Assembly (NCBI RefSeq): GCF_019399235.1
Contig: NZ_JAELVH010000051.1
Span: forward strand, 1 to 64,000
Direction of reading: 5' to 3'
DNA from: Streptomyces poriferorum
GTDB lineage: Bacteria; Actinomycetota; Actinomycetes; Streptomycetales; Streptomycetaceae
DNA length: 64,000 bases
Below, one piece after another: positions 1 to 64,000 of the stretch. Both the position numbers and the translations under genes were made by a program. Within the stretch, counting starts at the first letter, position 1, and each line of letters opens with the position of its first letter. The notes below the pieces were generated by a model that was not told where the DNA came from, made no database searches, and was given only the letters and a program-made list of their open reading frames with translations.

Positions 1-694
1 CCCCGAGGACGGCCACCGGATCCCCGCCCCGCTCTTCCCGCCCGGCGCCCCCGCCCTGTGGCTGGTGGACGCGGAACGGCAGAGCGGGGACGCACAGCGG
101 CTCGCGCCGGGGATCCTGGATGCCGGCGAACTCGACAGAGCCGCACGCCTGGTCGTCGCTGCCGACCGCAGGTGCTACGTCGCCGCGCACGTGGCCCTGA
201 GGCTGCTGCTCGGGGCACGGCTGGGCGTCGCTCCGGACGCCGTGCGCCTCAGGCGGGAGCCGTGCCCGTCCTGCGGTGGCCCGCACGGCCGTCCCGCGAC
301 CGACGGCGGTGTGCACTTCTCTCTTTCGCACACCCGTGGGGTGGCGTTGCTGGCGTTCGCGGACACGCCCGTGGGAGCGGATGTCGAGCTCGTCCCCAAG
401 CCCGAAACCGTGTCCGAGATAGCCGGTCAGCTGCATCCGGCGGAGTCCCGCGAGCTGGCGGAGCTTCCCGAGGAGCAGCGCCCTGCCGCCTTCGCCCGGG
501 TGTGGACCCGCAAGGAGGCCTACCTGAAGGGCGAGGGCATCGGCCTGGCCGACGGGCTCGCGGCCGAACACGTGGGCACCGGTCCCCGCCCCCGGCCGGG
601 CCCCGCGGGGTGGACGGTCACCGATGTCGGGGTCCCCGCCGGCTATGCGGCGGCGGTGGCGGTGCGCGCGGCGGGGCAGCCGCCCGCCCGCTGA
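1..694 (+). CDS. 4'-phosphopantetheinyl transferase (Sfp type), 5'-truncated by window edge
   Basis: Transfers the phosphopantetheine arm of CoA to carrier proteins of NRPS, PKS or fatty acid synthases. The frame is open from base 2, and the residues before the first internal GTG (base 65) already look like protein, ending in ALWLVDAE, so the true start lies left of the window. Family motifs are visible: FSLSHT, then GADVELV (Mg-binding Asp and Glu), and WTRKEAYLKGEGIGL near the end (the WxxKEA box). The visible 3' part of about 230 codons is close to a whole Sfp-type enzyme. The siderophore genes at 60-64 kb and the type III PKS do not adjoin it, so its partner is unknown. Confidence 0.85.
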   Translation, partial: PEDGHRIPAPLFPPGAPALWLVDAERQSGDAQRLAPGILDAGELDRAARLVVAADRRCYVAAHVALRLLLGARLGVAPDAVRLRREPCPSCGGPHGRPATDGGVHFSLSHTRGVALLAFADTPVGADVELVPKPETVSEIAGQLHPAESRELAELPEEQRPAAFARVWTRKEAYLKGEGIGLADGLAAEHVGTGPRPRPGPAGWTVTDVGVPAGYAAAVAVRAAGQPPAR

Positions 695-758
695 GGCGAA
701 CGGCGAAAATGACGGGGCGGGCAGATCGCATTGACCGACCGATACGGAGGAGTGGCAG

Positions 759-2399
<1,641 letters not shown>

Positions 2400-2405
2400 C
2401 AGAAG

Positions 2406-2442
2406 CCGTCTCCCCCCGCACGGCCGGTGCGGGGGGAGACGG
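2406..2442 (+). terminator. Hairpin terminator after pgm
   Basis: A perfect 16-bp stem (CCGTCTCCCCCCGCAC with its complement) encloses a 5-base loop just after the pgm stop. Streptomyces terminators often lack a long U-run, as here. Confidence 0.8.
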
Positions 2443-2510
2443 TCCGGCTCCTCCCCCGCACACCGCCGACTGATCGGGCACATAACCGTACCGGTCGATA
2501 GAATTCGGGC

Positions 2511-4862
2511 ATGGGAGAGCCGCCGGTCGCACCGACTGCACCCGAACTCGTGCTCGAAACCGACGCAGGACCCACGGTGATGAGTCCGGGCCGGGAGTAC
2601 CACGTCGGACGCGACCCCTTGAGCGACATCGTGATCGACGACGTCCGGGTCTCGTGGCACCACGCGGTGCTCAGGGCGCCGGACGGCCGCTGGTCGATCG
2701 AGGACGAGGGCAGCACGAACGGCACCTACACCGATGGCCGGCGGATCCATGAATCGGACGTCGGACCCGGCACTCTCCTGCGTTTCGGCCATCCGGAGGA
2801 CGGCCCGCAGGCCGTGCTGAAGGTCCGGCCCGCACCTGCGCCGACGCCCTCACCGGACCGCCCGTCTGCCGTCTCCGTGCCCGCCGCGACCGGCACCTTC
2901 CGGCAGCCGACCACCGTGAGACCGCTGCCGTCCCGCACGATCCGGATCGGCCGCGGATCCGGGAACGACCTGGTCGTCGACGACCTGAGCGTCTCCCGCC
3001 GCCATGCCGAACTGCTGGCCCATACGGACGGCACGTACGAGATCGTCGACCTCGGCTCGCACAACGGGACCTTCCTCAACGGTCAGCCGGCCGACCGCGC
3101 ACCTGTCTCCGCCGGAGACATCGTCGGCATCGGCCACTCCGCCTTCTGCCTGGTCGGGGACACGCTGCAGGAGTTCGTCGACACCGGTGAGGTGTCGCTC
3201 GACGTCCAGGACCTGGCGGTCACCGTCGACAGGGGACGCAAGACACTGCTCGACCACGTGGCTTTCCCGGTGGGCCAGAAGTGCCTGCTGGGCGTGGTGG
3301 GGCCCAGTGGTGCGGGCAAGTCCACACTCCTGAACGCCCTGACCGGACTGCGCCCGGCCGACGAGGGGACCGTCCTCTACGACGGCCGCGATCTCTACCA
3401 CGACTACGCCGAACTGCGCCAGCGCATCGGCCTGGTACCGCAGGACGACATCCTGCACGCCCAGTTGACCGTGCGCAGAGCCCTCGGCTACGCGGCGGAG
3501 CTCCGCTTCCCGCAGGACACCGCCAAGGCCGAACGCCAGGAACGCGTCACCGAGGTGGTGCGCGAGCTCGGACTCGAACAGCGCGCGGGCCAGCCGATCC
3601 ACAGTCTCTCCGGAGGCCAGCGCAAACGGGTGAGCGTGGCCCTGGAGCTGCTGACGAAGCCGTCGCTGCTCTTTCTCGACGAGCCGACGTCGGGTCTCGA
3701 CCCCGGCATGGACCGCTCGGTCATGCACATGTTGCGCGGGCTCGCCGACGACGGCCGCACGGTCATCGTCGTCACGCACAGCGTCCTGAGCCTGGACGTG
3801 TGCGACCGGCTGCTGGTCCTCGCGCCGGGTGGGAAGATCGCCTACTACGGTCCGCCCGGGGACGCGCTGGCCTTCTTCGGATTCGCCGAGTGGCCGGAGG
3901 CGTTCGAGGCCTTCGAGAACGACCGCGACCGTCCCTGGGCCGAGGAGTTCGCCGCCTCCCCCTTCCACCGGCAGTACATCGCCAACGCCAGTTCGCAGCC
4001 CCGGCTGCCGCACGCCGCGGCCGCGGAGGTCGCTCCGCCGCCCAAGACCCGCAGCTGGGGTGCGCAACTGCGGACCCTCGTACGGCGGTACGCGGCCGCG
4101 CTCGGCGCCGACCGGACGTTCCTCGTCATCATGATCGCGCTGCCGTTCGTGATGGGCGCCATGACACGGGCCCTGGCCGGAGGCAAGCTGACCCAGGAGA
4201 CGGCGATGAACGCGCTGCTCATCCTGTGTGTCGGCGGCGTCCTGACCGGCGCCGCCAACGCGGTCCGGGAACTGGTCAAGGAACGGGTGATCTACCAGCG
4301 GGAGAGAGCCGTCGGCCTGTCCAGATCCGCGTATCTGATGTCCAAGGTCGTGGTGCTGGGCACCATCACAGTGCTCCAGGCCGTCGTGCTGACGCTGGTC
4401 GGTCTCGTGGGCGTCGATCTCAACGCCCCTGGCGGGAAAGGGGTACTGCTGCCGCCACTGGTCGAAATCACCCTGACGGTGGCGCTGTTGTCCTTCACCG
4501 CGATGATGCTGGGCCTGCTGGTGTCCGCGCTGGTGCGCAAGGAGGAGGTCACCATGCCCCTCCTGGTGCTGCTCGCGATCGTCCAGGTCGTCTTCTGCGG
4601 CGCGCTGCTGAAGCTGCACGGGGTGCCCGGTATCGAGCAGCTGTCCTGGCTGATCCCCTCCCGCTGGGCGCTGGGCGCCATGGCGGGGACGATCGGCCTG
4701 GCGAGGATCGTGCCCGGGAAGCTGACCGCGGACCCCCTGTTCGAGCACTCCGCCGGGATCTGGCTCCTCGACATGGGAATGCTGGTGGTGCTCTCCGTCG
4801 TCTTCGGATTCGCGGTGGCCCGGCTCCTGCGCCGGCACGAGCCCGCCATCATGCGGAAGTAG
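2511..4862 (+). CDS. FHA-domain ABC transporter (ATPase fused to ABC-2 permease)
   Basis: A half-transporter with two phosphothreonine-reading FHA domains, an ATPase and a membrane exporter domain in one chain. FHA1 (about residues 28-80) has GRD, SWHH and STNGTY. FHA2 (about 145-195) has GRGSGND, SRRH and HNGTF, so both keep the ligand-binding Arg, Ser, His and Asn. The ATPase follows: Walker A GPSGAGKS near 264, signature LSGGQRKR near 366, Walker B LLFLDEPTSGLDP near 385. Six or so hydrophobic segments fill residues 535-775. The order matches M. tuberculosis Rv1747. A kinase gene lies two genes downstream, so phosphorylation-dependent control is likely. The substrate is unknown. The ATG is at 2511; a possible -10 element, TAGAAT, lies about 12 bases upstream, so the leader would be short. 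Confidence 0.93.
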   Translation: MGEPPVAPTAPELVLETDAGPTVMSPGREYHVGRDPLSDIVIDDVRVSWHHAVLRAPDGRWSIEDEGSTNGTYTDGRRIHESDVGPGTLLRFGHPEDGPQAVLKVRPAPAPTPSPDRPSAVSVPAATGTFRQPTTVRPLPSRTIRIGRGSGNDLVVDDLSVSRRHAELLAHTDGTYEIVDLGSHNGTFLNGQPADRAPVSAGDIVGIGHSAFCLVGDTLQEFVDTGEVSLDVQDLAVTVDRGRKTLLDHVAFPVGQKCLLGVVGPSGAGKSTLLNALTGLRPADEGTVLYDGRDLYHDYAELRQRIGLVPQDDILHAQLTVRRALGYAAELRFPQDTAKAERQERVTEVVRELGLEQRAGQPIHSLSGGQRKRVSVALELLTKPSLLFLDEPTSGLDPGMDRSVMHMLRGLADDGRTVIVVTHSVLSLDVCDRLLVLAPGGKIAYYGPPGDALAFFGFAEWPEAFEAFENDRDRPWAEEFAASPFHRQYIANASSQPRLPHAAAAEVAPPPKTRSWGAQLRTLVRRYAAALGADRTFLVIMIALPFVMGAMTRALAGGKLTQETAMNALLILCVGGVLTGAANAVRELVKERVIYQRERAVGLSRSAYLMSKVVVLGTITVLQAVVLTLVGLVGVDLNAPGGKGVLLPPLVEITLTVALLSFTAMMLGLLVSALVRKEEVTMPLLVLLAIVQVVFCGALLKLHGVPGIEQLSWLIPSRWALGAMAGTIGLARIVPGKLTADPLFEHSAGIWLLDMGMLVVLSVVFGFAVARLLRRHEPAIMRK

Positions 4863-4871
4863 GAGCGGCCC

Positions 4872-5453
4872 ATGGAGACCGGCGACTTCCGCCCCACCCA
4901 TGTCGTCCCCCAGGACGGGCTGCCCGCCTGGGAGGCGCCCGACGTGTCCCGGCCCACCGAGCCCCTGGACCCGCTGCTTCCCGTGCAACTGCTCGACCGG
5001 CGCGGCGACTGGGGTCAGGTCCTGTGCGCCAACGGCTGGTCCGCCTGGGTCGACGGCCGGCTGCTCGTGTCCGTACCGCACGACCCGCCGCAGGCCGGAG
5101 CGCCGATGGCCCGCACGGCGGACCCGCGGCCGCTGCTCGCCCGCGTCCAGGAGTCGCTGGACCGTTTCCGCCGGGCATCCGATGAACTCCTCGAAGGCCG
5201 CATCGACGGCGAGACCTTCCGCCGTCGCACCCAGGGGCTGCGGGCCGGAGTGGTCGTCGACGGCGAGGCCGTATGGCTGTTCGACGCGGAGCACGAGCGC
5301 TGGGTGTACACGGACGGGGCCCGGCTGACGACCTACGCGGCCGGGTCCGGACCCGGCCGGCCGAGCAGCGCCCCGGCGGGCGGAACCGGGCCGGAGGCGA
5401 CCCGGCTCGTCGACCCCGGCACGCATCCGCGGACCCGGCCGGGTGACGGGTGA
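4872..5453 (+). CDS. Hypothetical protein between FHA-ABC transporter and kinase (SH3-like segment)
   Basis: A 193-residue soluble protein of unknown function. Residues about 35-68 (VQLLDRRGDWGQVLCANGWSA) resemble a bacterial SH3-like barrel. A second short segment around 120-150 (VVVDGEAVWLFDAEHERWVY) reads like a ligand- or protein-binding strand pair. I see no signal peptide or membrane helix. It starts 9 bases after the transporter stop, and its own stop overlaps the kinase start (GTGATGA), so the three genes are probably one transcript. A role as an adaptor between kinase and transporter is inference from position only. Confidence 0.75.
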   Translation: METGDFRPTHVVPQDGLPAWEAPDVSRPTEPLDPLLPVQLLDRRGDWGQVLCANGWSAWVDGRLLVSVPHDPPQAGAPMARTADPRPLLARVQESLDRFRRASDELLEGRIDGETFRRRTQGLRAGVVVDGEAVWLFDAEHERWVYTDGARLTTYAAGSGPGRPSSAPAGGTGPEATRLVDPGTHPRTRPGDG

Positions 5454-6487
5454 TGGCCGCCGCCACCGGCCCTCCCGACGATTCCGCGCTGCCCACCGGG
5501 CGGCCCTCCGACCTGATCGGCAGGCAGATCGCCGACTACCTGGTGGAGGGCGAGATCGGACGCGGTGGGATGGCCGTCGTCTACCGGGCCAAGGATCTGC
5601 GCCTGGACCGCACGGTCGCCCTCAAACTGCTCGCCCCGGAACTCGCCCGCAACGACACCTTCCGCAAGCGCTTCACCCATGAGTCGCGGGTGGCCGCCGC
5701 GATCGACCACCCGCACATCGTCCCGGTCTTCGAGGCGGGTGAGACCGAGGGCATTCTCTATATCGCCATGCGCTACGTCGCCGGCCAGGATCTGCGCGCC
5801 CTCATCGACCGGCAGGGGCCGCTCCCCCTGGGCACCGCGCTCCGGATCGCCGCCCAGGTGGCGTCCGCGCTCGATGCCGCCCACGATCACGATCTGGTGC
5901 ACCGGGACGTCAAGCCCGGCAACATCCTGGTCGCGGCGGGCACGGACAGCGACCATCCGGAGCACGTGTACCTCACGGACTTCGGCCTCACGAAGAAGTC
6001 GCTGTCACTGACGGGATTCACCTCCGTGGGCCAGTTCGTCGGAACGCTCGACTACGTGGCACCCGAACAGATCTCGGGCCGTCCGGTGGACGGTCGCTGC
6101 GACGTCTACAGCCTCGCGTGCGTCGTGCACGAGACGATGGCCGGCGCCCCGCCGTTCCAGCGCGACGACGACATGGCGCTGCTGTGGGCCCATCAGTTCG
6201 ACCCGCCGCCGGCGCTGACGGGGCTGCGCCCCGATCTTCCGGCCGGCCTCGACACGGTGCTGTCGAAGGCCCTGTCCAAGAGCCCGGACGACCGCTACGA
6301 CTCGTGCCTCCAGTTCGTGGCCGCGCTGCGTGCCGCGGCGCGGGGCGAGGTGGGCGGCGGCCATCCGCCGACGCAGGTGGACCGGAGGATCGGTGCCTGG
6401 CAGTCGGGGCCCGAACCGCCGCCCGCGCCGCCGCGGTGGGCGTTGCCGGTGTTCGGCGGTCAGGGCCTGTCCGACGGATCCGGGTAG
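5450..6487 (+). CDS. Serine/threonine protein kinase
   Basis: A cytosolic Hanks-type kinase. The glycine loop is GEIGRGGMAVVY (about residues 34-45), the ATP-binding Lys lies in TVALKLLAP, the catalytic loop is HRDVKPGN (Asp near 153), the Mg-binding motif is DFGLTKK, and the APEQ motif follows. After the kinase domain there is only a short 45-residue tail with no transmembrane helix, unlike PknB-type receptors. The start is GTG 5450 or ATG 5453, overlapping the previous stop. FHA domains encoded two genes upstream make the transporter the obvious candidate substrate or docking partner. The last 28 bases overlap the tail of the convergent streptophobe gene. Confidence 0.94.
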   Translation: MMAAATGPPDDSALPTGRPSDLIGRQIADYLVEGEIGRGGMAVVYRAKDLRLDRTVALKLLAPELARNDTFRKRFTHESRVAAAIDHPHIVPVFEAGETEGILYIAMRYVAGQDLRALIDRQGPLPLGTALRIAAQVASALDAAHDHDLVHRDVKPGNILVAAGTDSDHPEHVYLTDFGLTKKSLSLTGFTSVGQFVGTLDYVAPEQISGRPVDGRCDVYSLACVVHETMAGAPPFQRDDDMALLWAHQFDPPPALTGLRPDLPAGLDTVLSKALSKSPDDRYDSCLQFVAALRAAARGEVGGGHPPTQVDRRIGAWQSGPEPPPAPPRWALPVFGGQGLSDGSG

Positions 6488-7770
6488 GGCCGGTCCGGAT
6501 CCACCTCACCGTGCCGGTGGACGCGGGAGGCCGGCAGCCCGCCGAGGAAGCCGGTGACGAGCCCCCACAGCACGGCGATTCCCAGCGCACCCCAGAGTCG
6601 CGGTCGAAGCAGCACCTCACCGCCCAGGCCACCACCGAGGTCACCGAGGCCGAGGAGGGACAGCCCGTAGTGAGCCGAGATCCGGACGAGCAGGCACACG
6701 GCGAGCACGGTGAGCGCCAGCGCCACGGCCATGTGCACGGCATGCTGCCAGAGATGCATCCGGGCAGGTGAACGCACGGCCATCAGGAACGCGGCCGCCA
6801 GGGTGAACAACGCGGCGACGACGACGCACCACCAGACGCGGCCGTCCTGCTCGGCGAGCGTGCCGACGTTCAGCGTGGAGAGGTCCGGTGTCCGCAGGAC
6901 GGAGTCCAGTACCTGGGGCATCGGCAGTCCGAACGGCCCGTCCACCTTGCCTTCCCAGGACACCCCGAGGCCCAGGGTGAACACCAGCCAGACGAGGTTG
7001 GGCAGTCCGAGCAGGATCACCGCGAACGTCTCGCCGGGATGCCCGCGGGTCACCACGACGACGAGCGCGATGACCAGCCCCACCAGCACATAGGCGAGCA
7101 GCAGCGCCGCCATCGCGTACGCGGCCGGGCGCACCGATTCCTGGAATCGCACCAGCCGTGCGGGGAGCGGCGCGCCGCGCGAGACGAGCAGGGCCAGGAC
7201 GAGGACGCCGGCCAGCCAGAGCAGGCCGAGGACCAGGGTCAGCGGGATCTCGGCACGGAACCCGACCTGCGGCGACGCGTCGAGCACGTCGCCGATGGCG
7301 CCGCCCGTCGGGTCGGCCGCCGGGACGTCGAAGGTCTGCCGGGCCAGGAGGGACAGCGCGACGAGCACCAGGAGCCACAGCACCGCGATCCGGCCCGCCC
7401 ATCCGGCCAGTTCGCGAGTGGTGGTGACGGCCCGGTGCCGCAGCGGGCGAAGGAATCCGGCGGCGAGGACGAGCGCGCCGGCGAGGGTGACCGAGAGCGG
7501 CAGTGCCGAGATGTCCGCGTGCGTCCTGGCGAGTTCCCCCGCGTTCCCCGACAGGGCGACCGATCCGCCGGCCGCCATGACGACGACGGCCGCGACCACG
7601 CGGGGGAAGGAACCGCCGGGCAGTTCCGCGGCGCCCGCCGCCCACAGTCCGAGGGCGGCGGTGACGCCCATGACCAGCAGCCCGGCGAGAACGGTCAGCA
7701 GGGCGTCGCCCCAGCCGTGCGCGGCCCGCGTCCCCGTACGGTCCCGGCCGTCCGATCCCTGTGTGCTCAC
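6460..7770 (-). CDS. Streptophobe family integral membrane protein
   Basis: A 436-residue protein made largely of hydrophobic segments (about ten to twelve), for example GDALLTVLAGLLVMGVTAALG near the start and a series between residues 185 and 280. The overall pattern matches the Streptomyces-specific streptophobe family, whose biochemical role is not established. It has a short hydrophilic N-terminus rich in Asp, Gly and Arg and an Asp/Pro-rich C-terminus (DPDRPYPDPSDRP). Its 3' end overlaps the convergent kinase gene by 28 bases. It is divergent from the DUF6777 gene at 7912, with about 140 bases between the starts that must hold both promoters. Confidence 0.85.
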   Translation of the reverse strand: MSTQGSDGRDRTGTRAAHGWGDALLTVLAGLLVMGVTAALGLWAAGAAELPGGSFPRVVAAVVVMAAGGSVALSGNAGELARTHADISALPLSVTLAGALVLAAGFLRPLRHRAVTTTRELAGWAGRIAVLWLLVLVALSLLARQTFDVPAADPTGGAIGDVLDASPQVGFRAEIPLTLVLGLLWLAGVLVLALLVSRGAPLPARLVRFQESVRPAAYAMAALLLAYVLVGLVIALVVVVTRGHPGETFAVILLGLPNLVWLVFTLGLGVSWEGKVDGPFGLPMPQVLDSVLRTPDLSTLNVGTLAEQDGRVWWCVVVAALFTLAAAFLMAVRSPARMHLWQHAVHMAVALALTVLAVCLLVRISAHYGLSLLGLGDLGGGLGGEVLLRPRLWGALGIAVLWGLVTGFLGGLPASRVHRHGEVDPDRPYPDPSDRP

Positions 7771-7911
7771 GGCCCCACGCTAGGCAGCCGCGAGGTGCTC
7801 CGCCCCTCGGGTGGGCCGACCGCGTCGGCTTGCGAGCCGCGCCGGTAGTGGGCACACAATGGCTGATACCAGAAGAATTCGGCACCGATCCTGGCGTGGG
7901 AAAGAAGAGCC

Positions 7912-9216
7912 GTGAGTGACCAGCCGCCGTCGTCCGGCCGCCCCACGGGGCCGCCGTCGGGACCGCTTTCGGGTCCTTCCCAGGAGGGCCCCGTCCCGCC
8001 GCCTCCCGAGCGCCCGTCCGGCCCGCCGGCGGGCCCGCCCTCCGGAGGCGGCCATGACGGACCTCCCGGCCCCGGCGGTCCGGGCGAGACCCCCGAGGGC
8101 CCGGGGCACGGCCCCCGCACCCCTTGGTGGCGGTCGGTCCCGAAGGTGGCGACGATCGCGGTCGCGCTGGTGGCGGCAGTGGTGCTGACCGTCGTCCTCA
8201 CCCGGCCGGGCGGGTCGGACCGGGCGGGCGGGGAGGTGTTCCTCGAGGCGGCCGGATCGACCGGTCCCGATCCGTTCACCGGTTCGACCGCACGCAGCAG
8301 CGCCGGGAACGCGACGCCCACCGCCGTACCGAGTCCGGTGGCGAGCGCTTCCCGGACCCGGTCCAACGTCACCCAGGGCGTGGACGGTTCGGCGCCCGGC
8401 CTGTACGGCGGCACCCGCAAGGTCGCCTCCTGCGACGTGGAGAAGCAGATCACCGCCCTTGCGGACCAGCCGGCCAAGAACAAGGCCTTCGCCTCGGTCG
8501 AGGGCATCGACCCGTCCGGCGTCCCGGCGTATCTGCGCGCCCTCACTCCGGTCCAGTTGCGGCTCGACACCCGCGTGACCAACCACGGCTACGAGAACGG
8601 CTCGGCCACGAGCTACCAGGCGGTCCTCCAGGCCGGCACGGCGGTGCTGATCGACGACCGCGGCGTGCCCAGGGTCCGGTGCGCCTGTGGGAACCCCCTG
8701 TTGCCACCGGTCGCGCTGAAGGGAACCCCGCGGCAGAGGGGCGAGGCGTGGCCGGGCTACCGGGCCGGAGACGTCGTGGTGGTGGAGCCCGCCGCACAGC
8801 CGGTGGACGTGTTCGTCATGTTCGACCCCGGCACCGAGGGCTGGTTCGAACGGGACGCCGGCGACACGGGTGACGGCGACAAGAAGACCCACCCGCCCGC
8901 CGACTCGGACGCCTCACGGTGTCCGCCACGGTCCGGCGGCGGTTCGGCCGAGCCCTGCCCCTCGGATCCCTCCTCACGTGCCCCGTCGTCCGGGGAGCCG
9001 TCGTCACCCTCGACGGAGCCCGGTGAGTCGACGGAGCCGCCCCCGCCGCCTCCTTCGTCCGAGGAGCCGCCCCCGTCACCGCCGCCGTCCTCCGAGGAGC
9101 CCCCGCCCACATCGGAGTCGGCCCCGGAGCCCGTGACCCCGCAGACCGGGGAGTCCGAAGCCCCGCCGCCCGCCCCGCCGGCGTCCGGTGACGGGACGGC
9201 GGCCGGGACGGCGTAG
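7912..9216 (+). CDS. DUF6777-type membrane-anchored protein with Pro-rich tails
   Basis: The order is a 75-residue N-terminus rich in Pro, Gly and Ser, one membrane helix (VATIAVALVAAVVLTVVL, about residues 78-95), an extracellular domain (about 100-320) with four cysteines, two of them in RVRCACGNPLLPP, and a C-terminal tail of Pro/Ser/Glu repeats (about 345-434). This is the layout of Streptomyces DUF6777 proteins, for which no function is known to me. The long Pro-rich tails suggest a wall-spanning surface protein. The start is GTG at 7912, close behind the GAAAGAAGAG ribosome site. It is followed by a hairpin shared with the convergent lyase gene. Confidence 0.78.
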   Translation: MSDQPPSSGRPTGPPSGPLSGPSQEGPVPPPPERPSGPPAGPPSGGGHDGPPGPGGPGETPEGPGHGPRTPWWRSVPKVATIAVALVAAVVLTVVLTRPGGSDRAGGEVFLEAAGSTGPDPFTGSTARSSAGNATPTAVPSPVASASRTRSNVTQGVDGSAPGLYGGTRKVASCDVEKQITALADQPAKNKAFASVEGIDPSGVPAYLRALTPVQLRLDTRVTNHGYENGSATSYQAVLQAGTAVLIDDRGVPRVRCACGNPLLPPVALKGTPRQRGEAWPGYRAGDVVVVEPAAQPVDVFVMFDPGTEGWFERDAGDTGDGDKKTHPPADSDASRCPPRSGGGSAEPCPSDPSSRAPSSGEPSSPSTEPGESTEPPPPPPSSEEPPPSPPPSSEEPPPTSESAPEPVTPQTGESEAPPPAPPASGDGTAAGTA

Positions 9217-9232
9217 GGCACGGTCCGGGGAT

Positions 9233-9267
9233 CCGTCGGGGCGTCGATACGGCCGACGCCCCGACGG
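9233..9267. terminator. Bidirectional hairpin terminator
   Basis: A perfect 14-bp stem (CCGTCGGGGCGTCG and its complement) with a 7-base loop sits between the convergent DUF6777 and PL11 lyase genes, 17 bases after one stop and about 20 bases after the other. Confidence 0.75.
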
Positions 9268-9287
9268 CGGCGTACCCCGCCGCGGAA

Positions 9288-11168
9288 CTAGGGCGTCGAC
9301 ACCGTGGGCCGGGGCGCGGCCGCCATCCCGCTGCCGATGAAGAAGCTCGGGTGCGGCGGCTGGTTGTACGCGGTATTTTGCCAGGCCAGCGCCGTGCGGT
9401 ACGTGGTGTCGTGGAGCAGTGTGGTGATCTTCGTGCCGGTCTCGTACGGCGTGGAGTAGATGCGCAGAGCGTTGTTGTTCGTCGTCGCCCAGACCACTTC
9501 CTCGCGCCAGTCGCCGAACAGGTCGCCCGAGATCGCGGGGGTGGCCTTGGTGCCGTTGTTCGAGTGGACCGACGCCCCGGTCAGCTGCCTGGTGTCGCCG
9601 GAGGTGCCGTACTTGTCGATGTGAGTGCCGTCGAGGAGCTCCCGGGTGGTGTCGCCGTCCCACCAGGACAGGAAGTTGGCGCTGGAGGGCTTGCGGCTCG
9701 CGACGACCGTGCCCTTGGGGCTGCGTACCCCGTCGGCCGCCGAGGACCAGGACTCGGCGCCGGCGCTGCCGGACCAGATGTCGTCGCTGACGCCGCGTCC
9801 GTTGTCGCCGGCGGCGGGCGTCGACCAGATGATCTGGCCGGTCCTGGCGTCCGCCATCCACGACGAGGGTTTCGAGCTGTCCTCGTCGACCTTGAACTCC
9901 TCGAGTCCTGACCGGGACGGGTCCAGGTCACCGACGTGCATGGCGTCGCCGTGACCGTTCTTCGTGGTCCACAGGGCGTTGCCGTTGTCGTCGACGGTCA
10001 TGGCGCCGTAGACGATCTCGTCCTTGCCGTCCGCGTCCACGTCGGCGACGGACAGCTGGTGGTTGCCCTGGCCGTCGTATCCCTTGCCGGAGTTGGTCGA
10101 ACTGTTGGTGTCGAAGGTCCAGCGCCTGGTGAACGCCCCGTTGCGCCAGTCCCAGGCGGCGATCACCGTACGCGTGTAGTAGCCGCGGGCCATGATCAGC
10201 GAGGGCCGGGAGCCGTCGAGGTAGGCGGTGCCGGCCAGGAAGCGGTCGACGCGGTTGCCGTAGCTGTCGCCCCACGAGGAGACGGTGCCACGCGCGGGAA
10301 CGTAGTCGACGGTGCCCATGGCGGCGCCCGTCTGCCCGTTGAACATGGTCAGGTACTCGGGTCCGGACAGAATGTAGCCGGAGGAGTTGCGGTGGTCGGC
10401 CGACGCGCTGCCGATCACCGTGCCCTTGCCGTCGACGCTGCCGTCGGCGGTCTTCATCGCGACCTCGGCCTTGCCGTCGCCGTCGTAGTCGTACACCTGG
10501 AACTGGGTGTAGTGAGCGCCGGAGCGGATGTTGCGGCCCAGGTCGACGCGCCACAGCCGGGTGCCGTCGAGCTTGATCCCGTCGACGATCGTGTTGCCCG
10601 TGTAGCCGGACTGGGAGTTGTCCTTGGCGTTGGTGGGCTGCCACTTCAGTACGAAGTCGAGTGCGCCGTCGCCGTCGAGGTCGCCGACGGAGGCGTCGTT
10701 GGCCTCGTAGGTGTAGGCGACGCCGTCGGGGGTCGTACCGCCGGCGGGCGGGCTGATGGGCACGTCCTTGTAGCCGCTGCGGAACTGGATCGCGTGCACG
10801 GAGTCGCTCTGCTCGACGCCGCCGACGATCGCCCGCACCGTGTAGTCGGCCGAGTTGGGGGCCCCGGCGTGGAAGTAGTTCGTCGAGCCGGTGACCGGTG
10901 AGGCGTTGACCTTCGTGCCGGCGCGGTAGACGTTGAAGGACACGTCGTCGGCGTCGGTGGCCAGCCAGCGCCAGCTGATCAGGTTGCCGGCGTCGGTGTG
11001 GACGCTGACGACGCCGCGGTCCAGCGCCTCCGCCTGGCGCGCGGTCGCGGCATGCGAGGTCTGACCGGTGACGATCAGTCCGGCGGCGGCCAGCACGCCT
11101 GCGGTGACGGCGCCGACCAGGGTACGGGTGCGGCGGCCGCGGGGGGATCGGGGATGCTCAGGAGCCAC
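9288..11168 (-). CDS. Secreted rhamnogalacturonan lyase (PL11 family)
   Basis: Cleaves the rhamnogalacturonan I backbone of pectin by beta-elimination outside the cell. From GTG 11168 the protein has 626 residues: an Arg-rich signal peptide with a hydrophobic core (TLVGAVTAGVLAAAGLIVTG) and a likely cut after SHA near residue 40, a small N-terminal beta domain (about 45-130), then an eight-bladed propeller with many calcium-binding Asp loops such as VGDLDGDGALDFVLKW and YDYDGDGKAEVAMKTADG. This start is chosen because GGAAGG lies 8 bases upstream; a frame extending to 11258 adds residues unlike a signal peptide. The PL3 pectate lyase at 15862 is a probable functional companion. Confidence 0.92.
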   Translation of the reverse strand: MAPEHPRSPRGRRTRTLVGAVTAGVLAAAGLIVTGQTSHAATARQAEALDRGVVSVHTDAGNLISWRWLATDADDVSFNVYRAGTKVNASPVTGSTNYFHAGAPNSADYTVRAIVGGVEQSDSVHAIQFRSGYKDVPISPPAGGTTPDGVAYTYEANDASVGDLDGDGALDFVLKWQPTNAKDNSQSGYTGNTIVDGIKLDGTRLWRVDLGRNIRSGAHYTQFQVYDYDGDGKAEVAMKTADGSVDGKGTVIGSASADHRNSSGYILSGPEYLTMFNGQTGAAMGTVDYVPARGTVSSWGDSYGNRVDRFLAGTAYLDGSRPSLIMARGYYTRTVIAAWDWRNGAFTRRWTFDTNSSTNSGKGYDGQGNHQLSVADVDADGKDEIVYGAMTVDDNGNALWTTKNGHGDAMHVGDLDPSRSGLEEFKVDEDSSKPSSWMADARTGQIIWSTPAAGDNGRGVSDDIWSGSAGAESWSSAADGVRSPKGTVVASRKPSSANFLSWWDGDTTRELLDGTHIDKYGTSGDTRQLTGASVHSNNGTKATPAISGDLFGDWREEVVWATTNNNALRIYSTPYETGTKITTLLHDTTYRTALAWQNTAYNQPPHPSFFIGSGMAAAPRPTVSTP

Positions 11169-11427
11169 GGTGCGTGCCTTCCGGAGTGGGGGTGTCGGGT
11201 ACCACCCAGTCACCGCCGGGGCCGGAAAGGTTGCCGTCGGGGCGCACCGGATGTGCACGGAGTTCCGGGCGGGCCGGCTTCACCCGTCTGCCGCAGTGCG
11301 GTGGCGGGCCGCGCGGGGCATGCGCACGCTGTCGGCAGAGCTGCCGAATCGCAGGGGCGGCGGAGCCAGATGGGGGTGCGACGTGCCGGACGCCGGTGCA
11401 GTCCCGGGGAGGCCCTCGGCCGACGGG

Positions 11428-13452
11428 ATGACGGACGCGCTCCTGGACACCCTGTTCAGCCAGTCCGCGGTGGGACTGCACGTGCTGGACACGGACTTGC
11501 GCGTGGAACGGGTCAACTCCCTGTCCGACGCGGTCGCGCCCGAGCGGATCGTGGGACTGCACTTCACCGAGGCGTACCGGCTCCATGACCCCGAGGAGTC
11601 GAACGAACTGCTGCGCGGCGTGCTGGAGAGCGGTGTGCCCGTCCTGAACCATGTGATCCGCGGGCAGCTCATGGGGGCGCCCGGGCCCGACCGCAGTCTG
11701 ATGGTCACGGTCCACCGCCTCGACGACCCTTCCGGCCGGCCGCTCGGACTGCTGGCGGCCGTCGTCGACATCAACGAACGGGAGAAGTCGCGCGACCGGG
11801 TGGACGCCCTGGCCGCGGTCCGCAGGAATGTGGGGCACTCCCTCGACATGGAAGCGATCTGCGAAGGGTTCGTGAGAGCACTCGTGCCCCGGTTCGCGGA
11901 CTTCACCGTGGTCGAGGTGGTGGACGACGTACTGCGCGGTTCGAGCGCACCGCTCAGCCCGGTGGGATCCGATGTCCCGCTGCGCCGCGCGGCCCAGCTG
12001 GGGACCGACGGGGACACGCCGGTGGGCGTGACGCGGCGGTTGCCCGCGGGGACCCCGTACGCGCTCGCCGCCAATGATCTGCGGCCCCGGCTCGTCCGGC
12101 TCGGCCCGGACACCCCGTGGCTGGACTCGGATCCGGTCGCCGGGCACATGGTCGAGGCGATCGGCGCCCACTCCCTGATCGTGGCACCGCTGAAACTGCA
12201 CGGGGCCTTCCTCGGCCTCGTGAGCATGTACCGCTGCCCGGGCTCCGAACCGTTCGACGAGCGGGACCTCACGTTCGCCCTGACGGCAGCCGCCCATGCG
12301 GCGCTGAGCATCGAGACCTCGCGGCGCTACGCGCGCGACCATGTGATCGCCTCGACCGTCCAGCGCAGGCTGCTGCCCCAGTACAACGGCACCCGGATCG
12401 CCATCGAGACCGCGCATGTGCTGCTTCCGGGGCGCAACAGCGGCTGCTGGTTCGACACCATCGGGCTGTCCGGCGCCCGGACCGCGCTGATCATCGGGAA
12501 CGTCGCCGGGCACGGGCTCCAGACCGCCATCACCATGGGGCAACTGCGGACCGCCCTGCACGCCCTGGCCGGTCTCGACCTGGACCCCGACGAGGTACTG
12601 GCCCGCCTCAACGACACGGCCGACCGCCTCGCCCGGGAGCGCCGGTCGCTCCCGCCCGGTGACTCGCTGCACCGCCAGCCGCTGACGGCGACCTGTCTGT
12701 ACGCGGTCTACGACCCGTTCACCCGGACCTGCACCGTGGCGCGGGCGGGGCATCCGGGGCCGGCCGCCGTCGCCCCGGACGGCCGCCCGGTCGCCCTCGA
12801 CGTGCCCGAGGGGCCGCCGCTGTTCTCGGACGACAGCGCCCCGTTCGCCACCGCGACGGTCGAACTCGCCGAGGGCAGTGTGCTGGCGTTCTTCACCGGT
12901 TCCCTGCTGTCCGACGACCAGTCCGTGACCAGGGTCCAGGACGCGCTCGCCTACCCGGACCGGCCTCTGCAGGAGCTGTGCGACGCCGTCGTCTACAACA
13001 TCCCCGCCGAGACGCACCCGGACGGCGCCGCGCTCCTGCTCGCCAGAACGGGCGTGGTCCCGCCCGACCGGTTCGCCACCTGGGAGCTGGCCCACGACCG
13101 GACCACGCCCGCCATCGCCCGGACCCTGGTCCGCGACCGGCTCGAAGGGTGGAACCTCGGCGAGGAGACGATCGAGGCGACCGAGCTGATCGTGAGCGAG
13201 CTGATCACCAACGCGGTCCGCTACGGAACCCCGCCGCTGCATCTGCGGCTCCTGCTGGACCGCACCCTCACCTGCGAGGTCCACGACACCAGCCCGGTGG
13301 CCCCGCATCTGCGTCACGCCCGCACCGTCGACGAGGGCGGCCGCGGCCTGTTCATCGTCTCCCAGCTCGCCACGCACTGGGGCACCCGGTACAGCGTCGA
13401 CGGCAAGGCCCTCTGGACCGAGCAGGAGGTCCCGCCCGACGAGGTTTCCTGA
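11428..13452 (+). CDS. PAS-GAF-PP2C (SpoIIE) phosphatase with C-terminal HATPase domain
   Basis: A multi-domain signalling protein that probably acts on an anti-anti-sigma factor. Domains in order from the ATG at 11428: PAS (about residues 1-115, DALLDTLFSQSAVGLHVLD), GAF (about 120-290), SpoIIE-type PP2C (about 300-535, including FDTIGLSGARTALIIGNVAGHG) and a GHKL ATPase related to anti-sigma kinases (about 550-670, ATELIVSELITNAVRYG and DEGGRGLFIVSQLA). The N-box Asn and G-box are present. The upstream GTG at 11383 in the same frame is also possible. Phosphatase and kinase-like domains in one chain are common in Streptomyces. It is divergent from the PL11 lyase gene. Confidence 0.88.
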   Translation: MTDALLDTLFSQSAVGLHVLDTDLRVERVNSLSDAVAPERIVGLHFTEAYRLHDPEESNELLRGVLESGVPVLNHVIRGQLMGAPGPDRSLMVTVHRLDDPSGRPLGLLAAVVDINEREKSRDRVDALAAVRRNVGHSLDMEAICEGFVRALVPRFADFTVVEVVDDVLRGSSAPLSPVGSDVPLRRAAQLGTDGDTPVGVTRRLPAGTPYALAANDLRPRLVRLGPDTPWLDSDPVAGHMVEAIGAHSLIVAPLKLHGAFLGLVSMYRCPGSEPFDERDLTFALTAAAHAALSIETSRRYARDHVIASTVQRRLLPQYNGTRIAIETAHVLLPGRNSGCWFDTIGLSGARTALIIGNVAGHGLQTAITMGQLRTALHALAGLDLDPDEVLARLNDTADRLARERRSLPPGDSLHRQPLTATCLYAVYDPFTRTCTVARAGHPGPAAVAPDGRPVALDVPEGPPLFSDDSAPFATATVELAEGSVLAFFTGSLLSDDQSVTRVQDALAYPDRPLQELCDAVVYNIPAETHPDGAALLLARTGVVPPDRFATWELAHDRTTPAIARTLVRDRLEGWNLGEETIEATELIVSELITNAVRYGTPPLHLRLLLDRTLTCEVHDTSPVAPHLRHARTVDEGGRGLFIVSQLATHWGTRYSVDGKALWTEQEVPPDEVS

Positions 13453-13530
13453 CGGGGCGGCACACGCCGTGAACGGGGCCGCGGAAGGCTCCGGCTCACA
13501 GCATCGCCCGGGCAGACGGAACATGAGGGC

Positions 13531-13947
13531 ATGGGCACGGGCATGGAGACGTTCCGCGGGAAGCCGCACCCTCTGCGTGCCGTCGCGTTCGTGCCGGCCG
13601 CCCTGTGCGCGCCGGTGACGGCCCTGACCGCGACCGTGCGCCGGTACGGGATGGAGACGCCGTTCGCGTTCCGCTCCCCCGCCGACACGACCTGCGTCCC
13701 GCACCGCGGCGACATCGGCAAGCGGCTGTTCCCGCTGAACCACTTCATCACGACCGCGGGCGGCAGCCGGCGGGACGCGGGGAAGGTCGACGCCCGTCAG
13801 CGGGTGCTGGACCGGGCCCACCGGTGCGAGCGGGAGCGAGGCGGCCCGGTGGGCTTCGTCGCCGTGGACTGCACGACGATCGGCGATGCGCGCGGGGCGG
13901 TGGCAGCGCTCGACGGGGAACGCGTGGAGGCTGCCGGCGCCTCGTGA
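13531..13947 (+). pseudogene. Truncated PI-PLC-like protein (C-terminal remnant)
   Basis: A 138-codon frame whose residues about 40-135 resemble the C-terminal part of secreted actinobacterial PI-PLC X-domain proteins: METPFAFRSPADTTC, then GKRLFPLNHFIT, then AHRCERERGGPVGFVAVDCT and GDARGAVAAL. In full-length relatives this part follows a catalytic half carrying two histidines, which is missing; only about 80 bases separate the frame from the preceding phosphatase gene. The first 35 residues do not look like a usual signal peptide. I therefore read it as the surviving 3' end of a decayed gene. A short functional protein cannot be excluded because the frame is intact. Confidence 0.55.
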
Positions 13948-14005
13948 CGGACATGGGTGCGGCGCACCACGGAGGTCGGGCCGTGATGCGCCGCGGTCAG
14001 GACGC

Positions 14006-14039
14006 CGGCGGCCGCCCCGGGTTCAGTGGGCGGCCGCCG
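14006..14039. terminator. Hairpin terminator
   Basis: A perfect 12-bp stem (CGGCGGCCGCCC and its complement) with a 10-base loop lies 6 bases after the stop of the lamin-tail gene (minus strand). It could also stop transcription from the left. Confidence 0.6.
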
Positions 14040-14044
14040 ACGGG

Positions 14045-14524
14045 TCAGCGGTGGCCGCCGTGGCGGTGGCCCCAGGACTTGGAGTCGACCTTGTGGCCGT
14101 GCGCGTCGCGCAGGGTCGCCGTGTCGCTGTTGTCCCAGACGTAGCGGCGGAGGTCCTGGTAGACGTCGGTGCGGGAGTCGCGACCCACGCCGGTGTGCAC
14201 ACGCACCGAGGAACGGCCGGGCAGCCGCAGGTCGAATCGGTAGGTGCGGTGGCTCTCGTCACGGAGGGTCCAGCCGCGCAGGTTGACCGAGTGGCGGCTC
14301 GTGTTGGTGACGGTGACCCACTCGCCGTTCAGGCTGCGGTTCGAACCGTTGTCGCGACCGGGGCTGTTGTACTGGATCTTGCCCAGAACGACGGCCGAGC
14401 GCGGGGCGTGACCGCGGCCGTGGCCGTGGTCGTGGTCGTCCGCGACCGCGGGGAGGGCGGCGGCGGCCACCAGGGCGCCGGAAGCGAGAACAGCAGCGGT
14501 GATCCGTCGTGCGGAACGGGACAT
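14045..14524 (-). CDS. Secreted lamin-tail-domain (LTD) protein
   Basis: 159 residues. A signal peptide (RRITAAVLASGALVAAAALPAVA, cut near residue 28) is followed by a His/Gly-rich stretch (DDHDHGHGRGH) and a lamin-tail Ig-like beta fold: IQYNSPGRDNGSNRSLNGEWVTV, then NLRGWTLRDESHRTYRF, then WDNSDTATLRDAHGHKVDS. The N-G-E-W and G-W-x-L pattern is typical of bacterial LTD proteins found alone or attached to nucleases. The histidines could bind metal. The role is unknown, but it is probably a wall or surface protein. It ends just before a hairpin terminator. Confidence 0.85.
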   Translation of the reverse strand: MSRSARRITAAVLASGALVAAAALPAVADDHDHGHGRGHAPRSAVVLGKIQYNSPGRDNGSNRSLNGEWVTVTNTSRHSVNLRGWTLRDESHRTYRFDLRLPGRSSVRVHTGVGRDSRTDVYQDLRRYVWDNSDTATLRDAHGHKVDSKSWGHRHGGHR

Positions 14525-14931
14525 GAAGACCCCTCAAGTACAGGCCCGGGCCTTGCGGTCCGGGCGTTGTTCGGCCCCGGCGTGGTGCCGGGAAGCCATA
14601 CTTTGACCGGGTTGCCCGGTGTCGGGTGACCATCCGGAGCGGTGTTACGAGATGCGGACATTTCCGTCACACGCGGTTGTACGCGACATCCACCGGAACC
14701 CCCGGGTACCTGTCAATCGCTGGCCGCTGCATCCACCCGCACGGCGCCGGGTTGACGGAGGCCGGCTCCGGAACAGGTCCCCGCGGCACCGGGGTCCGCG
14801 CCCGGCCGGTCCGGGCCCGCATCCGTAACAGCGCCGTCACGGCCGGACCTGAACGCCCGTTCCGTTACCCCGGGCAAGCAGCACGGACGTTCCCTCGAAC
14901 ACCGTCCGAAGACCCCGTCCCGGCTCGTCCG
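14525..14931. other. Intergenic region, no gene seen
   Basis: About 400 bases between the start of the lamin-tail gene and the stop of the DUF6629-type gene, both on the minus strand. Open frames crossing it lack Streptomyces codon bias and ribosome sites. It must contain the lamin-tail promoter, but I cannot place it with confidence. Confidence 0.5.
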
Positions 14932-15579
14932 TCACTCCCCGGCAGTGCGGGCGGGGCTGCCCGTGGGCCCGGCCGGGCGCCTCCCGGACCAGCCGAGCAG
15001 GACCACGGAGCAGACCGCGGCAAAGGCGCACCAGGTGGAGATGAACTCGAGCCGCCACAGCGCGGCGCAGACCGCGGCCCCGCCCGCGACCAGTACGCCG
15101 AGCCACACCAGCACCCGGTCACCGGACAGGAGCAGCGATCCGACGGCGGCCAGGAGGTAGCCCGCCACGAGCAGTTCGGGCCGCGGCAGGTCGAGGACGT
15201 ACCCGAGCGTGTGGCCACGGATCTGCGCGGTCACCGGCCGGGTCGCCAGGCTGTAGGCCAGTGCCGCCGAGGTCGCCGCCCCCGCCGCCACCGGCACCGC
15301 GAGTCCGCGCCGGGCCCGCGGCGGAGCCGCGCACAGCGCGCCCAGCGGCACCCACAGCGCCAGGACCGGCAGGGCGATGACCGCCCACGCGACGGTGGCC
15401 GGCCCCGTTCCGCCGTCCGCGCGCCAGACCACGGACTCGATGATCTGGTGGGCCCCCAGCAGCAGCGGCAACGCCGCGAGCGGAAGGTCCCGGACCCGGC
15501 GGGTGCGGAGCACGCAGGCGGCACCGATCGCCGCAATCGCGGTGCCCGCGACGAGGTCGACGGTCGCACTCCAGCACAT
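14932..15579 (-). CDS. DUF6629 family membrane protein
   Basis: A 215-residue integral membrane protein with about seven hydrophobic helices, starting MCWSATVDLVAGTAIAAIGA. The short Met-Cys-Trp-Ser start and helix pattern fit the DUF6629 family found across Streptomyces, which has no known function. Conserved-looking polar positions inside the membrane region include the His-Gln-Ile-Ile-Glu segment of LLLGAHQIIESVVWRA. The start at 15579 is the first ATG with a plausible hydrophobic N-terminus. The upstream 280 bases are shared with the divergent pectate lyase gene. Confidence 0.8.
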   Translation of the reverse strand: MCWSATVDLVAGTAIAAIGAACVLRTRRVRDLPLAALPLLLGAHQIIESVVWRADGGTGPATVAWAVIALPVLALWVPLGALCAAPPRARRGLAVPVAAGAATSAALAYSLATRPVTAQIRGHTLGYVLDLPRPELLVAGYLLAAVGSLLLSGDRVLVWLGVLVAGGAAVCAALWRLEFISTWCAFAAVCSVVLLGWSGRRPAGPTGSPARTAGE

Positions 15580-15743
15580 GGCGTCACCCAGGGGTTTCTC
15601 GTCCGTGGCGACCGGTCTCCGCCGCGGCCGCTCCCCCGTCACGCTACGGCCCGCCCCGGCGGGTGCCGAATCATGACACTCCAACTTCTTGACCGGTCCA
15701 TGCCGTTGACGTACCGTCACCGCTGTTCTCATACAAGAACTCG

Positions 15744-15759
15744 GTTCACCATACGGAAC
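15744..15759. promoter_or_regulatory. Palindrome upstream of PL3 pectate lyase (possible operator)
   Basis: GTTCACCATACGGAAC has complementary ends GTTC and GAAC and an inner near-symmetry. It lies 102 bases before the lyase start. The shape is like operators of IclR- or LacI-type sugar regulators, but the identity of the regulator is inference. Confidence 0.35.
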
Positions 15760-15861
15760 ATCGCGAGTCGTGGTTCCGATGGTCGAGGGATTGCCTACCA
15801 CCGCACCAAACCACTCATTGGTGCCTGCGGAGGACACCGCAGGCGGTGAAAGGAATACCCA

Positions 15862-17166
15862 GTGCGTACCAGAAATCAGCATGCCAGACGCAGGGGCGGC
15901 CGGGCAGCCGCCTCGTTCGTCGCGATAGCGTCGCTCGTGCTCGCGGGGCTCACGGCGCTGTTCGCCACCGGCTCCGCGACGGCGGCCCCCGCAGCCGGCT
16001 CGTACAGCCTGTCGAACGCCGCGAGCGGACTGTGTCTGGAGGTTCCCGGCGCGGGAACCTCCGACGGCGTCCAGCTCGCCCAGCGGTCCTGCAGTGGTGC
16101 CGCGAACCAGACGTGGCAGCTCAAGAGCTCCGGCAGCGGCTACACGCTGACCGCCGCGCACAGCGCCAAGTGCGCCGGTGTCCGCGGCGCCTCGACCAGC
16201 GCGGGCAAGGCCGTGGAGCAGCAGAGCTGTACCGGTGGGGCCGGCCAGGTGTGGACGCTGACCCAGGTCAGCGGCAGCACGTACCAGGTCGTCAACGCCA
16301 ATGGCGGCAAGTGCCTGAACGTCAAGGACGGTTCGACCGCGGCCGGCGCCCTCGTCCAGCAGAACTCCTGCGACTCGGTGACCAGCAAGCGCTGGACGTT
16401 CACCGCGGCCGGATCGACACCGACCGACCCGCCCACGGATCCGCCGACCGACCCGCCGACGAACCCCGGCTCCCCGCCCGCCTGGCCGACGGCCACCAGC
16501 AGCCAGGCCGTGAGCTCGACGATGAAGGTCTCCGGTACCTACGACGGCGGCCTGAAGCGCTTCTACGGCAGCGGCGACCTGGGCAGTGACGGCCAGGACG
16601 AGGACCAGCCGGCCCTGATCGAGCTGGCGGACGGTGCCACGCTGCAAAACGTCATCCTCGGTTCCCCCGCCGCGGACGGTGTGCACTGCCTGGGCGCCTG
16701 CACGCTGAAGAACGTGTGGTGGGAGGACGTGGGCGAGGACGCCGCCACCTTCCTCGGCGGTTCCTCCTCACTGGTACGCACGATCGACGGCGGCGGCGCG
16801 AAGCTGGCGGACGACAAGGTGTTCCAGCACAACGGCGGAGGCACCCTGATCATCAAGAACTTCCAGGTCAGCGACTTCGGCAAGCTCTACCGCTCCTGTG
16901 GGAACTGCTCGACCCAGTACGGCCGCCACGTCCAGGTACAGAACGTCTGGATCACCGCGCCCGGCGACGGTCTCGTGGGGATCAACCCCAACTACGGTGA
17001 CACGGCCCGTCTCTCCGGCGTGACGATCTACGACGACGGAGACCGTGACATCGACATCTGCACCAAGCACAAGGGTGTGACGAGCGGCGAGCCCAGTAAG
17101 ACGGGCACCGGCCCGGACAGTACGAACTGCCTGTACGCCACCTCCGACATCACCTATGTCGACTGA
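15862..17166 (+). CDS. Secreted pectate lyase (PL3) with N-terminal ricin-type CBM13
   Basis: Cleaves de-esterified pectin outside the cell. The 434 residues comprise a signal peptide with Arg-rich start (about 1-42, cut near ATA-AP), a ricin B-type trefoil (about 45-185) with three repeats, each with a cysteine pair and a Q-x-W or related motif (NQTWQLK, GQVWTLT, SKRWTFT), a Thr/Asp/Pro linker (PTDPPTDPPTDPP), then the PL3 beta-helix domain (about 210-434) with GVHCLGACTLKNVWWEDVGEDAATF and a C-terminal DRDIDICTKHKG. It starts with GTG after GAAAGGAAT. A palindrome 102 bases upstream may control it, and a strong hairpin follows. It pairs functionally with the PL11 lyase at 9288. Confidence 0.93.
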   Translation: MRTRNQHARRRGGRAAASFVAIASLVLAGLTALFATGSATAAPAAGSYSLSNAASGLCLEVPGAGTSDGVQLAQRSCSGAANQTWQLKSSGSGYTLTAAHSAKCAGVRGASTSAGKAVEQQSCTGGAGQVWTLTQVSGSTYQVVNANGGKCLNVKDGSTAAGALVQQNSCDSVTSKRWTFTAAGSTPTDPPTDPPTDPPTNPGSPPAWPTATSSQAVSSTMKVSGTYDGGLKRFYGSGDLGSDGQDEDQPALIELADGATLQNVILGSPAADGVHCLGACTLKNVWWEDVGEDAATFLGGSSSLVRTIDGGGAKLADDKVFQHNGGGTLIIKNFQVSDFGKLYRSCGNCSTQYGRHVQVQNVWITAPGDGLVGINPNYGDTARLSGVTIYDDGDRDIDICTKHKGVTSGEPSKTGTGPDSTNCLYATSDITYVD

Positions 17167-17185
17167 TCACCGGTGACATGCCGGG

Positions 17186-17216
17186 CCCGCCCGCCCCGGA
17201 CACCGGGGCGGGCGGG
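17186..17216. terminator. Hairpin terminator after pectate lyase
   Basis: A perfect 14-bp GC stem (CCCGCCCGCCCCGG and its complement) with a 3-base loop, 19 bases after the lyase stop. It also faces the convergent DUF1876 gene. Confidence 0.75.
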
Positions 17217-17257
17217 TCCGCAGCCGTGACCTGCCGACGCGGAGGCCGGACGGGCCC

Positions 17258-17557
17258 TCAGGCCGTGGCGTCCGACCAGGCGTACGGCGGTGGCACGGGC
17301 CCGTCCCCGGGGCCGGCGCCGGCCTTGCCCAGTTCACGGTCGGCCACACTCATCAGCTGACCCGCGACATCGCGCATCGCACGGCTCGCCGCCAGTTCGT
17401 CACCGATGGTGGGCACGTCCGGGTCCTGAGGGCTGCATCGGGCGACCCCGTGGCCGGTGAGTCTCGCCGTACCGGTGTCCAGCACCGCCTCCGCCTTCGT
17501 CGTCCCGTCGTCCTCCGACAGATCGACACGGACCGTCCACTCCATCGTGCGGTTCAT
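17258..17557 (-). CDS. DUF1876 domain protein
   Basis: A 99-residue cytosolic protein starting MNRTMEWTVRVDLSEDDGTTKAEA, followed by a helical half ending with Pro/Gly. This is the dsRBD-like DUF1876 fold, common in actinobacteria in several copies and of unknown function. The ATG at 17557 is chosen because GGGAGGTG lies 5-12 bases upstream; a longer frame starting at 17698 would run through this ribosome site. It stands alone between the pectate lyase and the phosphatase gene. Confidence 0.85.
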   Translation of the reverse strand: MNRTMEWTVRVDLSEDDGTTKAEAVLDTGTARLTGHGVARCSPQDPDVPTIGDELAASRAMRDVAGQLMSVADRELGKAGAGPGDGPVPPPYAWSDATA

Positions 17558-17808
17558 CGCGCACCTCCCGGCCCGCACCGGCAGGCGGGCGCCCGCCGCC
17601 GTACGGCTCCGCTTCCAGCATCCACCCAACCGGCCGCGCACGCCCGTCACGGCTCGGCCTGCGAGGACGCCCGGACCGAAATAGGATGCAGGAACCACGC
17701 CCGCAGCAGCCGGGCCCTTGCCCTCCGGGTCACCGGCGTCGACCTCATGGCCCGATCCGCCACCCCCATGTGGTGCGGACGGCCACCACCTGCCCTGCGG
17801 AGCGGCCC

Positions 17809-18642
17809 ATGAACCGGCGTCGTCCTCCCCGCCCGGCCAGTTCCGACGAACTGCTCACCACCCTCCAGGACCTCACCTCGCGGGCCCGCCGGGAGGTGGA
17901 GCTGCATCAGGCGCGGGTGGAGCTGGCCGAGGCGTTGCAGCGCGGAATGCTCCCTGCCACGCTTCCCGCGCTGCCCGGCCTTCAGACCGCAGCCCGGTAC
18001 ACCCCCGCGCGCAACGGCCTGGACATCGGCGGCGACTGGTACGACGGTTTCCGGCTGCCGGACGGTTCACTGGCCTTCGCGATCGGGGACGTGCAGGGCC
18101 ATGACGTCGAGGCGGCGGCCTTCATGGGCCAGATCCGGATCGCGATGCGCGCGCTCGCGGCCACGGCGGCCGATCCGGGCGAGGTGGTGGGCCGGACCAA
18201 TGACCTCCTGCTGGCCGTCGACTCCGGCCTCCTGGCGACCTGCACCTTCGTCCGGCTCGATCCGCGGACCCGGGAACTCCAGAGTGCCCGCGCCGGTCAT
18301 GTGGGCGCGGTGTGGGCCACGGCGGACGGCCGGTCGGGCGTCACGGAGGACGAGGGCGGTCTGCCGCTCGGGATCCAGAGCGGTGAGGAGTACCCGGTGA
18401 CCACCCGGCGGCTCACCGCCGACGGGGCCTTCGTGCTCCTCACCGACGGGGTGATCGAAGGGCCGTCGTACCCGATCGACGAGGGACTGGACGCCGTCGT
18501 ACGACTGGTCCGCTCACGGGTCCGCGACGATGCGGACGAGCTGGCCGACGCGGTCCTGGGGACGGCGGAGCGCACCGGGCACGAGGACGACGCCGCCGTA
18601 CTCGTGCTGCGCCACGAGGCGTTTCCCGCCGCCTCCGGATGA
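17809..18642 (+). CDS. PP2C family (SpoIIE-type) phosphatase
   Basis: 277 residues: a short N-terminal coiled coil (about 20-45, SRARREVELHQARVELAEAL), then a complete SpoIIE/RsbU-type domain from about 50 to 270, with the metal-binding DIGGDWYDGF, IGDVQGHDVEAAAFMGQIR, SARAGHVGAVW, LLTDGVIEG and EDDAAVLVLR. It lacks its own sensor domain. The ATG at 17809 precedes an Arg/Pro-rich start; frames further left read through non-coding sequence. The next gene encodes a bare MASE1 membrane sensor 55 bases downstream. Since MASE1 and PP2C domains occur fused in Streptomyces, the two may act as a split pair. Confidence 0.9.
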   Translation: MNRRRPPRPASSDELLTTLQDLTSRARREVELHQARVELAEALQRGMLPATLPALPGLQTAARYTPARNGLDIGGDWYDGFRLPDGSLAFAIGDVQGHDVEAAAFMGQIRIAMRALAATAADPGEVVGRTNDLLLAVDSGLLATCTFVRLDPRTRELQSARAGHVGAVWATADGRSGVTEDEGGLPLGIQSGEEYPVTTRRLTADGAFVLLTDGVIEGPSYPIDEGLDAVVRLVRSRVRDDADELADAVLGTAERTGHEDDAAVLVLRHEAFPAASG

Positions 18643-18697
18643 GGCCGGGGAGAGCGGCGCGTGTCACGCAGCGGCCTCCTGTCACGGCCGGTGTCTC

Positions 18698-19702
18698 ATG
18701 AGAACCGTGATCCACAGCGAGAAGAACCGGCGCAGGGCCATGACTTTACTGCGCATCCTGGCCGTCGCCGGTGCCTACTACGTGGCCGCGGACCTGGGCC
18801 TGCTCCGGCAGGTGACGGTCCACGGGGCGGTGGTCACGCCGCTGTGGCCGCCGACCGGAATCGCGCTGGGCGCCCTGCTGGTCATGGGGTTGCGCGTGTG
18901 GCCCGGGATCTCACTCGGCTCCCTGCTCGTCATCGCCACGCTCAACGGTTCGGTGTCGGCGTCCACCGCCCTCGTCGTGGCGGGCAACACGCTCGCGCCC
19001 GTCTGCGCCTTCCTGCTGCTCCGCAGTGCGGGCTTCCGTCCGGAACTGGCGCGGCTGCGCGACGGTGTCGTCCTGGTGTTCCTGGGTGCGATGACCGGCA
19101 TGGCCATCAGCGCGAGCACGGGAACCGCTGTACTGCTGGCCGACGGGAAACTGCCCGCGAGCGGGTTCTGGCCGGTCTGGGCCGCGTGGTGGGCCGGTGA
19201 CGTGATGGGCGTCCTCGTGATCACCCCACTGCTGCTCGTGCTGCGTCGTCTGCGGATGCCGCGGCTCACCGACCGGTGGGTGGAGGGAACCGCGCTGCTG
19301 GTCGTCGCGGTGCCGGGCACGCTGCTCGCCACCCGCAGCTCGCTGTCGATGCTCTACCTGGTGTTCCCGATCCTCATCTGGGCGGCGCTGCGCTTCCAGC
19401 TCGCGGGCAGCGCTCCGTGCGCCCTGCTGATCTCGGTCCTGGCGGTGGTCGCGGGGACGGACAGGGTGGGGCCGTTCGAGGACCACACCATGCTCGAGAT
19501 CATGGTCAACCTCACGGTTCTGAACGGGGCCGTAGCGCTGACCGCGCTGCTGCTGGCCGCCCTCGTCGCCGAACAGCAGACCGTCCGGCACCGGATCGAG
19601 CGTGCCTGCGAGGAGCTGGCCGACCTGGTGGACCAGCTCGCCCCGGGCAGATCGGCGGCCGCCTGGCCGTCCCGGTCGAGGGACGAACGCCAGAGCCGCT
19701 GA
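18698..19702 (+). CDS. MASE1-domain membrane sensor, contains a TTA codon
   Basis: About 334 residues with eight or more membrane helices, matching the MASE1 sensory domain: LWPPTGIALGALLVMG near the start, FWPVWAAWWAGDVMGVLVITPLLL in the middle, and a short C-terminal helix without kinase, cyclase or phosphatase domain. The start is uncertain: ATG 18698 or ATG 18740. A TTA leucine codon sits at 18746, codon 17 or 3 depending on start, so translation should depend on the bldA tRNA. It lies 55 bases after the PP2C phosphatase gene and may be its membrane sensor. Confidence 0.82.
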   Translation: MRTVIHSEKNRRRAMTLLRILAVAGAYYVAADLGLLRQVTVHGAVVTPLWPPTGIALGALLVMGLRVWPGISLGSLLVIATLNGSVSASTALVVAGNTLAPVCAFLLLRSAGFRPELARLRDGVVLVFLGAMTGMAISASTGTAVLLADGKLPASGFWPVWAAWWAGDVMGVLVITPLLLVLRRLRMPRLTDRWVEGTALLVVAVPGTLLATRSSLSMLYLVFPILIWAALRFQLAGSAPCALLISVLAVVAGTDRVGPFEDHTMLEIMVNLTVLNGAVALTALLLAALVAEQQTVRHRIERACEELADLVDQLAPGRSAAAWPSRSRDERQSR

Positions 19703-19723
19703 TCAACCCGGGGCGGGCCGGAC

Positions 19724-20983
19724 TCACGGCCGGAAGTGCCGGTCCAGGAAGTCGTTGCGGAACATGCCCGCCGGGTCGTAGCGGGTCATCAGCCGCTCGA
19801 AGTCCTCGTACCGCCCGTACAGCGTGCGCAGCACGCCGGGATCGGTGCCGAAAACCTTGCCCCAGTGCGGGCGGGCACCGAACGGAGCCAGCGCCTCCTC
19901 GATCTCCGCGAGCACCGGCGCGACGGCCGCGCCGTCGGGGACCCAGGTGAAGTGGAAGGCCACCGAGTCCCGGCCGGACGCGGGACTCAGCCACAGGTCG
20001 TCGCCCGCCACGGTACGGATCTCGGAGATCTGGAGCAGCGGGGTGATCCGCTCGCGGAGCCGGCCCACGGCCTCGTACGCCGCAGCGGCGTCCTCCCGGG
20101 CCACGAAGTACTCGGACTGCAGCTCGTCGCCGTTGCTGGGGGTGAACTCCAGACGGAAGTGCGGCAGCCGTCGGTGCCACGGCCCGGGGACACCCTGCTG
20201 ACGGGTGCAGTTCCCGGCCGGCACGCCGGGGATCGGGTGGCGCGGACCGTCGGCGAGCCGTGCACCGAGCCATTCGGCCGGCGCCTCCGGCGTCCCCTCG
20301 TCCCCCACCCGCTGCTTGAGCCACACCTGTCCCACGGGGCCCGGCCGCCAGTCGGTGAAGACGCTGACGCTGTACGCGGCCGACATCACCTCGTCGAACC
20401 GGCCGGTCAGCACGGACTCGGGAAGGTCCTCGTAGACCCACTGCCGTACGTCGAAGGCGTCCACCAGGTCCAGGGTCAGCCGGGTCACCACGCCCAGGGC
20501 GCCCATGGAAACCACCGCACCCGGAAAGTCCGCGTCGCCGCGCCGCAGGGTGACCGTCCCGCCGTCCGCCGTCACCATGTCGAGGGCCCGGACAGCGCCC
20601 GCGAGGGAGCGGTTCCCCACACCCGAACCGTGGGTTCCGGTCGCGCAGGCACCGGCCACCGAGATGTGCGGCAGGGAGCCCAGGTTGTGCAGTGCGAAGC
20701 CGCTCTCGTTCAGCTCACCGGCGAACTCCCCGAACCGGAGCCCAGCGCTGACCGTCACCGCTCCCGCGGCCCGGTCGATGTCGACCACCCGCGGCAGCCC
20801 GGCCACCGATACGAGGTCCCCGGCCGTGTCCGCGACCGTGTTGAACGAGTGCCGGGTGCCCAGCGCCCGCACCTCGGTGGAGGCGGCGACCGTTTCCCGC
20901 AGTTCGGCCTCGGTACGGGGGACGCACACCCGCCTCGCGCCGAACGTGATGTTGCCGGCCCAGTTCGTCTCCGCGGGAGTCAC
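19724..20983 (-). CDS. aldO: Alditol oxidase (FAD-dependent, D-arabinono-lactone oxidase family)
   Basis: Oxidises sugar alcohols such as xylitol and sorbitol to aldoses with release of hydrogen peroxide. The 419-residue length and order match S. coelicolor AldO: NWAGNI start, the FAD loop LGTRHSFN (His45 here, the residue that bonds covalently to FAD in AldO), SLPHISVAGACATGTHGSGVGN (PP-loop), AAYSVSVFTDW, and C-terminal ARPHWGKVF. GTG 20983 is preferred because AGAGGAA lies 6-12 bases upstream. It is alone, convergent with the MASE1 gene and divergent from the exopolysaccharide locus. Confidence 0.9.
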   Translation of the reverse strand: MTPAETNWAGNITFGARRVCVPRTEAELRETVAASTEVRALGTRHSFNTVADTAGDLVSVAGLPRVVDIDRAAGAVTVSAGLRFGEFAGELNESGFALHNLGSLPHISVAGACATGTHGSGVGNRSLAGAVRALDMVTADGGTVTLRRGDADFPGAVVSMGALGVVTRLTLDLVDAFDVRQWVYEDLPESVLTGRFDEVMSAAYSVSVFTDWRPGPVGQVWLKQRVGDEGTPEAPAEWLGARLADGPRHPIPGVPAGNCTRQQGVPGPWHRRLPHFRLEFTPSNGDELQSEYFVAREDAAAAYEAVGRLRERITPLLQISEIRTVAGDDLWLSPASGRDSVAFHFTWVPDGAAVAPVLAEIEEALAPFGARPHWGKVFGTDPGVLRTLYGRYEDFERLMTRYDPAGMFRNDFLDRHFRP

Positions 20984-21358
20984 CGTACGTTCCTCTTTCG
21001 CTCGTGCCGGGCGCTGTCCCCCGGCACCGCATTCTCCCAGACGGCAGCGGGTGTCACGGAGGCGAGCGGGGTGTCCCACTCAACGCTGCTGCCGCGGAGG
21101 GCAGTTGGCAGGCGGTCGTACATATCCGCACACCATCCGATTCCGGTGTGTCCCAAATACCAACAGCCGCCCACAGAACCTGAGATCCAGTACGGAACGG
21201 GACGAGTTCCGGTGCGAACGGCCTGTCTGAACTTCACTGGAACTCCAGCGAAATGGCACGTGTGTGGATATCGTGCACCGAGCGAGGGCGCATCCGTCAG
21301 TCCACAGGATCGGCGGATGCGCCCCGTTTGTGGCAATGCGACTGTGACTGGGGGGTTC
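20984..21358. promoter_or_regulatory. Intergenic region upstream of exopolysaccharide initiator
   Basis: About 375 bases with no convincing gene. It holds promoters of two divergent genes and a hairpin at 21286-21324 near the right end. The leader before the transferase gene could be long. Confidence 0.5.
21286..21324 (+). promoter_or_regulatory. Leader hairpin before exopolysaccharide initiating transferase
   Basis: A perfect 11-bp stem (GGGCGCATCCG and its complement) with a 17-base loop, ending 34 bases before the ATG at 21359 and followed by CGTTTG. It looks like a terminator or attenuator in the leader. It could also simply end incoming transcription. Confidence 0.5.
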
Positions 21359-22903
21359 ATGGGGCATGTCGAGCTACCCGAATCCGAAATATCAGGGCCC
21401 GTGGGACTGGCGGGGACGCCTCGTCCACGGACTCCTTCGCACCGGCCCCGCCGCCAGGACTTCGACCGCCTGCGGCAGGGCCCGACCGTACAGCGCGACC
21501 GTTTCGACCGGCCCGGGCCGAAGAACAGACCCGGCCGGTATCTGCCACTCGTCATCGGCTTCGACCTCTTCGGCCTGGGGATTCCCGCCTGGCTCGTCCT
21601 GCGCACCGACGGACAGCCCAGGGCCCTGGCCGGCGCGGCGGCCGCCGCGGTGGTGTGGTCCGGCGTACGGGCTGTGCGCGGCCGGTACACGGCACGCGGC
21701 ACGGGCCGCACACCGGGCGTGCTGACCGCCACCGGCGACTGGCTGCTGCTCATCGGGCTGATGGCGGTGCTCTGGACCGCCGTCGACGGCACCATCGACC
21801 CGGCGACGGCCGTCGTGGCCCTGGTCCCGGGCCTGCTGGCGACGGCAGCGGCATCCGGGGCGCGGCGACTGCCGTGGTCCGGGCGGCGCAGGACGGCCCG
21901 CCGCGTCCTGGTGGTGGGCGAGGCCGCGGGGGTGGACCGGGCGGTGCGACTGCTCGCCGCCCGGGCGGACCACGGCTACCTCGTGGTGGCCGCCGTGCCC
22001 GTCGGGACGACGGCGCTGACCTGCGAGGCCCCGGTGCCGGGGCGGCTCGCGCCGCAGCCGGCCGACGACGACGCGTCGACGGTGCTGGGTGCGGCCTTCG
22101 CCCACGAAGCGGACCTGGCGCTGGTGGTGCCCGGACCGCAGCTCGCCGAGGAACGGTTACGGCGTCTGTCGTGGGGCCTGCACGACGGCGGGCTCGACCT
22201 GTCGGTGCTCTCGCATCTCTCGGAGATCGCCGAGAGCCGCGTCCGGCCCTCGTCGGCCGCCGGGCTGACCCTGCTCCACATAGTGCCGCCACTGCGGCGC
22301 GGCCCGCAGCAGGTGCTCAAGGCCGCGGTGGACCGCACCGGCGCCGCGCTCGGCCTGATCGCACTGGCCCCGCTGCTGGTGGCGGTCGCGGCCTCGGTCC
22401 GGTTCACCTCGGCCGGGCCGGTCTTCCACCGGCAGATCCGGCAGGGGCAGCACAACCAGCCGTTCACCATGTGGAAGTTCCGCACGATGGTGGCGGACGC
22501 CGAGCAGCACAAGGCGCGACTGGTGACGGCGAACGAGAACGACGGCCCGATGTTCAAGATGCGCCGGGATCCCCGGGTGACCCGCATCGGCCGGCTGCTG
22601 CGCCGCTCGTCCCTCGACGAGTTGCCCCAGCTCTTCAACGTGCTGCGGGGTGACATGTCCCTGGTCGGTCCACGACCGCCGTTGCCGGACGAGGTGTCGC
22701 GCTACGACGAGCGCGAGCTGCGACGGCTCGCCGTCAGGCCGGGGCTGACCGGTCTCTGGCAGGTCAGCGGGCGCTCCGACCTGTCCTGGCAGGAAACCGT
22801 GTCACTCGACCTGTGGTACGTCGACAACTGGTCGGTGGCCACGGACGTGGGACTCATGGCCCGTACGCTGCGCGCCGTCACCGACGGCCGCGGGGCGTAC
22901 TGA
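21359..22903 (+). CDS. Exopolysaccharide polyprenyl glycosylphosphotransferase (initiating sugar transferase), contains a TTA codon
   Basis: Transfers the first sugar-1-phosphate to undecaprenyl phosphate at the inner membrane. 514 residues: basic N-terminus (about 1-60), four or five helices (about 60-165), a nucleotide-binding-like CoA domain (about 175-290), one helix (about 325-345) and the catalytic bacterial sugar transferase domain: FHRQIRQGQ, MWKFRTM, RRSSLDELPQLFNVLRGDMSLVGPRPP, RPGLTGLWQVSGRSDLSW. The ATG at 21359 has GGGGGG just upstream. A TTA codon at 22157 (codon 267) predicts bldA dependence. It begins the exopolysaccharide locus that runs to about 40 kb. The sugar is not predictable from sequence alone. 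Confidence 0.93.
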   Translation: MGHVELPESEISGPVGLAGTPRPRTPSHRPRRQDFDRLRQGPTVQRDRFDRPGPKNRPGRYLPLVIGFDLFGLGIPAWLVLRTDGQPRALAGAAAAAVVWSGVRAVRGRYTARGTGRTPGVLTATGDWLLLIGLMAVLWTAVDGTIDPATAVVALVPGLLATAAASGARRLPWSGRRRTARRVLVVGEAAGVDRAVRLLAARADHGYLVVAAVPVGTTALTCEAPVPGRLAPQPADDDASTVLGAAFAHEADLALVVPGPQLAEERLRRLSWGLHDGGLDLSVLSHLSEIAESRVRPSSAAGLTLLHIVPPLRRGPQQVLKAAVDRTGAALGLIALAPLLVAVAASVRFTSAGPVFHRQIRQGQHNQPFTMWKFRTMVADAEQHKARLVTANENDGPMFKMRRDPRVTRIGRLLRRSSLDELPQLFNVLRGDMSLVGPRPPLPDEVSRYDERELRRLAVRPGLTGLWQVSGRSDLSWQETVSLDLWYVDNWSVATDVGLMARTLRAVTDGRGAY

Positions 22904-22934
22904 GGACGGGCGGTACGCATGAGACGAAGGAGAG

Positions 22935-22990
22935 CGGGCCGGGTGGAGGGTCGCACTGCCGCGGCCGTCCACCCGGCCCGGGCGTCCGGT
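22935..22990. terminator. Hairpin between initiating transferase and fcl
   Basis: A 13-bp perfect stem (CGGGCCGGGTGGA and its complement) with a 30-base loop in the 99-base gap between the convergent genes. Confidence 0.6.
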
Positions 22991-23002
22991 GCCGGAGGCC
23001 GG

Positions 23003-23986
23003 TCAGACCTGTGCGCCCTGCTGGTCCAGCCACCAGGCGTAGGTCCGGGCGATTCCGTCACGCAGCGGGACGTGCGGCTTGAAGCCGAGGGAGGACAGCC
23101 TGGACACGTCCAGGAGTTTGCGCGGCGTTCCGTCCGGCTTGGCGGTGTCCCACTCGACCCGGCCTTGATACGACGTCACATCGGCCACGGTGGAGGCGAG
23201 TTCGCGGATTGTCAGGTCCTCGCCGGATCCCACGTTGACGGGTGCGTCACCGTCGTACCGCTCCAGCAGCAGTACACAGGCGGCGGCCAGGTCGTCGACG
23301 TGCAGGAACTCCCGGCGGGGGCTGCCCGAGCCCCAGAGCGTGACGGCCGGGGCGTCGCCCTGCCGTGCCTCGTGGAAGCGGCGGATCAGAGCGGGCAGCA
23401 CGTGCGAGGTCTCCAGGTCGAAGTTGTCACCGGGTCCGTAGAGATTGGTGGGCATGGCGCTGATGTAGGCGGCACCGTACTGACGGCGATAGGACTGGAT
23501 CTGCACGATTCCGGCGATCTTCGCGAGGGCGTAGGCCTCGTTGGTCGGCTCCAGCGGGCCGGTGAGCAGCGCGGACTCGGGTATGGGCTGCGGGGCCAGC
23601 TTGGGATAGATGCAGGACGAGCCGAGGAAGAGGAGCCGCTCGGTCCCGGCGGCGTGCGCGCCCGCGATCACGCTCAGCTGGATGCGCAGGTTGTCCTCGA
23701 TGAACTGCACGGGATACGTGCTGTTGGCCATGATTCCGCCGACCTTGGCGGCGGCCAGCACCACGGCGTCGGGGCGGGCGTCGCGAAGGAAGGCTCCGGT
23801 GCGCTCGGCGTCGCGCAGGTCGAGGAACTCGCGCCCGCGGGTGATCACTTCATGACCGTCGGCGGTCAGGCGCCGGACCAGCGCCGAGCCCACGAGACCG
23901 CGGTGGCCGGCGACGAACACACGGGCGCCGGGTCGTAGCAGGGACGGGACGGATTCCTGGGGAGGGCCGGGGAGATCAGTCGTCAT
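23003..23986 (-). CDS. fcl: GDP-L-fucose synthase
   Basis: Epimerises and reduces GDP-4-keto-6-deoxymannose to GDP-L-fucose using NADPH. 327 residues with the usual short-chain fold: VFVAGHRGLVGSALVRRL (about 23-40, GxxGxxG), VVLAAAKVGGIMANSTYPVQF, LLFLGSSCIYPKLAPQPIPE, catalytic Tyr and Lys in NEAYALAKIAG, and NLYGPGDNFD. The start is 115 bases from the divergent gmd gene. The two enzymes together form the complete GDP-mannose to GDP-fucose route, so L-fucose is a likely component of the polymer. Confidence 0.95.
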   Translation of the reverse strand: MTTDLPGPPQESVPSLLRPGARVFVAGHRGLVGSALVRRLTADGHEVITRGREFLDLRDAERTGAFLRDARPDAVVLAAAKVGGIMANSTYPVQFIEDNLRIQLSVIAGAHAAGTERLLFLGSSCIYPKLAPQPIPESALLTGPLEPTNEAYALAKIAGIVQIQSYRRQYGAAYISAMPTNLYGPGDNFDLETSHVLPALIRRFHEARQGDAPAVTLWGSGSPRREFLHVDDLAAACVLLLERYDGDAPVNVGSGEDLTIRELASTVADVTSYQGRVEWDTAKPDGTPRKLLDVSRLSSLGFKPHVPLRDGIARTYAWWLDQQGAQV

Positions 23987-24101
23987 GGCTCGGATTGTGC
24001 CAGCAGTTGTATGACGCGGTGACGTTTTGCCGCAGATCGCTCAAACTCTGAAATTTCGGTGTTGCCCGTCCGCCTCTCAGGCGGCCGCAGAAGGGGGAGA
24101 C

Positions 24102-25115
24102 ATGGCGAAGACCGCGCTCATCACCGGGGTGACCGGACAGGACGGTTCGTACCTGTCCGAGCTGCTGCTCCAGAAGGGATACACGGTCCACGGGCTCATC
24201 CGCCGCTCGTCGAGTTTCAACACCGAGCGGATCGACCACATCTACCAGGGGCCGGAGGAGGAGAACCGCTCGTTCGTGCTGCACCACGCCGATCTCGCCG
24301 ACGGGGTCGCCCTGGTGAACCTGCTGCGCGACATCCGCCCCGACGAGGTCTACAACCTCGGCGCGCAGTCGCACGTCCGGGTCTCCTTCGACGCCCCGTT
24401 GTACACGGGTGACGTCACCGGTCTCGGAACGATCCGGCTGCTGGAGGCCGTGCGGGCCAGCGGCATCGACACCCGGGTCTACCAGGCGTCGTCCTCGGAG
24501 ATGTTCGGCGCCAATCCGCCGCCGCAGAACGAGCAGACCCCCTTCCATCCGCGCAGCCCGTACAGCGTGGCCAAGGTGTACTCGTACTGGGCGACCGTCA
24601 ACTACCGCGAGGCGTACGGGATGTTCGCGGTCAACGGCATCCTGTTCAACCACGAGTCGCCGCGTCGCGGGGAGACCTTCGTGACCCGGAAGATCACTCG
24701 TGGCGTGGCCCGGATCAAGGCGGGACTGCAGACGCATCTGCATCTGGGCAATCTGGACGCCGTACGTGACTGGGGGTACGCCCCCGAGTACGTCGACGCG
24801 ATGTGGCGGATGCTGCAGTGCGAGACCCCGGACGACTACGTGGTGGCGACCGGCGAGGGTGTCAGCGTCCGGCAGTTCCTGGAGTACGCCTTCGAGCACG
24901 CCGGTCTCGACTGGCGCGAGCACGTCCGCTACGACGCGAAGTACGAGCGCCCCAGTGAGGTCGACGCGCTGATCGGGGACGCGTCCAAGGCCGCGGAGCT
25001 GCTGGGCTGGAAACCTGCCGTGAAGGCGCAGGAGCTGGCCCGGATCATGGTCGACGCCGATGTCCGGCAGCTGGCCGATCAGCTCACCGGAGCAGCCGTG
25101 CGGGTGGACCGATGA
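24102..25115 (+). CDS. gmd: GDP-mannose 4,6-dehydratase
   Basis: Converts GDP-mannose to GDP-4-keto-6-deoxymannose, the first step to GDP-L-fucose. 337 residues: [19 protein letters not shown] (NADP fold), [45 protein letters not shown] (catalytic Tyr and Lys), [22 protein letters not shown], then the C-terminal substrate domain. The ATG at 24102 follows AGGGGGAG. Its last four bases overlap the start of the secreted propeller protein gene (ATGA), and four further genes follow with similar overlaps, so it heads a tightly coupled operon. Confidence 0.96.
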
Positions 25116-27901
25116 GATATCCCGGACGTCTCAGACGCAGCCGCAGCGGTGTGTTCGCCGCTGTCCTCGCCCTCACGGGCGGGGTCCTGACCGCTTCCGC
25201 GGTGACCGCTCCCCCGGCTGCCGCGCTCACCGATCCGGTCGGCTTCACCGCCGACCACCTCGCCACGTACCAGACGAACGGCATCGTCTGGTCGCTCGCC
25301 GAGGCGAACGGGGTCGTCTACGCGGGCGGCACCTTCACCAACGTCCGCCCGGCCGGCTCCCCCGCAGGCAGCAACACCACGTCCGCCGTCAACTTCGCCG
25401 CGTTCAACGCGGCCACCGGGGCGCCCACCGGCTGCCCGCTGTCCTTCACCCGCTCCAGCGGCACCGCGACGGTACGGGCGCTCGCGGTCTCCCCCGACAA
25501 GTCGACGCTGTACGTGGGTGGCTACTTCAACGCGGTCAACGGGACGGCCGCCAACGGTCTGGTCGCCGTCAACACCGCCACCTGCACGCTGCGTCCCGGC
25601 TTCACTCCGGACTTCGGGGCGACCGTGCGGGCGCTCGACGTGGCCGCGAACGGCACGGTCTACGCGGGCGGCGACTTCCAGAGCGTCAACGGGCAGACCC
25701 GCCGCTTCTTCGGCGCGGTCACGGCCGCCGGTGCGCTGACGGCCTGGAACCCGGACGCGGATGATCCCGGACGGACGCTGAAGGTCACTCCGGACGGGCA
25801 GAGCGTGCTCATCGGCGGGGACTTCTTCACGGTGGGCGGGTCGAACTCGCACGCGCTCGCGGTGACCGCCGCCGGCACCGGGGCGCTGACCCGCGCCTAC
25901 CCCGGCAACTTCATCCCGTCGTCCGCCGTGATCAAGGACATCGTCACGGACTCCTTGTCCGGCGGCTGGTACGTGGGTGGCGAAGGGGCCGGAGGCGCCT
26001 CGTTCGACGGCCGGCTCGCGATGGACCTCACCACGTTCGACCAGCGCTGGCGTGACACCTGCCAGGGCGCCACGCAGGCACTGCGGGTCTACCGGGGGGT
26101 GCTGTACGCGGGCAGCCACGTCCACGACTGCTCCACCATGGGCGGCTTCCCCAACCAGGTCCGCAAGCACCTGACCGCACAGGCCGTCGACGATCCGGCG
26201 ATGCTCGGCTGGCTGCCGGACACCAACGACGGCATCGGTGAACCGGTGGGCCCGCGCGCGCTGACCGTCTCGTCCCGCGGCGGTCACGACTTCCTGTGGG
26301 TCGGCGGCGAGTTCACCACGGTCAACGGGGTAGCCCAGCAGGCCCTGACCCGCTTCGCGGACTCGCCGGACACGGGGGCGCCGTCCGCACCCGTGGTCAG
26401 CCTCTCCGCGCCGCGGGCCGGTGAGGTCCGGGTGACCTGGCGTTCGAGCCTGGACCTGGACGACAGCCGGCTCACCTACCGGGTGTACCGCGACGGCGGC
26501 TCGACGCCGGTCCACACGACGACGGGTTCCTCGCTCTTCTTCAGCCGGCCGCAGCTGACCTTCACCGACACGAACGTGGTGGCGGGCCGCAGCTACTCCT
26601 ACCGGATCACCGCGAGCGACGGCACCAACACCAGCACGCTCTCCGCCAACGCCTCGGTCACCGCGACCGGTTCGGCGAGTCCGTACGCGGAGCGCGTGCT
26701 CGCCGACGGGACGGACCTGTACTGGCGCTACGACGAGGCGGGCGGCGCCTTCGCCTCGGACGCCTCGGACAACGGCGACGGCGGGGTGTACATGAACACC
26801 CCTTCGTACCGTTCGACTCCGTCCGCCGTGACCGGCTCCTCGGCGCTCACCCTCAACGGCACCGACGAGTACGTCTACAGCGACCGGCTGCATCACTACA
26901 CCTCACCCACCCCGTACTCCATCGAGACGTGGTTCCGTACGAGCACGACCCGCGGCGGGCGCCTCGTCGGGTACGGCAGCAACATCGGCACCGCTCAGGG
27001 GCACACCAGCGGGATCTCCGACAAGATCCTGTACCTCACCGACAACGGGCGTCTCGCCTTCGGGGTGCAGGTCGGCAGCTCCGGCAGCCGCCCGACGATC
27101 ACCTCCGCCGCGTCCTACAACGACAACACCTGGCACCACGCGGTCGCCACCCAGGGCCCGTCCGGCATGCGGCTCTACGTGGACGGGGCGCAGGCCGGCA
27201 GCAACGCCACCACCGGCAACCGCTCGTACAACGGGTACTGGCGGGTCGGCGGTGACGCCATGGCCACCGCCTGGCCCAACCGTCCGACCAGCACCTACTT
27301 CGCGGGGCAGGTCGACGAGACGGCCATCTACCCCTCCGCGCTGACCGCCGCCCAGGTGGCCGCGCACCACGAGCTGGCGGACACCCCGTCCGGTCCCGGG
27401 GACACCACGCTCACGCTGACGCCGACGGAGGACGCGTACGTCAACGGGGTCGCCGCGAACACCACGTACAACGACACCCAGCTCGCCTCCCGGGGCACCA
27501 CGCCGTACCTCGGCTACCTCCGCTTCGCCCTGCCCGCCGCCCCGGCCGGGCAGCAGCTCAGGAGCGCCCGGCTCACCTTCCGTACCTCGTCCGACGCCAC
27601 GGCGGGCTCGGCCGAACCCCACACACTCGTGCCGGTCACCGGCGCGTGGACCGAGTCGGCGGTCACCTACAACACCCGCCCGTCACTTGCCACGACGGTG
27701 CTGGGGACGATCTCCGGCGCAACCGCCGTCTCCACCGACTACTCGGTGGAGCTGAACGCGCCGGTACTGGGCGGGGCCCTGGGCTCCGCCTACTCATTCG
27801 CTCTGACCAGCAGCGGGACGGACAGTCTCCGTATCTGGTCCGGCGAAGTCGCAACCGCGGCCTACCGGCCGCAGCTCGTTCTCACCTTCGGAGCTGAATG
27901 A
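25112..27901 (+). CDS. Large secreted protein: propeller-like repeats, FnIII, LamG, DNRLRE-type domain
   Basis: 929 residues, exported. A signal peptide ([24 protein letters not shown], cut near residue 34) is followed by blades of a beta-propeller with recurring VYAGGTF, LYVGGYF, VYAGGDF and VLIGGDF strands (about 40-420), a fibronectin type III domain (about 425-520), a LamG/concanavalin-like domain (about 525-755, [20 protein letters not shown]) and a C-terminal DNRLRE-like beta domain (about 760-929). It is a close tandem paralogue of the next gene, which lacks the last domain. Start and stop overlap the neighbours by 4 bases on both sides. A surface role in binding or arranging the fucose-containing polymer is inferred from context. 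Confidence 0.85.
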
Positions 27902-30153
27902 TGAACGAAAGTACGGGGCGCGGACGCGGCGCCCACGGCCGCGCGCGTGCCGCGGCCGCCGCGCTCTGCCTGCTCGCCGGGGCCCTGAGCGCCGCCGCCG
28001 GGGGTTCCCCGGCGGCGGCCCTCGCCCCACCGGTCTCGATCACGGCGGACGACCTGACCACGTGGCAGACCAACGGCATCGTGTGGTCGATGGCCGCCTC
28101 CGCCGACGGGGTGGTCTACGCGGGCGGCACCTTCTCCACCGTGAGGCCGCCGGACGCGGCTGCCGGTACCTCCGAGCAGCCGGCGGTGAACTTCGCCGCG
28201 TTCGACGCCGCGAGCGGGGCGCCGACGGGCTGCAGCCTGTCGTTCACCCTCTCGTCCGGGACGGCGACCGTACGGTCCCTCGTCCTGTCGCCGGACGGTG
28301 ACACCCTTTACGCGGGCGGTCAGTTCGGCGCGGTCAACGGGGTCGGGGTCAGCAACATCGCGGCCATCGACACGGCCACGTGCACCCCGCGCGAGAACTT
28401 CAAGGTCGCCGTGTCCGCGACCGTGCGGGCGCTCGCCGTCACGGATGACACCGTCTATCTCGGCGGCGACTTCAACAGTGTCGCGGGGCAGACGCGCAAC
28501 AAGTTCGCGGCCGTGACCACCGGCGCCCAGCTCAAGCCGTTCACCGCGAACACGGACGAGGTGGGCCGGGCCGTGGAGGTCACCCCCGACGGCTCGCACG
28601 TGGTGATCGGCGGGGACTTCTTCACCGTCAACGGGACGAACTCGCATGCGCTGGCCGTGGTGGACGCGACGACGGGCGCCCTGGACAAGAGCTATCCGGG
28701 ATTCATTCCGAACACCTCGACGGTGCAGGACCTGACGTCGGACGCCACCCAGTTCTACACCGCCAACGAAGGCACCGGGGGCGGTGTCTTCGACGGCCGG
28801 ATCGCCCTCGACCTGGCCACGTTCTCCCAGGTCTGGCGCGACACGTGCCTGGGCGCCACGCAGGCGCTGCTGGTGCACAACGGGGTGCTGTACAGCGGCA
28901 GTCACGCGCACGACTGCGCGTCCATGGGCGAGTTCCCCGACCAGCCGCGCAAGCACCTGCTGGCGCAGGCGGTCGACGACCCGAAGCTGCTGCCGTGGTT
29001 CCCGGACACCAATGACGGGATCGGGGAGCCCGTCGGTCCGCGGGTGATGGCGCAGACGGACAAGGGTGGCCGTCACTATCTGTGGGTGGGCGGCGAGTTC
29101 ACCACGGTCAACGGCTCGGCGCAGCAGGGCCTGACCCGGTTCGCCGACGGCCCCGACACGGGGGCGCCGTGGGTGCCCAACGCCAGTGTCTCCACGGTCC
29201 GCCCGGGCGAGGTGGACGTGAACTGGCAGACCAGTTTCGACACCGACGACGGGGAGCTGACGTACCGGATCTACAAGGACGGCGCGAGCACCCCTGTGCA
29301 CACCATCACGGGCTTCTCCGTGTTCTGGGACCGTCCTCAACTCACGTGGACGGACCGGGACGTGGCACCGGGTGAGACGCACACCTACCGGATCAGCGCG
29401 AGCGACGGCACCAACACCAGCGCCAAGTCGCCCGCGGTGACGGCGGTGGTGGCGTCCGAGGCGGAGGCATATCCCGCCCGGGTGATCGCCGACGGGGCTT
29501 CGCTGTACTGGCGTTACGACGAGGGGACTTCGACGTTCGCCGCCGACGCCTCGGGCAATCTGAACAACGGCTTCCTGCGCAACGCGCCGTCCTATCGCCA
29601 GACTCCGGCGGCGGTCTCCGGTCCGTCGACCGCCATCGGCTTCAACGGCACGGACGAGTACGCCTACGGCAACAGGCCGAGCAGCTCGCCCTCCACCTTC
29701 TCGGTGGAGACATGGGTCAAGACCACGACCACCCGGGGAGGAAACATCCTCGGCTTCGGCAATCTGACCATGGAGGACAGCGGCCAGCACGACAAACACG
29801 TCTACATGCGCAATGACGGACGTCTGGTGTTCGGGGTCTACAGCGGCGGCTACCGGGCGGTGGCCACGTCCGCCGCGTACAACGACGGGGCCTGGCACCA
29901 TGTGGTGGCCACCCAGGGCTCCGGGGGCGTGGCGCTGTACGTCGACGGACAGCTCCGCGCCACCAACCCGCTGTACACCGGCAACAGGAACTACCGGGGC
30001 TACTGGCGGGTCGGCGGGGACAATCTGTCCGGCTGGCCGAGCCGTCCGACGAGCAACTTCTTCGCCGGGCAGGTCGACGAGACGGCGGTCTACCCGACCG
30101 TGCTGAGCAGCTCGAAGGTCACTGCCCACTACGCACTGAGGACGGGTGGATGA
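27898..30153 (+). CDS. Secreted propeller/FnIII/LamG protein, paralogue of the upstream gene
   Basis: 751 residues (from ATG 27898; ATG 27901 also possible). Signal peptide ending near AAALAPP, propeller-like repeats (VYAGGTF, LYAGGQF, VYLGGDF, VVIGGDF), an FnIII domain (about 410-510) and a LamG domain (about 515-750, WHHVVATQGSGGVALYVDG). It shares the same opening pattern as the previous gene (TNGIVWSM versus TNGIVWSL), so the pair arose by tandem duplication, and this copy lacks the DNRLRE-type tail. The start overlaps the previous stop (ATGATGA), and its own end overlaps the lipoprotein start. Ligand unknown. Confidence 0.85.
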   Translation: MMNESTGRGRGAHGRARAAAAALCLLAGALSAAAGGSPAAALAPPVSITADDLTTWQTNGIVWSMAASADGVVYAGGTFSTVRPPDAAAGTSEQPAVNFAAFDAASGAPTGCSLSFTLSSGTATVRSLVLSPDGDTLYAGGQFGAVNGVGVSNIAAIDTATCTPRENFKVAVSATVRALAVTDDTVYLGGDFNSVAGQTRNKFAAVTTGAQLKPFTANTDEVGRAVEVTPDGSHVVIGGDFFTVNGTNSHALAVVDATTGALDKSYPGFIPNTSTVQDLTSDATQFYTANEGTGGGVFDGRIALDLATFSQVWRDTCLGATQALLVHNGVLYSGSHAHDCASMGEFPDQPRKHLLAQAVDDPKLLPWFPDTNDGIGEPVGPRVMAQTDKGGRHYLWVGGEFTTVNGSAQQGLTRFADGPDTGAPWVPNASVSTVRPGEVDVNWQTSFDTDDGELTYRIYKDGASTPVHTITGFSVFWDRPQLTWTDRDVAPGETHTYRISASDGTNTSAKSPAVTAVVASEAEAYPARVIADGASLYWRYDEGTSTFAADASGNLNNGFLRNAPSYRQTPAAVSGPSTAIGFNGTDEYAYGNRPSSSPSTFSVETWVKTTTTRGGNILGFGNLTMEDSGQHDKHVYMRNDGRLVFGVYSGGYRAVATSAAYNDGAWHHVVATQGSGGVALYVDGQLRATNPLYTGNRNYRGYWRVGGDNLSGWPSRPTSNFFAGQVDETAVYPTVLSSSKVTAHYALRTGG

Positions 30154-30851
30154 GGTATCCGTTCCTGGCCGGCGCCGTCGTCGTCATGACGGCGGCGCTG
30201 GCCGCCTGCGGCTCGTCCTCCGACGACGGGGGTGGGCAGAAGCCGGCCGCAGCCGGCCCCGCGGCCTCGTCGGGGGCGGCATCATCGGGGCCCGAGGCCG
30301 GATCCGGGAGTCCTTCCGCCACGGATCCGAAGGCCTCCCCGACCAGCGAGCCACCGAAGGTCCCCGCCGCCGAACTCACGCCGGCCACCGGCACGTTCAC
30401 GAAGAAGCAGAAGGAGTACCTCGTAGACCGCGTCCCCAGGGGCATGGATCCCGCGGCCGTGCTCCAGACCGGGCAGGAGACCTGCGACCGGCTGACGTAT
30501 CTCGTCAAGGTGGACCGGGAAACGGCCGTCGGCGCCATCATCAGCGGTGAGATCACCGACGCGGAACCCGCCGTCGAGCACCTGTGCGTACAGCACGAGG
30601 AGCTGGTGGAGCGGGCCTCCGGGGGGTACGCCGACGGCACGCACGAGGGCAAGGCGCTCCGTGCGGGGCGCTACCGCGACGTCTCCCCCACCAAGGCCTG
30701 CAGTTGGCAGGTAACGGGGGCGAACGGCAAGAACCTCGTGTCGGGGTCCTCCGGTGACGGCAGGCGGACCGTGGTCACGATCCCGGAGGCGGCCCGCGCC
30801 TTCACCTCCACAGGCTGCTACGCCTGGCTGCCCGAAGGAGACAACGGATGA
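30150..30851 (+). CDS. Lipoprotein of unknown function
   Basis: 233 residues with a lipoprotein signal: MRYPFLAGAVVVMTAALAACGSS, lipobox Leu-Ala-Ala-Cys with Cys at residue 20. Next comes a 60-residue Ser/Ala/Pro/Gly linker, then a compact domain (about 75-225) with helical first half and a C-terminal beta portion (CSWQVTGANGKNL, then TVVTIPEAARAF), which resembles Streptomyces extracytoplasmic domains of unknown function. It overlaps the paralogue upstream and the glycosyltransferase downstream by 4 bases each, so it is co-translated with the gmd operon. Likely anchored on the outer face of the membrane. Confidence 0.82.
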   Translation: MRYPFLAGAVVVMTAALAACGSSSDDGGGQKPAAAGPAASSGAASSGPEAGSGSPSATDPKASPTSEPPKVPAAELTPATGTFTKKQKEYLVDRVPRGMDPAAVLQTGQETCDRLTYLVKVDRETAVGAIISGEITDAEPAVEHLCVQHEELVERASGGYADGTHEGKALRAGRYRDVSPTKACSWQVTGANGKNLVSGSSGDGRRTVVTIPEAARAFTSTGCYAWLPEGDNG

Positions 30852-31675
30852 GCAGACTGCCGATAGCCGTGGCGATCCCCACGAAGAACGAGGGGCTCAA
30901 CATCGCCGAGGCGGTGAAGTCGGTGCTCGGCCACTTCGAGGCGGTCGTCGTCGTCGACTCGCACAGCACCGACGACACGGCGAAGATCGCCGCGGAGTGC
31001 GGGGCCGAGGTCGTGATGTACACCTGGGACGGCGGGCACCCCAGGAAGAAGCAGTGGTGCCTGGACCATGTCCGCACGGACCTGGACTGGATCCTGCTGC
31101 TCGACGGCGACGAACGGCTGAGCCCGGGTCTGCTGGCCGAGCTGCGTCAGATCTTCGCCGATCCGGACGCGCCCCGGCCGGCCGCGTACGACATCCCGCT
31201 GGGGTACTGGTTCTCGGGCAAGAGGCTGCGGCACGGGTACACCATCCGCAAGCGTTCGCTGACCGATCGCACCCGCAGCCACTACCCGGAGGTGGGCGAT
31301 CTCGACGCGCCGGGCATCGGCGAGGTGGAGGGGCACTACCAGCCGGTCGCGGACAGCGCGGGATCCCTGCGCAACCCGATCGAGCACCAGGACCTCGATC
31401 CGGTGACCGCCTGGTTCGAGCGGCACAACAGGTACTCGGACTGGGAGGCGTGGCTGGAGCACCATCCCGACGTCAAGGAACAGGTGCGCCGCGTCAAGTC
31501 CCGGCAGGGGCAGCTGTTCCACAAGGCCCCGTTCAAACCGCTGGTGTCCTTCGCGTACATGTACGTGTACCGGCGGGGTTTCCTGGACGGGCGGGCGGGG
31601 CTCGACTTCGCCCTGGCGATGAGCTTCTACCGGTGGCAGATCGCTCTCAAGTCGCGGGAGAGTCCGTCTCCTTGA
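30848..31675 (+). CDS. Glycosyltransferase family 2
   Basis: A 275-residue inverting GT-A enzyme, similar to the WaaE/KdtX type that adds a sugar to lipid-linked chains. The start IAVAIPTKNEGLNIAEAVKSV is the nucleotide-binding strand, VVVVDSHSTDDT follows, and the metal-binding motif is LLLDGDERL near residues 82-90. A basic C-terminal part contains two amphipathic segments but no clear transmembrane helix. It is the last gene of the five-gene coupled operon starting at gmd. The donor sugar is not predictable; GDP-fucose is plausible by context. Confidence 0.88.
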   Translation: MSRLPIAVAIPTKNEGLNIAEAVKSVLGHFEAVVVVDSHSTDDTAKIAAECGAEVVMYTWDGGHPRKKQWCLDHVRTDLDWILLLDGDERLSPGLLAELRQIFADPDAPRPAAYDIPLGYWFSGKRLRHGYTIRKRSLTDRTRSHYPEVGDLDAPGIGEVEGHYQPVADSAGSLRNPIEHQDLDPVTAWFERHNRYSDWEAWLEHHPDVKEQVRRVKSRQGQLFHKAPFKPLVSFAYMYVYRRGFLDGRAGLDFALAMSFYRWQIALKSRESPSP

Positions 31676-31676
31676 C

Positions 31677-32840
31677 TCATCGGCGCTTCCGGCGGGCCAC
31701 CACGTCCTCGTAGGTCCGCCGGAGCGTCCGGGTCACGACGTCGATGGTGAAGTGTTCGTTCACCAGCTCCCAGGCGGCCTTCCCCGCTTCGGCGTTGGCC
31801 TCGGGCTCCAGCAGTTCCAGGACGGCCTGCGCGACCTTCTGCGCGTTGGCCCCGTCCTCACCCACCCGGCTGTCGATGACCCGGCCGGCTCCGGCCCGGG
31901 CCACGTCCGGGCCGAGGCCGCAGGTGCGCGTGACGACCACGGGGGTGCCGACGGACATCGCTTCGAGGACCGAGACGCCCAGCGGTTCCTCGATCGAGGG
32001 CAGGACGTACACATCGGCCTGCCGTCCGGCGGCCAGTACCTCTTCGTGGCCCAGGGGTCCGACATGGTCGAGCGAGTCCAGCACGCCCAGGCTGCCGGCC
32101 AGACGCAGGGTGCCGGGGAGTGCGCCGGTGTCGGGTCCTGCCAGGACGAACCGCGCGTCCGGGTGCTTCGCCAGGACCGCGGGCATCGCGGCCACGAAGT
32201 CCTCCGGGCGCTTGCGCTCCTGGATCCGGGCGAGGAAGAGCACGGTCGGCGGGCGGGCCGGATCGCGGGCGGGCTTGAACTCCTGCGGGCGCACGCCGTT
32301 GACCAGGCGCACGGTCCTGGTGAGCGGGACGGGGGCGGCCACCGCGTTCACATCGGCCCGTTCGACTTCGGTCAGATGGAGCACCGCGTCCGCGCCACGC
32401 AGGACCTTCCGTACGCCCAGCAGGTCCGTCAACTGCGCCACCCGCTTCTCGGTGGGGTCCACCATGCCGTGCGTCTGCACGACGAGCGGGGTCCGGGTGG
32501 CCAGCGCGAGGAGCGCGGCGGGCAGCGTCACCAGGTCGCGCATCAGATGGACGTGCACGAGGTCGGCGCCCCGCATCATGCGGTGCGCGGTCCGCAGAAG
32601 GGCTCCCGACGCGATGCCGCTGACCTCGAACATCGGCAGCACGTGGCGGGCCTGGAAGAGGTGGACGGGCACACCCTCCACCTCGCCGGGCAGGGGGCCG
32701 TCGAAGCCGTCGCCCAGGGCCATGATCCGGGCGTCGTCGCCCCCTGCCCGCTGGACCTTCGACAGGTTCAGGGCCACTCGGGTCGGACCGCCGAACGCGT
32801 GGTCCGGGGTGTGCAGTGTGACGATGTGCAGGATCTTCAC
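31677..32840 (-). CDS. Glycosyltransferase family 4
   Basis: A 387-residue retaining GT-B enzyme. Start KILHIVTLHTPDHAFGGPTRVALNL; middle VVQTHGM; the donor domain has TVLFLARIQERKRPEDFV, DVYVLPSIEEPLGVSVLEAMSVGTPVVVT, the E-x7-E type signature. GTG 32840 is preferred because GAGGGGAA lies 6-13 bases upstream. A frame running to 32873 adds an Arg-rich stretch without a ribosome site. It ends one base after the convergent GT2 stop. It belongs to the set of three glycosyltransferases in this locus. Confidence 0.9.
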   Translation of the reverse strand: MKILHIVTLHTPDHAFGGPTRVALNLSKVQRAGGDDARIMALGDGFDGPLPGEVEGVPVHLFQARHVLPMFEVSGIASGALLRTAHRMMRGADLVHVHLMRDLVTLPAALLALATRTPLVVQTHGMVDPTEKRVAQLTDLLGVRKVLRGADAVLHLTEVERADVNAVAAPVPLTRTVRLVNGVRPQEFKPARDPARPPTVLFLARIQERKRPEDFVAAMPAVLAKHPDARFVLAGPDTGALPGTLRLAGSLGVLDSLDHVGPLGHEEVLAAGRQADVYVLPSIEEPLGVSVLEAMSVGTPVVVTRTCGLGPDVARAGAGRVIDSRVGEDGANAQKVAQAVLELLEPEANAEAGKAAWELVNEHFTIDVVTRTLRRTYEDVVARRKRR

Positions 32841-32953
32841 CAGGGTTCCCCTCGACCTCGGCCGGCTGTTCACAGACTAGTCATCACATCACCTCAAGTG
32901 GGTTGATTCGCTAAGGTGTTCACAGGCGCGCAGGCTCACGGAACGGGGAGACG

Positions 32954-34468
32954 ATGACGTCCGTGCACCAGGCACCGCCGTCCGCCCCCGTCCGGGGGGA
33001 CGGCCCGCGCCATCCGGTCGAGCCGCCCGCCAGGCCGATGTCCTGGGCGATGCTCTCCCGGGCGATGGCCGTGCCACTCATCCTGGGGCTGGTCTGCTTC
33101 CTGCCGGCCCTGATCGCCGCCCAGCCCGGCACCGGATCCCGGGACACGGCGTACTGGCTGCAGCTCGTGCTGACGTGTTACGCCGGGGCCCGGCTCTCGA
33201 CCATGATCCTGTCCACCCGGCGGCGGCTGCTGCAGGGCGTCTTCTGGATGTTCGTGTACATCGCGATGGGGGTGGCGCCGTTCGCCCAGGCGGTCATCGG
33301 TCAGACGCCGACGCCGGTGGTCGGGCCGCGCTCCGATCTGGTCACGGCGATCGCCCTGATCCTGGTGGGGTGCGCCGCCTTCGACCTGGGGGCGCTGCTG
33401 GCATCCCGGCGTCCGCTGCGGCGGCGCACCACGGCTCGCGGGGGCGGCGGCCCGGCCACGGCGCATCCGGTCAGGCTGCGGCTGCTGGTGCTGCTCGCCT
33501 TCGCGGCGAGCGGCTACTACGTGCTGAAGCTCGGCGGGCCCGGCGTGTTCTTCTCCAGCAGGCAGGAGATCAGCGCCTCGGTGGCGGAGAGCGGCGTCGC
33601 GTCCGGGGAGTCCAATGTGGGCTCGGCGTTCCTGAAGGGCTTCGGCACGGTTCCGGCCCTGCTGGCGCTGCTCTTCTACACCCGCCGGCTGGTGACCTCG
33701 CGCCGGGCCCGGCGTTCGCCGTCCACCGTCCTCGTGTGGATCGCGCTGGCCGGGGTGAACCTGGTCGTGAACAACCCGATATCCAACGCCCGTTACTGGT
33801 TCCTGACCGTGCTGGTCTCGCTGCTGTTCACGGCGTTCCCGAGCAGCGCGGCGATGTACCGCTCGGTGCTGGCCATGGGGGTCGTCGGCGCCCTGGTGCT
33901 GTTCCCGTACGCGGACAGGTTCCGCTACGACGACTCCGGGTACCGCCCGGTCCAGTCGTCGTCGGTGTTCGAACCGCTGGCCACCAAGGACTACGACCAG
34001 ACGGTGATGTTCGCCAACACCATCTCGTGGGTCGACACCCGTGGCCACACGTACGGCCGCCAACTGGCGGGCTCCGCCTTCTTCTTCGTGCCCCGTGCGG
34101 TGTGGAGCGGGAAACCGGAGGACACCGGGGTGCGCGTCGGGCAGTGGATGGGGATGAACATGACGAATCTCTCCGCGCCGATGTGGACCGAGCTGTGGGT
34201 GGACTTCGGGGCACCGGGCCTGATCGGCGGGTTCGCCCTGATCGGTTACGCGACGGCGCGCACCGACCGCCGCTATGCGCGGGCGGTGTCGCGGGACGGT
34301 CCGGGGCCCGGCAGTGTCCTGGCCATCACGGCGCCACTGATCGCGGGATACACCTTCATCCTGCTGCGCGGTCCCCTGCTTCAAGCCGTCGGGAAGCTCG
34401 CCATCGCGGCGCTGTGCCTGGCACTGGTCACGAGTCTCACGGGCCGGAGCCGACGGCGGTCGCAGTGA
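32954..34468 (+). CDS. O-antigen/oligosaccharide repeat-unit polymerase-like membrane protein (Wzy type)
   Basis: 504 residues with about ten to twelve membrane helices and a long extracytoplasmic loop (about 315-400, containing FRYDDSGYRPVQSSSVFEPLATKDYD and ISWVDTRGHTYGRQL), a layout typical of Wzy polymerases and their distant relatives. Sequence motifs are weak in this family, so the call rests on topology and neighbourhood (flippase, Wzz-like protein, initiating transferase). The ATG at 32954 follows ACGGGGAGACG. Its last 32 bases overlap the convergent flippase gene. Confidence 0.72.
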   Translation: MTSVHQAPPSAPVRGDGPRHPVEPPARPMSWAMLSRAMAVPLILGLVCFLPALIAAQPGTGSRDTAYWLQLVLTCYAGARLSTMILSTRRRLLQGVFWMFVYIAMGVAPFAQAVIGQTPTPVVGPRSDLVTAIALILVGCAAFDLGALLASRRPLRRRTTARGGGGPATAHPVRLRLLVLLAFAASGYYVLKLGGPGVFFSSRQEISASVAESGVASGESNVGSAFLKGFGTVPALLALLFYTRRLVTSRRARRSPSTVLVWIALAGVNLVVNNPISNARYWFLTVLVSLLFTAFPSSAAMYRSVLAMGVVGALVLFPYADRFRYDDSGYRPVQSSSVFEPLATKDYDQTVMFANTISWVDTRGHTYGRQLAGSAFFFVPRAVWSGKPEDTGVRVGQWMGMNMTNLSAPMWTELWVDFGAPGLIGGFALIGYATARTDRRYARAVSRDGPGPGSVLAITAPLIAGYTFILLRGPLLQAVGKLAIAALCLALVTSLTGRSRRRSQ

Positions 34469-35684
34469 CGGGGGTGTGCCCGCGCTCGCCCCGTCGGGTG
34501 AGCCGGGCCACCCGGGTCCAGGTGGCGACCGCCTTGCAGACGGATCCCAGGCACAGGCCCCAGGCGGCGCCCATCACTCCGCCGGTCAGATAGCCGCCGG
34601 CGAGGAAGGCGACAGCGGCCAGGGAGAAGACCACCTGGATGGAGAGTGTGGTGCGCGGATCGAGCAGCCTGAGCGCCAGCAGTCCGCAGGTGCCGACGGC
34701 CATCGCCGCGTACTGGCTGCCGGTCGCCGGGAGCAGCGCCGCCGCCGTCGGCCAGGTATCGCCGAGCAGATGACGGCCGGCCGATCCGGGGAGCAGGGCG
34801 AGGACGGTGGCCCAGCCCGCGGCGGTGAGCGCCAGGAGGCCGGCCAGGGCCGCGGTGGCCCGCACCCTCAGCCGGTCGGTGGCGAGCCGCCCGAGGAGCG
34901 GGGGGCCGAAGCCGGTGGCCGAGGTGTACAGCACGTTCAGCGGGCCGAAGAGCGTGGTGGCGCCGCGCAGGGCGCCGACGACGAGGGGATTGCCGACGGC
35001 GCCGAGCCCGAGCACGGAGAGCTGGCTGGTCGCGTTGCCCACGCCGAACTCGACGACGAACCGGCGGCCCAGGTGCCCCTTCCCCAGCAGGGGCCTCAGC
35101 CGCACCGGGGTGCCCGCCGTCCTGCGGTGCAGTACGGCCGCGGACAGCAGGAGCGCGGGCAGGGCGCTCAGGCCCCAGACGATGACCAGCCGGGCCGCCG
35201 GGGTGCCGTGCGGCTGTACGGCCAGCGCGCCGAGGACGCAGACCAGCCGGAGCGTGTCGGAGGCCAGCGCCAGGTGCTGGGCCTGCAGTGTGGCGAATGC
35301 GTAGCGGGCCGTGTCCTGCGCGAGGACGACCGGCAGTACGAGTCCGAGCATCGCCGCGGCGCGTGCCGTCTCCCCCGGCAGCAGTGCGCAGACCGCGGCG
35401 AGCAGGCCGCCGGTGACGGCAGAGACGAGCAGGGTGAAGCCGACCGCCGACCGGCAGGCACCACGCGTCTCGTCGGTCGCCGCCCCCCTGCGCAGCACCA
35501 GGGGCTGTCCGGTGTAGGCGCCGGACACCCCCAGCAGTACGGAGAAGACGAGGTAGACGGCGGAGAAGCGAGCGAAGTCGGCGACGGTGGAGAGCCGGGC
35601 GGCCACCACCAGGACCAGGATGTTGGTGAGCGCCGCCACCCCCTGGTCCGCGACCGAGCAGACGACGGCGGTGCGTGCCCTCAT
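34437..35684 (-). CDS. Polysaccharide flippase (Wzx/MATE-like)
   Basis: 415 residues with about twelve membrane helices, of the polysaccharide-export family that moves lipid-linked repeat units to the outer face. The N-terminal helix reads VVCSVADQGVAALTNILVLVVAARLSTVADFARF, similar to Wzx proteins. The start overlaps the stop of the upstream Wzz/kinase-like gene by 4 bases (ATGA on the minus strand), so both are co-translated. The 3' end overlaps the convergent polymerase gene by 32 bases. Its partner is the Wzy-like protein next door. Confidence 0.82.
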   Translation of the reverse strand: MRARTAVVCSVADQGVAALTNILVLVVAARLSTVADFARFSAVYLVFSVLLGVSGAYTGQPLVLRRGAATDETRGACRSAVGFTLLVSAVTGGLLAAVCALLPGETARAAAMLGLVLPVVLAQDTARYAFATLQAQHLALASDTLRLVCVLGALAVQPHGTPAARLVIVWGLSALPALLLSAAVLHRRTAGTPVRLRPLLGKGHLGRRFVVEFGVGNATSQLSVLGLGAVGNPLVVGALRGATTLFGPLNVLYTSATGFGPPLLGRLATDRLRVRATAALAGLLALTAAGWATVLALLPGSAGRHLLGDTWPTAAALLPATGSQYAAMAVGTCGLLALRLLDPRTTLSIQVVFSLAAVAFLAGGYLTGGVMGAAWGLCLGSVCKAVATWTRVARLTRRGERGHTPVTATAVGSGP

Positions 35685-37432
35685 CTGCGTCCCGCGGTGC
35701 TGCTGTGGTCGCTGCCGCCGCGTCCGCCGCTGTCCAGCGTGCGCAGGCCGAGCGTCTGGGTGGGGTCGCCGGTGTGGGCGACGTCGTCCGCCCGGTCGGG
35801 GCCGTCCGTCTCCGCGTCGCCTTGGCCGTCGCGGCCGTCCGGGGGTGCGGGCCGGCTGCGGCCCCGGCGTTTGGCCGCCTTCCGGCGGGCCCGGCGCTCC
35901 AGGCGTCCGTAGCCGGGGTGGAGCAGGGTGCCGAGGACGGAGCCGCCCGCGGCGCCGATGATCTCGCGGATGCGCTCCAGGTCGCTGCGGTGCACCTCAC
36001 GCGGGTCGCAGACCACCACGACGCCCTCGACGCGGTCGATGAGGGCGACGGCGTCGGCGTACGAGAGCACGGGCGGCGCGAGCACGATGACGACCGCTCC
36101 CGGCCGTCCGCCCTCGGCGAGGATCCGGCTGACGGGCGCGGAGGTCAGGGCGCGCGGCACGTTGTCCGTACGGCGGCCGGCGATGAGCGTGAAGGCCCCC
36201 GATCCGGGCACGTCCACGTTGGTGCGGCTGTCCGAGGGCCAGCCGCGCCCGTCGCGTTCGGCTGCCCAGCTGGGCCGGCCGGCGCGTCCCACCGCGCCGA
36301 GCGCCCCGGCCAGGGACGGGGCCCTCAGATCGGCCTCGACGAGCAGGACGTCGCGCCCCATCTCGGCGAAGGCGGCCGCGAGGTTGGCCGCCGCGGCCGT
36401 CGCCATGTCGTTGTCGCCGCGGGGCGCCGTGACGAGGATCCGGCGGCGTTCGGTGAACGAGGGGTCGTAGGCGAGCCGGAAGGCCACCGCCCGGTACTCC
36501 TCGGCGAGTCTGCTGCCACCGCGTCCGATGGCGAGCAGTGGTCCGGCCGCGGCACGCTCCCTGGGCAGTGTGCCGAGCAGCGGGGCGCCGAGCGAGCGGA
36601 CGAGTTCCCTGGTGGAGCGTACGGCGGGGTCGAAGACGAGCCGTACCCAGGAAAGCAGCAGGCCGAGCGCGAGTCCGACGACGCCACCGAGCCCGAGAAG
36701 CAGCGGCAGCCCGGCACCGCTGGGCTTCTCGGGCGCGACGGGCTTCTTGTTGAGATAGCCGGGTGTGGTGTCCAGGGCCCGCAACTCCGAGATCTTCTGG
36801 CTCAGTTCGGAGATGGAGACGATGAGGTTGGCCCGCGCGCTGGTGACGTCGTTGCCCACCGTGCCGGTCTCCTGCTCGGCGAGTCTGTCGCGCTGTTCGG
36901 TGAGCGGCTTCAGCTGGGCGCGATAGCCGTCGACCATGTTGTCGATGCTGTTCTCGGTGCGTTCCCGCCGTATCTCCAGGTAGGCCTCGGCGAGTGCCTG
37001 GGCGCGGGCCTTCGCCTCTTCGGGGGTGCGGCCGGTGTAGGAGAACCTGAGGACGAGCGTGTTGGGCGGATTGGTGACCTGGAGCCCGGCCAGCAGCGTC
37101 CCCACGTCCACGGCGTCGCCGGTCTTGGTCAGTGAGCCGACGGCGACGGTGCCGACCGCGTCGCTGACCGCGGTCTGGCGCTCGGAGCCGATGTTGATGC
37201 CCTTGTCGGCCGAGGCGCCTGCGGCGAAGGGGTCGGACGTGGCGGAGCGTACGGACACCTCACCGGTGGAGGTGTAGGTGTCCTCGCCGCCCAGGGCCAG
37301 CCAGCCGGCGCCGAGCAGTCCGACGACGACACCGCACGCGAGCAGGGTGCGGTAGCGCAGGAGCTGGCGGAACTGGTCCCTCAGCAGCGCGGGTTCGTCC
37401 TGGTCCTCCAGGGCGCGGATCGGGTGGGTCAT
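35681..37432 (-). CDS. Polysaccharide co-polymerase: Wzz domain fused to BY-kinase-like domain with degenerate P-loop
   Basis: 583 residues. A Wzz-type domain with two membrane helices (about 30-50 and 248-270) flanks an extracytoplasmic coiled-coil region (about 150-235). The cytosolic part (about 290-500) has the fold of bacterial tyrosine kinases, but the phosphate loop reads APRGDNDMATAAAANLA, without the GKS/T of a Walker A; the A' motif is VLLVEADLRAP and the Walker B is VVIVLAPPVLS, lacking the usual Asp. The C-terminus is basic, then acidic, with no Tyr cluster. It likely sets chain length without kinase activity. It overlaps the flippase gene and the upstream glycosyltransferase by 4 bases. 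Confidence 0.88.
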   Translation of the reverse strand: MTHPIRALEDQDEPALLRDQFRQLLRYRTLLACGVVVGLLGAGWLALGGEDTYTSTGEVSVRSATSDPFAAGASADKGINIGSERQTAVSDAVGTVAVGSLTKTGDAVDVGTLLAGLQVTNPPNTLVLRFSYTGRTPEEAKARAQALAEAYLEIRRERTENSIDNMVDGYRAQLKPLTEQRDRLAEQETGTVGNDVTSARANLIVSISELSQKISELRALDTTPGYLNKKPVAPEKPSGAGLPLLLGLGGVVGLALGLLLSWVRLVFDPAVRSTRELVRSLGAPLLGTLPRERAAAGPLLAIGRGGSRLAEEYRAVAFRLAYDPSFTERRRILVTAPRGDNDMATAAAANLAAAFAEMGRDVLLVEADLRAPSLAGALGAVGRAGRPSWAAERDGRGWPSDSRTNVDVPGSGAFTLIAGRRTDNVPRALTSAPVSRILAEGGRPGAVVIVLAPPVLSYADAVALIDRVEGVVVVCDPREVHRSDLERIREIIGAAGGSVLGTLLHPGYGRLERRARRKAAKRRGRSRPAPPDGRDGQGDAETDGPDRADDVAHTGDPTQTLGLRTLDSGGRGGSDHSSTAGRR

Positions 37433-38691
37433 CGGCGGTCTCTCCCTTCGGCGTCCTGAAGGACCTCGGTGATCAGTGCGTCGAAGCGGGCAAGACCGGC
37501 TTCCCTGCCGAGATGGCGGGCCACGTACCGCGGCCCGTTGGAGCCGAGTTCGTCGGCGGCGGAGGGTTCCTCGACGAGTTTGCGGACCGCCGCGAGCACC
37601 GCGGCCGGGTCCTCCGGTGCGACGAGGAGTCCGGCGCCCGAGCGCTGCACCTCCTGGGCCGTGCCGCCCCCGTCGGCCACGGAGGCGACGACGGGGCGGC
37701 CCGAGACGAAGTACGAGGTGAGTTTGGAGGGCACGCTCATGTCGAGCACGGACGCGCGCTGGGTCACGGCGAGGACGTCGGCGGCGGCCAGGACGTCGGT
37801 GAACTCGTCCGCACCGGCCGGCGGCAGGAAGTCGAGGTTGGGCAGGCCGGACGCACGGGCCAGCAGGGCGTCGCGCTGATTGCCGTCCCCCATCAGGACG
37901 ATGCGTATCTCCGGAGCGAGCCGCGCCGCGTCGACGAGGACCTCCAGCCCCTGTTTCAGCCCCATGTTGCCGGAGTGCAGCACCACGGGCGTGCCCTCGC
38001 GCCAGCCGAGGCGGGCCCTGGTCCTGGCACGGTCCGCCGAAGGGGCCTGTACGTGGGTCCAGTTGGGAACCAGCCGGATGCGTTCCGGGGCCACTCCGTA
38101 GGCGGTGACCCGGGGGACGAAGCTCTCGTGGATGACTCCGACCAGCGTGGCGGCCCCCAGCGCGTAACGCTCGGCCCGTGACGCCAGGGCGGCTGCCCTG
38201 CCCCCGCCCCGGATGCCGCTCTGGGCTGCGGCGGCGCCCATCAGGTCCTGCACGACGGGTATGTACGGGATGCCGTGGCGGCGGGCCAGCCGGGCGCCGA
38301 TGACGCCGCCGGCCAGGCTGGGAAGCTGGGCGATCACCGCGTCGGGCCGCAGCGCGGGCGGGGCGGCGAGACCGTGCGCGAGCACGCTCGCTTCGAAGGC
38401 GGCTCTGCGCAGGGCGCTCTGACGGGGCGGCACATAGTGTCTTCGCCGGTGGACGGTGACACCCGCGCGCTGCTCATCGGTCCGCCACACCCCCCGGTAG
38501 GCCTCCTCCGTCCGCCAGGACGGGTAGTGCGGCATACCGGTCAGCACATGGGTGTCGGCCCCGGAACGGGCCCAGTGCTCGGCAAGCTGGGCGGCGTACG
38601 GACCGATGCCGGTGAGCTCGGGCGCGTAGTTCGTGGAGACCACCAGCAGACGGCGGCCGTCGAGCGGCTTGCGGTGCTCTTCTTCTGTCAT
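37429..38691 (-). CDS. Glycosyltransferase family 4 (WcaI/WbuB-like)
   Basis: 420 residues, GT-B fold. The start LLVVSTNYAPELTGIGPYAAQLAEHW and GMPHYPSWRTEEAYRG match the WcaI/WbuB group that adds sugars to colanic-type polymers. The donor half has VVLHSGNMGLKQGLEVLVDAA and the C-terminal SVPSKLTSYFVSGRPVVASV. ATG 38691 is used; a TTG start at 38733 in the same frame adds 14 residues. Its stop overlaps the start of the Wzz-like gene by 4 bases, so this gene, the co-polymerase and the flippase form a three-gene coupled operon. Confidence 0.9.
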   Translation of the reverse strand: MTEEEHRKPLDGRRLLVVSTNYAPELTGIGPYAAQLAEHWARSGADTHVLTGMPHYPSWRTEEAYRGVWRTDEQRAGVTVHRRRHYVPPRQSALRRAAFEASVLAHGLAAPPALRPDAVIAQLPSLAGGVIGARLARRHGIPYIPVVQDLMGAAAAQSGIRGGGRAAALASRAERYALGAATLVGVIHESFVPRVTAYGVAPERIRLVPNWTHVQAPSADRARTRARLGWREGTPVVLHSGNMGLKQGLEVLVDAARLAPEIRIVLMGDGNQRDALLARASGLPNLDFLPPAGADEFTDVLAAADVLAVTQRASVLDMSVPSKLTSYFVSGRPVVASVADGGGTAQEVQRSGAGLLVAPEDPAAVLAAVRKLVEEPSAADELGSNGPRYVARHLGREAGLARFDALITEVLQDAEGRDRR

Positions 38692-38905
38692 CGGACGATC
38701 GCCTTCCCCCCGGAGCCACCTGTGTTCCCCCAAGGAACAGCCCCAAAAGTGAGCTTATCCGTTCACGAGATGCGCAAGTGGTCTTCACAGTAAGGTCGTT
38801 GCACCATCAACACCGATACCGATATCCCACCGGACCGGATGCCATGTCCGGACACCAGCCGATGGGACACGGACATCACGTTCACACCGTGGGGGGAGAG
38901 AACGG

Positions 38906-39352
38906 ATGGTGCACAGGGTCGGCTACGCGCCGGGGGTCTACGACCTGTTCCACATAGGTCACCTCAACATCCTGCGGCATGCCCGCAGTCAGTGCGACTA
39001 CCTGGTGGCGGGGGTCGTCTCGGACGAGATGGCGGCGCTCGCCAAGGGGCACAAGCCGGTCATACCGCTGCCGGAACGGCTGGAGATCGTGCGGAGCGTG
39101 CGGTACGTGGACGCCGCCTTCGTCGAGACCGTCCCGGACAAGGTCGAGACCTGGCAACAGGTCAGGTTCGACGTCATCTTCAAGGGAGACGACTGGCGCG
39201 ACACGGAGAAGGGCAAAAGGCTGGAACGCGACTTCGCCGAGGTCGGTGTGGAGGTCGTCTACTTCCCGTACACCGTCCACACGTCCAGCACCCAGCTGCG
39301 CCGGGCGCTGGACACGCTCGTCAGTCTGCCCGGAGCGCTCTCAGCTCCCTGA
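38906..39352 (+). CDS. Cytidylyltransferase-like protein (TagD / glycerol-3-phosphate cytidylyltransferase family)
   Basis: 148 residues. GVYDLFHIGHLNIL carries the HxGH nucleotidyltransferase signature, then VIPLPERLEIV, KGDDWR, and HTSSTQLRR at the end, which is the family C-terminal motif. Relatives make CDP-glycerol, CDP-ethanolamine or similar alcohols. It is next to a CDP-alcohol phosphotransferase, so the two probably form a donor-making and donor-using pair. ATG 38906 follows GGGGGGAGAG. The 3' end overlaps the convergent phosphotransferase by 32 bases. The substrate is not determinable here. Confidence 0.86.
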   Translation: MVHRVGYAPGVYDLFHIGHLNILRHARSQCDYLVAGVVSDEMAALAKGHKPVIPLPERLEIVRSVRYVDAAFVETVPDKVETWQQVRFDVIFKGDDWRDTEKGKRLERDFAEVGVEVVYFPYTVHTSSTQLRRALDTLVSLPGALSAP

Positions 39353-40052
39353 ACCACTTGCCGAGGAACGCCACGAGGAACAGCGCGTGCACGGCGGCGA
39401 GTACGGCGTATCCGGTCCGGAACGCCGTCTCGTCGCCGAGCAGCAGGAACACCAGGCAGAACACGCCGTAGTCGGCCGGCAGCAGCGCTACCGCGCGCAG
39501 CCGGGAGACCGGCCCGGCCGGCGCTCCTCCGGAAGGCGCCGAACGGGCGGCGGACTTGCCCAGCTGCTCACGCAGCAGCCCGGCGCAGAACGTGAGCACC
39601 GCGACGAACAGGAAGCCGAGCGGCAGCAGCAGCCAGGCGTCGGAGCCGAGACCGAAGTAGCGGTGGAACGAGATCAGTACGGCGGTGTGGACGAGGATCA
39701 TCTTCGCGCAGTCGACGACATGGTCGAGCCATTCGCCGTCGGGGCCGCCGCGGCCGGTCAGCCGGGCGAGCTGGCCGTCGGCCGAGTCGAGGGCGAACCC
39801 CACGGCGAGCCCCAGGTAGACCAGGACCGCCGGCCCCCAGGCGGGGCGTGTCAGAGCCACCGCCGCAAGGGCGGAAAAGGTGAACGCCGCACTCAGCAGA
39901 GTGACCTGATTGGGTGTCATACCGATTCGGTACGCAGCCGCCGCGAAGACCCGGCCGGCCGGCCGGTTCACGTACCGGGAGTAGAGCGACACCCCCTTGG
40001 CCGACTTCTGTGCCCCGCGCAGTTCACGCAGCACCGTGCCCGTGCTTTCCAT
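39321..40052 (-). CDS. CDP-alcohol phosphatidyltransferase family membrane protein
   Basis: 243 residues with about six membrane helices. The catalytic motif is complete: DSADGQLARLTGRGGPDGEW followed by LDHVVD, i.e. D-x2-DG-x2-AR-x8-G-x3-D-x3-D (about residues 85-110). It transfers a phospho-alcohol from a CDP-linked donor to an acceptor alcohol. The ATG at 40052 has GGGGGG upstream; the longer frame to 40301 runs through a large palindrome and is not used. The neighbouring cytidylyltransferase suggests a dedicated phosphodiester decoration of a lipid or polymer; substrate unknown. Confidence 0.88.
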   Translation of the reverse strand: MESTGTVLRELRGAQKSAKGVSLYSRYVNRPAGRVFAAAAYRIGMTPNQVTLLSAAFTFSALAAVALTRPAWGPAVLVYLGLAVGFALDSADGQLARLTGRGGPDGEWLDHVVDCAKMILVHTAVLISFHRYFGLGSDAWLLLPLGFLFVAVLTFCAGLLREQLGKSAARSAPSGGAPAGPVSRLRAVALLPADYGVFCLVFLLLGDETAFRTGYAVLAAVHALFLVAFLGKWFRELRALRAD

Positions 40053-40107
40053 ACGCCCCCCAGCGTGTCGCGCCGATCCCACTGCCGCGGCGGCATCTCG
40101 GATACCC

Positions 40108-40169
40108 AGGGCCTTTCGTCTGGATCGTGCCGGGCCCGTGGGCCCGGCACGATCCAGACGAAAGGCCCT
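40108..40169. repeat. Long perfect inverted repeat (probable terminator), 30-bp arms
   Basis: Two 30-base arms are exactly complementary with only a 2-base centre (GT at 40138-40139). The left arm begins AGGGCCTTTCGTCTGGATCG and the right ends in the complement. It lies between the RNase HI gene and the phosphotransferase gene, both on the minus strand, starting 92 bases beyond the RNase HI stop. Similar GATCCAGACGAAAGGCCC hairpins occur near gene ends in Streptomyces in my recollection. Confidence 0.85.
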
Positions 40170-40260
40170 CGCCGCCGGAGCCGCATCATGGCACGCGTGC
40201 CCCCTCGCGGGGGCGGGATCTCCGGGACCCGGCCGGGAAGGGCGTCCAGCCGGATGCCCG

Positions 40261-40947
40261 TCAGGCGGTGGCGGTCCGGCACTCCGGGTGGCCCCAGCCA
40301 TGGTCGTTCTTGGCGATCATGTCCTTGGCCGCGTACGGCTTTCCGCAGTGGCACCGCCCGGAGAACTTGGCGCGGATGGTCGCTCCGGCCCGGGCCGCAC
40401 TCCCCGCCTTCTTCGTCGCGGCGCCGGTCCGCCTCCCTTCGGTGGCACGGGAGGGTGCGGGAACCGGCAGGTCCGCGGAGCCCTGCGAGGTGCCCGCCGC
40501 GCGCTGCGCGACGGCCACTTCGCTGGCGGCCTGGTCGGCCAGGGCGTTCAGCGGGTCACCGTCCACCTGGTGGGCCGGCACGTAGACGAACTCCACGGCC
40601 CGGCCGGTCAGCAGGGAGTCGATGCGGGCCACCAGGTCACGGTTGGCGACGGGCTTGCCGGCCGAGGTCTTCCAGCCGTTGCGCTTCCAGCCCGGCAGCC
40701 ACCTGGTCACGGCGTTCATCGCGTACTGCGAGTCCATCCGGACTTCGAGCGCGACGGCCGGGTCGAGTGACTCCAGCAGTTCCTGCAGGGCGGTGAGCTC
40801 GGCGACGTTGTTCGTGGCGGTGCCCAGCGGACCGGCCTCCCACCGCAGCGGCCTGCCCGCCGCGTCGGCCACCACATAGGCCCAGGCGGCCGGCCCCGGA
40901 TTACCCTTCGACGCCCCGTCACACGCGGCGATCATGCGCTCGTTCAT
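40261..40947 (-). CDS. rnhA: Ribonuclease HI with C-terminal zinc-ribbon-like tail
   Basis: Degrades RNA in RNA-DNA hybrids. The 228-residue protein has the RNase H fold from about residue 5 to 140: first Asp in CDGASKGNPGPAAW, Glu in NNVAELTAL, second Asp in RMDSQYAM, last Asp in DPLNALADQAA. A C-terminal extension ends in FSGRCHCGKPYAAKDMIA and WGHPECR, a cluster of three cysteines and three histidines that looks like a small zinc ribbon. The start is ATG 40947 (ATG 40959 also possible). It is followed by the long palindrome at 40108. Confidence 0.88.
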   Translation of the reverse strand: MNERMIAACDGASKGNPGPAAWAYVVADAAGRPLRWEAGPLGTATNNVAELTALQELLESLDPAVALEVRMDSQYAMNAVTRWLPGWKRNGWKTSAGKPVANRDLVARIDSLLTGRAVEFVYVPAHQVDGDPLNALADQAASEVAVAQRAAGTSQGSADLPVPAPSRATEGRRTGAATKKAGSAARAGATIRAKFSGRCHCGKPYAAKDMIAKNDHGWGHPECRTATA

Positions 40948-41138
40948 ACCCCTGATCATGCCAGCGTCCGGAGGCCCGGATCACGCCGGTTCCGCTCCCG
41001 GTGCCCGCGTCGCGTCGCCACGGCGTCACACCCGACCCACCTGCCGCTCTCACCGTACGTGACGCTTCGGGGTGCGCTGCTCACGCGGCGCTGCTTCTCT
41101 GAGGGGGCCCGCTCTTCCCTACCGTTCAAGGAGCGACG

Positions 41139-41321
41139 ATGAGCGTTGCAGGAGAAACCGGCCGAGCCCAGCAGATGCGCGAGAAGGCCAGGCACATGAC
41201 CGAGGCCGCGGAGCGCACGAGCGATCCGGAGCAGCGGCGCCGGCTCCAGGAGAAGGCCCGGAAGCTGCAGGAGCAGAGCGAGCAGCAGGGCGTCCGGAGC
41301 GGCAGCGAACGCCCCGTGTGA
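41139..41321 (+). CDS. Small DUF6381-type helical protein
   Basis: A 60-residue, highly charged helix-rich protein starting MSVAGETGRAQQMREKARHM, with Glu, Lys, Arg and Gln throughout and no hydrophobic segment. It resembles the DUF6381 family of small Streptomyces proteins of unknown function. The ATG at 41139 has CAAGGAG just upstream (bases 41129-41135). Such proteins are probably cytosolic and helical; partner unknown. Confidence 0.7.
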   Translation: MSVAGETGRAQQMREKARHMTEAAERTSDPEQRRRLQEKARKLQEQSEQQGVRSGSERPV

Positions 41322-41511
41322 CCACCGCCCACGCGGACGACGGGCTGCCACCCTTCCATGAGGGGGTGGCAGCCCATCGGCGTGCCTGCGCCGCGCGTAC
41401 GCCTGCCCCCGGGCAGCGGAGGCCCACCCGGAGGTGGTTGATCACCGCTCCCTACGATGGGACCTCACCGAGGACGTCACATCGTCGTCACACAGGAGCG
41501 AGGGGCCTTGC

Positions 41512-42246
41512 ATGAGCCGTCAGCCGGTCACCGTTGTCACCGGTGGCAGTCGCGGGATCGGAGCCGCCGTCTGCGTACGGCTGGCGGCCGACGGTCATCA
41601 CGTCGCCCTGGGCTACCGCTCCGACGCGGCAGCGGCCGAGGCCGTCGCGGTGGCCGTACGGGAGGTGGGCCGGCGCTGCGTCACGGTGCGGATGGACACG
41701 ACCGACGAGGCCGGCGTCGACCTGCTCTTCGACACCGCGGCGGCTGAACTCGGCCCGGTCACGGGTCTGGTCAACAACGCCGGGGTCGGCGGTCCGACGG
41801 GCCCGCTCGCCGATGCCGACGCGGCCGGGCTCCGGCGTGCCCTCGACGTCAACGTCGTCGGTTACCTGCTCTGCGCGCGGCGTGCCGTGCGTGACATGAC
41901 CGGGTCGGGCGGCGGGGCCATCGTGAACATGTCGTCGGCGGCGGCCACGCTCGGCAGTCCGGGCGAGTACATCCACTACGCCGCCGCGAAGGCAGCCGTG
42001 GACACGATGACCATCGGGCTGTCCAAGGAGGTCGCGGCGGCGGGCATCCGCGTCAACGCGGTCGCCCCCGGCATCATCCGCACCGGTTTCCACGCGGACC
42101 CGGAACGCCCCGACAAGGCCGCCGCCGGAATCCCCCTGGGCCGGCCGGGAGAGCCCGAGGAGATCGCCGGCGCCGTCGCGTGGCTGCTCTCGAAGGACGC
42201 CTCGTACGCCACCGGGGCGATCCTGAGGGTGGCGGGCGGTCGCTGA
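41512..42246 (+). CDS. SDR family oxidoreductase
   Basis: A 244-residue short-chain dehydrogenase/reductase. Cofactor motif VVTGGSRGIGAAVC (about 8-20), NNAGVGG (about 87-93), Ser in VNMSSAAATLG, Tyr and Lys in IHYAAAKAAVDTM, then RVNAVAPGIIRT, typical of FabG-like NADP enzymes. The substrate is not predictable. The ATG is at 41512 after AGGAG in CACAGGAGCGAGGGGCC. The short distance (22 bases) to the next gene suggests co-transcription with the HAD-like protein. Confidence 0.92.
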   Translation: MSRQPVTVVTGGSRGIGAAVCVRLAADGHHVALGYRSDAAAAEAVAVAVREVGRRCVTVRMDTTDEAGVDLLFDTAAAELGPVTGLVNNAGVGGPTGPLADADAAGLRRALDVNVVGYLLCARRAVRDMTGSGGGAIVNMSSAAATLGSPGEYIHYAAAKAAVDTMTIGLSKEVAAAGIRVNAVAPGIIRTGFHADPERPDKAAAGIPLGRPGEPEEIAGAVAWLLSKDASYATGAILRVAGGR

Positions 42247-42268
42247 CGCCCGGTTGTACGGTGCGGCG

Positions 42269-42802
42269 GTGACCGGTCCCGGCGGGCTCCCGCTGTTCTT
42301 CCTCGATGTCGACGGCCCCCTCATCCCGTTCGGCCCGCGCGCCGGCGGGCACCCCGTCTTCCCGGGAGCGCCGGGTCCGCCGGAGGCCGGGGCGAATCCG
42401 CTGCTCGACAGGATCGACCCGGCGCTGGGGCCCCGGCTTGCCGCGCTCCGGTGCGAGCTGGTCTGGGCGACGACCTGGGAGGACGAGGCGAACACGGTCG
42501 TCGCACCACGCCTCGGGCTGCCGGAACTGCGCGTGGTCTCCTGGCCCGCTCCTTCGGACGAGGACGAGCGGGGCACACCGGCGGGACTCCACTGGAAGAC
42601 GCGCACGCTCGTCCGCTGGGCCGCGGGGCGCGCCTTCGTGTGGGTGGACGACGAGATCACCGAGCGGGACCGGCGCTGGGTGGCGGCCCACCACGGCGGA
42701 CCGGCCCTGCTCCACCGCGTCGATCCCGGGCTCGGGCTGACCGCGGCCGACCTGCGGCTGCTCGGCGTCTGGCTGCGCAGGGTGCGAGGGCGCACGCTGT
42801 GA
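42269..42802 (+). CDS. HAD-like hydrolase domain protein
   Basis: About 177 residues from GTG 42269 (a TTG at 42254 is also possible). PLFFLDVDGPL is HAD motif I (DxDG), LVWATTWEDEAN is motif II region (Thr), HWKTRTLVRWA supplies the Lys of motif III, and FVWVDDEITE the acidic motif IV. These keep the catalytic Asp, so it may hydrolyse a phosphoester. Substrate unknown. It ends 16 bases before the UbiA gene stop on the other strand. Confidence 0.8.
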   Translation: MTGPGGLPLFFLDVDGPLIPFGPRAGGHPVFPGAPGPPEAGANPLLDRIDPALGPRLAALRCELVWATTWEDEANTVVAPRLGLPELRVVSWPAPSDEDERGTPAGLHWKTRTLVRWAAGRAFVWVDDEITERDRRWVAAHHGGPALLHRVDPGLGLTAADLRLLGVWLRRVRGRTL

Positions 42803-42817
42803 GGCCGTGTGCCCGGG

Positions 42818-43687
42818 TCACACCGGCGCGGTGCCGCGGACCAGCAGGAGCGTCACGTCCGCCGCCGCGACCACGGCAGCCGCGGCGAGCGGTGCCTTGC
42901 GCCAGGTCCGGGCGAGCAGGAGCCCCGCGAGGGCCGCGGGCGCCGCGACGGCGAGTGTGACCGCTCCCCACAGCCCTGCCGGGCCCGCCGGGCCGAGGGC
43001 CAGGACCACGGAGGCCGCCACGAGGGGCACCGGCAGCAGCAGTCCGGTGGTGGTGGGGCCCAACCGGTGCGGAAGCCCGCGCACGCCGCCGCGCAGGTCG
43101 TCCTCGATGTCGGGCAGCACGTCGCCCAGGTGGGCCGCCAGACCCAGCAGGGCGCCCGCGGTCACCGCCCACCACGTCGGACCGGGGCGGCCGGGCAGGG
43201 CCAGCGCGGCCACGGCGGGCAGGGTGCCGAACCCGATGACGTACGGAAGCCAGGACAGGGCTGTGGCCTTCAGCTTCAGGTTGTACGCCCAGGCGGCCGC
43301 CACCGCCGTCAGATGCACCGCGCCGGCGAGCAGGCCGCAGGCCAGGGAGAGCGGAACGCACAGCAGTGCGGCGGTGAACGCCGCCGCCCAGACCGTCCGG
43401 CGGCTCACCGAGCCCTCGGCCACGGGTTTTCCGGTGCGTCCGGCTGCGGCGTCCCGGCGGGCGTCGAACGCGTCGTTGCACCAGCCCACGGAGAGCTGGC
43501 CGCTCAGGACGGCGGCGACGAGGACGGCGCAGCGGACACCGTCGAGCCCTACGCCCACGCCCAGGGCGCCCGCGATGGCGGTCACGGCGACGACCGGCCC
43601 CGGATGGCAGGAGCGGGCCAGCCCCACTGTGCGGCGGAGCGGCAACGTGGTCGGAGCGTAGGCGCGAGAGGGGTCCTGGGTGCCCAT
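42818..43687 (-). CDS. UbiA-family prenyltransferase
   Basis: A 289-residue membrane enzyme that transfers an isoprenyl chain to an aromatic acceptor. Eight or nine helices; the two Asp-rich loops are GWCNDAFDARRDAAAGRTGKP (NDxxDxxxD) and GDVLPDIEDDLRGG (DxxxDxxxD). The start at 43687 (MGTQDPSR) is the nearest to a normal UbiA N-terminus. It is divergent from a type III PKS gene cluster over a 118-base region with inverted repeats, which suggests it prenylates or co-acts on a phenolic product of that cluster. Confidence 0.88.
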   Translation of the reverse strand: MGTQDPSRAYAPTTLPLRRTVGLARSCHPGPVVAVTAIAGALGVGVGLDGVRCAVLVAAVLSGQLSVGWCNDAFDARRDAAAGRTGKPVAEGSVSRRTVWAAAFTAALLCVPLSLACGLLAGAVHLTAVAAAWAYNLKLKATALSWLPYVIGFGTLPAVAALALPGRPGPTWWAVTAGALLGLAAHLGDVLPDIEDDLRGGVRGLPHRLGPTTTGLLLPVPLVAASVVLALGPAGPAGLWGAVTLAVAAPAALAGLLLARTWRKAPLAAAAVVAAADVTLLLVRGTAPV

Positions 43688-43709
43688 CACGTGATCGTAG
43701 GTACTCCGG

Positions 43710-43768
43710 ACACCGCAGACCTGACAGCCGCACGGGTTGTCTGCGGTGTTTTGCCCCTGTTTTGGGGC
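43710..43768. promoter_or_regulatory. Inverted repeats in the divergent UbiA / type III PKS promoter region
   Basis: A perfect 11-base inverted repeat (ACACCGCAGAC at 43710-43720, GTCTGCGGTGT at 43739-43749, 18 bases apart) and a second 6-base one (TGCCCC at 43752, GGGGCA at 43764-43769). They fit operators for a regulator controlling both directions. The regulator is not in the window next to it. Confidence 0.5.
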
Positions 43769-43805
43769 AGGGATGGGCCATGACGCCTGAGAAGCAGGGC
43801 CCGGG

Positions 43806-44861
43806 ATGACGCGGATCGCAGCCGTGCACGGCACCCTGGCCCCTTACCGCCACACCCAGCGCGAGGTCACCGACATGGTGGCCCGCACCTGTCTGCCGCC
43901 GGGGGCCGACCGGCGGGTCCTGGACCGGCTGCACGAGAACGCCCGGGTGCGCAGCCGCACCATGGTGCTGCCGCTGGAGCGCTACGCGGAGCTGGACGGT
44001 TTCGGTGACGCCAACGACGTGTTCATCAAGGAGGCCGTGAACCTGGGCGCCGATGCGTTGCGCGGTGCGCTGCGGACGGCGGGGCTGCGGCCCGCAGACG
44101 TGGACCTGCTGATGTTCACCTCGGTGACCGGTGTGGCCGCTCCCTCCGTCGACGCCCGGCTCGTGGGGCGCCTCGGTCTGCGCCCGGATGTGAAACGGCT
44201 GCCGGTCTTCGGGCTCGGCTGCGTCGCCGGGGCCGCGGGGATCGCCCGCCTCCACGACTACCTGCTCGGCCGGCCCGACGACGTGGCGGTCCTGCTCTCG
44301 GTGGAGCTGTGCTCCCTCACCTTCCAGCGCGGCGACGCGTCGCCCGCCAATCTGGTGGCGACCGCGCTGTTCGGTGACGGGGCCGCCGCCGTGGTGGCGC
44401 TCGGCGAGGGCAGGGCGGCCCAGGCGGGTCCCGAGGTGGTGGCCACGCGCAGCCGGATGTACCCCGACACCGGCCACGTCATGGGCTGGGACATCGGCGA
44501 CTCGGGCTTCAAGGTGGTGCTCGATCCGGCCGTTCCCGACGTCGTGCGCCGCCATCTGGCGGACGACGTGGGCGACTTCCTGTCCGAGCACGGGCTCAAG
44601 CCGAAGGACATCGCCCACTGGGTGTGCCACCCGGGCGGTCCCAAGGTGCTGGAGGCCGTCAGCGACGTCCTCTCGCTCCCCGACGGCGCGCTCGACGTCA
44701 CCTGGCGTTCGCTGGCCGACGTGGGGAACCTGTCGTCGTCCTCGGTGCTCCACGTCCTGCGCGACACACTGGAGCAGCGGCGGCCCGAACGGGGCTCTCC
44801 CGGACTGCTGATGGCCATGGGACCCGGTTTCTGCTGCGAACTGGTGCTGCTGCGCTGGTAG
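43806..44861 (+). CDS. srsA: Type III polyketide synthase (SrsA-like phenolic lipid synthase)
   Basis: A chalcone-synthase-fold enzyme that elongates a fatty acyl starter with malonyl-CoA to alkylresorcinols or pyrones. 351 residues. The catalytic Cys139 lies in [11 protein letters not shown], the His in [12 protein letters not shown], and the Asn in [13 protein letters not shown], so the Cys-His-Asn triad is intact. [11 protein letters not shown] and [12 protein letters not shown] are family motifs. Followed 12 bases later by a methyltransferase and then an FAD oxygenase, the same order as srsABC of S. griseus. That similarity is the basis of the symbol; the product could differ. Confidence 0.9.
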
Positions 44862-44873
44862 GTCGGAGGACGC

Positions 44874-45395
44874 ATGATCTGGTACACGGCACTGGTGCTG
44901 GCCGTGGCGGGCGAGCGCCTCGCCGAACTCGCCGTGGCCCTGCGCAACACGCGCTGGGCGCTGGCCCGGGGCGGAACCGAGTCGGGCCGCGGTCACTATC
45001 CCGCGATGGTCGCCCTGCACACGGCGCTGCTGGCGGGGTGTCTGGCCGAGGCCGGACTGGCCGACCGGCCGTTCGTGCCGCTGCTCGGCTGGACGATGGT
45101 GGCAGTGGTGGTGGCCGCGCAGGCACTGCGCTGGTGGTGCATCCGGACGCTCGGCCACCGGTGGAACACCCGCGTCATCGTGGTGCCGGGGCTGCCGCTG
45201 GTGACGGGCGGCCCGTACCGCCTGCTGCGCCACCCCAACTACGTCGCCGTCGCGGCGGAGGGGCTCGCACTGCCGCTGGTCCACGGCGCCTGGGTGACCG
45301 CGGTGGTCTTCACCGTGCTCAACGGGGCTCTCATGGCCGTACGGGTCCGGTGCGAGGAGGCGGCCCTCGCCTCCGCCGGGGGCGTGCCGGCGTGA
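44874..45395 (+). CDS. srsB: Isoprenylcysteine carboxyl methyltransferase-like membrane protein (SrsB-like)
   Basis: 173 residues with four or five membrane helices. The ICMT-type SAM-binding motif is GPYRLLRHPNYVAVAAEGLALPL near residues 104-126, with an upstream RWWCIRTLGHRWNTRVIV. In the srs pathway the homologue O-methylates the alkylresorcinol. It begins 12 bases after the PKS, and its stop overlaps the next start (GTGA), so translation is coupled. Confidence 0.88.
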   Translation: MIWYTALVLAVAGERLAELAVALRNTRWALARGGTESGRGHYPAMVALHTALLAGCLAEAGLADRPFVPLLGWTMVAVVVAAQALRWWCIRTLGHRWNTRVIVVPGLPLVTGGPYRLLRHPNYVAVAAEGLALPLVHGAWVTAVVFTVLNGALMAVRVRCEEAALASAGGVPA

Positions 45396-46405
45396 TCGAT
45401 CTCCTCATCGCGGGCGGCGGCCCGGCCGGTCTGGCGGCGGCGATCCGGGCGGCCTCGCTCGGTATGGAGACCGTCGTGGTCGAGCCCCGCGCCTCCCCCG
45501 TCGACAAGGCGTGCGGCGAGGGCATCATGCCCAGTGGGGTGGCGGCGCTGCGCGCCCTCGGCATCGAGGTGTCCGGCCACCCCCTGCGCGGGATCCGTTA
45601 CGTGGACGGGGCGCGGAGCGCGGCGGCCGCGTTCCGTGGCCGGGCCGGGCTCGGGGTGCGCCGGACGGCACTGCACACCGCGTTGCACGCGCGTGCGGTG
45701 GAGCTCGGGGTCCGGATCGTGCCGGGGAAAGCGGGGGAGGTTCGCCAGAGCGATGACCGGGTCGGCGTCTGCGGGCTCACCGCCCGTTGGCTGATCGCCG
45801 CCGACGGGCTGCACTCGCCGGTCCGTCGTGGACTCGGCCTGGACGGGCCCGAGAGCGCTGTGCGCCGTTACGGGCTGCGCCGGCACTACGGCGTCGACCC
45901 GTGGACGGAGTTCGTGGAGGTGCACTGGTCCCGCCACGGTGAGGCGTACGTGACGCCGCTCGGGGACGGCCTGGTGGGTGTGGCGGTGCTCGGCGGGAAG
46001 CGTCGTGCGTACGAGAGCCAGCTGGCGGACTTCCCCCGCCTGGCCGCCAGGCTGCTGGGCCGGGAGGCCGGTTCCGTGCGCGGCGCCGGGCCCCTGCGCC
46101 GGCGGGCGCGCAGCCGGCGGGCGGGGCGGGTCCTGCTGGTCGGCGACGCCGCGGGCTATGTGGACGCGCTGACCGGTGAGGGGGTCGCGCTGGCCGTGGC
46201 GACGGCCGGTGCGGCGGTGGACGCGCTCGCCGCGGGCCGCCCGCAGGACTACCCGGCCGGCTGGGCCAGGCTGACCCGGCGTCATCGGCTGCTCACAGCC
46301 GGTCTGTTGTCGGTGGCCCGGCGTCCTGCCACCGCCAGGTTGATCGTCCCGGCCGCGCACCGGGCTCCGGCCCTGTTCGGTGCCGCGGTGCGCGCACTGC
46401 AGTAG
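45392..46405 (+). CDS. srsC: FAD-dependent oxidoreductase (SrsC-like flavoprotein hydroxylase)
   Basis: 337 residues: dinucleotide motif IAGGGPAGLAAAIRAASLGM (about 5-24), the FAD pyrophosphate motif LVGDAAGYVDALTGEGVALA (about 249-268), and an intermediate WLIAADGLHSPVRRGLG. This fits the aromatic hydroxylase / geranylgeranyl-reductase-like group. In the srs pathway the third enzyme hydroxylates the methylated resorcinol to a hydroquinone. The GTG at 45392 overlaps the previous stop. With the UbiA enzyme nearby, a prenylated or quinone-type phenolic lipid is possible. Confidence 0.88.
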   Translation: MIDLLIAGGGPAGLAAAIRAASLGMETVVVEPRASPVDKACGEGIMPSGVAALRALGIEVSGHPLRGIRYVDGARSAAAAFRGRAGLGVRRTALHTALHARAVELGVRIVPGKAGEVRQSDDRVGVCGLTARWLIAADGLHSPVRRGLGLDGPESAVRRYGLRRHYGVDPWTEFVEVHWSRHGEAYVTPLGDGLVGVAVLGGKRRAYESQLADFPRLAARLLGREAGSVRGAGPLRRRARSRRAGRVLLVGDAAGYVDALTGEGVALAVATAGAAVDALAAGRPQDYPAGWARLTRRHRLLTAGLLSVARRPATARLIVPAAHRAPALFGAAVRALQ

Positions 46406-46553
46406 ACGCCGCGCCGTACCGGATTCCGCTCCGGTGCAGGCCACCGGCCCGGCGGGCCGGCCGACGCTCCCCAACACCGCATGATCATCGCCAAGTTGCT
46501 GTGGCAGACTTCACCACAGGAGCGGTTTCACCTCATCTGCAACGGAGTTCGCC

Positions 46554-47339
46554 ATGACGACAGGGACGTCCCAGCCCCCGATAGACACCAGCAGGCCGCA
46601 GTCGGCGCGCGTCTACGACGCGCTCCTCGGAGGCAAGGACAACTACCCCGTCGACCAGGCGGTGGCGGACCAACTGCCCATCGAGGCGAAGATCGGCGCC
46701 CACCAGAACCGCGCGTTCATGAACCGCGCCACGGCGTGGCTGGCCGGGGAGGGTGTCGACCAGTTCCTCGACATCGGTACCGGCATTCCGACCGCGCCGA
46801 ACCTCCACCAGATCGCCCAGGAGATCAACCCGGCCTCACGAGTGGTGTACTGCGACAACGACCCCATCGTCCTGCGGCACGCCGAGGCGCTGCTGATCAG
46901 CCGGCCCGAGGGCGCCACCGACTACGTCCCGGCGGACGTCCGTGAACCCGGCACCATCATCGAGGCGGCCCACAAGGTCCTGGACTTCCGGCGCCCGGTG
47001 GCCCTGTCGATGCTCGGCCTGCTGCACTTCCTGCCCGATGACGTGAACCCGGTCGGCATCGTCCGCACCCTGACGGACGCGCTGTCCCCGGGCAGTTACG
47101 TGGTGCTGTCCCAGGGTGCGTCCGATGTCAATCCGGAACGGGGGCAGCAGGGGGCCGACGAGTACGACAAGGGCGGCATCCGGCTGGCGCTGCGTACCCG
47201 GGCCGAGTTCGCCCTGTTCCTGGACGGGCTGGCCGTCACCGAGCCGGGCCTCGTCACGGCGCCCGAGTGGTTCCGCGACACGCCCGCGCCGGAGCCCGAG
47301 CACAGCGGACTGTACGTGGCCGTCGCCCGCGTACCGTAG
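46554..47339 (+). CDS. S-adenosylmethionine-dependent methyltransferase, DUF574 type
   Basis: A 261-residue cytosolic protein. SARVYDALLGGKDNYPVDQAVAD near the start, FLDIGTGIPTAPNLHQIA (SAM motif I, about 74-92), VVYCDNDPIVLRHA, YVPADVREP and SMLGLLHFLPDDVNP are typical of the abundant Streptomyces DUF574/PF04672 family; targets are unknown. The ATG at 46554 has AACGGAG upstream. It is followed 28 bases later by a second, unrelated methyltransferase. Confidence 0.88.
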   Translation: MTTGTSQPPIDTSRPQSARVYDALLGGKDNYPVDQAVADQLPIEAKIGAHQNRAFMNRATAWLAGEGVDQFLDIGTGIPTAPNLHQIAQEINPASRVVYCDNDPIVLRHAEALLISRPEGATDYVPADVREPGTIIEAAHKVLDFRRPVALSMLGLLHFLPDDVNPVGIVRTLTDALSPGSYVVLSQGASDVNPERGQQGADEYDKGGIRLALRTRAEFALFLDGLAVTEPGLVTAPEWFRDTPAPEPEHSGLYVAVARVP

Positions 47340-47367
47340 GAACACCCGGAGAAGAAGGGAGTCCGCC

Positions 47368-48000
47368 ATGGATTCGGACCGGCACCCCACCGCCGCGTCG
47401 GTGTTCGACGCTCTCGGCGCCGACTACGAGCGGGCGTTCGGCGGATCGGCCGTGCACCACGCCTCGTTGGGTTCCCTGCTGGAGCGCCTCACTCCGGGCA
47501 GCCTGGTGCTGGACATCGGCTCCGGCACGGGACGGCCGACGGCGCAGACCCTCGCCGACGCAGGCCACGAGGTGCTCGGCGTCGATGTCTCCCCCGTCAT
47601 GGTGGACATCGCTGCCCGGCAGGTGCCCGGGGCGGAGTTCCGGTGCGCCGATGTGCGTGATCTGGCTCTGGAGGACGGGCGTTTCGACGCGGTCTGCGTG
47701 TACTTCGCGCTCCTCCAGTTGTCCCGTGCGGAGCAGACGGACGTGCTGCGCCTGGCCGCCCGGGTGCTGCGGCCCGGCGGCCATCTGGCCGTGGCGACGG
47801 TACCGCTGGACATCGAGGGCGTGAGCGGCACGTTCATGGACCAGGCGGTGCGGGTGACCAGTTTCGGTGAGGAGGCGTTCACCGCGGTGGTGACGGCGGC
47901 CGGGTTCACGGTCCTGGCCCGGGAGAGCGTCCTGTTCACACCGGACCATCCGACGGCCGTGCCCGAGCCCCAGCTGTTCCTCCTGGCGCGCAGGACCTGA
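47368..48000 (+). CDS. Class I SAM-dependent methyltransferase
   Basis: A 210-residue small-molecule methyltransferase: VLDIGSGTGRPTAQTLADAG (motif I, about 49-68), LGVDVSPVMVDIA, FRCADVRDLALEDGRFDAVCVYFALLQL, and RVLRPGGHLAVATV (motif after strand 5). The substrate is unknown. ATG 47368 follows AAGAAGGGAG. It is close to the DUF574 gene and followed by a hairpin. Confidence 0.88.
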   Translation: MDSDRHPTAASVFDALGADYERAFGGSAVHHASLGSLLERLTPGSLVLDIGSGTGRPTAQTLADAGHEVLGVDVSPVMVDIAARQVPGAEFRCADVRDLALEDGRFDAVCVYFALLQLSRAEQTDVLRLAARVLRPGGHLAVATVPLDIEGVSGTFMDQAVRVTSFGEEAFTAVVTAAGFTVLARESVLFTPDHPTAVPEPQLFLLARRT

Positions 48001-48012
48001 CGGGGTGGCGCG

Positions 48013-48031
48013 GCGGGGCGCGTCGCCCCGC
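48013..48031 (+). terminator. Short hairpin after methyltransferase
   Basis: An 8-bp stem GCGGGGCG/CGCCCCGC with a 3-base loop, 12 bases after the methyltransferase stop. Confidence 0.45.
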
Positions 48032-48169
48032 GCGTCGCAGGGCCGCACCCGGAAAAGATTCTTCGCGGACCCGTCACGTTTTCCCGTCGGGGCGTTTCAG
48101 TGCGGTGCCGGACCGGCCACCGAGGCCGGCGAGAACACCCCGGCACCCGCCCGCTGAGGAGCTCCCATC

Positions 48170-48517
48170 ATGTCCGTCGCCCACGTCGTCGTCACTCTCG
48201 TCGCTGCCGCCATGGCCGGCTACTCGGCCGGTGCCCTGCTGTTCCGCGCCCAGTGGGTGGTCCAGGCCCTGACCGACTACAGCGTCCCGCGCTCCTGGTG
48301 GACGTGGCTCGGCGCGGCGAAGGCCGCCGGGGCCGTGGGTCTGGTCGCCGGGCTGTTCGTCCCGGTCGTCGGCTTCCTGGCCGGTTCCGGACTCGTGCTG
48401 TACTTCGCCGGTGCGGTCGTCACGGTGATCCGGGCCCGCCGGTACACGCACATCCCCTTCCCCCTGGTGTACGCGGCTCCGGTCGTCGGGGCCATGGTCC
48501 TCGGTCTCGCGGCCTGA
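48170..48517 (+). CDS. DoxX-like family membrane protein
   Basis: 115 residues with four helices, starting MSVAHVVVTLVAAAMAGYSAGALLF, and a final cytosolic/loop segment RARRYTHIPFPLVYAAPVV. The arrangement fits the DoxX/DUF4870-like small membrane proteins, which are linked to oxidative stress or quinone handling in other bacteria; function here is unclear. ATG 48170 follows GAGGAG. Confidence 0.8.
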   Translation: MSVAHVVVTLVAAAMAGYSAGALLFRAQWVVQALTDYSVPRSWWTWLGAAKAAGAVGLVAGLFVPVVGFLAGSGLVLYFAGAVVTVIRARRYTHIPFPLVYAAPVVGAMVLGLAA

Positions 48518-48654
48518 ACCCGGCGGCTCCTCGCCGGGGAGGTGCCCGGGCAAGGAGCCACGCCACGCCGGGCGGGGTCTCCCGGGCAAAGATGCCGAAC
48601 CCTTCCCGAGGACATAGCGTCCAGGTGGCTCGTACCGCACGTCGGGAGGCGCTG

Positions 48655-49347
48655 ATGCGGAAGACGGATCGCCCTCGGTCCGGCGCCTCCCCCGGGTCCG
48701 CGCAAGGGGCGGCGGGCGAAGGTGGCGCAGTCGGCTCCCGGCACACGCCGGGGTTCACCCGTCCGGCCGCACTCTTCACGTCGGCCGTGCTGCTCGCCGG
48801 CTCGCTCGCGCTCGTCGCCCCGGCCCCGTCGTCGTACGCGGACGCTTCCCCCGTCCAGCCCTCCGGCAGCCGTGGAGCGGCCGCCGAGGGGTGCGACGAG
48901 GGTCCCGCGGCATGCCACGGCGGCGTGAAGTGGCTGTACCGGTACAGCTACTCGCTGGGGCTGCATCCGTTCACCAGTCCGCACGAGGTGCGCCGGCAGC
49001 TCACCGACCACTTCTGGCTGTTCCCGGTGAGCGGCGCGTGTCCGGCCCGGATCCGGCCTGCGGACGAGTGCGATCTGCTGGGCGGAAACCCGGTCCGGGT
49101 GGAAGCCGTCGGCGCCACCCGGTTGCAGATCTCGACGCGTCCCGGTCACGACCTGGGCGACGGCCTGCACATCCGCTTCGCCTTCAGCCGCACGTTCGGC
49201 TTCCACTATCTGGTCGTGAGTGCCTGGCAGGACCGGCCGACCCGCTGCACGCGGAGCACCCCGTGCGCGGTGGCGAGCCGTGCGGGCGCCTGGGCGCTGT
49301 GGAAGGTGCTGTCCGCCACGCTGGCAGTCACCGCGTACGCCGCCTGA
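48655..49347 (+). CDS. Secreted hypothetical protein
   Basis: 230 residues. The N-terminal part has 25-30 polar residues and then a signal peptide (RPAALFTSAVLLAGSLALVAPAPSSYA, about 38-64). The mature domain has cysteines in CDEGPAACHGG, CPARIRPADEC, and CTRSTPC, consistent with disulfides, and a compact beta-rich core (YRYSYSLGLHPFTSPHEV and HIRFAFSRTFGFHYLVVSAW). I do not recognise a family. The ATG at 48655 follows GGGAGG. It may be an extracellular or wall protein. Confidence 0.78.
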   Translation: MRKTDRPRSGASPGSAQGAAGEGGAVGSRHTPGFTRPAALFTSAVLLAGSLALVAPAPSSYADASPVQPSGSRGAAAEGCDEGPAACHGGVKWLYRYSYSLGLHPFTSPHEVRRQLTDHFWLFPVSGACPARIRPADECDLLGGNPVRVEAVGATRLQISTRPGHDLGDGLHIRFAFSRTFGFHYLVVSAWQDRPTRCTRSTPCAVASRAGAWALWKVLSATLAVTAYAA

Positions 49348-49376
49348 CCGGCACCGCGCCACGCGTCGCGCGGGAG

Positions 49377-49883
49377 CTACCTCGGGTCGACACCGTCCTG
49401 CCCCTCCGCCGTCGCCGCCGCGTCGAGTGCGTCAGTGAGCCGGTCGAGGCGTTCGCGCAGTTCGCTGATCTCGTCGAGGCCGAAACCCGTCGCGGCGGCG
49501 ATCCGGCGGGGTACGAGCAGCGCCCGCTCACGCAGGGCCGCGCCCTCGTCCGTGAGGTGCACCCGCACCGAGCGCTCGTCCCGGGCACTCCGCTCACGAC
49601 GCACCAGGCCCGCCGCCTCGAGCCGCTTGAGCAGCGGCGACAGCGTGCCCGAGTCCAGCCGCAGATGCTGCCCAAGCGCCTTCACCGGGAGTTCGCCGTG
49701 CTCCCAGAGCACCAGCATCACGAGGTACTGGGGGTAGGTGAGCCCCAGATCCTTGAGAAGCACCCGGTAGACACTGCCGAAGGCGCGCGAGGCGGCGTTC
49801 AGGGAGAAGCAGATCTGCTGGTCGAGGCGGAGATAGCCGGCCTCGGGCGGGTCCTGGCGGGCAGTGCTGGGCGTGGCGGTCAT
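49377..49883 (-). CDS. ohrR: MarR family regulator, OhrR type
   Basis: A 168-residue winged-helix repressor of the organic-peroxide sensing type. The reactive cysteine is Cys25 in LDQQICFSLNAASR, and the winged helix includes PQYLVMLVLWEHGELPVKALGQHLRLDSGTLSPLLKRLEAAG. OhrR proteins release DNA when this Cys is oxidised. It is divergent from ohr over 118 bases containing the palindrome CACAACTAAGTTGTG. The ATG at 49883 gives a normal OhrR start. Confidence 0.9.
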   Translation of the reverse strand: MTATPSTARQDPPEAGYLRLDQQICFSLNAASRAFGSVYRVLLKDLGLTYPQYLVMLVLWEHGELPVKALGQHLRLDSGTLSPLLKRLEAAGLVRRERSARDERSVRVHLTDEGAALRERALLVPRRIAAATGFGLDEISELRERLDRLTDALDAAATAEGQDGVDPR

Positions 49884-49920
49884 GGATCCAGCATAGCGCC
49901 GGACACCCCATTTGATTGTG

Positions 49921-49935
49921 CACAACTAAGTTGTG
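49921..49935. promoter_or_regulatory. Palindromic OhrR operator between ohrR and ohr
   Basis: CACAAC-TAA-GTTGTG is a perfect 6+6 palindrome in the divergent promoter region, 66 bases before the ohr ATG. It fits the reported style of OhrR sites in Streptomyces. Confidence 0.7.
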
Positions 49936-50001
49936 TGCTTCACTTCAGGGAGAGCGGCCGGACCCGCCGCGGAACATGACCTTCGAGAGGAACCGGTTTC
50001 C

Positions 50002-50415
50002 ATGGAATCGATCTACACCGCCGTCGCCACCGCCACCCACGGCCGTGACGGCCGCGCCGTCAGCTCCGACGGCAAGCTGGACCTGCGGCTCGCCATCCCC
50101 GTGGAGATGGGCGGAAACGGTGAGGGCACGAACCCGGAACAGCTGTTCGCCGCCGGGTACGCCGCGTGCTTCGCCAGCGCCCTGGGCCTCGTGGGCCGTC
50201 AGGCCAAGGTCGATGTCACCGACGCCGCCGTGACGGGCGAGGTCGGCATCGGCAAGCAGGGCGAGGGGTTCGGGCTCGCGGTCACGCTGCGCGTGGAACT
50301 GCCCTCGTCCGTCGACGAGGCCACCGGTCGCAAGCTGGTCGAGCAGGCCCACCAGGTCTGCCCGTACTCGAACGCGACCCGCGGCAACATCCCGGTCGAG
50401 CTCGTCATCGAGTAG
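50002..50415 (+). CDS. ohr: Organic hydroperoxide resistance protein
   Basis: A 137-residue thiol peroxidase of the Ohr/OsmC fold, which reduces organic hydroperoxides. The catalytic cysteines are Cys56 (GYAACFASAL) and Cys120 (VCPYSNATRGN). The ATG at 50002 follows GAGAGGAACC. It is paired with the divergent repressor ohrR and an operator, so it should be induced by organic peroxides. Confidence 0.94.
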   Translation: MESIYTAVATATHGRDGRAVSSDGKLDLRLAIPVEMGGNGEGTNPEQLFAAGYAACFASALGLVGRQAKVDVTDAAVTGEVGIGKQGEGFGLAVTLRVELPSSVDEATGRKLVEQAHQVCPYSNATRGNIPVELVIE

Positions 50416-50467
50416 CCGGGCCGCCGAGCAGCGCGTGCGCGGCGGCGGACCCGGGAGGGCCCCGGGC

Positions 50468-51226
50468 TCACCCGGGGAGCGAGAGCCGCCTGGACACGCG
50501 GATCGCGGAGGCCAGCAGCCCTTCACGGACCCGGTCGGAGCGGTACATCCGATCCGACCGGAAGGAGATGCCGAGGGACCCGACCTGATCGCCGCTGTAC
50601 ACGGGCACCGCGATACAGGTCGTACCCCGGGCGTACTCCTCGCGGTCCATCACCAGCGGCGCCGCCGACGAGGTGTCCAGCTGCCGGAGCAGCTCCTCCG
50701 GGCGCGTGATGGTCCTGGGTGTGAGCCCGGTCAGGGTGTGCCGCGACAGATACTCGGCCCGCGCCTCCCCGTCCAGCTCCCGCAGCACGCTCTTGCCCAG
50801 GGCGGTCGCATGCCCGGCATCCTCGAAGCCCACCCAGAGGTCCACCCGTGGGGTCCTGGCGCTGTCGACGATCTCCATGACACGGATCTCGCCCTCCTCG
50901 TACAGGGTCAGGTACACGGCGGCCGAGAGGTCGTTCCGCAGTGCGGTGAGCACGGGGCGGACACGCTCGTGCAACTCTCGGCCGTCGCGTGCGGCGCCCG
51001 ACCCGGTCCCCGTGTCGACGAGGACGTACGCGCCGTCGCCCAGGTCGGTCACGAACCCGTCCCGGGCCAGTCCGGGCAGCAGCTCGGCCACCGTGACCGG
51101 GGGAAGCCCCGCTTCCCGGGCCAGCTGTTGCACGGTGGCTCCGCTCCTGTGTGCCCCGACGGCCTCCAACAGGCGGAGAGCACGTCTGACGGCCGCGACA
51201 GGCTCAGGTCCGGCTTGGTCAGCCAT
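50468..51226 (-). CDS. IclR family transcriptional regulator
   Basis: 252 residues: an N-terminal winged helix (about 10-70, VAAVRRALRLLEAVGAHRSGATVQQLAREAG) and a C-terminal effector-binding domain (about 85-250, ATALGKSVLREL, and YARGTTCIAVPVYSGDQVGSLGISF). IclR proteins usually control catabolism of aromatic or sugar acids, but no obvious target is adjacent. ATG 51226 has GGGGG just upstream and the normal start MADQAGPEPVAAV; a longer frame to 51325 adds disordered residues. Confidence 0.88.
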   Translation of the reverse strand: MADQAGPEPVAAVRRALRLLEAVGAHRSGATVQQLAREAGLPPVTVAELLPGLARDGFVTDLGDGAYVLVDTGTGSGAARDGRELHERVRPVLTALRNDLSAAVYLTLYEEGEIRVMEIVDSARTPRVDLWVGFEDAGHATALGKSVLRELDGEARAEYLSRHTLTGLTPRTITRPEELLRQLDTSSAAPLVMDREEYARGTTCIAVPVYSGDQVGSLGISFRSDRMYRSDRVREGLLASAIRVSRRLSLPG

Positions 51227-51682
51227 GCCCCCAAGCATCACCCCGGTACCCGGGAGTGGCAAGGCGTCCCCGCCGCGGGGCGCCGGGAGCACCCCTTGCG
51301 CACGGGTACGCCGTCCGGCCGACATGGCCCCGGACCGCCCGCCTCACCCGGGACCGCGGGACACCCCGGCGGGCCGCCCCGCCGCCCCGGGGCAGCCCTC
51401 GTGACCACTCCGGCGACGAGGTCGATGGTGGCGTCCGGGATGCCGGCACCGAGGACGTACGACAGCGGACAGTGCCTGCGGACGATCGCGCGGAGCGCGG
51501 AGCCCGACACGTTGGTGTCGGGCACCTGATAGGTCTTTCCGAGGTCGTAACCGAAGTAGAGCAGTCAGCTGCCCGCCGTTCCGGACGCACCGGAGGGGGT
51601 ACGGCCCGTTGCCGTACCCCCTCCGCCCGCTCACCGGCCCACTGTCCGGCCGTCCGGGGCCGGAACGGCGCAGCAGGCGCCG
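51227..51682. other. Intergenic region with an unplaced reading frame and a terminator
   Basis: About 450 bases between the IclR gene and the secreted hydrolase gene. On the minus strand, a frame from about 51570 to 51238 reads [14 protein letters not shown] then [20 protein letters not shown], which looks like protein but has no recognised family and no clear start; a GTG at 51525 is possible. It could be a decayed gene. Confidence 0.4.
51591..51625 (-). terminator. Hairpin terminator after secreted hydrolase
   Basis: A perfect 15-bp stem (CGGAGGGGGTACGGC and its complement) with a 5-base loop, about 58 bases beyond the stop of the secreted hydrolase gene on the minus strand. Confidence 0.75.
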
Positions 51683-53755
51683 TCAGCCGCTGTAGACGCC
51701 GACCTCCTGGAGCGAGTAGCCCCACTTGGTGCCGCGCTCCAGGCCGTGCATGCGTACGTAGCGCGCTTGCGCCGGGGTGAACCGCGCCGTGTCCAGGCCT
51801 CCGTCACCCGTAGCCGTGGACCAGGCCGTCTGCCAGTTCTTGCCGTCCAGCGACAGCTCGACGCGGTAGGACTTCGCGTATGCCGCCTCCCAGTCGAGGG
51901 TGACGCGCTCGACCAGCTTCGCTGATCCGAGGTCGATCCGCAGCCACTGGTCGTTCGTCCATTCGCTGGCCCAGCGAGTTCCCTCGTCTCCGTCCACGGC
52001 CCGGCCGGGGGCGAAGCTGACGGCCGGGTTCCACCACTCCGAGGTGGACGCCGAGGCGGCCGCTCCCGAGGCCAGATTCACCCCGGACTTGTGCTTCTCG
52101 GCGTTCCCCCAGGTACGCAGGTAGGACTCGGCGCCCGTGAAGAGGTCGTCCACGACGCCCTGGCCGCCGACGATGCGGATGTCCTCGATCCAGTCCGGGA
52201 CCATGCCGTAGTGCGCGGCACCGTCGGTGTTGAAGTCCCATGTGCGCTCGCCGGTGGTCTGCTTCTCGATCACCGAACTGCCGTCCGTGCTGCGGAAGGG
52301 GTACCGCACCGGGTTTGAAACGTCCCCGCCCCGCGGGGCGGGCCAGCCTCCGACGCCGTTCATGTCGGTGCCGTAGCCGTAGCCGACCTGGTACTTCTCC
52401 CGTAGCGCCTCCGTACGTGCGGCCTCCGCGCTGAACGCCGCGGAACCGCTCATGTACTGGGCGGCGAACCCGCCGAGCTTGTAGAGGCGCTCGGTCCAAC
52501 CCAGGTCCATCCAGCTGTGCGAGGAGATGACACCCGGGTACGACGCGGACTCGAGGACGTCGAAGGCCTGGTCCGCGGCCTTGACGCTCATGTGGTCTAG
52601 CTCCAGCATCATGTGGCGCTTCATCATCCCGCGTACCGCGTACTCACCCAGGCCGGTCAGTCCGCGGGTGTTGCACTGCGCGTCCGAGGCGTACGCGGGG
52701 ACGGCCACCCCGCTCGGCAGCAGCTTCTGCGCCTCGGCCGCCACCGCGTTGCCGATGGGGTTGTCGTGCTGCGGGCCGCGGCAGGTCTCCGTCTTCCAGA
52801 AGGTACCGGTCGACAGGAACTGGCCCACGTTGATGGCCGTACCGAGCGCGCCGGAGTCGTAGCGCACCCCGCACAGGGCGTTGTCGAACTTGTGGCACAG
52901 GAACATGCTGCTCACGCCGAGATCGTGCAGCTCGTCCAGCCCGCGGTCGATGTCCGCCTTGCTGCACTGCGCGATGTCCAGGATCTGCTTGCAACCGAAC
53001 GGCTCGGACGTCTCGACCCCCAGGACCACAGCCAGCTTGCCCTGTTCGATGACCTCGCGGGCCTGGGCGCTGCTGGTGACGATCCGGAACCAGCCCTTGC
53101 CCGGGCCGCCGTACATCTTGTCGATGAAGGCCTGCATGTCGTAGGACTTCTTCGCCTCGAGACGGATGGCGGTCATCTCGTCACAGCTGCGATCCTTGAA
53201 GAAGTAGACCGAGCAGATCACGCCGTTGGTGACCAGGTCGTTGACCAGCACCCGCTGGCCGCCGCGCCAGGCCCGCTCGATATTGGCGTAGTAGTTCTGC
53301 TGATGGGTCAGCGAGTCATGAGCGGGCCAGTCCTTGAAGGTGGGCCACCCGTCGGGGTCATGCCGGCCGTCGCCACCCTTGGTGACGAAGTCGAAGACGG
53401 CGAGCGAGCCGTCGGGGTAGTGCTCGGGGCAGTCCTTGAGCGCATCGGCGACGCCCTGCTCCGAGAACGGCTTGCCGCAGATCAGCCGGCCACCGAAGCC
53501 CTCGTTGGACATGATGTGGTCGTGGGCGTCCACGAAGCCCCTTACGCGGCCCTGGGCGTCGGTGCCCTTGAAGGGCTCACCCGTGACATTGATCTGCGCG
53601 TCGGGCGCGGGCCGCGCGGTCGGGTTCCACCAGCCGGCATCCGGCTCCGCCGCGGAGCTGGGCAGCGGGCCGAGTACCAGCGACAGCACCGCGAGGAGCA
53701 GTGACACCACCGTGAGGGATCCGAATCTGCGGCGCGGAGGTCGAGCCATGGTCAT
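51683..53755 (-). CDS. Secreted dipeptidase/amidohydrolase-like protein with C-terminal discoidin domain
   Basis: 690 residues. A signal peptide (SLTVVSLLLAVLSLVLGPLPSSAA, about 12-36) is followed by a large hydrolase domain resembling membrane-dipeptidase / metal-dependent amidohydrolases: VDAHDHI near residue 75, DLVTNGVICSVYFF, MLELDHMSVKAAD, SSHSWMD and YGTDMNGVGGW. The last 140 residues form an F5/8 type C (discoidin) carbohydrate-binding domain (WWNPAVSFAPGRAVDGDEGTRWASEW to WGYSLQEVGVYSG). Exact substrate is unknown. ATG 53755 (GTG 53758 or ATG 53749 in frame) is chosen. It lies downstream of the sugar transporter and GH1 genes and may be co-regulated. Confidence 0.8.
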   Translation of the reverse strand: MTMARPPRRRFGSLTVVSLLLAVLSLVLGPLPSSAAEPDAGWWNPTARPAPDAQINVTGEPFKGTDAQGRVRGFVDAHDHIMSNEGFGGRLICGKPFSEQGVADALKDCPEHYPDGSLAVFDFVTKGGDGRHDPDGWPTFKDWPAHDSLTHQQNYYANIERAWRGGQRVLVNDLVTNGVICSVYFFKDRSCDEMTAIRLEAKKSYDMQAFIDKMYGGPGKGWFRIVTSSAQAREVIEQGKLAVVLGVETSEPFGCKQILDIAQCSKADIDRGLDELHDLGVSSMFLCHKFDNALCGVRYDSGALGTAINVGQFLSTGTFWKTETCRGPQHDNPIGNAVAAEAQKLLPSGVAVPAYASDAQCNTRGLTGLGEYAVRGMMKRHMMLELDHMSVKAADQAFDVLESASYPGVISSHSWMDLGWTERLYKLGGFAAQYMSGSAAFSAEAARTEALREKYQVGYGYGTDMNGVGGWPAPRGGDVSNPVRYPFRSTDGSSVIEKQTTGERTWDFNTDGAAHYGMVPDWIEDIRIVGGQGVVDDLFTGAESYLRTWGNAEKHKSGVNLASGAAASASTSEWWNPAVSFAPGRAVDGDEGTRWASEWTNDQWLRIDLGSAKLVERVTLDWEAAYAKSYRVELSLDGKNWQTAWSTATGDGGLDTARFTPAQARYVRMHGLERGTKWGYSLQEVGVYSG

Positions 53756-53964
53756 CACTCGCTTCGATTGACATGCTCATTCACGTTACTGACGAGTTAT
53801 CAGAATCGCGACCGCGGCCGACGGAGTCAACGGTCACGGCAGGGAAACATGAGAATTTCTCATCTTTAATGAACTCACGCTCGGCTGAGGCAAGTTGCGG
53901 ACTGAACGAGTGTCGGGAGTCGAATGGCCGGACGTACGGACAGGCCCGCCCGTCCGGCCGTTCG

Positions 53965-55221
53965 TCAGGCCACGCCGCGGATGCGGTTGACGAGGAGTCC
54001 GCCGACGAGGATGACCAGGGCCGCGGTGGCGTAGAGGCCGGTGTAGCCGCCGAGGTGGGTGATGATCGGCGAGGCGATAGCGGGGGCGAGGACCTGCGGG
54101 CCGGAGTTGGCGATGTTGATGACACCGAGGTCCTTGGCACGGTCGGTCGCCTCGGGCAGGACCTGGGTGACCAGGGCCTGGTCGACGGCGAGGTAGATGC
54201 CGTACCCCGCACCGAGGACGGCCGCGGCGGCGAGGGCGGACGGCCAGGTGTGCAGCGCGGCGAGCAGCACTGCCGCCGCGGCCATGACCAGCGAACAGAG
54301 GACGACGAAGACCTTGCGGCGCCCGAGGCGGTCGGACAGGACACCGGCCGGAATGGCCGTGAGCGCGGCGCAGAGGGTGTAGATCACCGTGAGGATCAGG
54401 ACGCCGGTGCCGGGGTCGTCGTAGTGGACGGCGTCGGTGAGGAAGTAGAACAGGTACAGGGTGCCGAGGGCGTTGCCGAGGTTGATCAGGAACCGGGTGA
54501 GCCAGGCCCAGCCGAAGTCGGGGTGCTGCCAGGGACTCACCCAGAGCGAGCGGGCGAAGGCGCGGGCGTCGAAGGCGGGGCGCAGTGCCCGGGTCAGGGG
54601 CGGCTCGGAGTGGCGGAGCACGAAGGGGAGGGCGAGTGCGACGGTGAGCACGGCGAGGGTGGCGTAGCCGGAGCGGACACCGGTGATGAGCAGTGTGGTG
54701 ATCAGCGCGCCGAGGACGAGGCCGAAGGACTGCGTGATGCCGGTCCAGCCGGAGACCTGAGCGCGTTGGGTGAGCGGTACACGGTCGGCGATCGGGGTGG
54801 TGACCCCGGCCAGCATCGCGTTCAGGCCCGCCTGTGCGAGGCACCAGCCGACGGCGACCCCGGCCACGGTGTGCTGGGTGGCGGTGATCGACAGCCCCGC
54901 CGCCCCGGCGAGAGCGCCGCCGAGAATCCAGGGCCGGCGGCGGCCGAACCTGCTCGTGGTGCGGTCCGACCATGCGCCGGCGAGCGGGTTGGCAAGCACC
55001 GCGACGAGTGCGCCGAGGCCGGTGACGAGCGAGAGCGCGTCGTTCTTGTCGTGCGGGTCGATCTGCTCCAGCTGGAGAGGCAGCAGGATCTGGATGGGGG
55101 TCATGAACGCCATGAAGACGGCCAGCGTGGCCAGCGAGAGGTTCACCGTCCACACGGCCTTGACCGGGACGGTGGGCTCGGCGAAGACGGCGGCGTCGTC
55201 CGCCGCGGAGGCATGTGACAT
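53965..55221 (-). CDS. MFS transporter (probable sugar importer)
   Basis: 418 residues with twelve membrane helices. The loop after helix 2 reads NPLAGAWSDRTTSRFGRRRPW, a typical MFS signature, and IPAGVLSDRLGRRKVF repeats it after helix 8. Its start is 14 bases past the stop of the GH1 glycosidase gene on the same strand, so the two are probably one transcript. A disaccharide or glucoside import role is inferred from this pairing. Confidence 0.88.
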   Translation of the reverse strand: MSHASAADDAAVFAEPTVPVKAVWTVNLSLATLAVFMAFMTPIQILLPLQLEQIDPHDKNDALSLVTGLGALVAVLANPLAGAWSDRTTSRFGRRRPWILGGALAGAAGLSITATQHTVAGVAVGWCLAQAGLNAMLAGVTTPIADRVPLTQRAQVSGWTGITQSFGLVLGALITTLLITGVRSGYATLAVLTVALALPFVLRHSEPPLTRALRPAFDARAFARSLWVSPWQHPDFGWAWLTRFLINLGNALGTLYLFYFLTDAVHYDDPGTGVLILTVIYTLCAALTAIPAGVLSDRLGRRKVFVVLCSLVMAAAAVLLAALHTWPSALAAAAVLGAGYGIYLAVDQALVTQVLPEATDRAKDLGVINIANSGPQVLAPAIASPIITHLGGYTGLYATAALVILVGGLLVNRIRGVA

Positions 55222-55235
55222 GACGGCTCCGCCGC

Positions 55236-56618
55236 TCAGGACCGCTGGGAGGCGATGAGGTCGCGGTACCACTCGAAGCTCGCCCGGGGCGTGCGCTGCC
55301 GGGTGGTGAAGTCGACCTCGACCAGACCGAAGCGCTGGTGATAGCCCTCGGCCCACTCGAAGTTGTCGAGCAGCGACCAGGTGAAGTAGCCGCGCACGTC
55401 CACCCCACGGGACACGGCACGGGCGATCGCGTCGATGTGCCCGGCGAGGTACTCGATGCGCGGCCGGTCGTGCAGTCCGGCCGGCTGCGAGCAGCCGTTC
55501 TCGGTGATCCACACCGGTGGAAGGTCGTTGCCGTATCGGGCCTCGAGTCCGGTGAGCAGCTCCGTGAGCCCATCGGGAACCACCGGCCAGCCGAACGCGG
55601 TCCGCTCGTACGGCTCTGCGGGCTCGGCCAGGTCGAAGGGCAGCGCGGCGGCGGTATCGGCCGGGGCGGTGACCCAGGTGGGGTTGTAGTAGTTGACGCC
55701 CAGCCCGTCCAGCGGTGCGGCGATCGTGGCGAGATCGCCCTCGCGCACGATCCCTCCCCAGCTCGGGTCGGTCATGCCGTAGGCCGACAGGTCGGGATAC
55801 CTCCCCAGCAGCAGCGGATCGTTGAAGAGCCGGTTGTGCAGGGCGTCATAGGCGGAGGCCGCCGCCACGTCCGTGTCGTGCCGGGCGTCGTGGCGCAGAC
55901 GGACGGGCGTGCAGTTGTTGGCGATCAGCACCTGCCCGCCCGGAACGGCAGCTCGCAGCGCCGCCGTCGCCAGGCCGTGGCCGAGCAGTTGGTGATGCGC
56001 GACGGGCAGTGCGTCCAGCATCAGTGCGCGGCCCGGGGCGTGGACGCCGAAGCCGTAGCCGAAGGACATGTGGACGAAGGGCTCGTTGAGGGTGATCCAC
56101 CGCTTGACCCGGTCGCCCAGCCGTTCCGCGACCACGGCCGCGTACTCGGCGAAACGATGGGCGGTCGTGCGGTTCAGCCATCCGCCCTCGTCCTCCAGGG
56201 CCTGTGGGAGGTCCCAGTGGAACAGGGTGGGTACGGGCTCGATCCCGGCGCCGAGCAGCGCGTCGACCAGGCGGTCGTAGAAGTCCAGTCCGCGCGGCTC
56301 GATCCTGCCCGCGCCGGTGGGCAGGACGCGGGGCCAGGAGACCGAGAAGCGGTACGCGTCGAGCCCGAGGCGGCGCATCAGCGTGACGTCCTCGTCGAAC
56401 CTGTGGTGGTGGTCGCAGGCGACGTCGCCGGTGTGGCCGTCGCGTACGGCCCCGGGGCGCCGTACGAAGGTGTCCCAGATGGACGCCCCCTTGCCGTCCT
56501 CGTCGGCGGCGCCCTCGATCTGGTACGCGGCGGTCGAGGCGCCCCAGACGAAGTCGGCCGGGAGCCGGGGAAGTCGAGTGGCATCGGTGAAGCTCGTCGT
56601 CACTGGCGCTGCCTTCAT
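55236..56618 (-). CDS. Glycoside hydrolase family 1 (beta-glucosidase)
   Basis: 460 residues, cytosolic. The N-terminal GH1 signature FVWGASTAAYQIEGA, the acid/base Glu179 in TLNEPFVHM, and the nucleophile Glu373 in WITENGCSQ are present; the aglycone loop ends in YFTWSLLDNFEW and GLVEVDF. It hydrolyses beta-glucosides or related disaccharides. The start is ATG 56618 or GTG 56603 (GAAGG lies upstream of the latter). The transporter gene follows, and a TetR gene plus a palindrome lie upstream. Confidence 0.93.
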   Translation of the reverse strand: MKAAPVTTSFTDATRLPRLPADFVWGASTAAYQIEGAADEDGKGASIWDTFVRRPGAVRDGHTGDVACDHHHRFDEDVTLMRRLGLDAYRFSVSWPRVLPTGAGRIEPRGLDFYDRLVDALLGAGIEPVPTLFHWDLPQALEDEGGWLNRTTAHRFAEYAAVVAERLGDRVKRWITLNEPFVHMSFGYGFGVHAPGRALMLDALPVAHHQLLGHGLATAALRAAVPGGQVLIANNCTPVRLRHDARHDTDVAAASAYDALHNRLFNDPLLLGRYPDLSAYGMTDPSWGGIVREGDLATIAAPLDGLGVNYYNPTWVTAPADTAAALPFDLAEPAEPYERTAFGWPVVPDGLTELLTGLEARYGNDLPPVWITENGCSQPAGLHDRPRIEYLAGHIDAIARAVSRGVDVRGYFTWSLLDNFEWAEGYHQRFGLVEVDFTTRQRTPRASFEWYRDLIASQRS

Positions 56619-56955
56619 CGGTGGTGCGCGAGTCGCCCAGGTTCGGCCGCCCGCGCGGTGGCTCCGGAATCCTGCCGACGGTGGCTCTTCGCACCCCAAC
56701 GGCAGCCCAGGGGGCGGCTGTTCGTGACCGGGGCGCGCCACCGAGGTGGGCCGCACCATAACATGAACTTTTGTTCATGTTCTATGGTTCGGGCGTGGCC
56801 AGGACCTGGCCGACGAGGAGGGCGGGCAGGACGGGCCGGGGCTTCCTTGCCACGGCTTACGACGCCCAGGATGGGCGCTGGTCAGCGGCGGAACCGGTCG
56901 GCCCGGAAGTCCGGAACCGTGGCCCGAGGCCCGGCGGGCCGCCGAGCGCCCCGGA
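56619..56955. promoter_or_regulatory. Promoter region of the GH1/MFS operon
   Basis: About 337 bases between the TetR stop and the GH1 start, both on the minus strand. It holds the palindrome at 56760-56781. The rest shows nothing distinctive. Confidence 0.5.
56760..56781. promoter_or_regulatory. Perfect palindrome, probable TetR operator
   Basis: Arms AACATGAAC and GTTCATGTT flank a TTTT centre. It lies about 140 bases upstream of the GH1 start and just downstream of the TetR gene, so it is a good candidate operator. On the minus strand, TATGGT right after it could be a -10 element. Confidence 0.65.
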
Positions 56956-57618
56956 TCACCCTTCCGCGGCCGTCAGCCGGCCGCGCAGGTCCTCCCAGTA
57001 GGCGTTCAGCATCCGCTTGAGCTCGTCCACGGCCTCCAGGTCCGGCTCGCCGTCGCTCTTGAACACTTCGTGCAGCACGGCGTTGGCGGCCCACACCACC
57101 ATCCGCGTTGCCCGTTGCGCCCGGTGACCGCCGGGCCCGCCGATGAGGTGCTCCACGATGCGCTGCAGCCCCTCGGCGATGTGCGCGTTGCTCGCCTCGT
57201 CGGCCCGCGCGAGCTCAGGACTGAGGTGCCGGCCGGCCCACAGAGCCATGCCGCCCGTCTGGGACCGGACGAGCTCGGCGTAGACGCCGACCATCGTGCC
57301 GACCGGGTCGGACAGGTCGCCCTCGACCGTACGCTCGACGAGTTCGTCGATGGCGGCCTTGAAGGCGTCGAGGTACCTCCGGCCCAGGGCGTCCACGATG
57401 GCGCCCTTGTCAGCGTAGAACTGGTAGATGCTGCCGACCGGCGTACCCGCCTCCTCGGCGATCCGCCGCGTCGTCAGCGCCTCGTACCCCTCCTGGGACA
57501 GGATCCGGTCGGCTGCGGCAAGGATGGCCTCGACCCGGGCCCGGCTGCGTGCCTGCTGCGGCTGTCTCCGTAGCCGCGCCCCTGATGTCGGCTGCCGCTC
57601 GCCTGCTTCCGTCACCAC
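56956..57618 (-). CDS. TetR family regulator
   Basis: A 220-residue repressor: basic N-terminus (RLRRQPQQARSRARVEAIL), the HTH EALTTRRIAEEAGTPVGSIYQFYADKGAIVDALGRRYLDAFK (about 44-85), then a helical ligand domain. GTG 57618 (or the next GTG, 57615) starts it. It is transcribed in the same direction as the GH1 and MFS genes downstream, with a palindromic site between, so it probably represses them and responds to a sugar or glycoside. Confidence 0.9.
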   Translation of the reverse strand: MVTEAGERQPTSGARLRRQPQQARSRARVEAILAAADRILSQEGYEALTTRRIAEEAGTPVGSIYQFYADKGAIVDALGRRYLDAFKAAIDELVERTVEGDLSDPVGTMVGVYAELVRSQTGGMALWAGRHLSPELARADEASNAHIAEGLQRIVEHLIGGPGGHRAQRATRMVVWAANAVLHEVFKSDGEPDLEAVDELKRMLNAYWEDLRGRLTAAEG

Positions 57619-57695
57619 GTGCCCCCGGTCGTCCGATCACGCGAACGTAGCACGCGACCATGGAGCGGGGGCCGGCCATGCTGCCGGCCGAAGCA

Positions 57696-60230
57696 CTACT
57701 GGGCGGCGTCGCTTCCAGCGGTGTCCGGCTGCTCCGCGACGCCCCCGGCCCCGCCCTTGCGCACCGTGCAGTGGAGCGAGTCGTCCCGCACGTCGGCGAC
57801 GATCGTGTCCCCCGGGTCGCTCTCGCCGCTCAGGAGCAGAGAGGCGATGCGGTTGTCGAGTTCCGTCTGGATCGTACGGCGCAGCGGACGGGCACCGAAC
57901 TCGGGCTGGTAGCCGTGTGCCACCAGCAACTTCTTTGCCGCTTCGGTCACTTCCAGCGTCAGGCCCTGCGCGCGGACACGGTGCTTGCTCCGGTCGAGGA
58001 GGTGTTCGACGATCTCCGACAGGTCCTTTTCGGTGAGGCTGTGGAAGATGATGATGTCGTCGATCCGGTTGAGGAACTCGGGCAGGAACCGTCCCCGCAG
58101 ATCGTCCATCAGCTCGTCCTTGAGCTCGGCCGCGTCGCCCTGGTGGGCGAGGATGCGATGGGCGCCGATGTTGGACGTCATGATGACCACGCAGTGGCGG
58201 AAGTCGACCGTGCGGCCCTGTGCGTCCGTCAGATGGCCGTCGTCGAGAATCTGCAGCAGCGTGTTGAAGACATCGGGGTGCGCCTTCTCCACCTCGTCGA
58301 ACAGCACCACGCTGTACGGCATGCGGCGGACCTTCTCGGTGAGCTGGCCGGCCTCTTCGTAGCCGACGTATCCGGGAGGTGCGCCGACGAGCCGGGCGAC
58401 CGTGTGCTTCTCCTGGAACTCACTCATGTCGAACCGGATCATGCGGTCCTCGGCGCCGAAGAGCAGTTCGGCGAGCGTCTTGGCGAGTTCGGTCTTGCCC
58501 ACGCCGGTGGGTCCCAGGAAGAGGAACGAGCCCACGGGGCGGTTCGGGTCACCCATGCCCGCGCGGTTGCGGCGCACGGCTTCGGAGACCGCGGTGACCG
58601 CCTCGTCCTGGCCGACGATCCTGGCGTGCATCTCCTCCTCAAGCCTGAGGAGCTTCTCCTTCTCGCCGGCGGTGAGCTGGGAGACCGGGATGCCCGTGCG
58701 GCGGGAGACGATGTCGGCGATGTCGGAGGCGGTGACAGAGACGACGCCTTCGCGGCGCTCCTCGATCCCCGCGAGCTCGCCCTCCACCTCGGCGATCTGC
58801 CGCTTCAGTTCCGAGGCCTTCTCGAACTCCTCGCCGGCGACGGCCTGGTCCTTCTCGCGTCGCAGTTTCGCGAGGCGGTCCTCCCGGCTGACGACCTCGG
58901 TGGAACGGCCGGCGCTGCGCAGCCGTACCCGGGCGCCCGCCTGGTCCATCAGGTCGATCGCCTTGTCCGGCAGGAACCGGTCGCTGATGTAGCGGTCGGA
59001 CAGTTCCGCGGCCGCGGTCAGGGCTCCGTCGGCGAAGCGGACCTGGTGGTGCGCCTCGTACGCGTCACGCAGACCTTCGAGGATCTGCACCGCCTCCTCG
59101 ACGCTCGGCTCGGGGATGAGGACGGGCTGGAAGCGGCGTTCGAGGGCGGCGTCCTTCTCGATGTGTCTGCGGTACTCGTCGATCGTCGTCGCCCCCACCA
59201 CGTGGAGCTCGCCGCGTGCGAGTGCGGGCTTGAGCATGTTGCCCGCGTCCATCGCGCCCTCGCCCGTCGCGCCCGCGCCGACGACCGTGTGCAGTTCGTC
59301 GATGAAGAGGATGATGTCGCCGCCGGACGCCTGGACGTCCTCGATGACCTTCTTCAGCCGCTCCTCGAACTGGCCGCGGTACTGCGCACCGGCCACCATG
59401 CCGGACATGTCGAGGGAGACGACCCGCTTGCCCTTCAGGGAATCGGGCACTTCGCCGGCCACGATGCGCTGGGCCAGCCCCTCCACGATGGCGGTCTTCC
59501 CGACGCCGGGCTCCCCGATGAGCACCGGGTTGTTCTTGGAACGCCGCGAGAGGATCTCGACGGTCTGCTCGATCTCCTCGGCCCGGCCGACGACGGGGTC
59601 GAGCCGGCCCGCCTTCGCCTCCTCCGTCAGATCCCGGCCGAACTCGTCCAGGGTCGTCGAGGGCTCCCTGCCCGCGGCGGGAGCGCCCTCCGCCCGGGCC
59701 GCCCGGTCCGTCCGGCCCCGCAGCTTCTCCGTGTCCATGTCCTCGGCGCGCAGGAAACGGGCCGCACCGGAGTCGGGGTCCTCCAGGAGCGCACCGAGGA
59801 TGTGCTCGGGGCCGATGTAGGACACTCCCGCCGCCTGCGAGCCCGCGTAGGCGGCGGCGAGGGTGCGCTTCGCCGCCGGAGTGAGTCCGGGCTCCGCGGA
59901 AGGTTCGCCCGCCTCCCGGGGCAGCACCTCGGCGATCCGGGCCGCGAGCGCGTCGACATCGACGCCCGCCTGAGCGAGGAGTTGCCGCGCGGGGTCCACC
60001 TGCGTGGCCGCCCACAGGAGGTGTTCCGTGTCGAGGTCGGAGGTCCCGTTCTCCGTCGCCTTCTGCGTGGCCAGGCCCAGGAGTTCGTGCGACGACTCCG
60101 TGAGGAGGCGGCCGATGGGCACCCGCTGCACGGCAGGTGGCGACGACGCCGGTGACGTACCGAAGAAGCGGTCGAGCATCTCGCTGAAGGGATCGGACGA
60201 ACCGAAGGGTGAACCGAACGCCATCGACAT
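57696..60230 (-). CDS. Clp-family AAA+ chaperone (ClpB/ClpC-like), two ATPase domains
   Basis: 844 residues. Clp N-domain (about 40-185), D1 with GEPGVGKT (near 240), a short middle region (about 475-540) with a UVR-like [20 protein letters not shown], and D2 with GPTGVGKT (near 571) and [24 protein letters not shown]. The middle region is short, as in ClpC, but the D2 loop after [10 protein letters not shown] has no VGF/LGF tripeptide used for ClpP docking, as in ClpB. It is thus probably a ClpP-independent chaperone, which is inference. ATG 60230 has GGAG upstream. Divergent from the iron-regulated argB gene. Confidence 0.88.
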
Positions 60231-60393
60231 GTCAGCTCCAGACGGGCAAAGGGGTTCTTCCACTCAAACCCGCCGCCCAGGGCTCCGCAAACGGAGTGGA
60301 ACCGCTTCCCGGGCAGCCCGCGCCGCAGGCGACCCGAAACACCCGCGGCGACGAACGGACGGGACTGCTGGATCGCCACCCGGACCCGGTCGT

Positions 60394-60412
60394 TAAGGTT
60401 AGGCTAAGCTAA
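60394..60412. promoter_or_regulatory. Iron box (DmdR/IdeR-type operator) before argB paralogue
   Basis: TAAGGTTAGGCTAAGCTAA matches 17 of 19 bases of the actinobacterial iron-box consensus TTAGGTTAGGCTAACCTAA. It lies 25 bases before the argB start, overlapping its probable promoter. Confidence 0.8.
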
Positions 60413-60436
60413 CTTTTCGAACGGGGTGGGGCAGAC

Positions 60437-61369
60437 ATGACACCGGTCGTCACAGATCGCGTGAACCCGGACACGGATACGTCGACCGTGTCGGCGAGCA
60501 GGCCGGCAGAACCACGGCACCGTGTGGTCGTCGTCAAGTTCGGCGGCAACGCCATGGTGGACGCGAGCCTGCAACGCCTCTTCGCCCAGGACGTCGTGGA
60601 GCTGTGGCACGCAGGGCTTCACCCGGTCGTCGTGCACGGCGGCGGGCCCCAGATCAGTGCGATGCTGGACCGCCTGGGCCTGGAGAGCCACTTCGAGGCG
60701 GGCCTGCGCGTGACCACGGCGGAAACCATGGACGTGGTGCGCATGGTGCTGTCCGGCCGCGTCCAGCGGGAACTGGTCGGCCAGATCAACGCCCACGGGC
60801 CCTTCGCCGTGGGCATGACCGGCGAGGACGCGCACACGATGACGGCGGTACGACGGCCCGCCTATGTGGACGGCCGCCCGGTGGACATAGGTCTCGTCGG
60901 AGACATCGTGGACGTGAACCCCGGCATGGTGCGCGCGCTCCTGGAGCAGGGTCACATCCCGGTGGTGTCCCCCGTGGCCCGCGGCGACGACGGGCAGGTC
61001 TACAACGTCAACGCCGACCTTGCCGCGTCCGCGCTGGCCGTGGCCCTCGGGGCGGAACGGCTGGTCATGCTCACCGACGTGGAGGGGCTGTACGCGGACT
61101 GGCCCCGCAGCACCGAGGTGATCAGACACCTTACGGCCGACGCGCTGGCCGAGTTGTTGCCGGACCTCGCAAGCGGGATGCTGCCGAAGATGGAGGGCTG
61201 TCTGCGGGCCGTCCGGGGCGGCGTGCGCAGGGCGCAGGTGCTCGACGGCCGGGTGCCCCACGCCGTGCTGCGGGGCGTGCTCGGCGAGAACGGTCCCGGC
61301 ACCACCGTGGTTCCGGACACCGCCGTCACGCCCGGCGCCGGCCCGGACCGCGACCTGAGCACCGTGTGA
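60437..61369 (+). CDS. argB: Acetylglutamate kinase (ArgB), iron-boxed paralogue
   Basis: Phosphorylates N-acetylglutamate in arginine/ornithine synthesis. 310 residues: [13 protein letters not shown] (about 30-42), [70 protein letters not shown], and [10 protein letters not shown]. These keep the Lys and Gly of the active site. The arginine genes of Streptomyces are normally an argCJBD operon, so a stand-alone copy behind an iron box is striking. ATG 60437 follows GGGGTGGGGC. The next gene, on the other strand, encodes a GNAT resembling N-acetylglutamate synthase. Confidence 0.93.
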
Positions 61370-61403
61370 CCGCTCGACGGCGCGACTCGGACCGCCACTG
61401 GAC

Positions 61404-61439
61404 GTCAGGGGCGCGGCGCCACGGCGCCGCGCCCCTGAC
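61404..61439. terminator. Bidirectional hairpin terminator between argB and GNAT genes
   Basis: A perfect 17-bp stem (GTCAGGGGCGCGGCGCC and its complement) with a 2-base centre between the convergent genes. Confidence 0.8.
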
Positions 61440-61448
61440 GCGGACGCT

Positions 61449-61970
61449 CTACACGGCCCTAGCGAGGATCCGCGCGTCGCGCCGCGGGTCCAGCGACTCC
61501 GCCCAGGCCCTGGGCGCCAGAGACGCGGTCGTCGAGGTGAATCCGTACCGCTGGAACAGCCGTCCGCCGCCGGTCGTCGCGGTGAACAGGGCACCGAGCG
61601 ACCTCGCACGCGCCCTCGTCAGCGCGGAGCGCAGCAGCACCGCTCCCACTCCGCACCCCTGCCGGTGCCCGGCCACACAGAAGTTGTACAGAACACCCGC
61701 GGGCGCGCCGCCCTCCCCCGGGCCGGCCGGGTACACGCGCAGACCCACACAGCCTTCGAGCCGGCCTGCGGGACCCACGGCCACCAGGAAGTCGGCCGCC
61801 TGGGCGGCGTAGAGCGAGACAGGGCGCTCCCGCAGCGCGCCCGCACGGACGAAGGGCCTGGACAGGGCGGCCAGTTCGCCGGCGTCCTCCGCACGGGCGA
61901 AGCGTACGGAGGGCGCAGCCGCACGGAGCGCCCCCGCCTCAAGGGCAGGACGCGGCATGGTCGTGGTCAA
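61449..61970 (-). CDS. GNAT acetyltransferase resembling single-domain N-acetylglutamate synthase (ArgA-like)
   Basis: 173 residues. FARAEDAGELAALSRPFV, then FLVAVGPAGRLEGCVGLRVY, and the acetyl-CoA motif FCVAGHRQGCGVGAVLLRSAL, followed by LFTATTGGGRLFQRYGF and RILARA at the end. The pattern resembles actinobacterial one-domain ArgA enzymes. The start is TTG 61970, with GGGAAGGA upstream, or ATG 61958. It is downstream of mbtH on the same strand and ends opposite argB, so the locus would carry both first steps of arginine synthesis. Other GNAT roles remain possible. Confidence 0.75.
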   Translation of the reverse strand: MTTTMPRPALEAGALRAAAPSVRFARAEDAGELAALSRPFVRAGALRERPVSLYAAQAADFLVAVGPAGRLEGCVGLRVYPAGPGEGGAPAGVLYNFCVAGHRQGCGVGAVLLRSALTRARARSLGALFTATTGGGRLFQRYGFTSTTASLAPRAWAESLDPRRDARILARAV

Positions 61971-62047
61971 CGCATTCCTTCCCGGTTCCACGAGCGGGCA
62001 GCACGGCCGAACGGCAGCACCCCGGCTGCGGACCGGTGCTGAGCCGG

Positions 62048-62260
62048 TCAGGCGTCCGCGGGGACGGTGAGGGAACGGGGCCGCAGATCCGTCCAGTTGG
62101 TCTCGACGAAGTCCAGGCACGCCTCCCGGGTGTTCTCTTCGAAGGCGATCGTCCAGCCTCCGGGCACGTCCACGAAGGACGGCCACAGCGAGTGCTGGCC
62201 CTCATCGTTCACCAGGACCAGGAACCGGCCGTCTGGGTCGTCGAACGGGTTGGTGCTCAT
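62048..62260 (-). CDS. mbtH: MbtH-like protein
   Basis: A 70-residue NRPS partner that stabilises adenylation domains: [33 protein letters not shown], with the Trp in SLWP and the end W-T-D-L-R-P-R-S-L. These are family signatures. The NRPS is not in the window. The iron box at 62410-62428 lies between it and the divergent esterase, and the GNAT gene follows downstream, so iron control of both is likely. Confidence 0.92.
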
Positions 62261-62409
62261 GTGTCAGTACCTCCTCGGGTCCGGCGGGCCGGTGACAGCC
62301 GCGCCGAGCGTGTTCTTCTGCCCGCCGGCGGGCCGGCGGCGCTCCCCGGGAGCGGGCCCGGAGAACGAGTTCGAATGATGAGCCAGGGATATGGAAGGAG
62401 AAGTCCAAC

Positions 62410-62428
62410 TTAGGTTAGGCTCCCCTAA
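62410..62428. promoter_or_regulatory. Iron box between mbtH and esterase
   Basis: TTAGGTTAGGCTCCCCTAA matches 17 of 19 bases of the iron-box consensus. It is 48 bases before the esterase start and about 150 bases from the mbtH start. Confidence 0.8.
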
Positions 62429-62476
62429 TCACCCAGAGCTTAGCCTCTACCCTTCCCCTCTCACAAGGAGACGTTC

Positions 62477-63655
62477 ATGCCCCCGGTGACCGAACGGATC
62501 CGCACCGAGAGCGACTTCGCCGGCTTCGGACTGACCGGCGCTCCCGGTACCGACGCGTTCTGGGCGGCGGCGCGCACGCCCGCGTCGGTACCCGCCGGCG
62601 ACGGCGGCTGGGTATCGCTGTTCCTCTGGCGGGGCTCTCCGGCCACGGTCGACTTCGAGAGCTGGTCGGGGCCGGTCCCCCTGCGCCGGTGGCGCGACAC
62701 CGACTGCTGGTACGCCGAAGTGCCCATGCCCGAACGGCTCCGCGTGACCTACCGGTTCCTCGTGGACGAAACACCGCACGCGGACCCGTTCAACCCGGCC
62801 GGCGCCGGCATGGACCGTTCCGTCGCCGCGACCCCGGACGCCCCCGCCCAGCCGCACTGGCCCGTGGTCGGCGCCGACGACGTGCTCCCCGTTCCGCACA
62901 CCCGGCTCCGCTGGAACAGCGCACGGCTCGGCGGACGACGCACGGTGCGTGTCCACCCGGCCGGGGGCGGTGGACCGGTGGTGCTGCTCCTCGACGGGGA
63001 CGACTGGCTGTACCTGCATCCGGCCATGGCCGCGTTCGACTCGGCCGTCGCCGAAGGCGGGATGCCGCCCGTCACGCTGGTCTTCCTGCCGGCCAAGGAC
63101 CGGGCCGCCGAGTTCGCGGAGGGGTCCGGGCTGTGGGAGGCCGTCCGGGACGAACTGCTGCCGCTCGTCGCGGAGTCCGGAGTGACGGCGGACCCGGACC
63201 GGCTGGTGGTGGCCGGGCAGAGCCTCGGCGGGCTCAGCGCGGTGAACGCGGCACTGGACTTCCCCGAGCTGGTCTCCCGGGTCGCCTGCCAGTCGGGGTC
63301 GTTCTGGTGGGCACCCGGAGCGCCGGACCAGGCCGACCCTCTCGGCGGCCCGGCCGGCGGCTCCGTGGCCGCACGCCTGCGGGAGCGCCCCGACCTGACC
63401 GGGCTGCGGATCGCGTTCGACGTCGGGGAACACGAGACGCGGATGCTCCCCCACTGCCGGCCGGTCGAGACCCTGGCCGAGGAGGCGGGCGCGACGGTAC
63501 GGGTATCAAGGTCACCGTCCGGCCACGACCGGGCAGGCTGGCGGCACGCCCTGCTCAGGGATGTCGCCTGGGCCCTCGGCGGGCGGCTTCACGCCCCGAG
63601 GAGCACGCAGGCGGGCGCTTCCGCGGCCTCCCGAAGCTCCGGACACGATTCCTGA
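62477..63655 (+). CDS. Enterochelin esterase-like siderophore esterase
   Basis: 392 residues. An N-terminal beta domain (about 1-145, including FLWRGSPATVDFESW and DTDCWYAEVP) precedes an alpha/beta hydrolase of the Fes type: nucleophile Ser in VAGQSLGGLSAVNAAL, acidic residue in AFDVGEHETRML, and His in RSPSGHDRAGWRHAL. Such enzymes open catechol triesters to release iron. ATG 62477 follows CAAGGAG. The iron box upstream predicts induction under iron starvation. The C-terminal 20 residues are Ala/Ser-rich. Confidence 0.92.
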   Translation: MPPVTERIRTESDFAGFGLTGAPGTDAFWAAARTPASVPAGDGGWVSLFLWRGSPATVDFESWSGPVPLRRWRDTDCWYAEVPMPERLRVTYRFLVDETPHADPFNPAGAGMDRSVAATPDAPAQPHWPVVGADDVLPVPHTRLRWNSARLGGRRTVRVHPAGGGGPVVLLLDGDDWLYLHPAMAAFDSAVAEGGMPPVTLVFLPAKDRAAEFAEGSGLWEAVRDELLPLVAESGVTADPDRLVVAGQSLGGLSAVNAALDFPELVSRVACQSGSFWWAPGAPDQADPLGGPAGGSVAARLRERPDLTGLRIAFDVGEHETRMLPHCRPVETLAEEAGATVRVSRSPSGHDRAGWRHALLRDVAWALGGRLHAPRSTQAGASAASRSSGHDS

Positions 63656-63679
63656 CGGCCGTGAGGCGGAGTGGGGACA

Positions 63680-63980
63680 TGCCCACGTACGAGACGATGC
63701 CGTTCCACCTTCGGACCTAGCGGCTGCTGCTGCTGCCCTGGGCCGAGTCGGACGCCGCCGGCTTCCGCGCCCTGCTCTCCGAACGCGGCGACGGGACGCC
63801 CACGGTCGAACACGCCCGGACGTCCGTCGGGAAGCTGCTCACCGCGACGGCGACAACACGAAGGGGTCAGCCGCGCCGCATGTCCGCATCGCGGACGACG
63901 ACACGATCTCGCCGTGTTCGCGCTGCTGCGCCCCGAGTGGGACGCGCTGAACCGCCCCCGTGCCTGGGATGCCTGAGAGA
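63680..63980 (+). pseudogene. Decayed GNAT acetyltransferase gene remnant
   Basis: After the ATG at 63680, the frame reads MPTYETMPFHLRT, then stop TAG at 63718-63720, then RLLLLPWAESDAAGFRALLSE and VEHARTSVGKLLTAT, which resembles the start of RimJ/RimL-type GNAT enzymes (the stop is one base away from GAG, giving T-E-R). Later, a shifted frame reads VFALLRPEWDALNRPRAWDA and ends at about 63976. A nonsense change plus frameshift and shortening indicate a broken gene. Confidence 0.45.
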
Positions 63981-64000
63981 CAGTAAGCGCGTGTTCCGGC

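Follow-up and report, generated by a model that had tools for sequence, protein, structure and literature searches.

The window, a stretch of 64,000 nucleotides from Streptomyces poriferorum, carries a gene for a 583-residue protein with features of both Wzz co-polymerases and bacterial tyrosine (BY) kinases (Table 1). The gene starts with ATG, fills exactly positions 35681-37432 as an uninterrupted frame and overlaps the genes on both sides by a 4-base ATGA. The open frame, together with the purifying selection reported below, excludes a pseudogene or frameshift. Reading frame and structure model agree that the co-polymerase and the kinase-like domain form a single fused chain. Near its N-terminus R18, Q20, R26 and Y27 are invariant in 35 sequences, and part of the extracytoplasmic domain gives a profile match to PslE. 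Scored against the NCBIfam BY-kinase family TIGR01007 the protein reaches 46.3 bits, which is below the cut-off of 108.05.

Table 1. Genes of the locus and parts of the co-polymerase, in window coordinates
Feature	Position	Strand	Basis or remark
Sugar-phosphate transferase (Bac_transf), probably initiating	21359..22903	+	
NAD-dependent epimerase family, probable GDP-fucose synthase	23003..23986	-	Family match
GDP-mannose 4,6-dehydratase family	24027..25115	+	
GT2 glycosyltransferase	30848..31675	+	Matched in 42/80 named loci
GT4-type glycosyltransferase	31677..32873	-	Matched in 75/80 named loci
Candidate Wzy polymerase, multi-helix protein	32954..34468	+	Matched in 75/80 named loci
Candidate Wzx flippase, membrane protein	34437..35684	-	From position and sequence character; ATGA overlap with co-polymerase gene; matched in 77/80 named loci
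Wzz/BY-kinase-like co-polymerase, dead kinase domain (PCP-2-type BY pseudokinase), 583 aa	35681..37432	-	
C-terminal tail, no Tyr cluster, Arg/Lys-rich start	35684..35911	-	
BY-kinase-fold domain, residues 268-507	35912..36631	-	Structure match to 4jlv
Walker B strand without Asp, residues 447-453, VVIVLAP	36074..36094	-	
Retained Walker A', residues 363-372, LLVEADLRAP	36317..36346	-	
Erased Walker A loop TAPRGDNDMATAA, residues 335-347	36392..36430	-	
Second transmembrane helix, residues 242-267	36632..36709	-	Model helix H242-267; predicted membrane span
Extracytoplasmic Wzz-like domain, residues 50-238	36719..37285	-	Model; alignment along Wzc octamer chains
N-terminal helix and first transmembrane helix, residues 13-48	37289..37396	-	Model helices H13-26 and H28-48; predicted membrane span
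GT4 (WcaI-like) glycosyltransferase	37429..38733	-	ATGA overlap with co-polymerase gene; matched in 79/80 named loci

Judged by sequence, the surrounding genes appear to form a conserved Wzx/Wzy-type cluster, in which the transferase and glycosyltransferases are clear, and the flippase and polymerase are weakly identified and are treated here as candidates. The Bac_transf gene is the only one recognised in the genome (E<=1e-5), and the neighbouring dehydratase is the reason for assigning a probable GDP-fucose synthase role to the epimerase-family gene. Candidate Wzx, candidate Wzy, two glycosyltransferases, a cytidylyltransferase and a CDP-alcohol transferase were each matched in 75-79 of the 80 loci of named relatives, counting matches anywhere in the retrieved stretch at E<=1e-10. 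Pfam matched none of 21 members of the candidate Wzx family, and identification by PDB profile was dropped since the sole match was at chance level (E 0.63). For the candidate Wzy, O-ag_pol_Wzy matched one of 25 members (E 0.002), which was not the window's own protein; identity by fold was likewise dropped, the model being of low confidence (pLDDT 59.5) and Foldseek returning no PDB match at E<=0.001.

The AlphaFold2 model of the co-polymerase (pLDDT 76.4, pTM 0.53) was aligned structurally with known co-polymerases. Its cytoplasmic half superimposes on CapAB (4jlv) with Z 24.9 and 2.3 A over 213 residues, and the model matches a full-length Wzc chain (7ni2_A) with Z 23.1 over 384 residues at 4.7 A. 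In the model, two membrane helices flank a Wzz-type ectodomain and are followed by a cytoplasmic BY-kinase-fold domain, which is a PCP-2a-like layout. A preliminary description had placed a Wzz/tyrosine-kinase-like protein at these positions, held that it keeps the overall fold and proposed comparison with CapB/Wzc; the exact reading frame and the structural matches to CapAB and Wzc bear out both statements.

Catalytic motifs

We compared the protein with 61 carriers of the same genus, the window's own included, with 80 named relatives (the two sets share 14 proteins, giving 127 distinct ones), with 16 representatives, and with a canonical set of 73 actinomycete sequences whose alignment rows were picked by the presence of [EDA]GK[ST]. 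At the P-loop position the window protein has APRGDNDMATAA (residues 336-347), where the canonical loop in the alignment ends in EGK[ST]; all but L062 of the 16 weak-match genus loci L062-L077 show this ending. GK[ST] is missing from the P-loop in 61/61 genus carriers and 80/80 named relatives, and this uniformity excludes chance as the source of the loss. Four GK[ST]-like strings among the named relatives fall near residues 521-530, in the tail. Neither set has a conserved lysine in the erased loop. The idea that Met 343 reproduces in nature the K-to-M mutation made in Wzc was not upheld, because its register hangs on a one-residue gap and Met occurs at this position in only 8 of the 80 named relatives.

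The other two catalytic elements are gone as well. The Walker B aspartate position (residue 451) is Leu in the window protein; Asp stands there in 72 of the 73 canonical sequences versus 0/16 representatives, 0/80 named relatives and 0/61 genus carriers (L050 having its Walker B column out of frame). There is no tyrosine in the last 60 residues. Beyond residue 505 the median number of tyrosines is 5 in the canonical set versus 0 in the 16 representatives, and a tyrosine pair or cluster occurs in the tail of 72/73 canonical sequences versus 1/16 representatives. That one, L051, combines a dead loop with three tail tyrosines. Named relatives mostly have 0-1 tail tyrosines (75/80), with two or more in 5/80. 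The preliminary description was thus right that the Walker A GKS/T, the Walker B Asp and the C-terminal Tyr cluster are absent; as modelled, the protein has a BY-kinase fold lacking all three, which makes it a BY pseudokinase in the sense used for EcpK. A basic, EcpK-like C-terminal tail was discarded as a hallmark, the median net charge over its first 40 residues being no different from that of canonical kinases (3.5 versus 3).

Walker A' is retained as VEADLR-P in the window protein, a correction to the preliminary description. Among the named relatives E366, R370 and P372 are found in 80/80 and D368 in 78/80. We ruled out the D-to-E change at 366 as a sign of decay since 30 of the 73 canonical sequences also carry Glu there. 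A second correction, on a point absent from the preliminary description, concerns what we take to be the EX2RX2R motif, presumably an oligomer-interface motif: its second Arg, found in 71/73 canonical sequences, is Ala in all 61 genus carriers and all 80 named relatives. With this Arg lost, even the ring formed by the octamer could differ.

Distribution, phylogeny and selection

A protein search (E<=1e-10) found the clade in 61 of 150 sampled Streptomyces genomes; two of these carriers are broken in their assemblies, L047 lying in two frames and L050 showing a frame jump. The named relatives, with S. griseus and S. lavendulae among their sources, extend down to about 50% identity to the window protein. 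In our careful tree, which is unrooted and was built from 63 rows after removal of the motif columns, the 16 representatives form one clade with support 100/99. This tree omits 15 mostly long-branched rows and then every second canonical row; a large tree of 113 rows was made by a quick method. L062, L198, L246 and L252 were left out of both trees, and L178 has no row in the alignment. The sister of the erased clade is an actinomycete protein, L169, with a K-to-R change and an intact Walker B Asp, its exact placement being less sure because of its long branch (1.3). These relationships suggest a series with an intact kinase at one end, a fully dead form at the other and the K-to-R protein L169 in between. 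Between rows with and without the lysine, three changes are needed in the careful tree, forced by its starred branches, and two of them concern L250 and L248, each a lone row with K-to-R that branches within a canonical clade. For this reason, and because the tree is unrooted, repeated kinase loss among the erased groups was not upheld; a single loss may underlie both the Streptomyces group and the remaining erased rows.

The dead kinase domain is under purifying selection and is constrained like the ectodomain. In five pairs of 75-94% identity, dN/dS was 0.08-0.21 for the kinase-like half and 0.07-0.34 for the ectodomain; the most distant pair (L116, about 55% identity) gave 0.48 and 0.64, respectively. 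Over all six pairs the C-terminal tail is relaxed (0.53-0.94). These values were obtained by the method of Nei and Gojobori, and dS is rough since the genome's GC at third positions is about 0.9.

Proposed role and alternatives

Tyrosine phosphorylation cycling is the motor in current models of PCP-2 function. We consider it likely, at a probability of roughly 0.7, that the window protein is a fused PCP-2 co-polymerase that works independently of phosphorylation in a surface-polysaccharide pathway of the Wzx/Wzy type, and that its kinase fold is kept as a structural or docking ring. The ectodomain and the two membrane helices would assemble as in Wzc/Wzz. The cytoplasmic domain, presumably no longer binding ATP productively or phosphorylating tyrosine, would stabilise the assembly and contact partners, and chain growth would be controlled without the assembly/disassembly cycle that tyrosine phosphorylation drives in Wzc and CapAB. 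The protein thus probably works as a scaffold, not as a kinase, a reading that fits because the motifs are gone in every carrier examined, yet the domain is under purifying selection. Motif loss extends across the clade, the model retains the fold, and the gene setting agrees. The earlier suggestion that the protein may be a structural regulator instead of an enzyme that phosphorylates gains support from the same absent motifs and selection, from the lack of an own-genome kinase over the family cut-off, from the Wzx/Wzy-type setting and from the EcpK precedent (PMC12004946). Against the scaffold reading stand the kept Walker A', the lost second EX2RX2R Arg, the weak Wzx and Wzy identities and the tail tyrosines of L051. 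A Walker A' that is near-invariant in 80 named relatives is not obviously needed by a pure scaffold, and the structural-regulator reading leaves it unexplained.

An unlikely alternative is that the former kinase pocket has turned into a new ligand-binding (sensor) site, built from the residues that took the place of the Walker motifs, and that this site gates the co-polymerase. The putative site would comprise P337-R338 where the loop used to be, E366, D368 and R370 of Walker A', W398-P399 and Y458-D460. If so, ligand binding instead of tyrosine phosphorylation would gate a Gram-positive co-polymerase. P337, R338, E366, R370, W398, P399, Y458 and D460 are each identical in 80/80 named relatives, although identity to the window protein falls to about 50% among them. 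In a gap-free alignment with the more distant tier R338 lies five residues ahead of the former Walker lysine, which we take to be where MinD-type loops carry their 'signature' lysine. However, the set is only partly kept in the 16 representatives, among which is the most distant tier. Of these, 12 have Arg and 2 have Lys at position 338, 11 have Glu and 5 have Asp at 366, 13 have Asp at 368, 11 have Trp at 398, 15 have Pro at 399, and 9 have Tyr and 7 have His at 458. Neither D460 nor the Glu/Asp at 366 is a new feature, since canonical kinases share both.

We regard it as quite improbable that an active BY-kinase from another locus of the genome partners the co-polymerase in trans. One of the 61 carriers (G105) does encode a canonical BY-kinase, L063, and others may have been missed because the carrier search used the window protein at E<=1e-10. 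In the window's own genome, though, none of eight matches exceeds the TIGR01007 cut-off, and four of the seven other than the protein itself (L160-L163) were inspected and have [KS]GG[VT]GK loops of the ParA/Mrp/ArsA type; over the genus 6 of 101 genomes exceed the cut-off, none of them a carrier by the search with the window protein. It is just as improbable, given a loop with no conserved Lys, no Walker B Asp and no Tyr cluster, that the protein is still active as a kinase or ATPase through an unconventional nucleotide site, although the kept Walker A' and the fold predicted to be intact could speak for it. Least probable, and disfavoured, is a decaying remnant that has no function: the missing catalytic motifs, the relaxed tail and the broken L047 and L050 would suit it, but the kinase-like half is constrained as strongly as the ectodomain and has positions invariant in all 80 named relatives.

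Relation to known systems

Our search of openly accessible literature, which included cell-wall glycopolymers and Ebosin, found no title or abstract describing a Streptomyces BY pseudokinase. Ste8 of the Ebosin cluster (Streptomyces sp. 139) is, by its description, likewise annotated as a Wzz chain-length determinant within an exopolysaccharide cluster, and the main text of that paper does not contain the word 'tyrosine' (PMC8902715). Wzc of E. coli (PCP-2a) and CapAB of S. aureus (PCP-2b) resemble the window protein in architecture and, by model, in fold; as described in PMC12004946, they possess the Walker A, Walker B and Tyr-tail motifs that it lacks, and an autophosphorylation cycle. The Walker A mutant WzcK540M is reported to be non-phosphorylated, homogeneous and octameric (PMC8285477).

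The published precedent for a phosphorylation-independent BY pseudokinase is EcpK of Myxococcus xanthus, described together with HfsB of Caulobacter crescentus as a Gram-negative BY pseudokinase of a Wzx/Wzy pathway (PMC12004946). Like them, the window protein is BY-kinase-like, has no catalytic residues and no Tyr tail, and belongs, as far as its setting indicates, to a Wzx/Wzy pathway. By the descriptions given there, EcpK and HfsB are stand-alone partners of a kinase-less PCP, whereas the window pseudokinase is fused to its PCP; EcpK has also lost Walker A', which the window protein keeps. Fused PCP-2 pseudokinase variants, such as Sinorhizobium SMc01795 and Vibrio vulnificus VV1_2305 (Cuthbertson et al., as cited in PMC12004946), are described as having the transmembrane/ectodomain part and the BY pseudokinase in one chain; these are proteobacterial, while the window protein is from an actinomycete. 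BY pseudokinases, fused proteobacterial ones included, are thus already known, and what is new here is the fused actinomycete form, which adds Gram-positive bacteria to the Gram-negative examples of the EcpK paper. With its co-polymerase fused to a motif-less kinase domain, and with no kinase over the family cut-off in the window's genome, the clade offers a clean natural case for asking what the kinase fold does when it is unable to phosphorylate.

A conserved pseudokinase with a predicted BY-kinase fold

The open reading frame of the 583-residue Wzz/BY-kinase-like co-polymerase was confirmed at 35681-37432. Its named relatives, among them a 94% identical protein from Streptomyces sp. A0642, suggest that the window is Streptomyces DNA. 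NCBIfam BY-kinase models match the protein far under their cut-offs (TIGR01007, 46.3 versus 108.05 bits needed), and the one Pfam match, to CbiA, falls below threshold. Sequence searching groups residues ∼265-505 with CapAB and Wzc, and with a profile built from 35 relatives the solved structures matched at E≤0.01 comprised 18 distinct sequences. The AlphaFold2 model (mean pLDDT 76.4, pTM 0.53) contains an ectodomain, a cytoplasmic domain and two long helices, taken as membrane spans. Full-length Wzc chains were its top Foldseek matches, and VIA-align gave Z scores of 24.9 against CapA1B1 (2.3 Å over 213 residues) and 21-24 against Wzc chains. By model, the overall fold is kept, as the preliminary description had proposed.

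That description also held that the kinase-like half lacks a usable Walker A motif, the Walker B Asp and the C-terminal Tyr cluster, and these losses proved to be shared by its relatives. A P-loop without GK[ST] was found in 61/61 same-genus carriers of the erased form and in 80/80 named relatives (the best 80 of 191). Catalytic motifs are missing in all 80, a count that leaves more distant relatives outside it. No genus carrier has the Walker B Asp (0/61; the L050 column is out of frame). When 73 canonical actinomycete sequences were compared with 16 representatives of the Streptomyces group, the Walker B Asp was present in 72/73 versus 0/16, the second Arg of EX2RX2R in 71/73 versus 0/16 (Ala in all 16), and a tail Tyr pair or cluster in 72/73 versus 1/16. 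The single representative with tail tyrosines, L051, has an erased P-loop and three tyrosines close together. In these alignments Walker A' is the exception to motif decay: position 366 is E or D in 16/16 representatives, with D368 in 13 and R370 in 12. Every one of the 80 named relatives (best 80 of 191) has E366 and R370, and 78 have Asp at position 368.

Nei-Gojobori dN/dS was calculated for six pairs. The five closest (75-94% identity) gave 0.076-0.206 for the kinase-like half, 0.073-0.339 for the ectodomain and 0.53-0.75 for the tail; the sixth, distant pair gave 0.48, 0.64 and 0.94, respectively. Judged by these ratios, the dead kinase domain is retained, and the tail far less so.

Distribution and origin

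At E≤1e-10 the protein matched 75 of 150 same-genus genomes, its own included; 61 carry the Streptomyces group (39-96% identity to the window protein, own excluded) and the other 14 only intact EGK[ST]-loop sequences. One member, L047, is split into two pieces in its assembly. The 80 named loci come from Streptomyces (S. griseus and S. lavendulae among them) and Actinacidiphila, one filed under [Kitasatospora] papulosa being counted with Streptomyces. The genus and named sets have 14 proteins in common, and their union holds 127 distinct over residues 61-480. In one named relative (L112:10001-12910) the co-polymerase frame continues to 970 codons and extends far into the region of the adjacent gene, which may reflect a fusion or a sequencing error. 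One genome carrying the main group also encodes a second, different degenerate Wzz-like protein (L062).

A class-wide search matched 70/118 genomes. Trees built without the motif columns place the 16 representatives in a single clade (support 100/99 in the careful, unrooted 63-row tree) and canonical Streptomyces kinases elsewhere. Sister to this clade (99/95) is L169, from another family; its loop reads GEGRSS, it keeps the Walker B Asp, and its final 60 residues contain no Tyr. At its locus, L255, both large secreted-type proteins encoded in the window cluster have homologues; besides these and the co-polymerase, no other queried cluster gene matched there at E≤1e-4. Other actinomycete families also hold Wzz/BY-kinase-like proteins with erased P-loops, among them L171, L173 and L181, which form a separate supported group with L189, L196 and L205 (99/96). 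The tree is unrooted, so these and the Streptomyces group may share one loss, and a reading of repeated loss was dropped. The only extra K/non-K changes it forces are single K-to-R rows (L248, L250) inside canonical clades.

Gene setting and the search for a kinase in trans

Genes around the co-polymerase, with matches anywhere within the 80 named loci (best 80 of 191 relatives)
Feature	Coordinates	Strand	Named loci matched
Bac_transf transferase	21359-22903		2/80
Large protein, LamG and weak beta-propeller-like matches (one of the two also CBM96)	25112-27901	+	70/80 (both)
Large protein, as above	27898-30153	+	70/80 (both)
GT	31677-32873		75/80
Candidate Wzy	32954-34468	+	75/80 (in a few loci at another position or strand)
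Candidate Wzx	34437-35684	-	77/80
Co-polymerase	35681-37432	-	
GT4	37429-38733	-	79/80
TagD/RfaE-like cytidylyltransferase	38906-39352	+	79/80
CDP-alcohol phosphotransferase	39321-40301	-	78/80
GT2			42/80

ATGA overlaps link the GT4, co-polymerase and candidate Wzx genes. All 13 loci of the most distant tier (L048, L049, L051-L061) had matches to candidate Wzy and to the CDP-alcohol transferase, and none of the 13 had a match to candidate Wzx. Around the canonical Streptomyces kinases (the 16 weaker-match genus loci, L062-L077), none of the 16 stretches, with ∼7 kb each side, matched any of nine cluster genes, the co-polymerase query included (E≤1e-10). With their 10-kb flanks, most named loci do not reach as far as the Bac_transf transferase, the sole one in its genome at E≤1e-5. 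The cytidylyltransferase and CDP-alcohol phosphotransferase suggest phospho-alditol or lipid-linked polymer modification, and a GDP-mannose dehydratase and epimerase in the cluster may point to a fucose-type sugar.

The own genome gave eight loose TIGR01007 matches, none reaching the family cut-off; the top one is the window protein itself, and the next four, inspected among the remaining seven, read as ParA/Mrp/ArsA-type loops. The cut-off is exceeded in six of 101 genus genomes, and the carriers from the 150-genome search include none of these six. One carrier, G105, has both erased and canonical kinds.

Comparison with known co-polymerases

The BY pseudokinase is real and conserved, and in the window protein it is fused to a PCP. 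BY pseudokinases are already known as a kind; the variant described here, which is fused, keeps Walker A' and comes from Gram-positive bacteria, occurs in about four in ten of the Streptomyces genomes sampled and is new as far as our literature searches reach. PMC8285477 and PMC11986026 describe a cycle in which tail phosphorylation moves Wzc from octamers to free forms and back, and a homogeneous octamer for the Walker A mutant K540M. Such phosphorylation-driven cycling would be impossible for the window protein, since it has neither kinase nor tail, and the simplest inference is that its assembly would be controlled by partners or ligands. This would follow the lines proposed for EcpK and HfsB in PMC12004946, where control is by partner binding. 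Loss of the second interface Arg (EX2RX2R) warns that its ring may differ from, and need not equal, that of Wzc.
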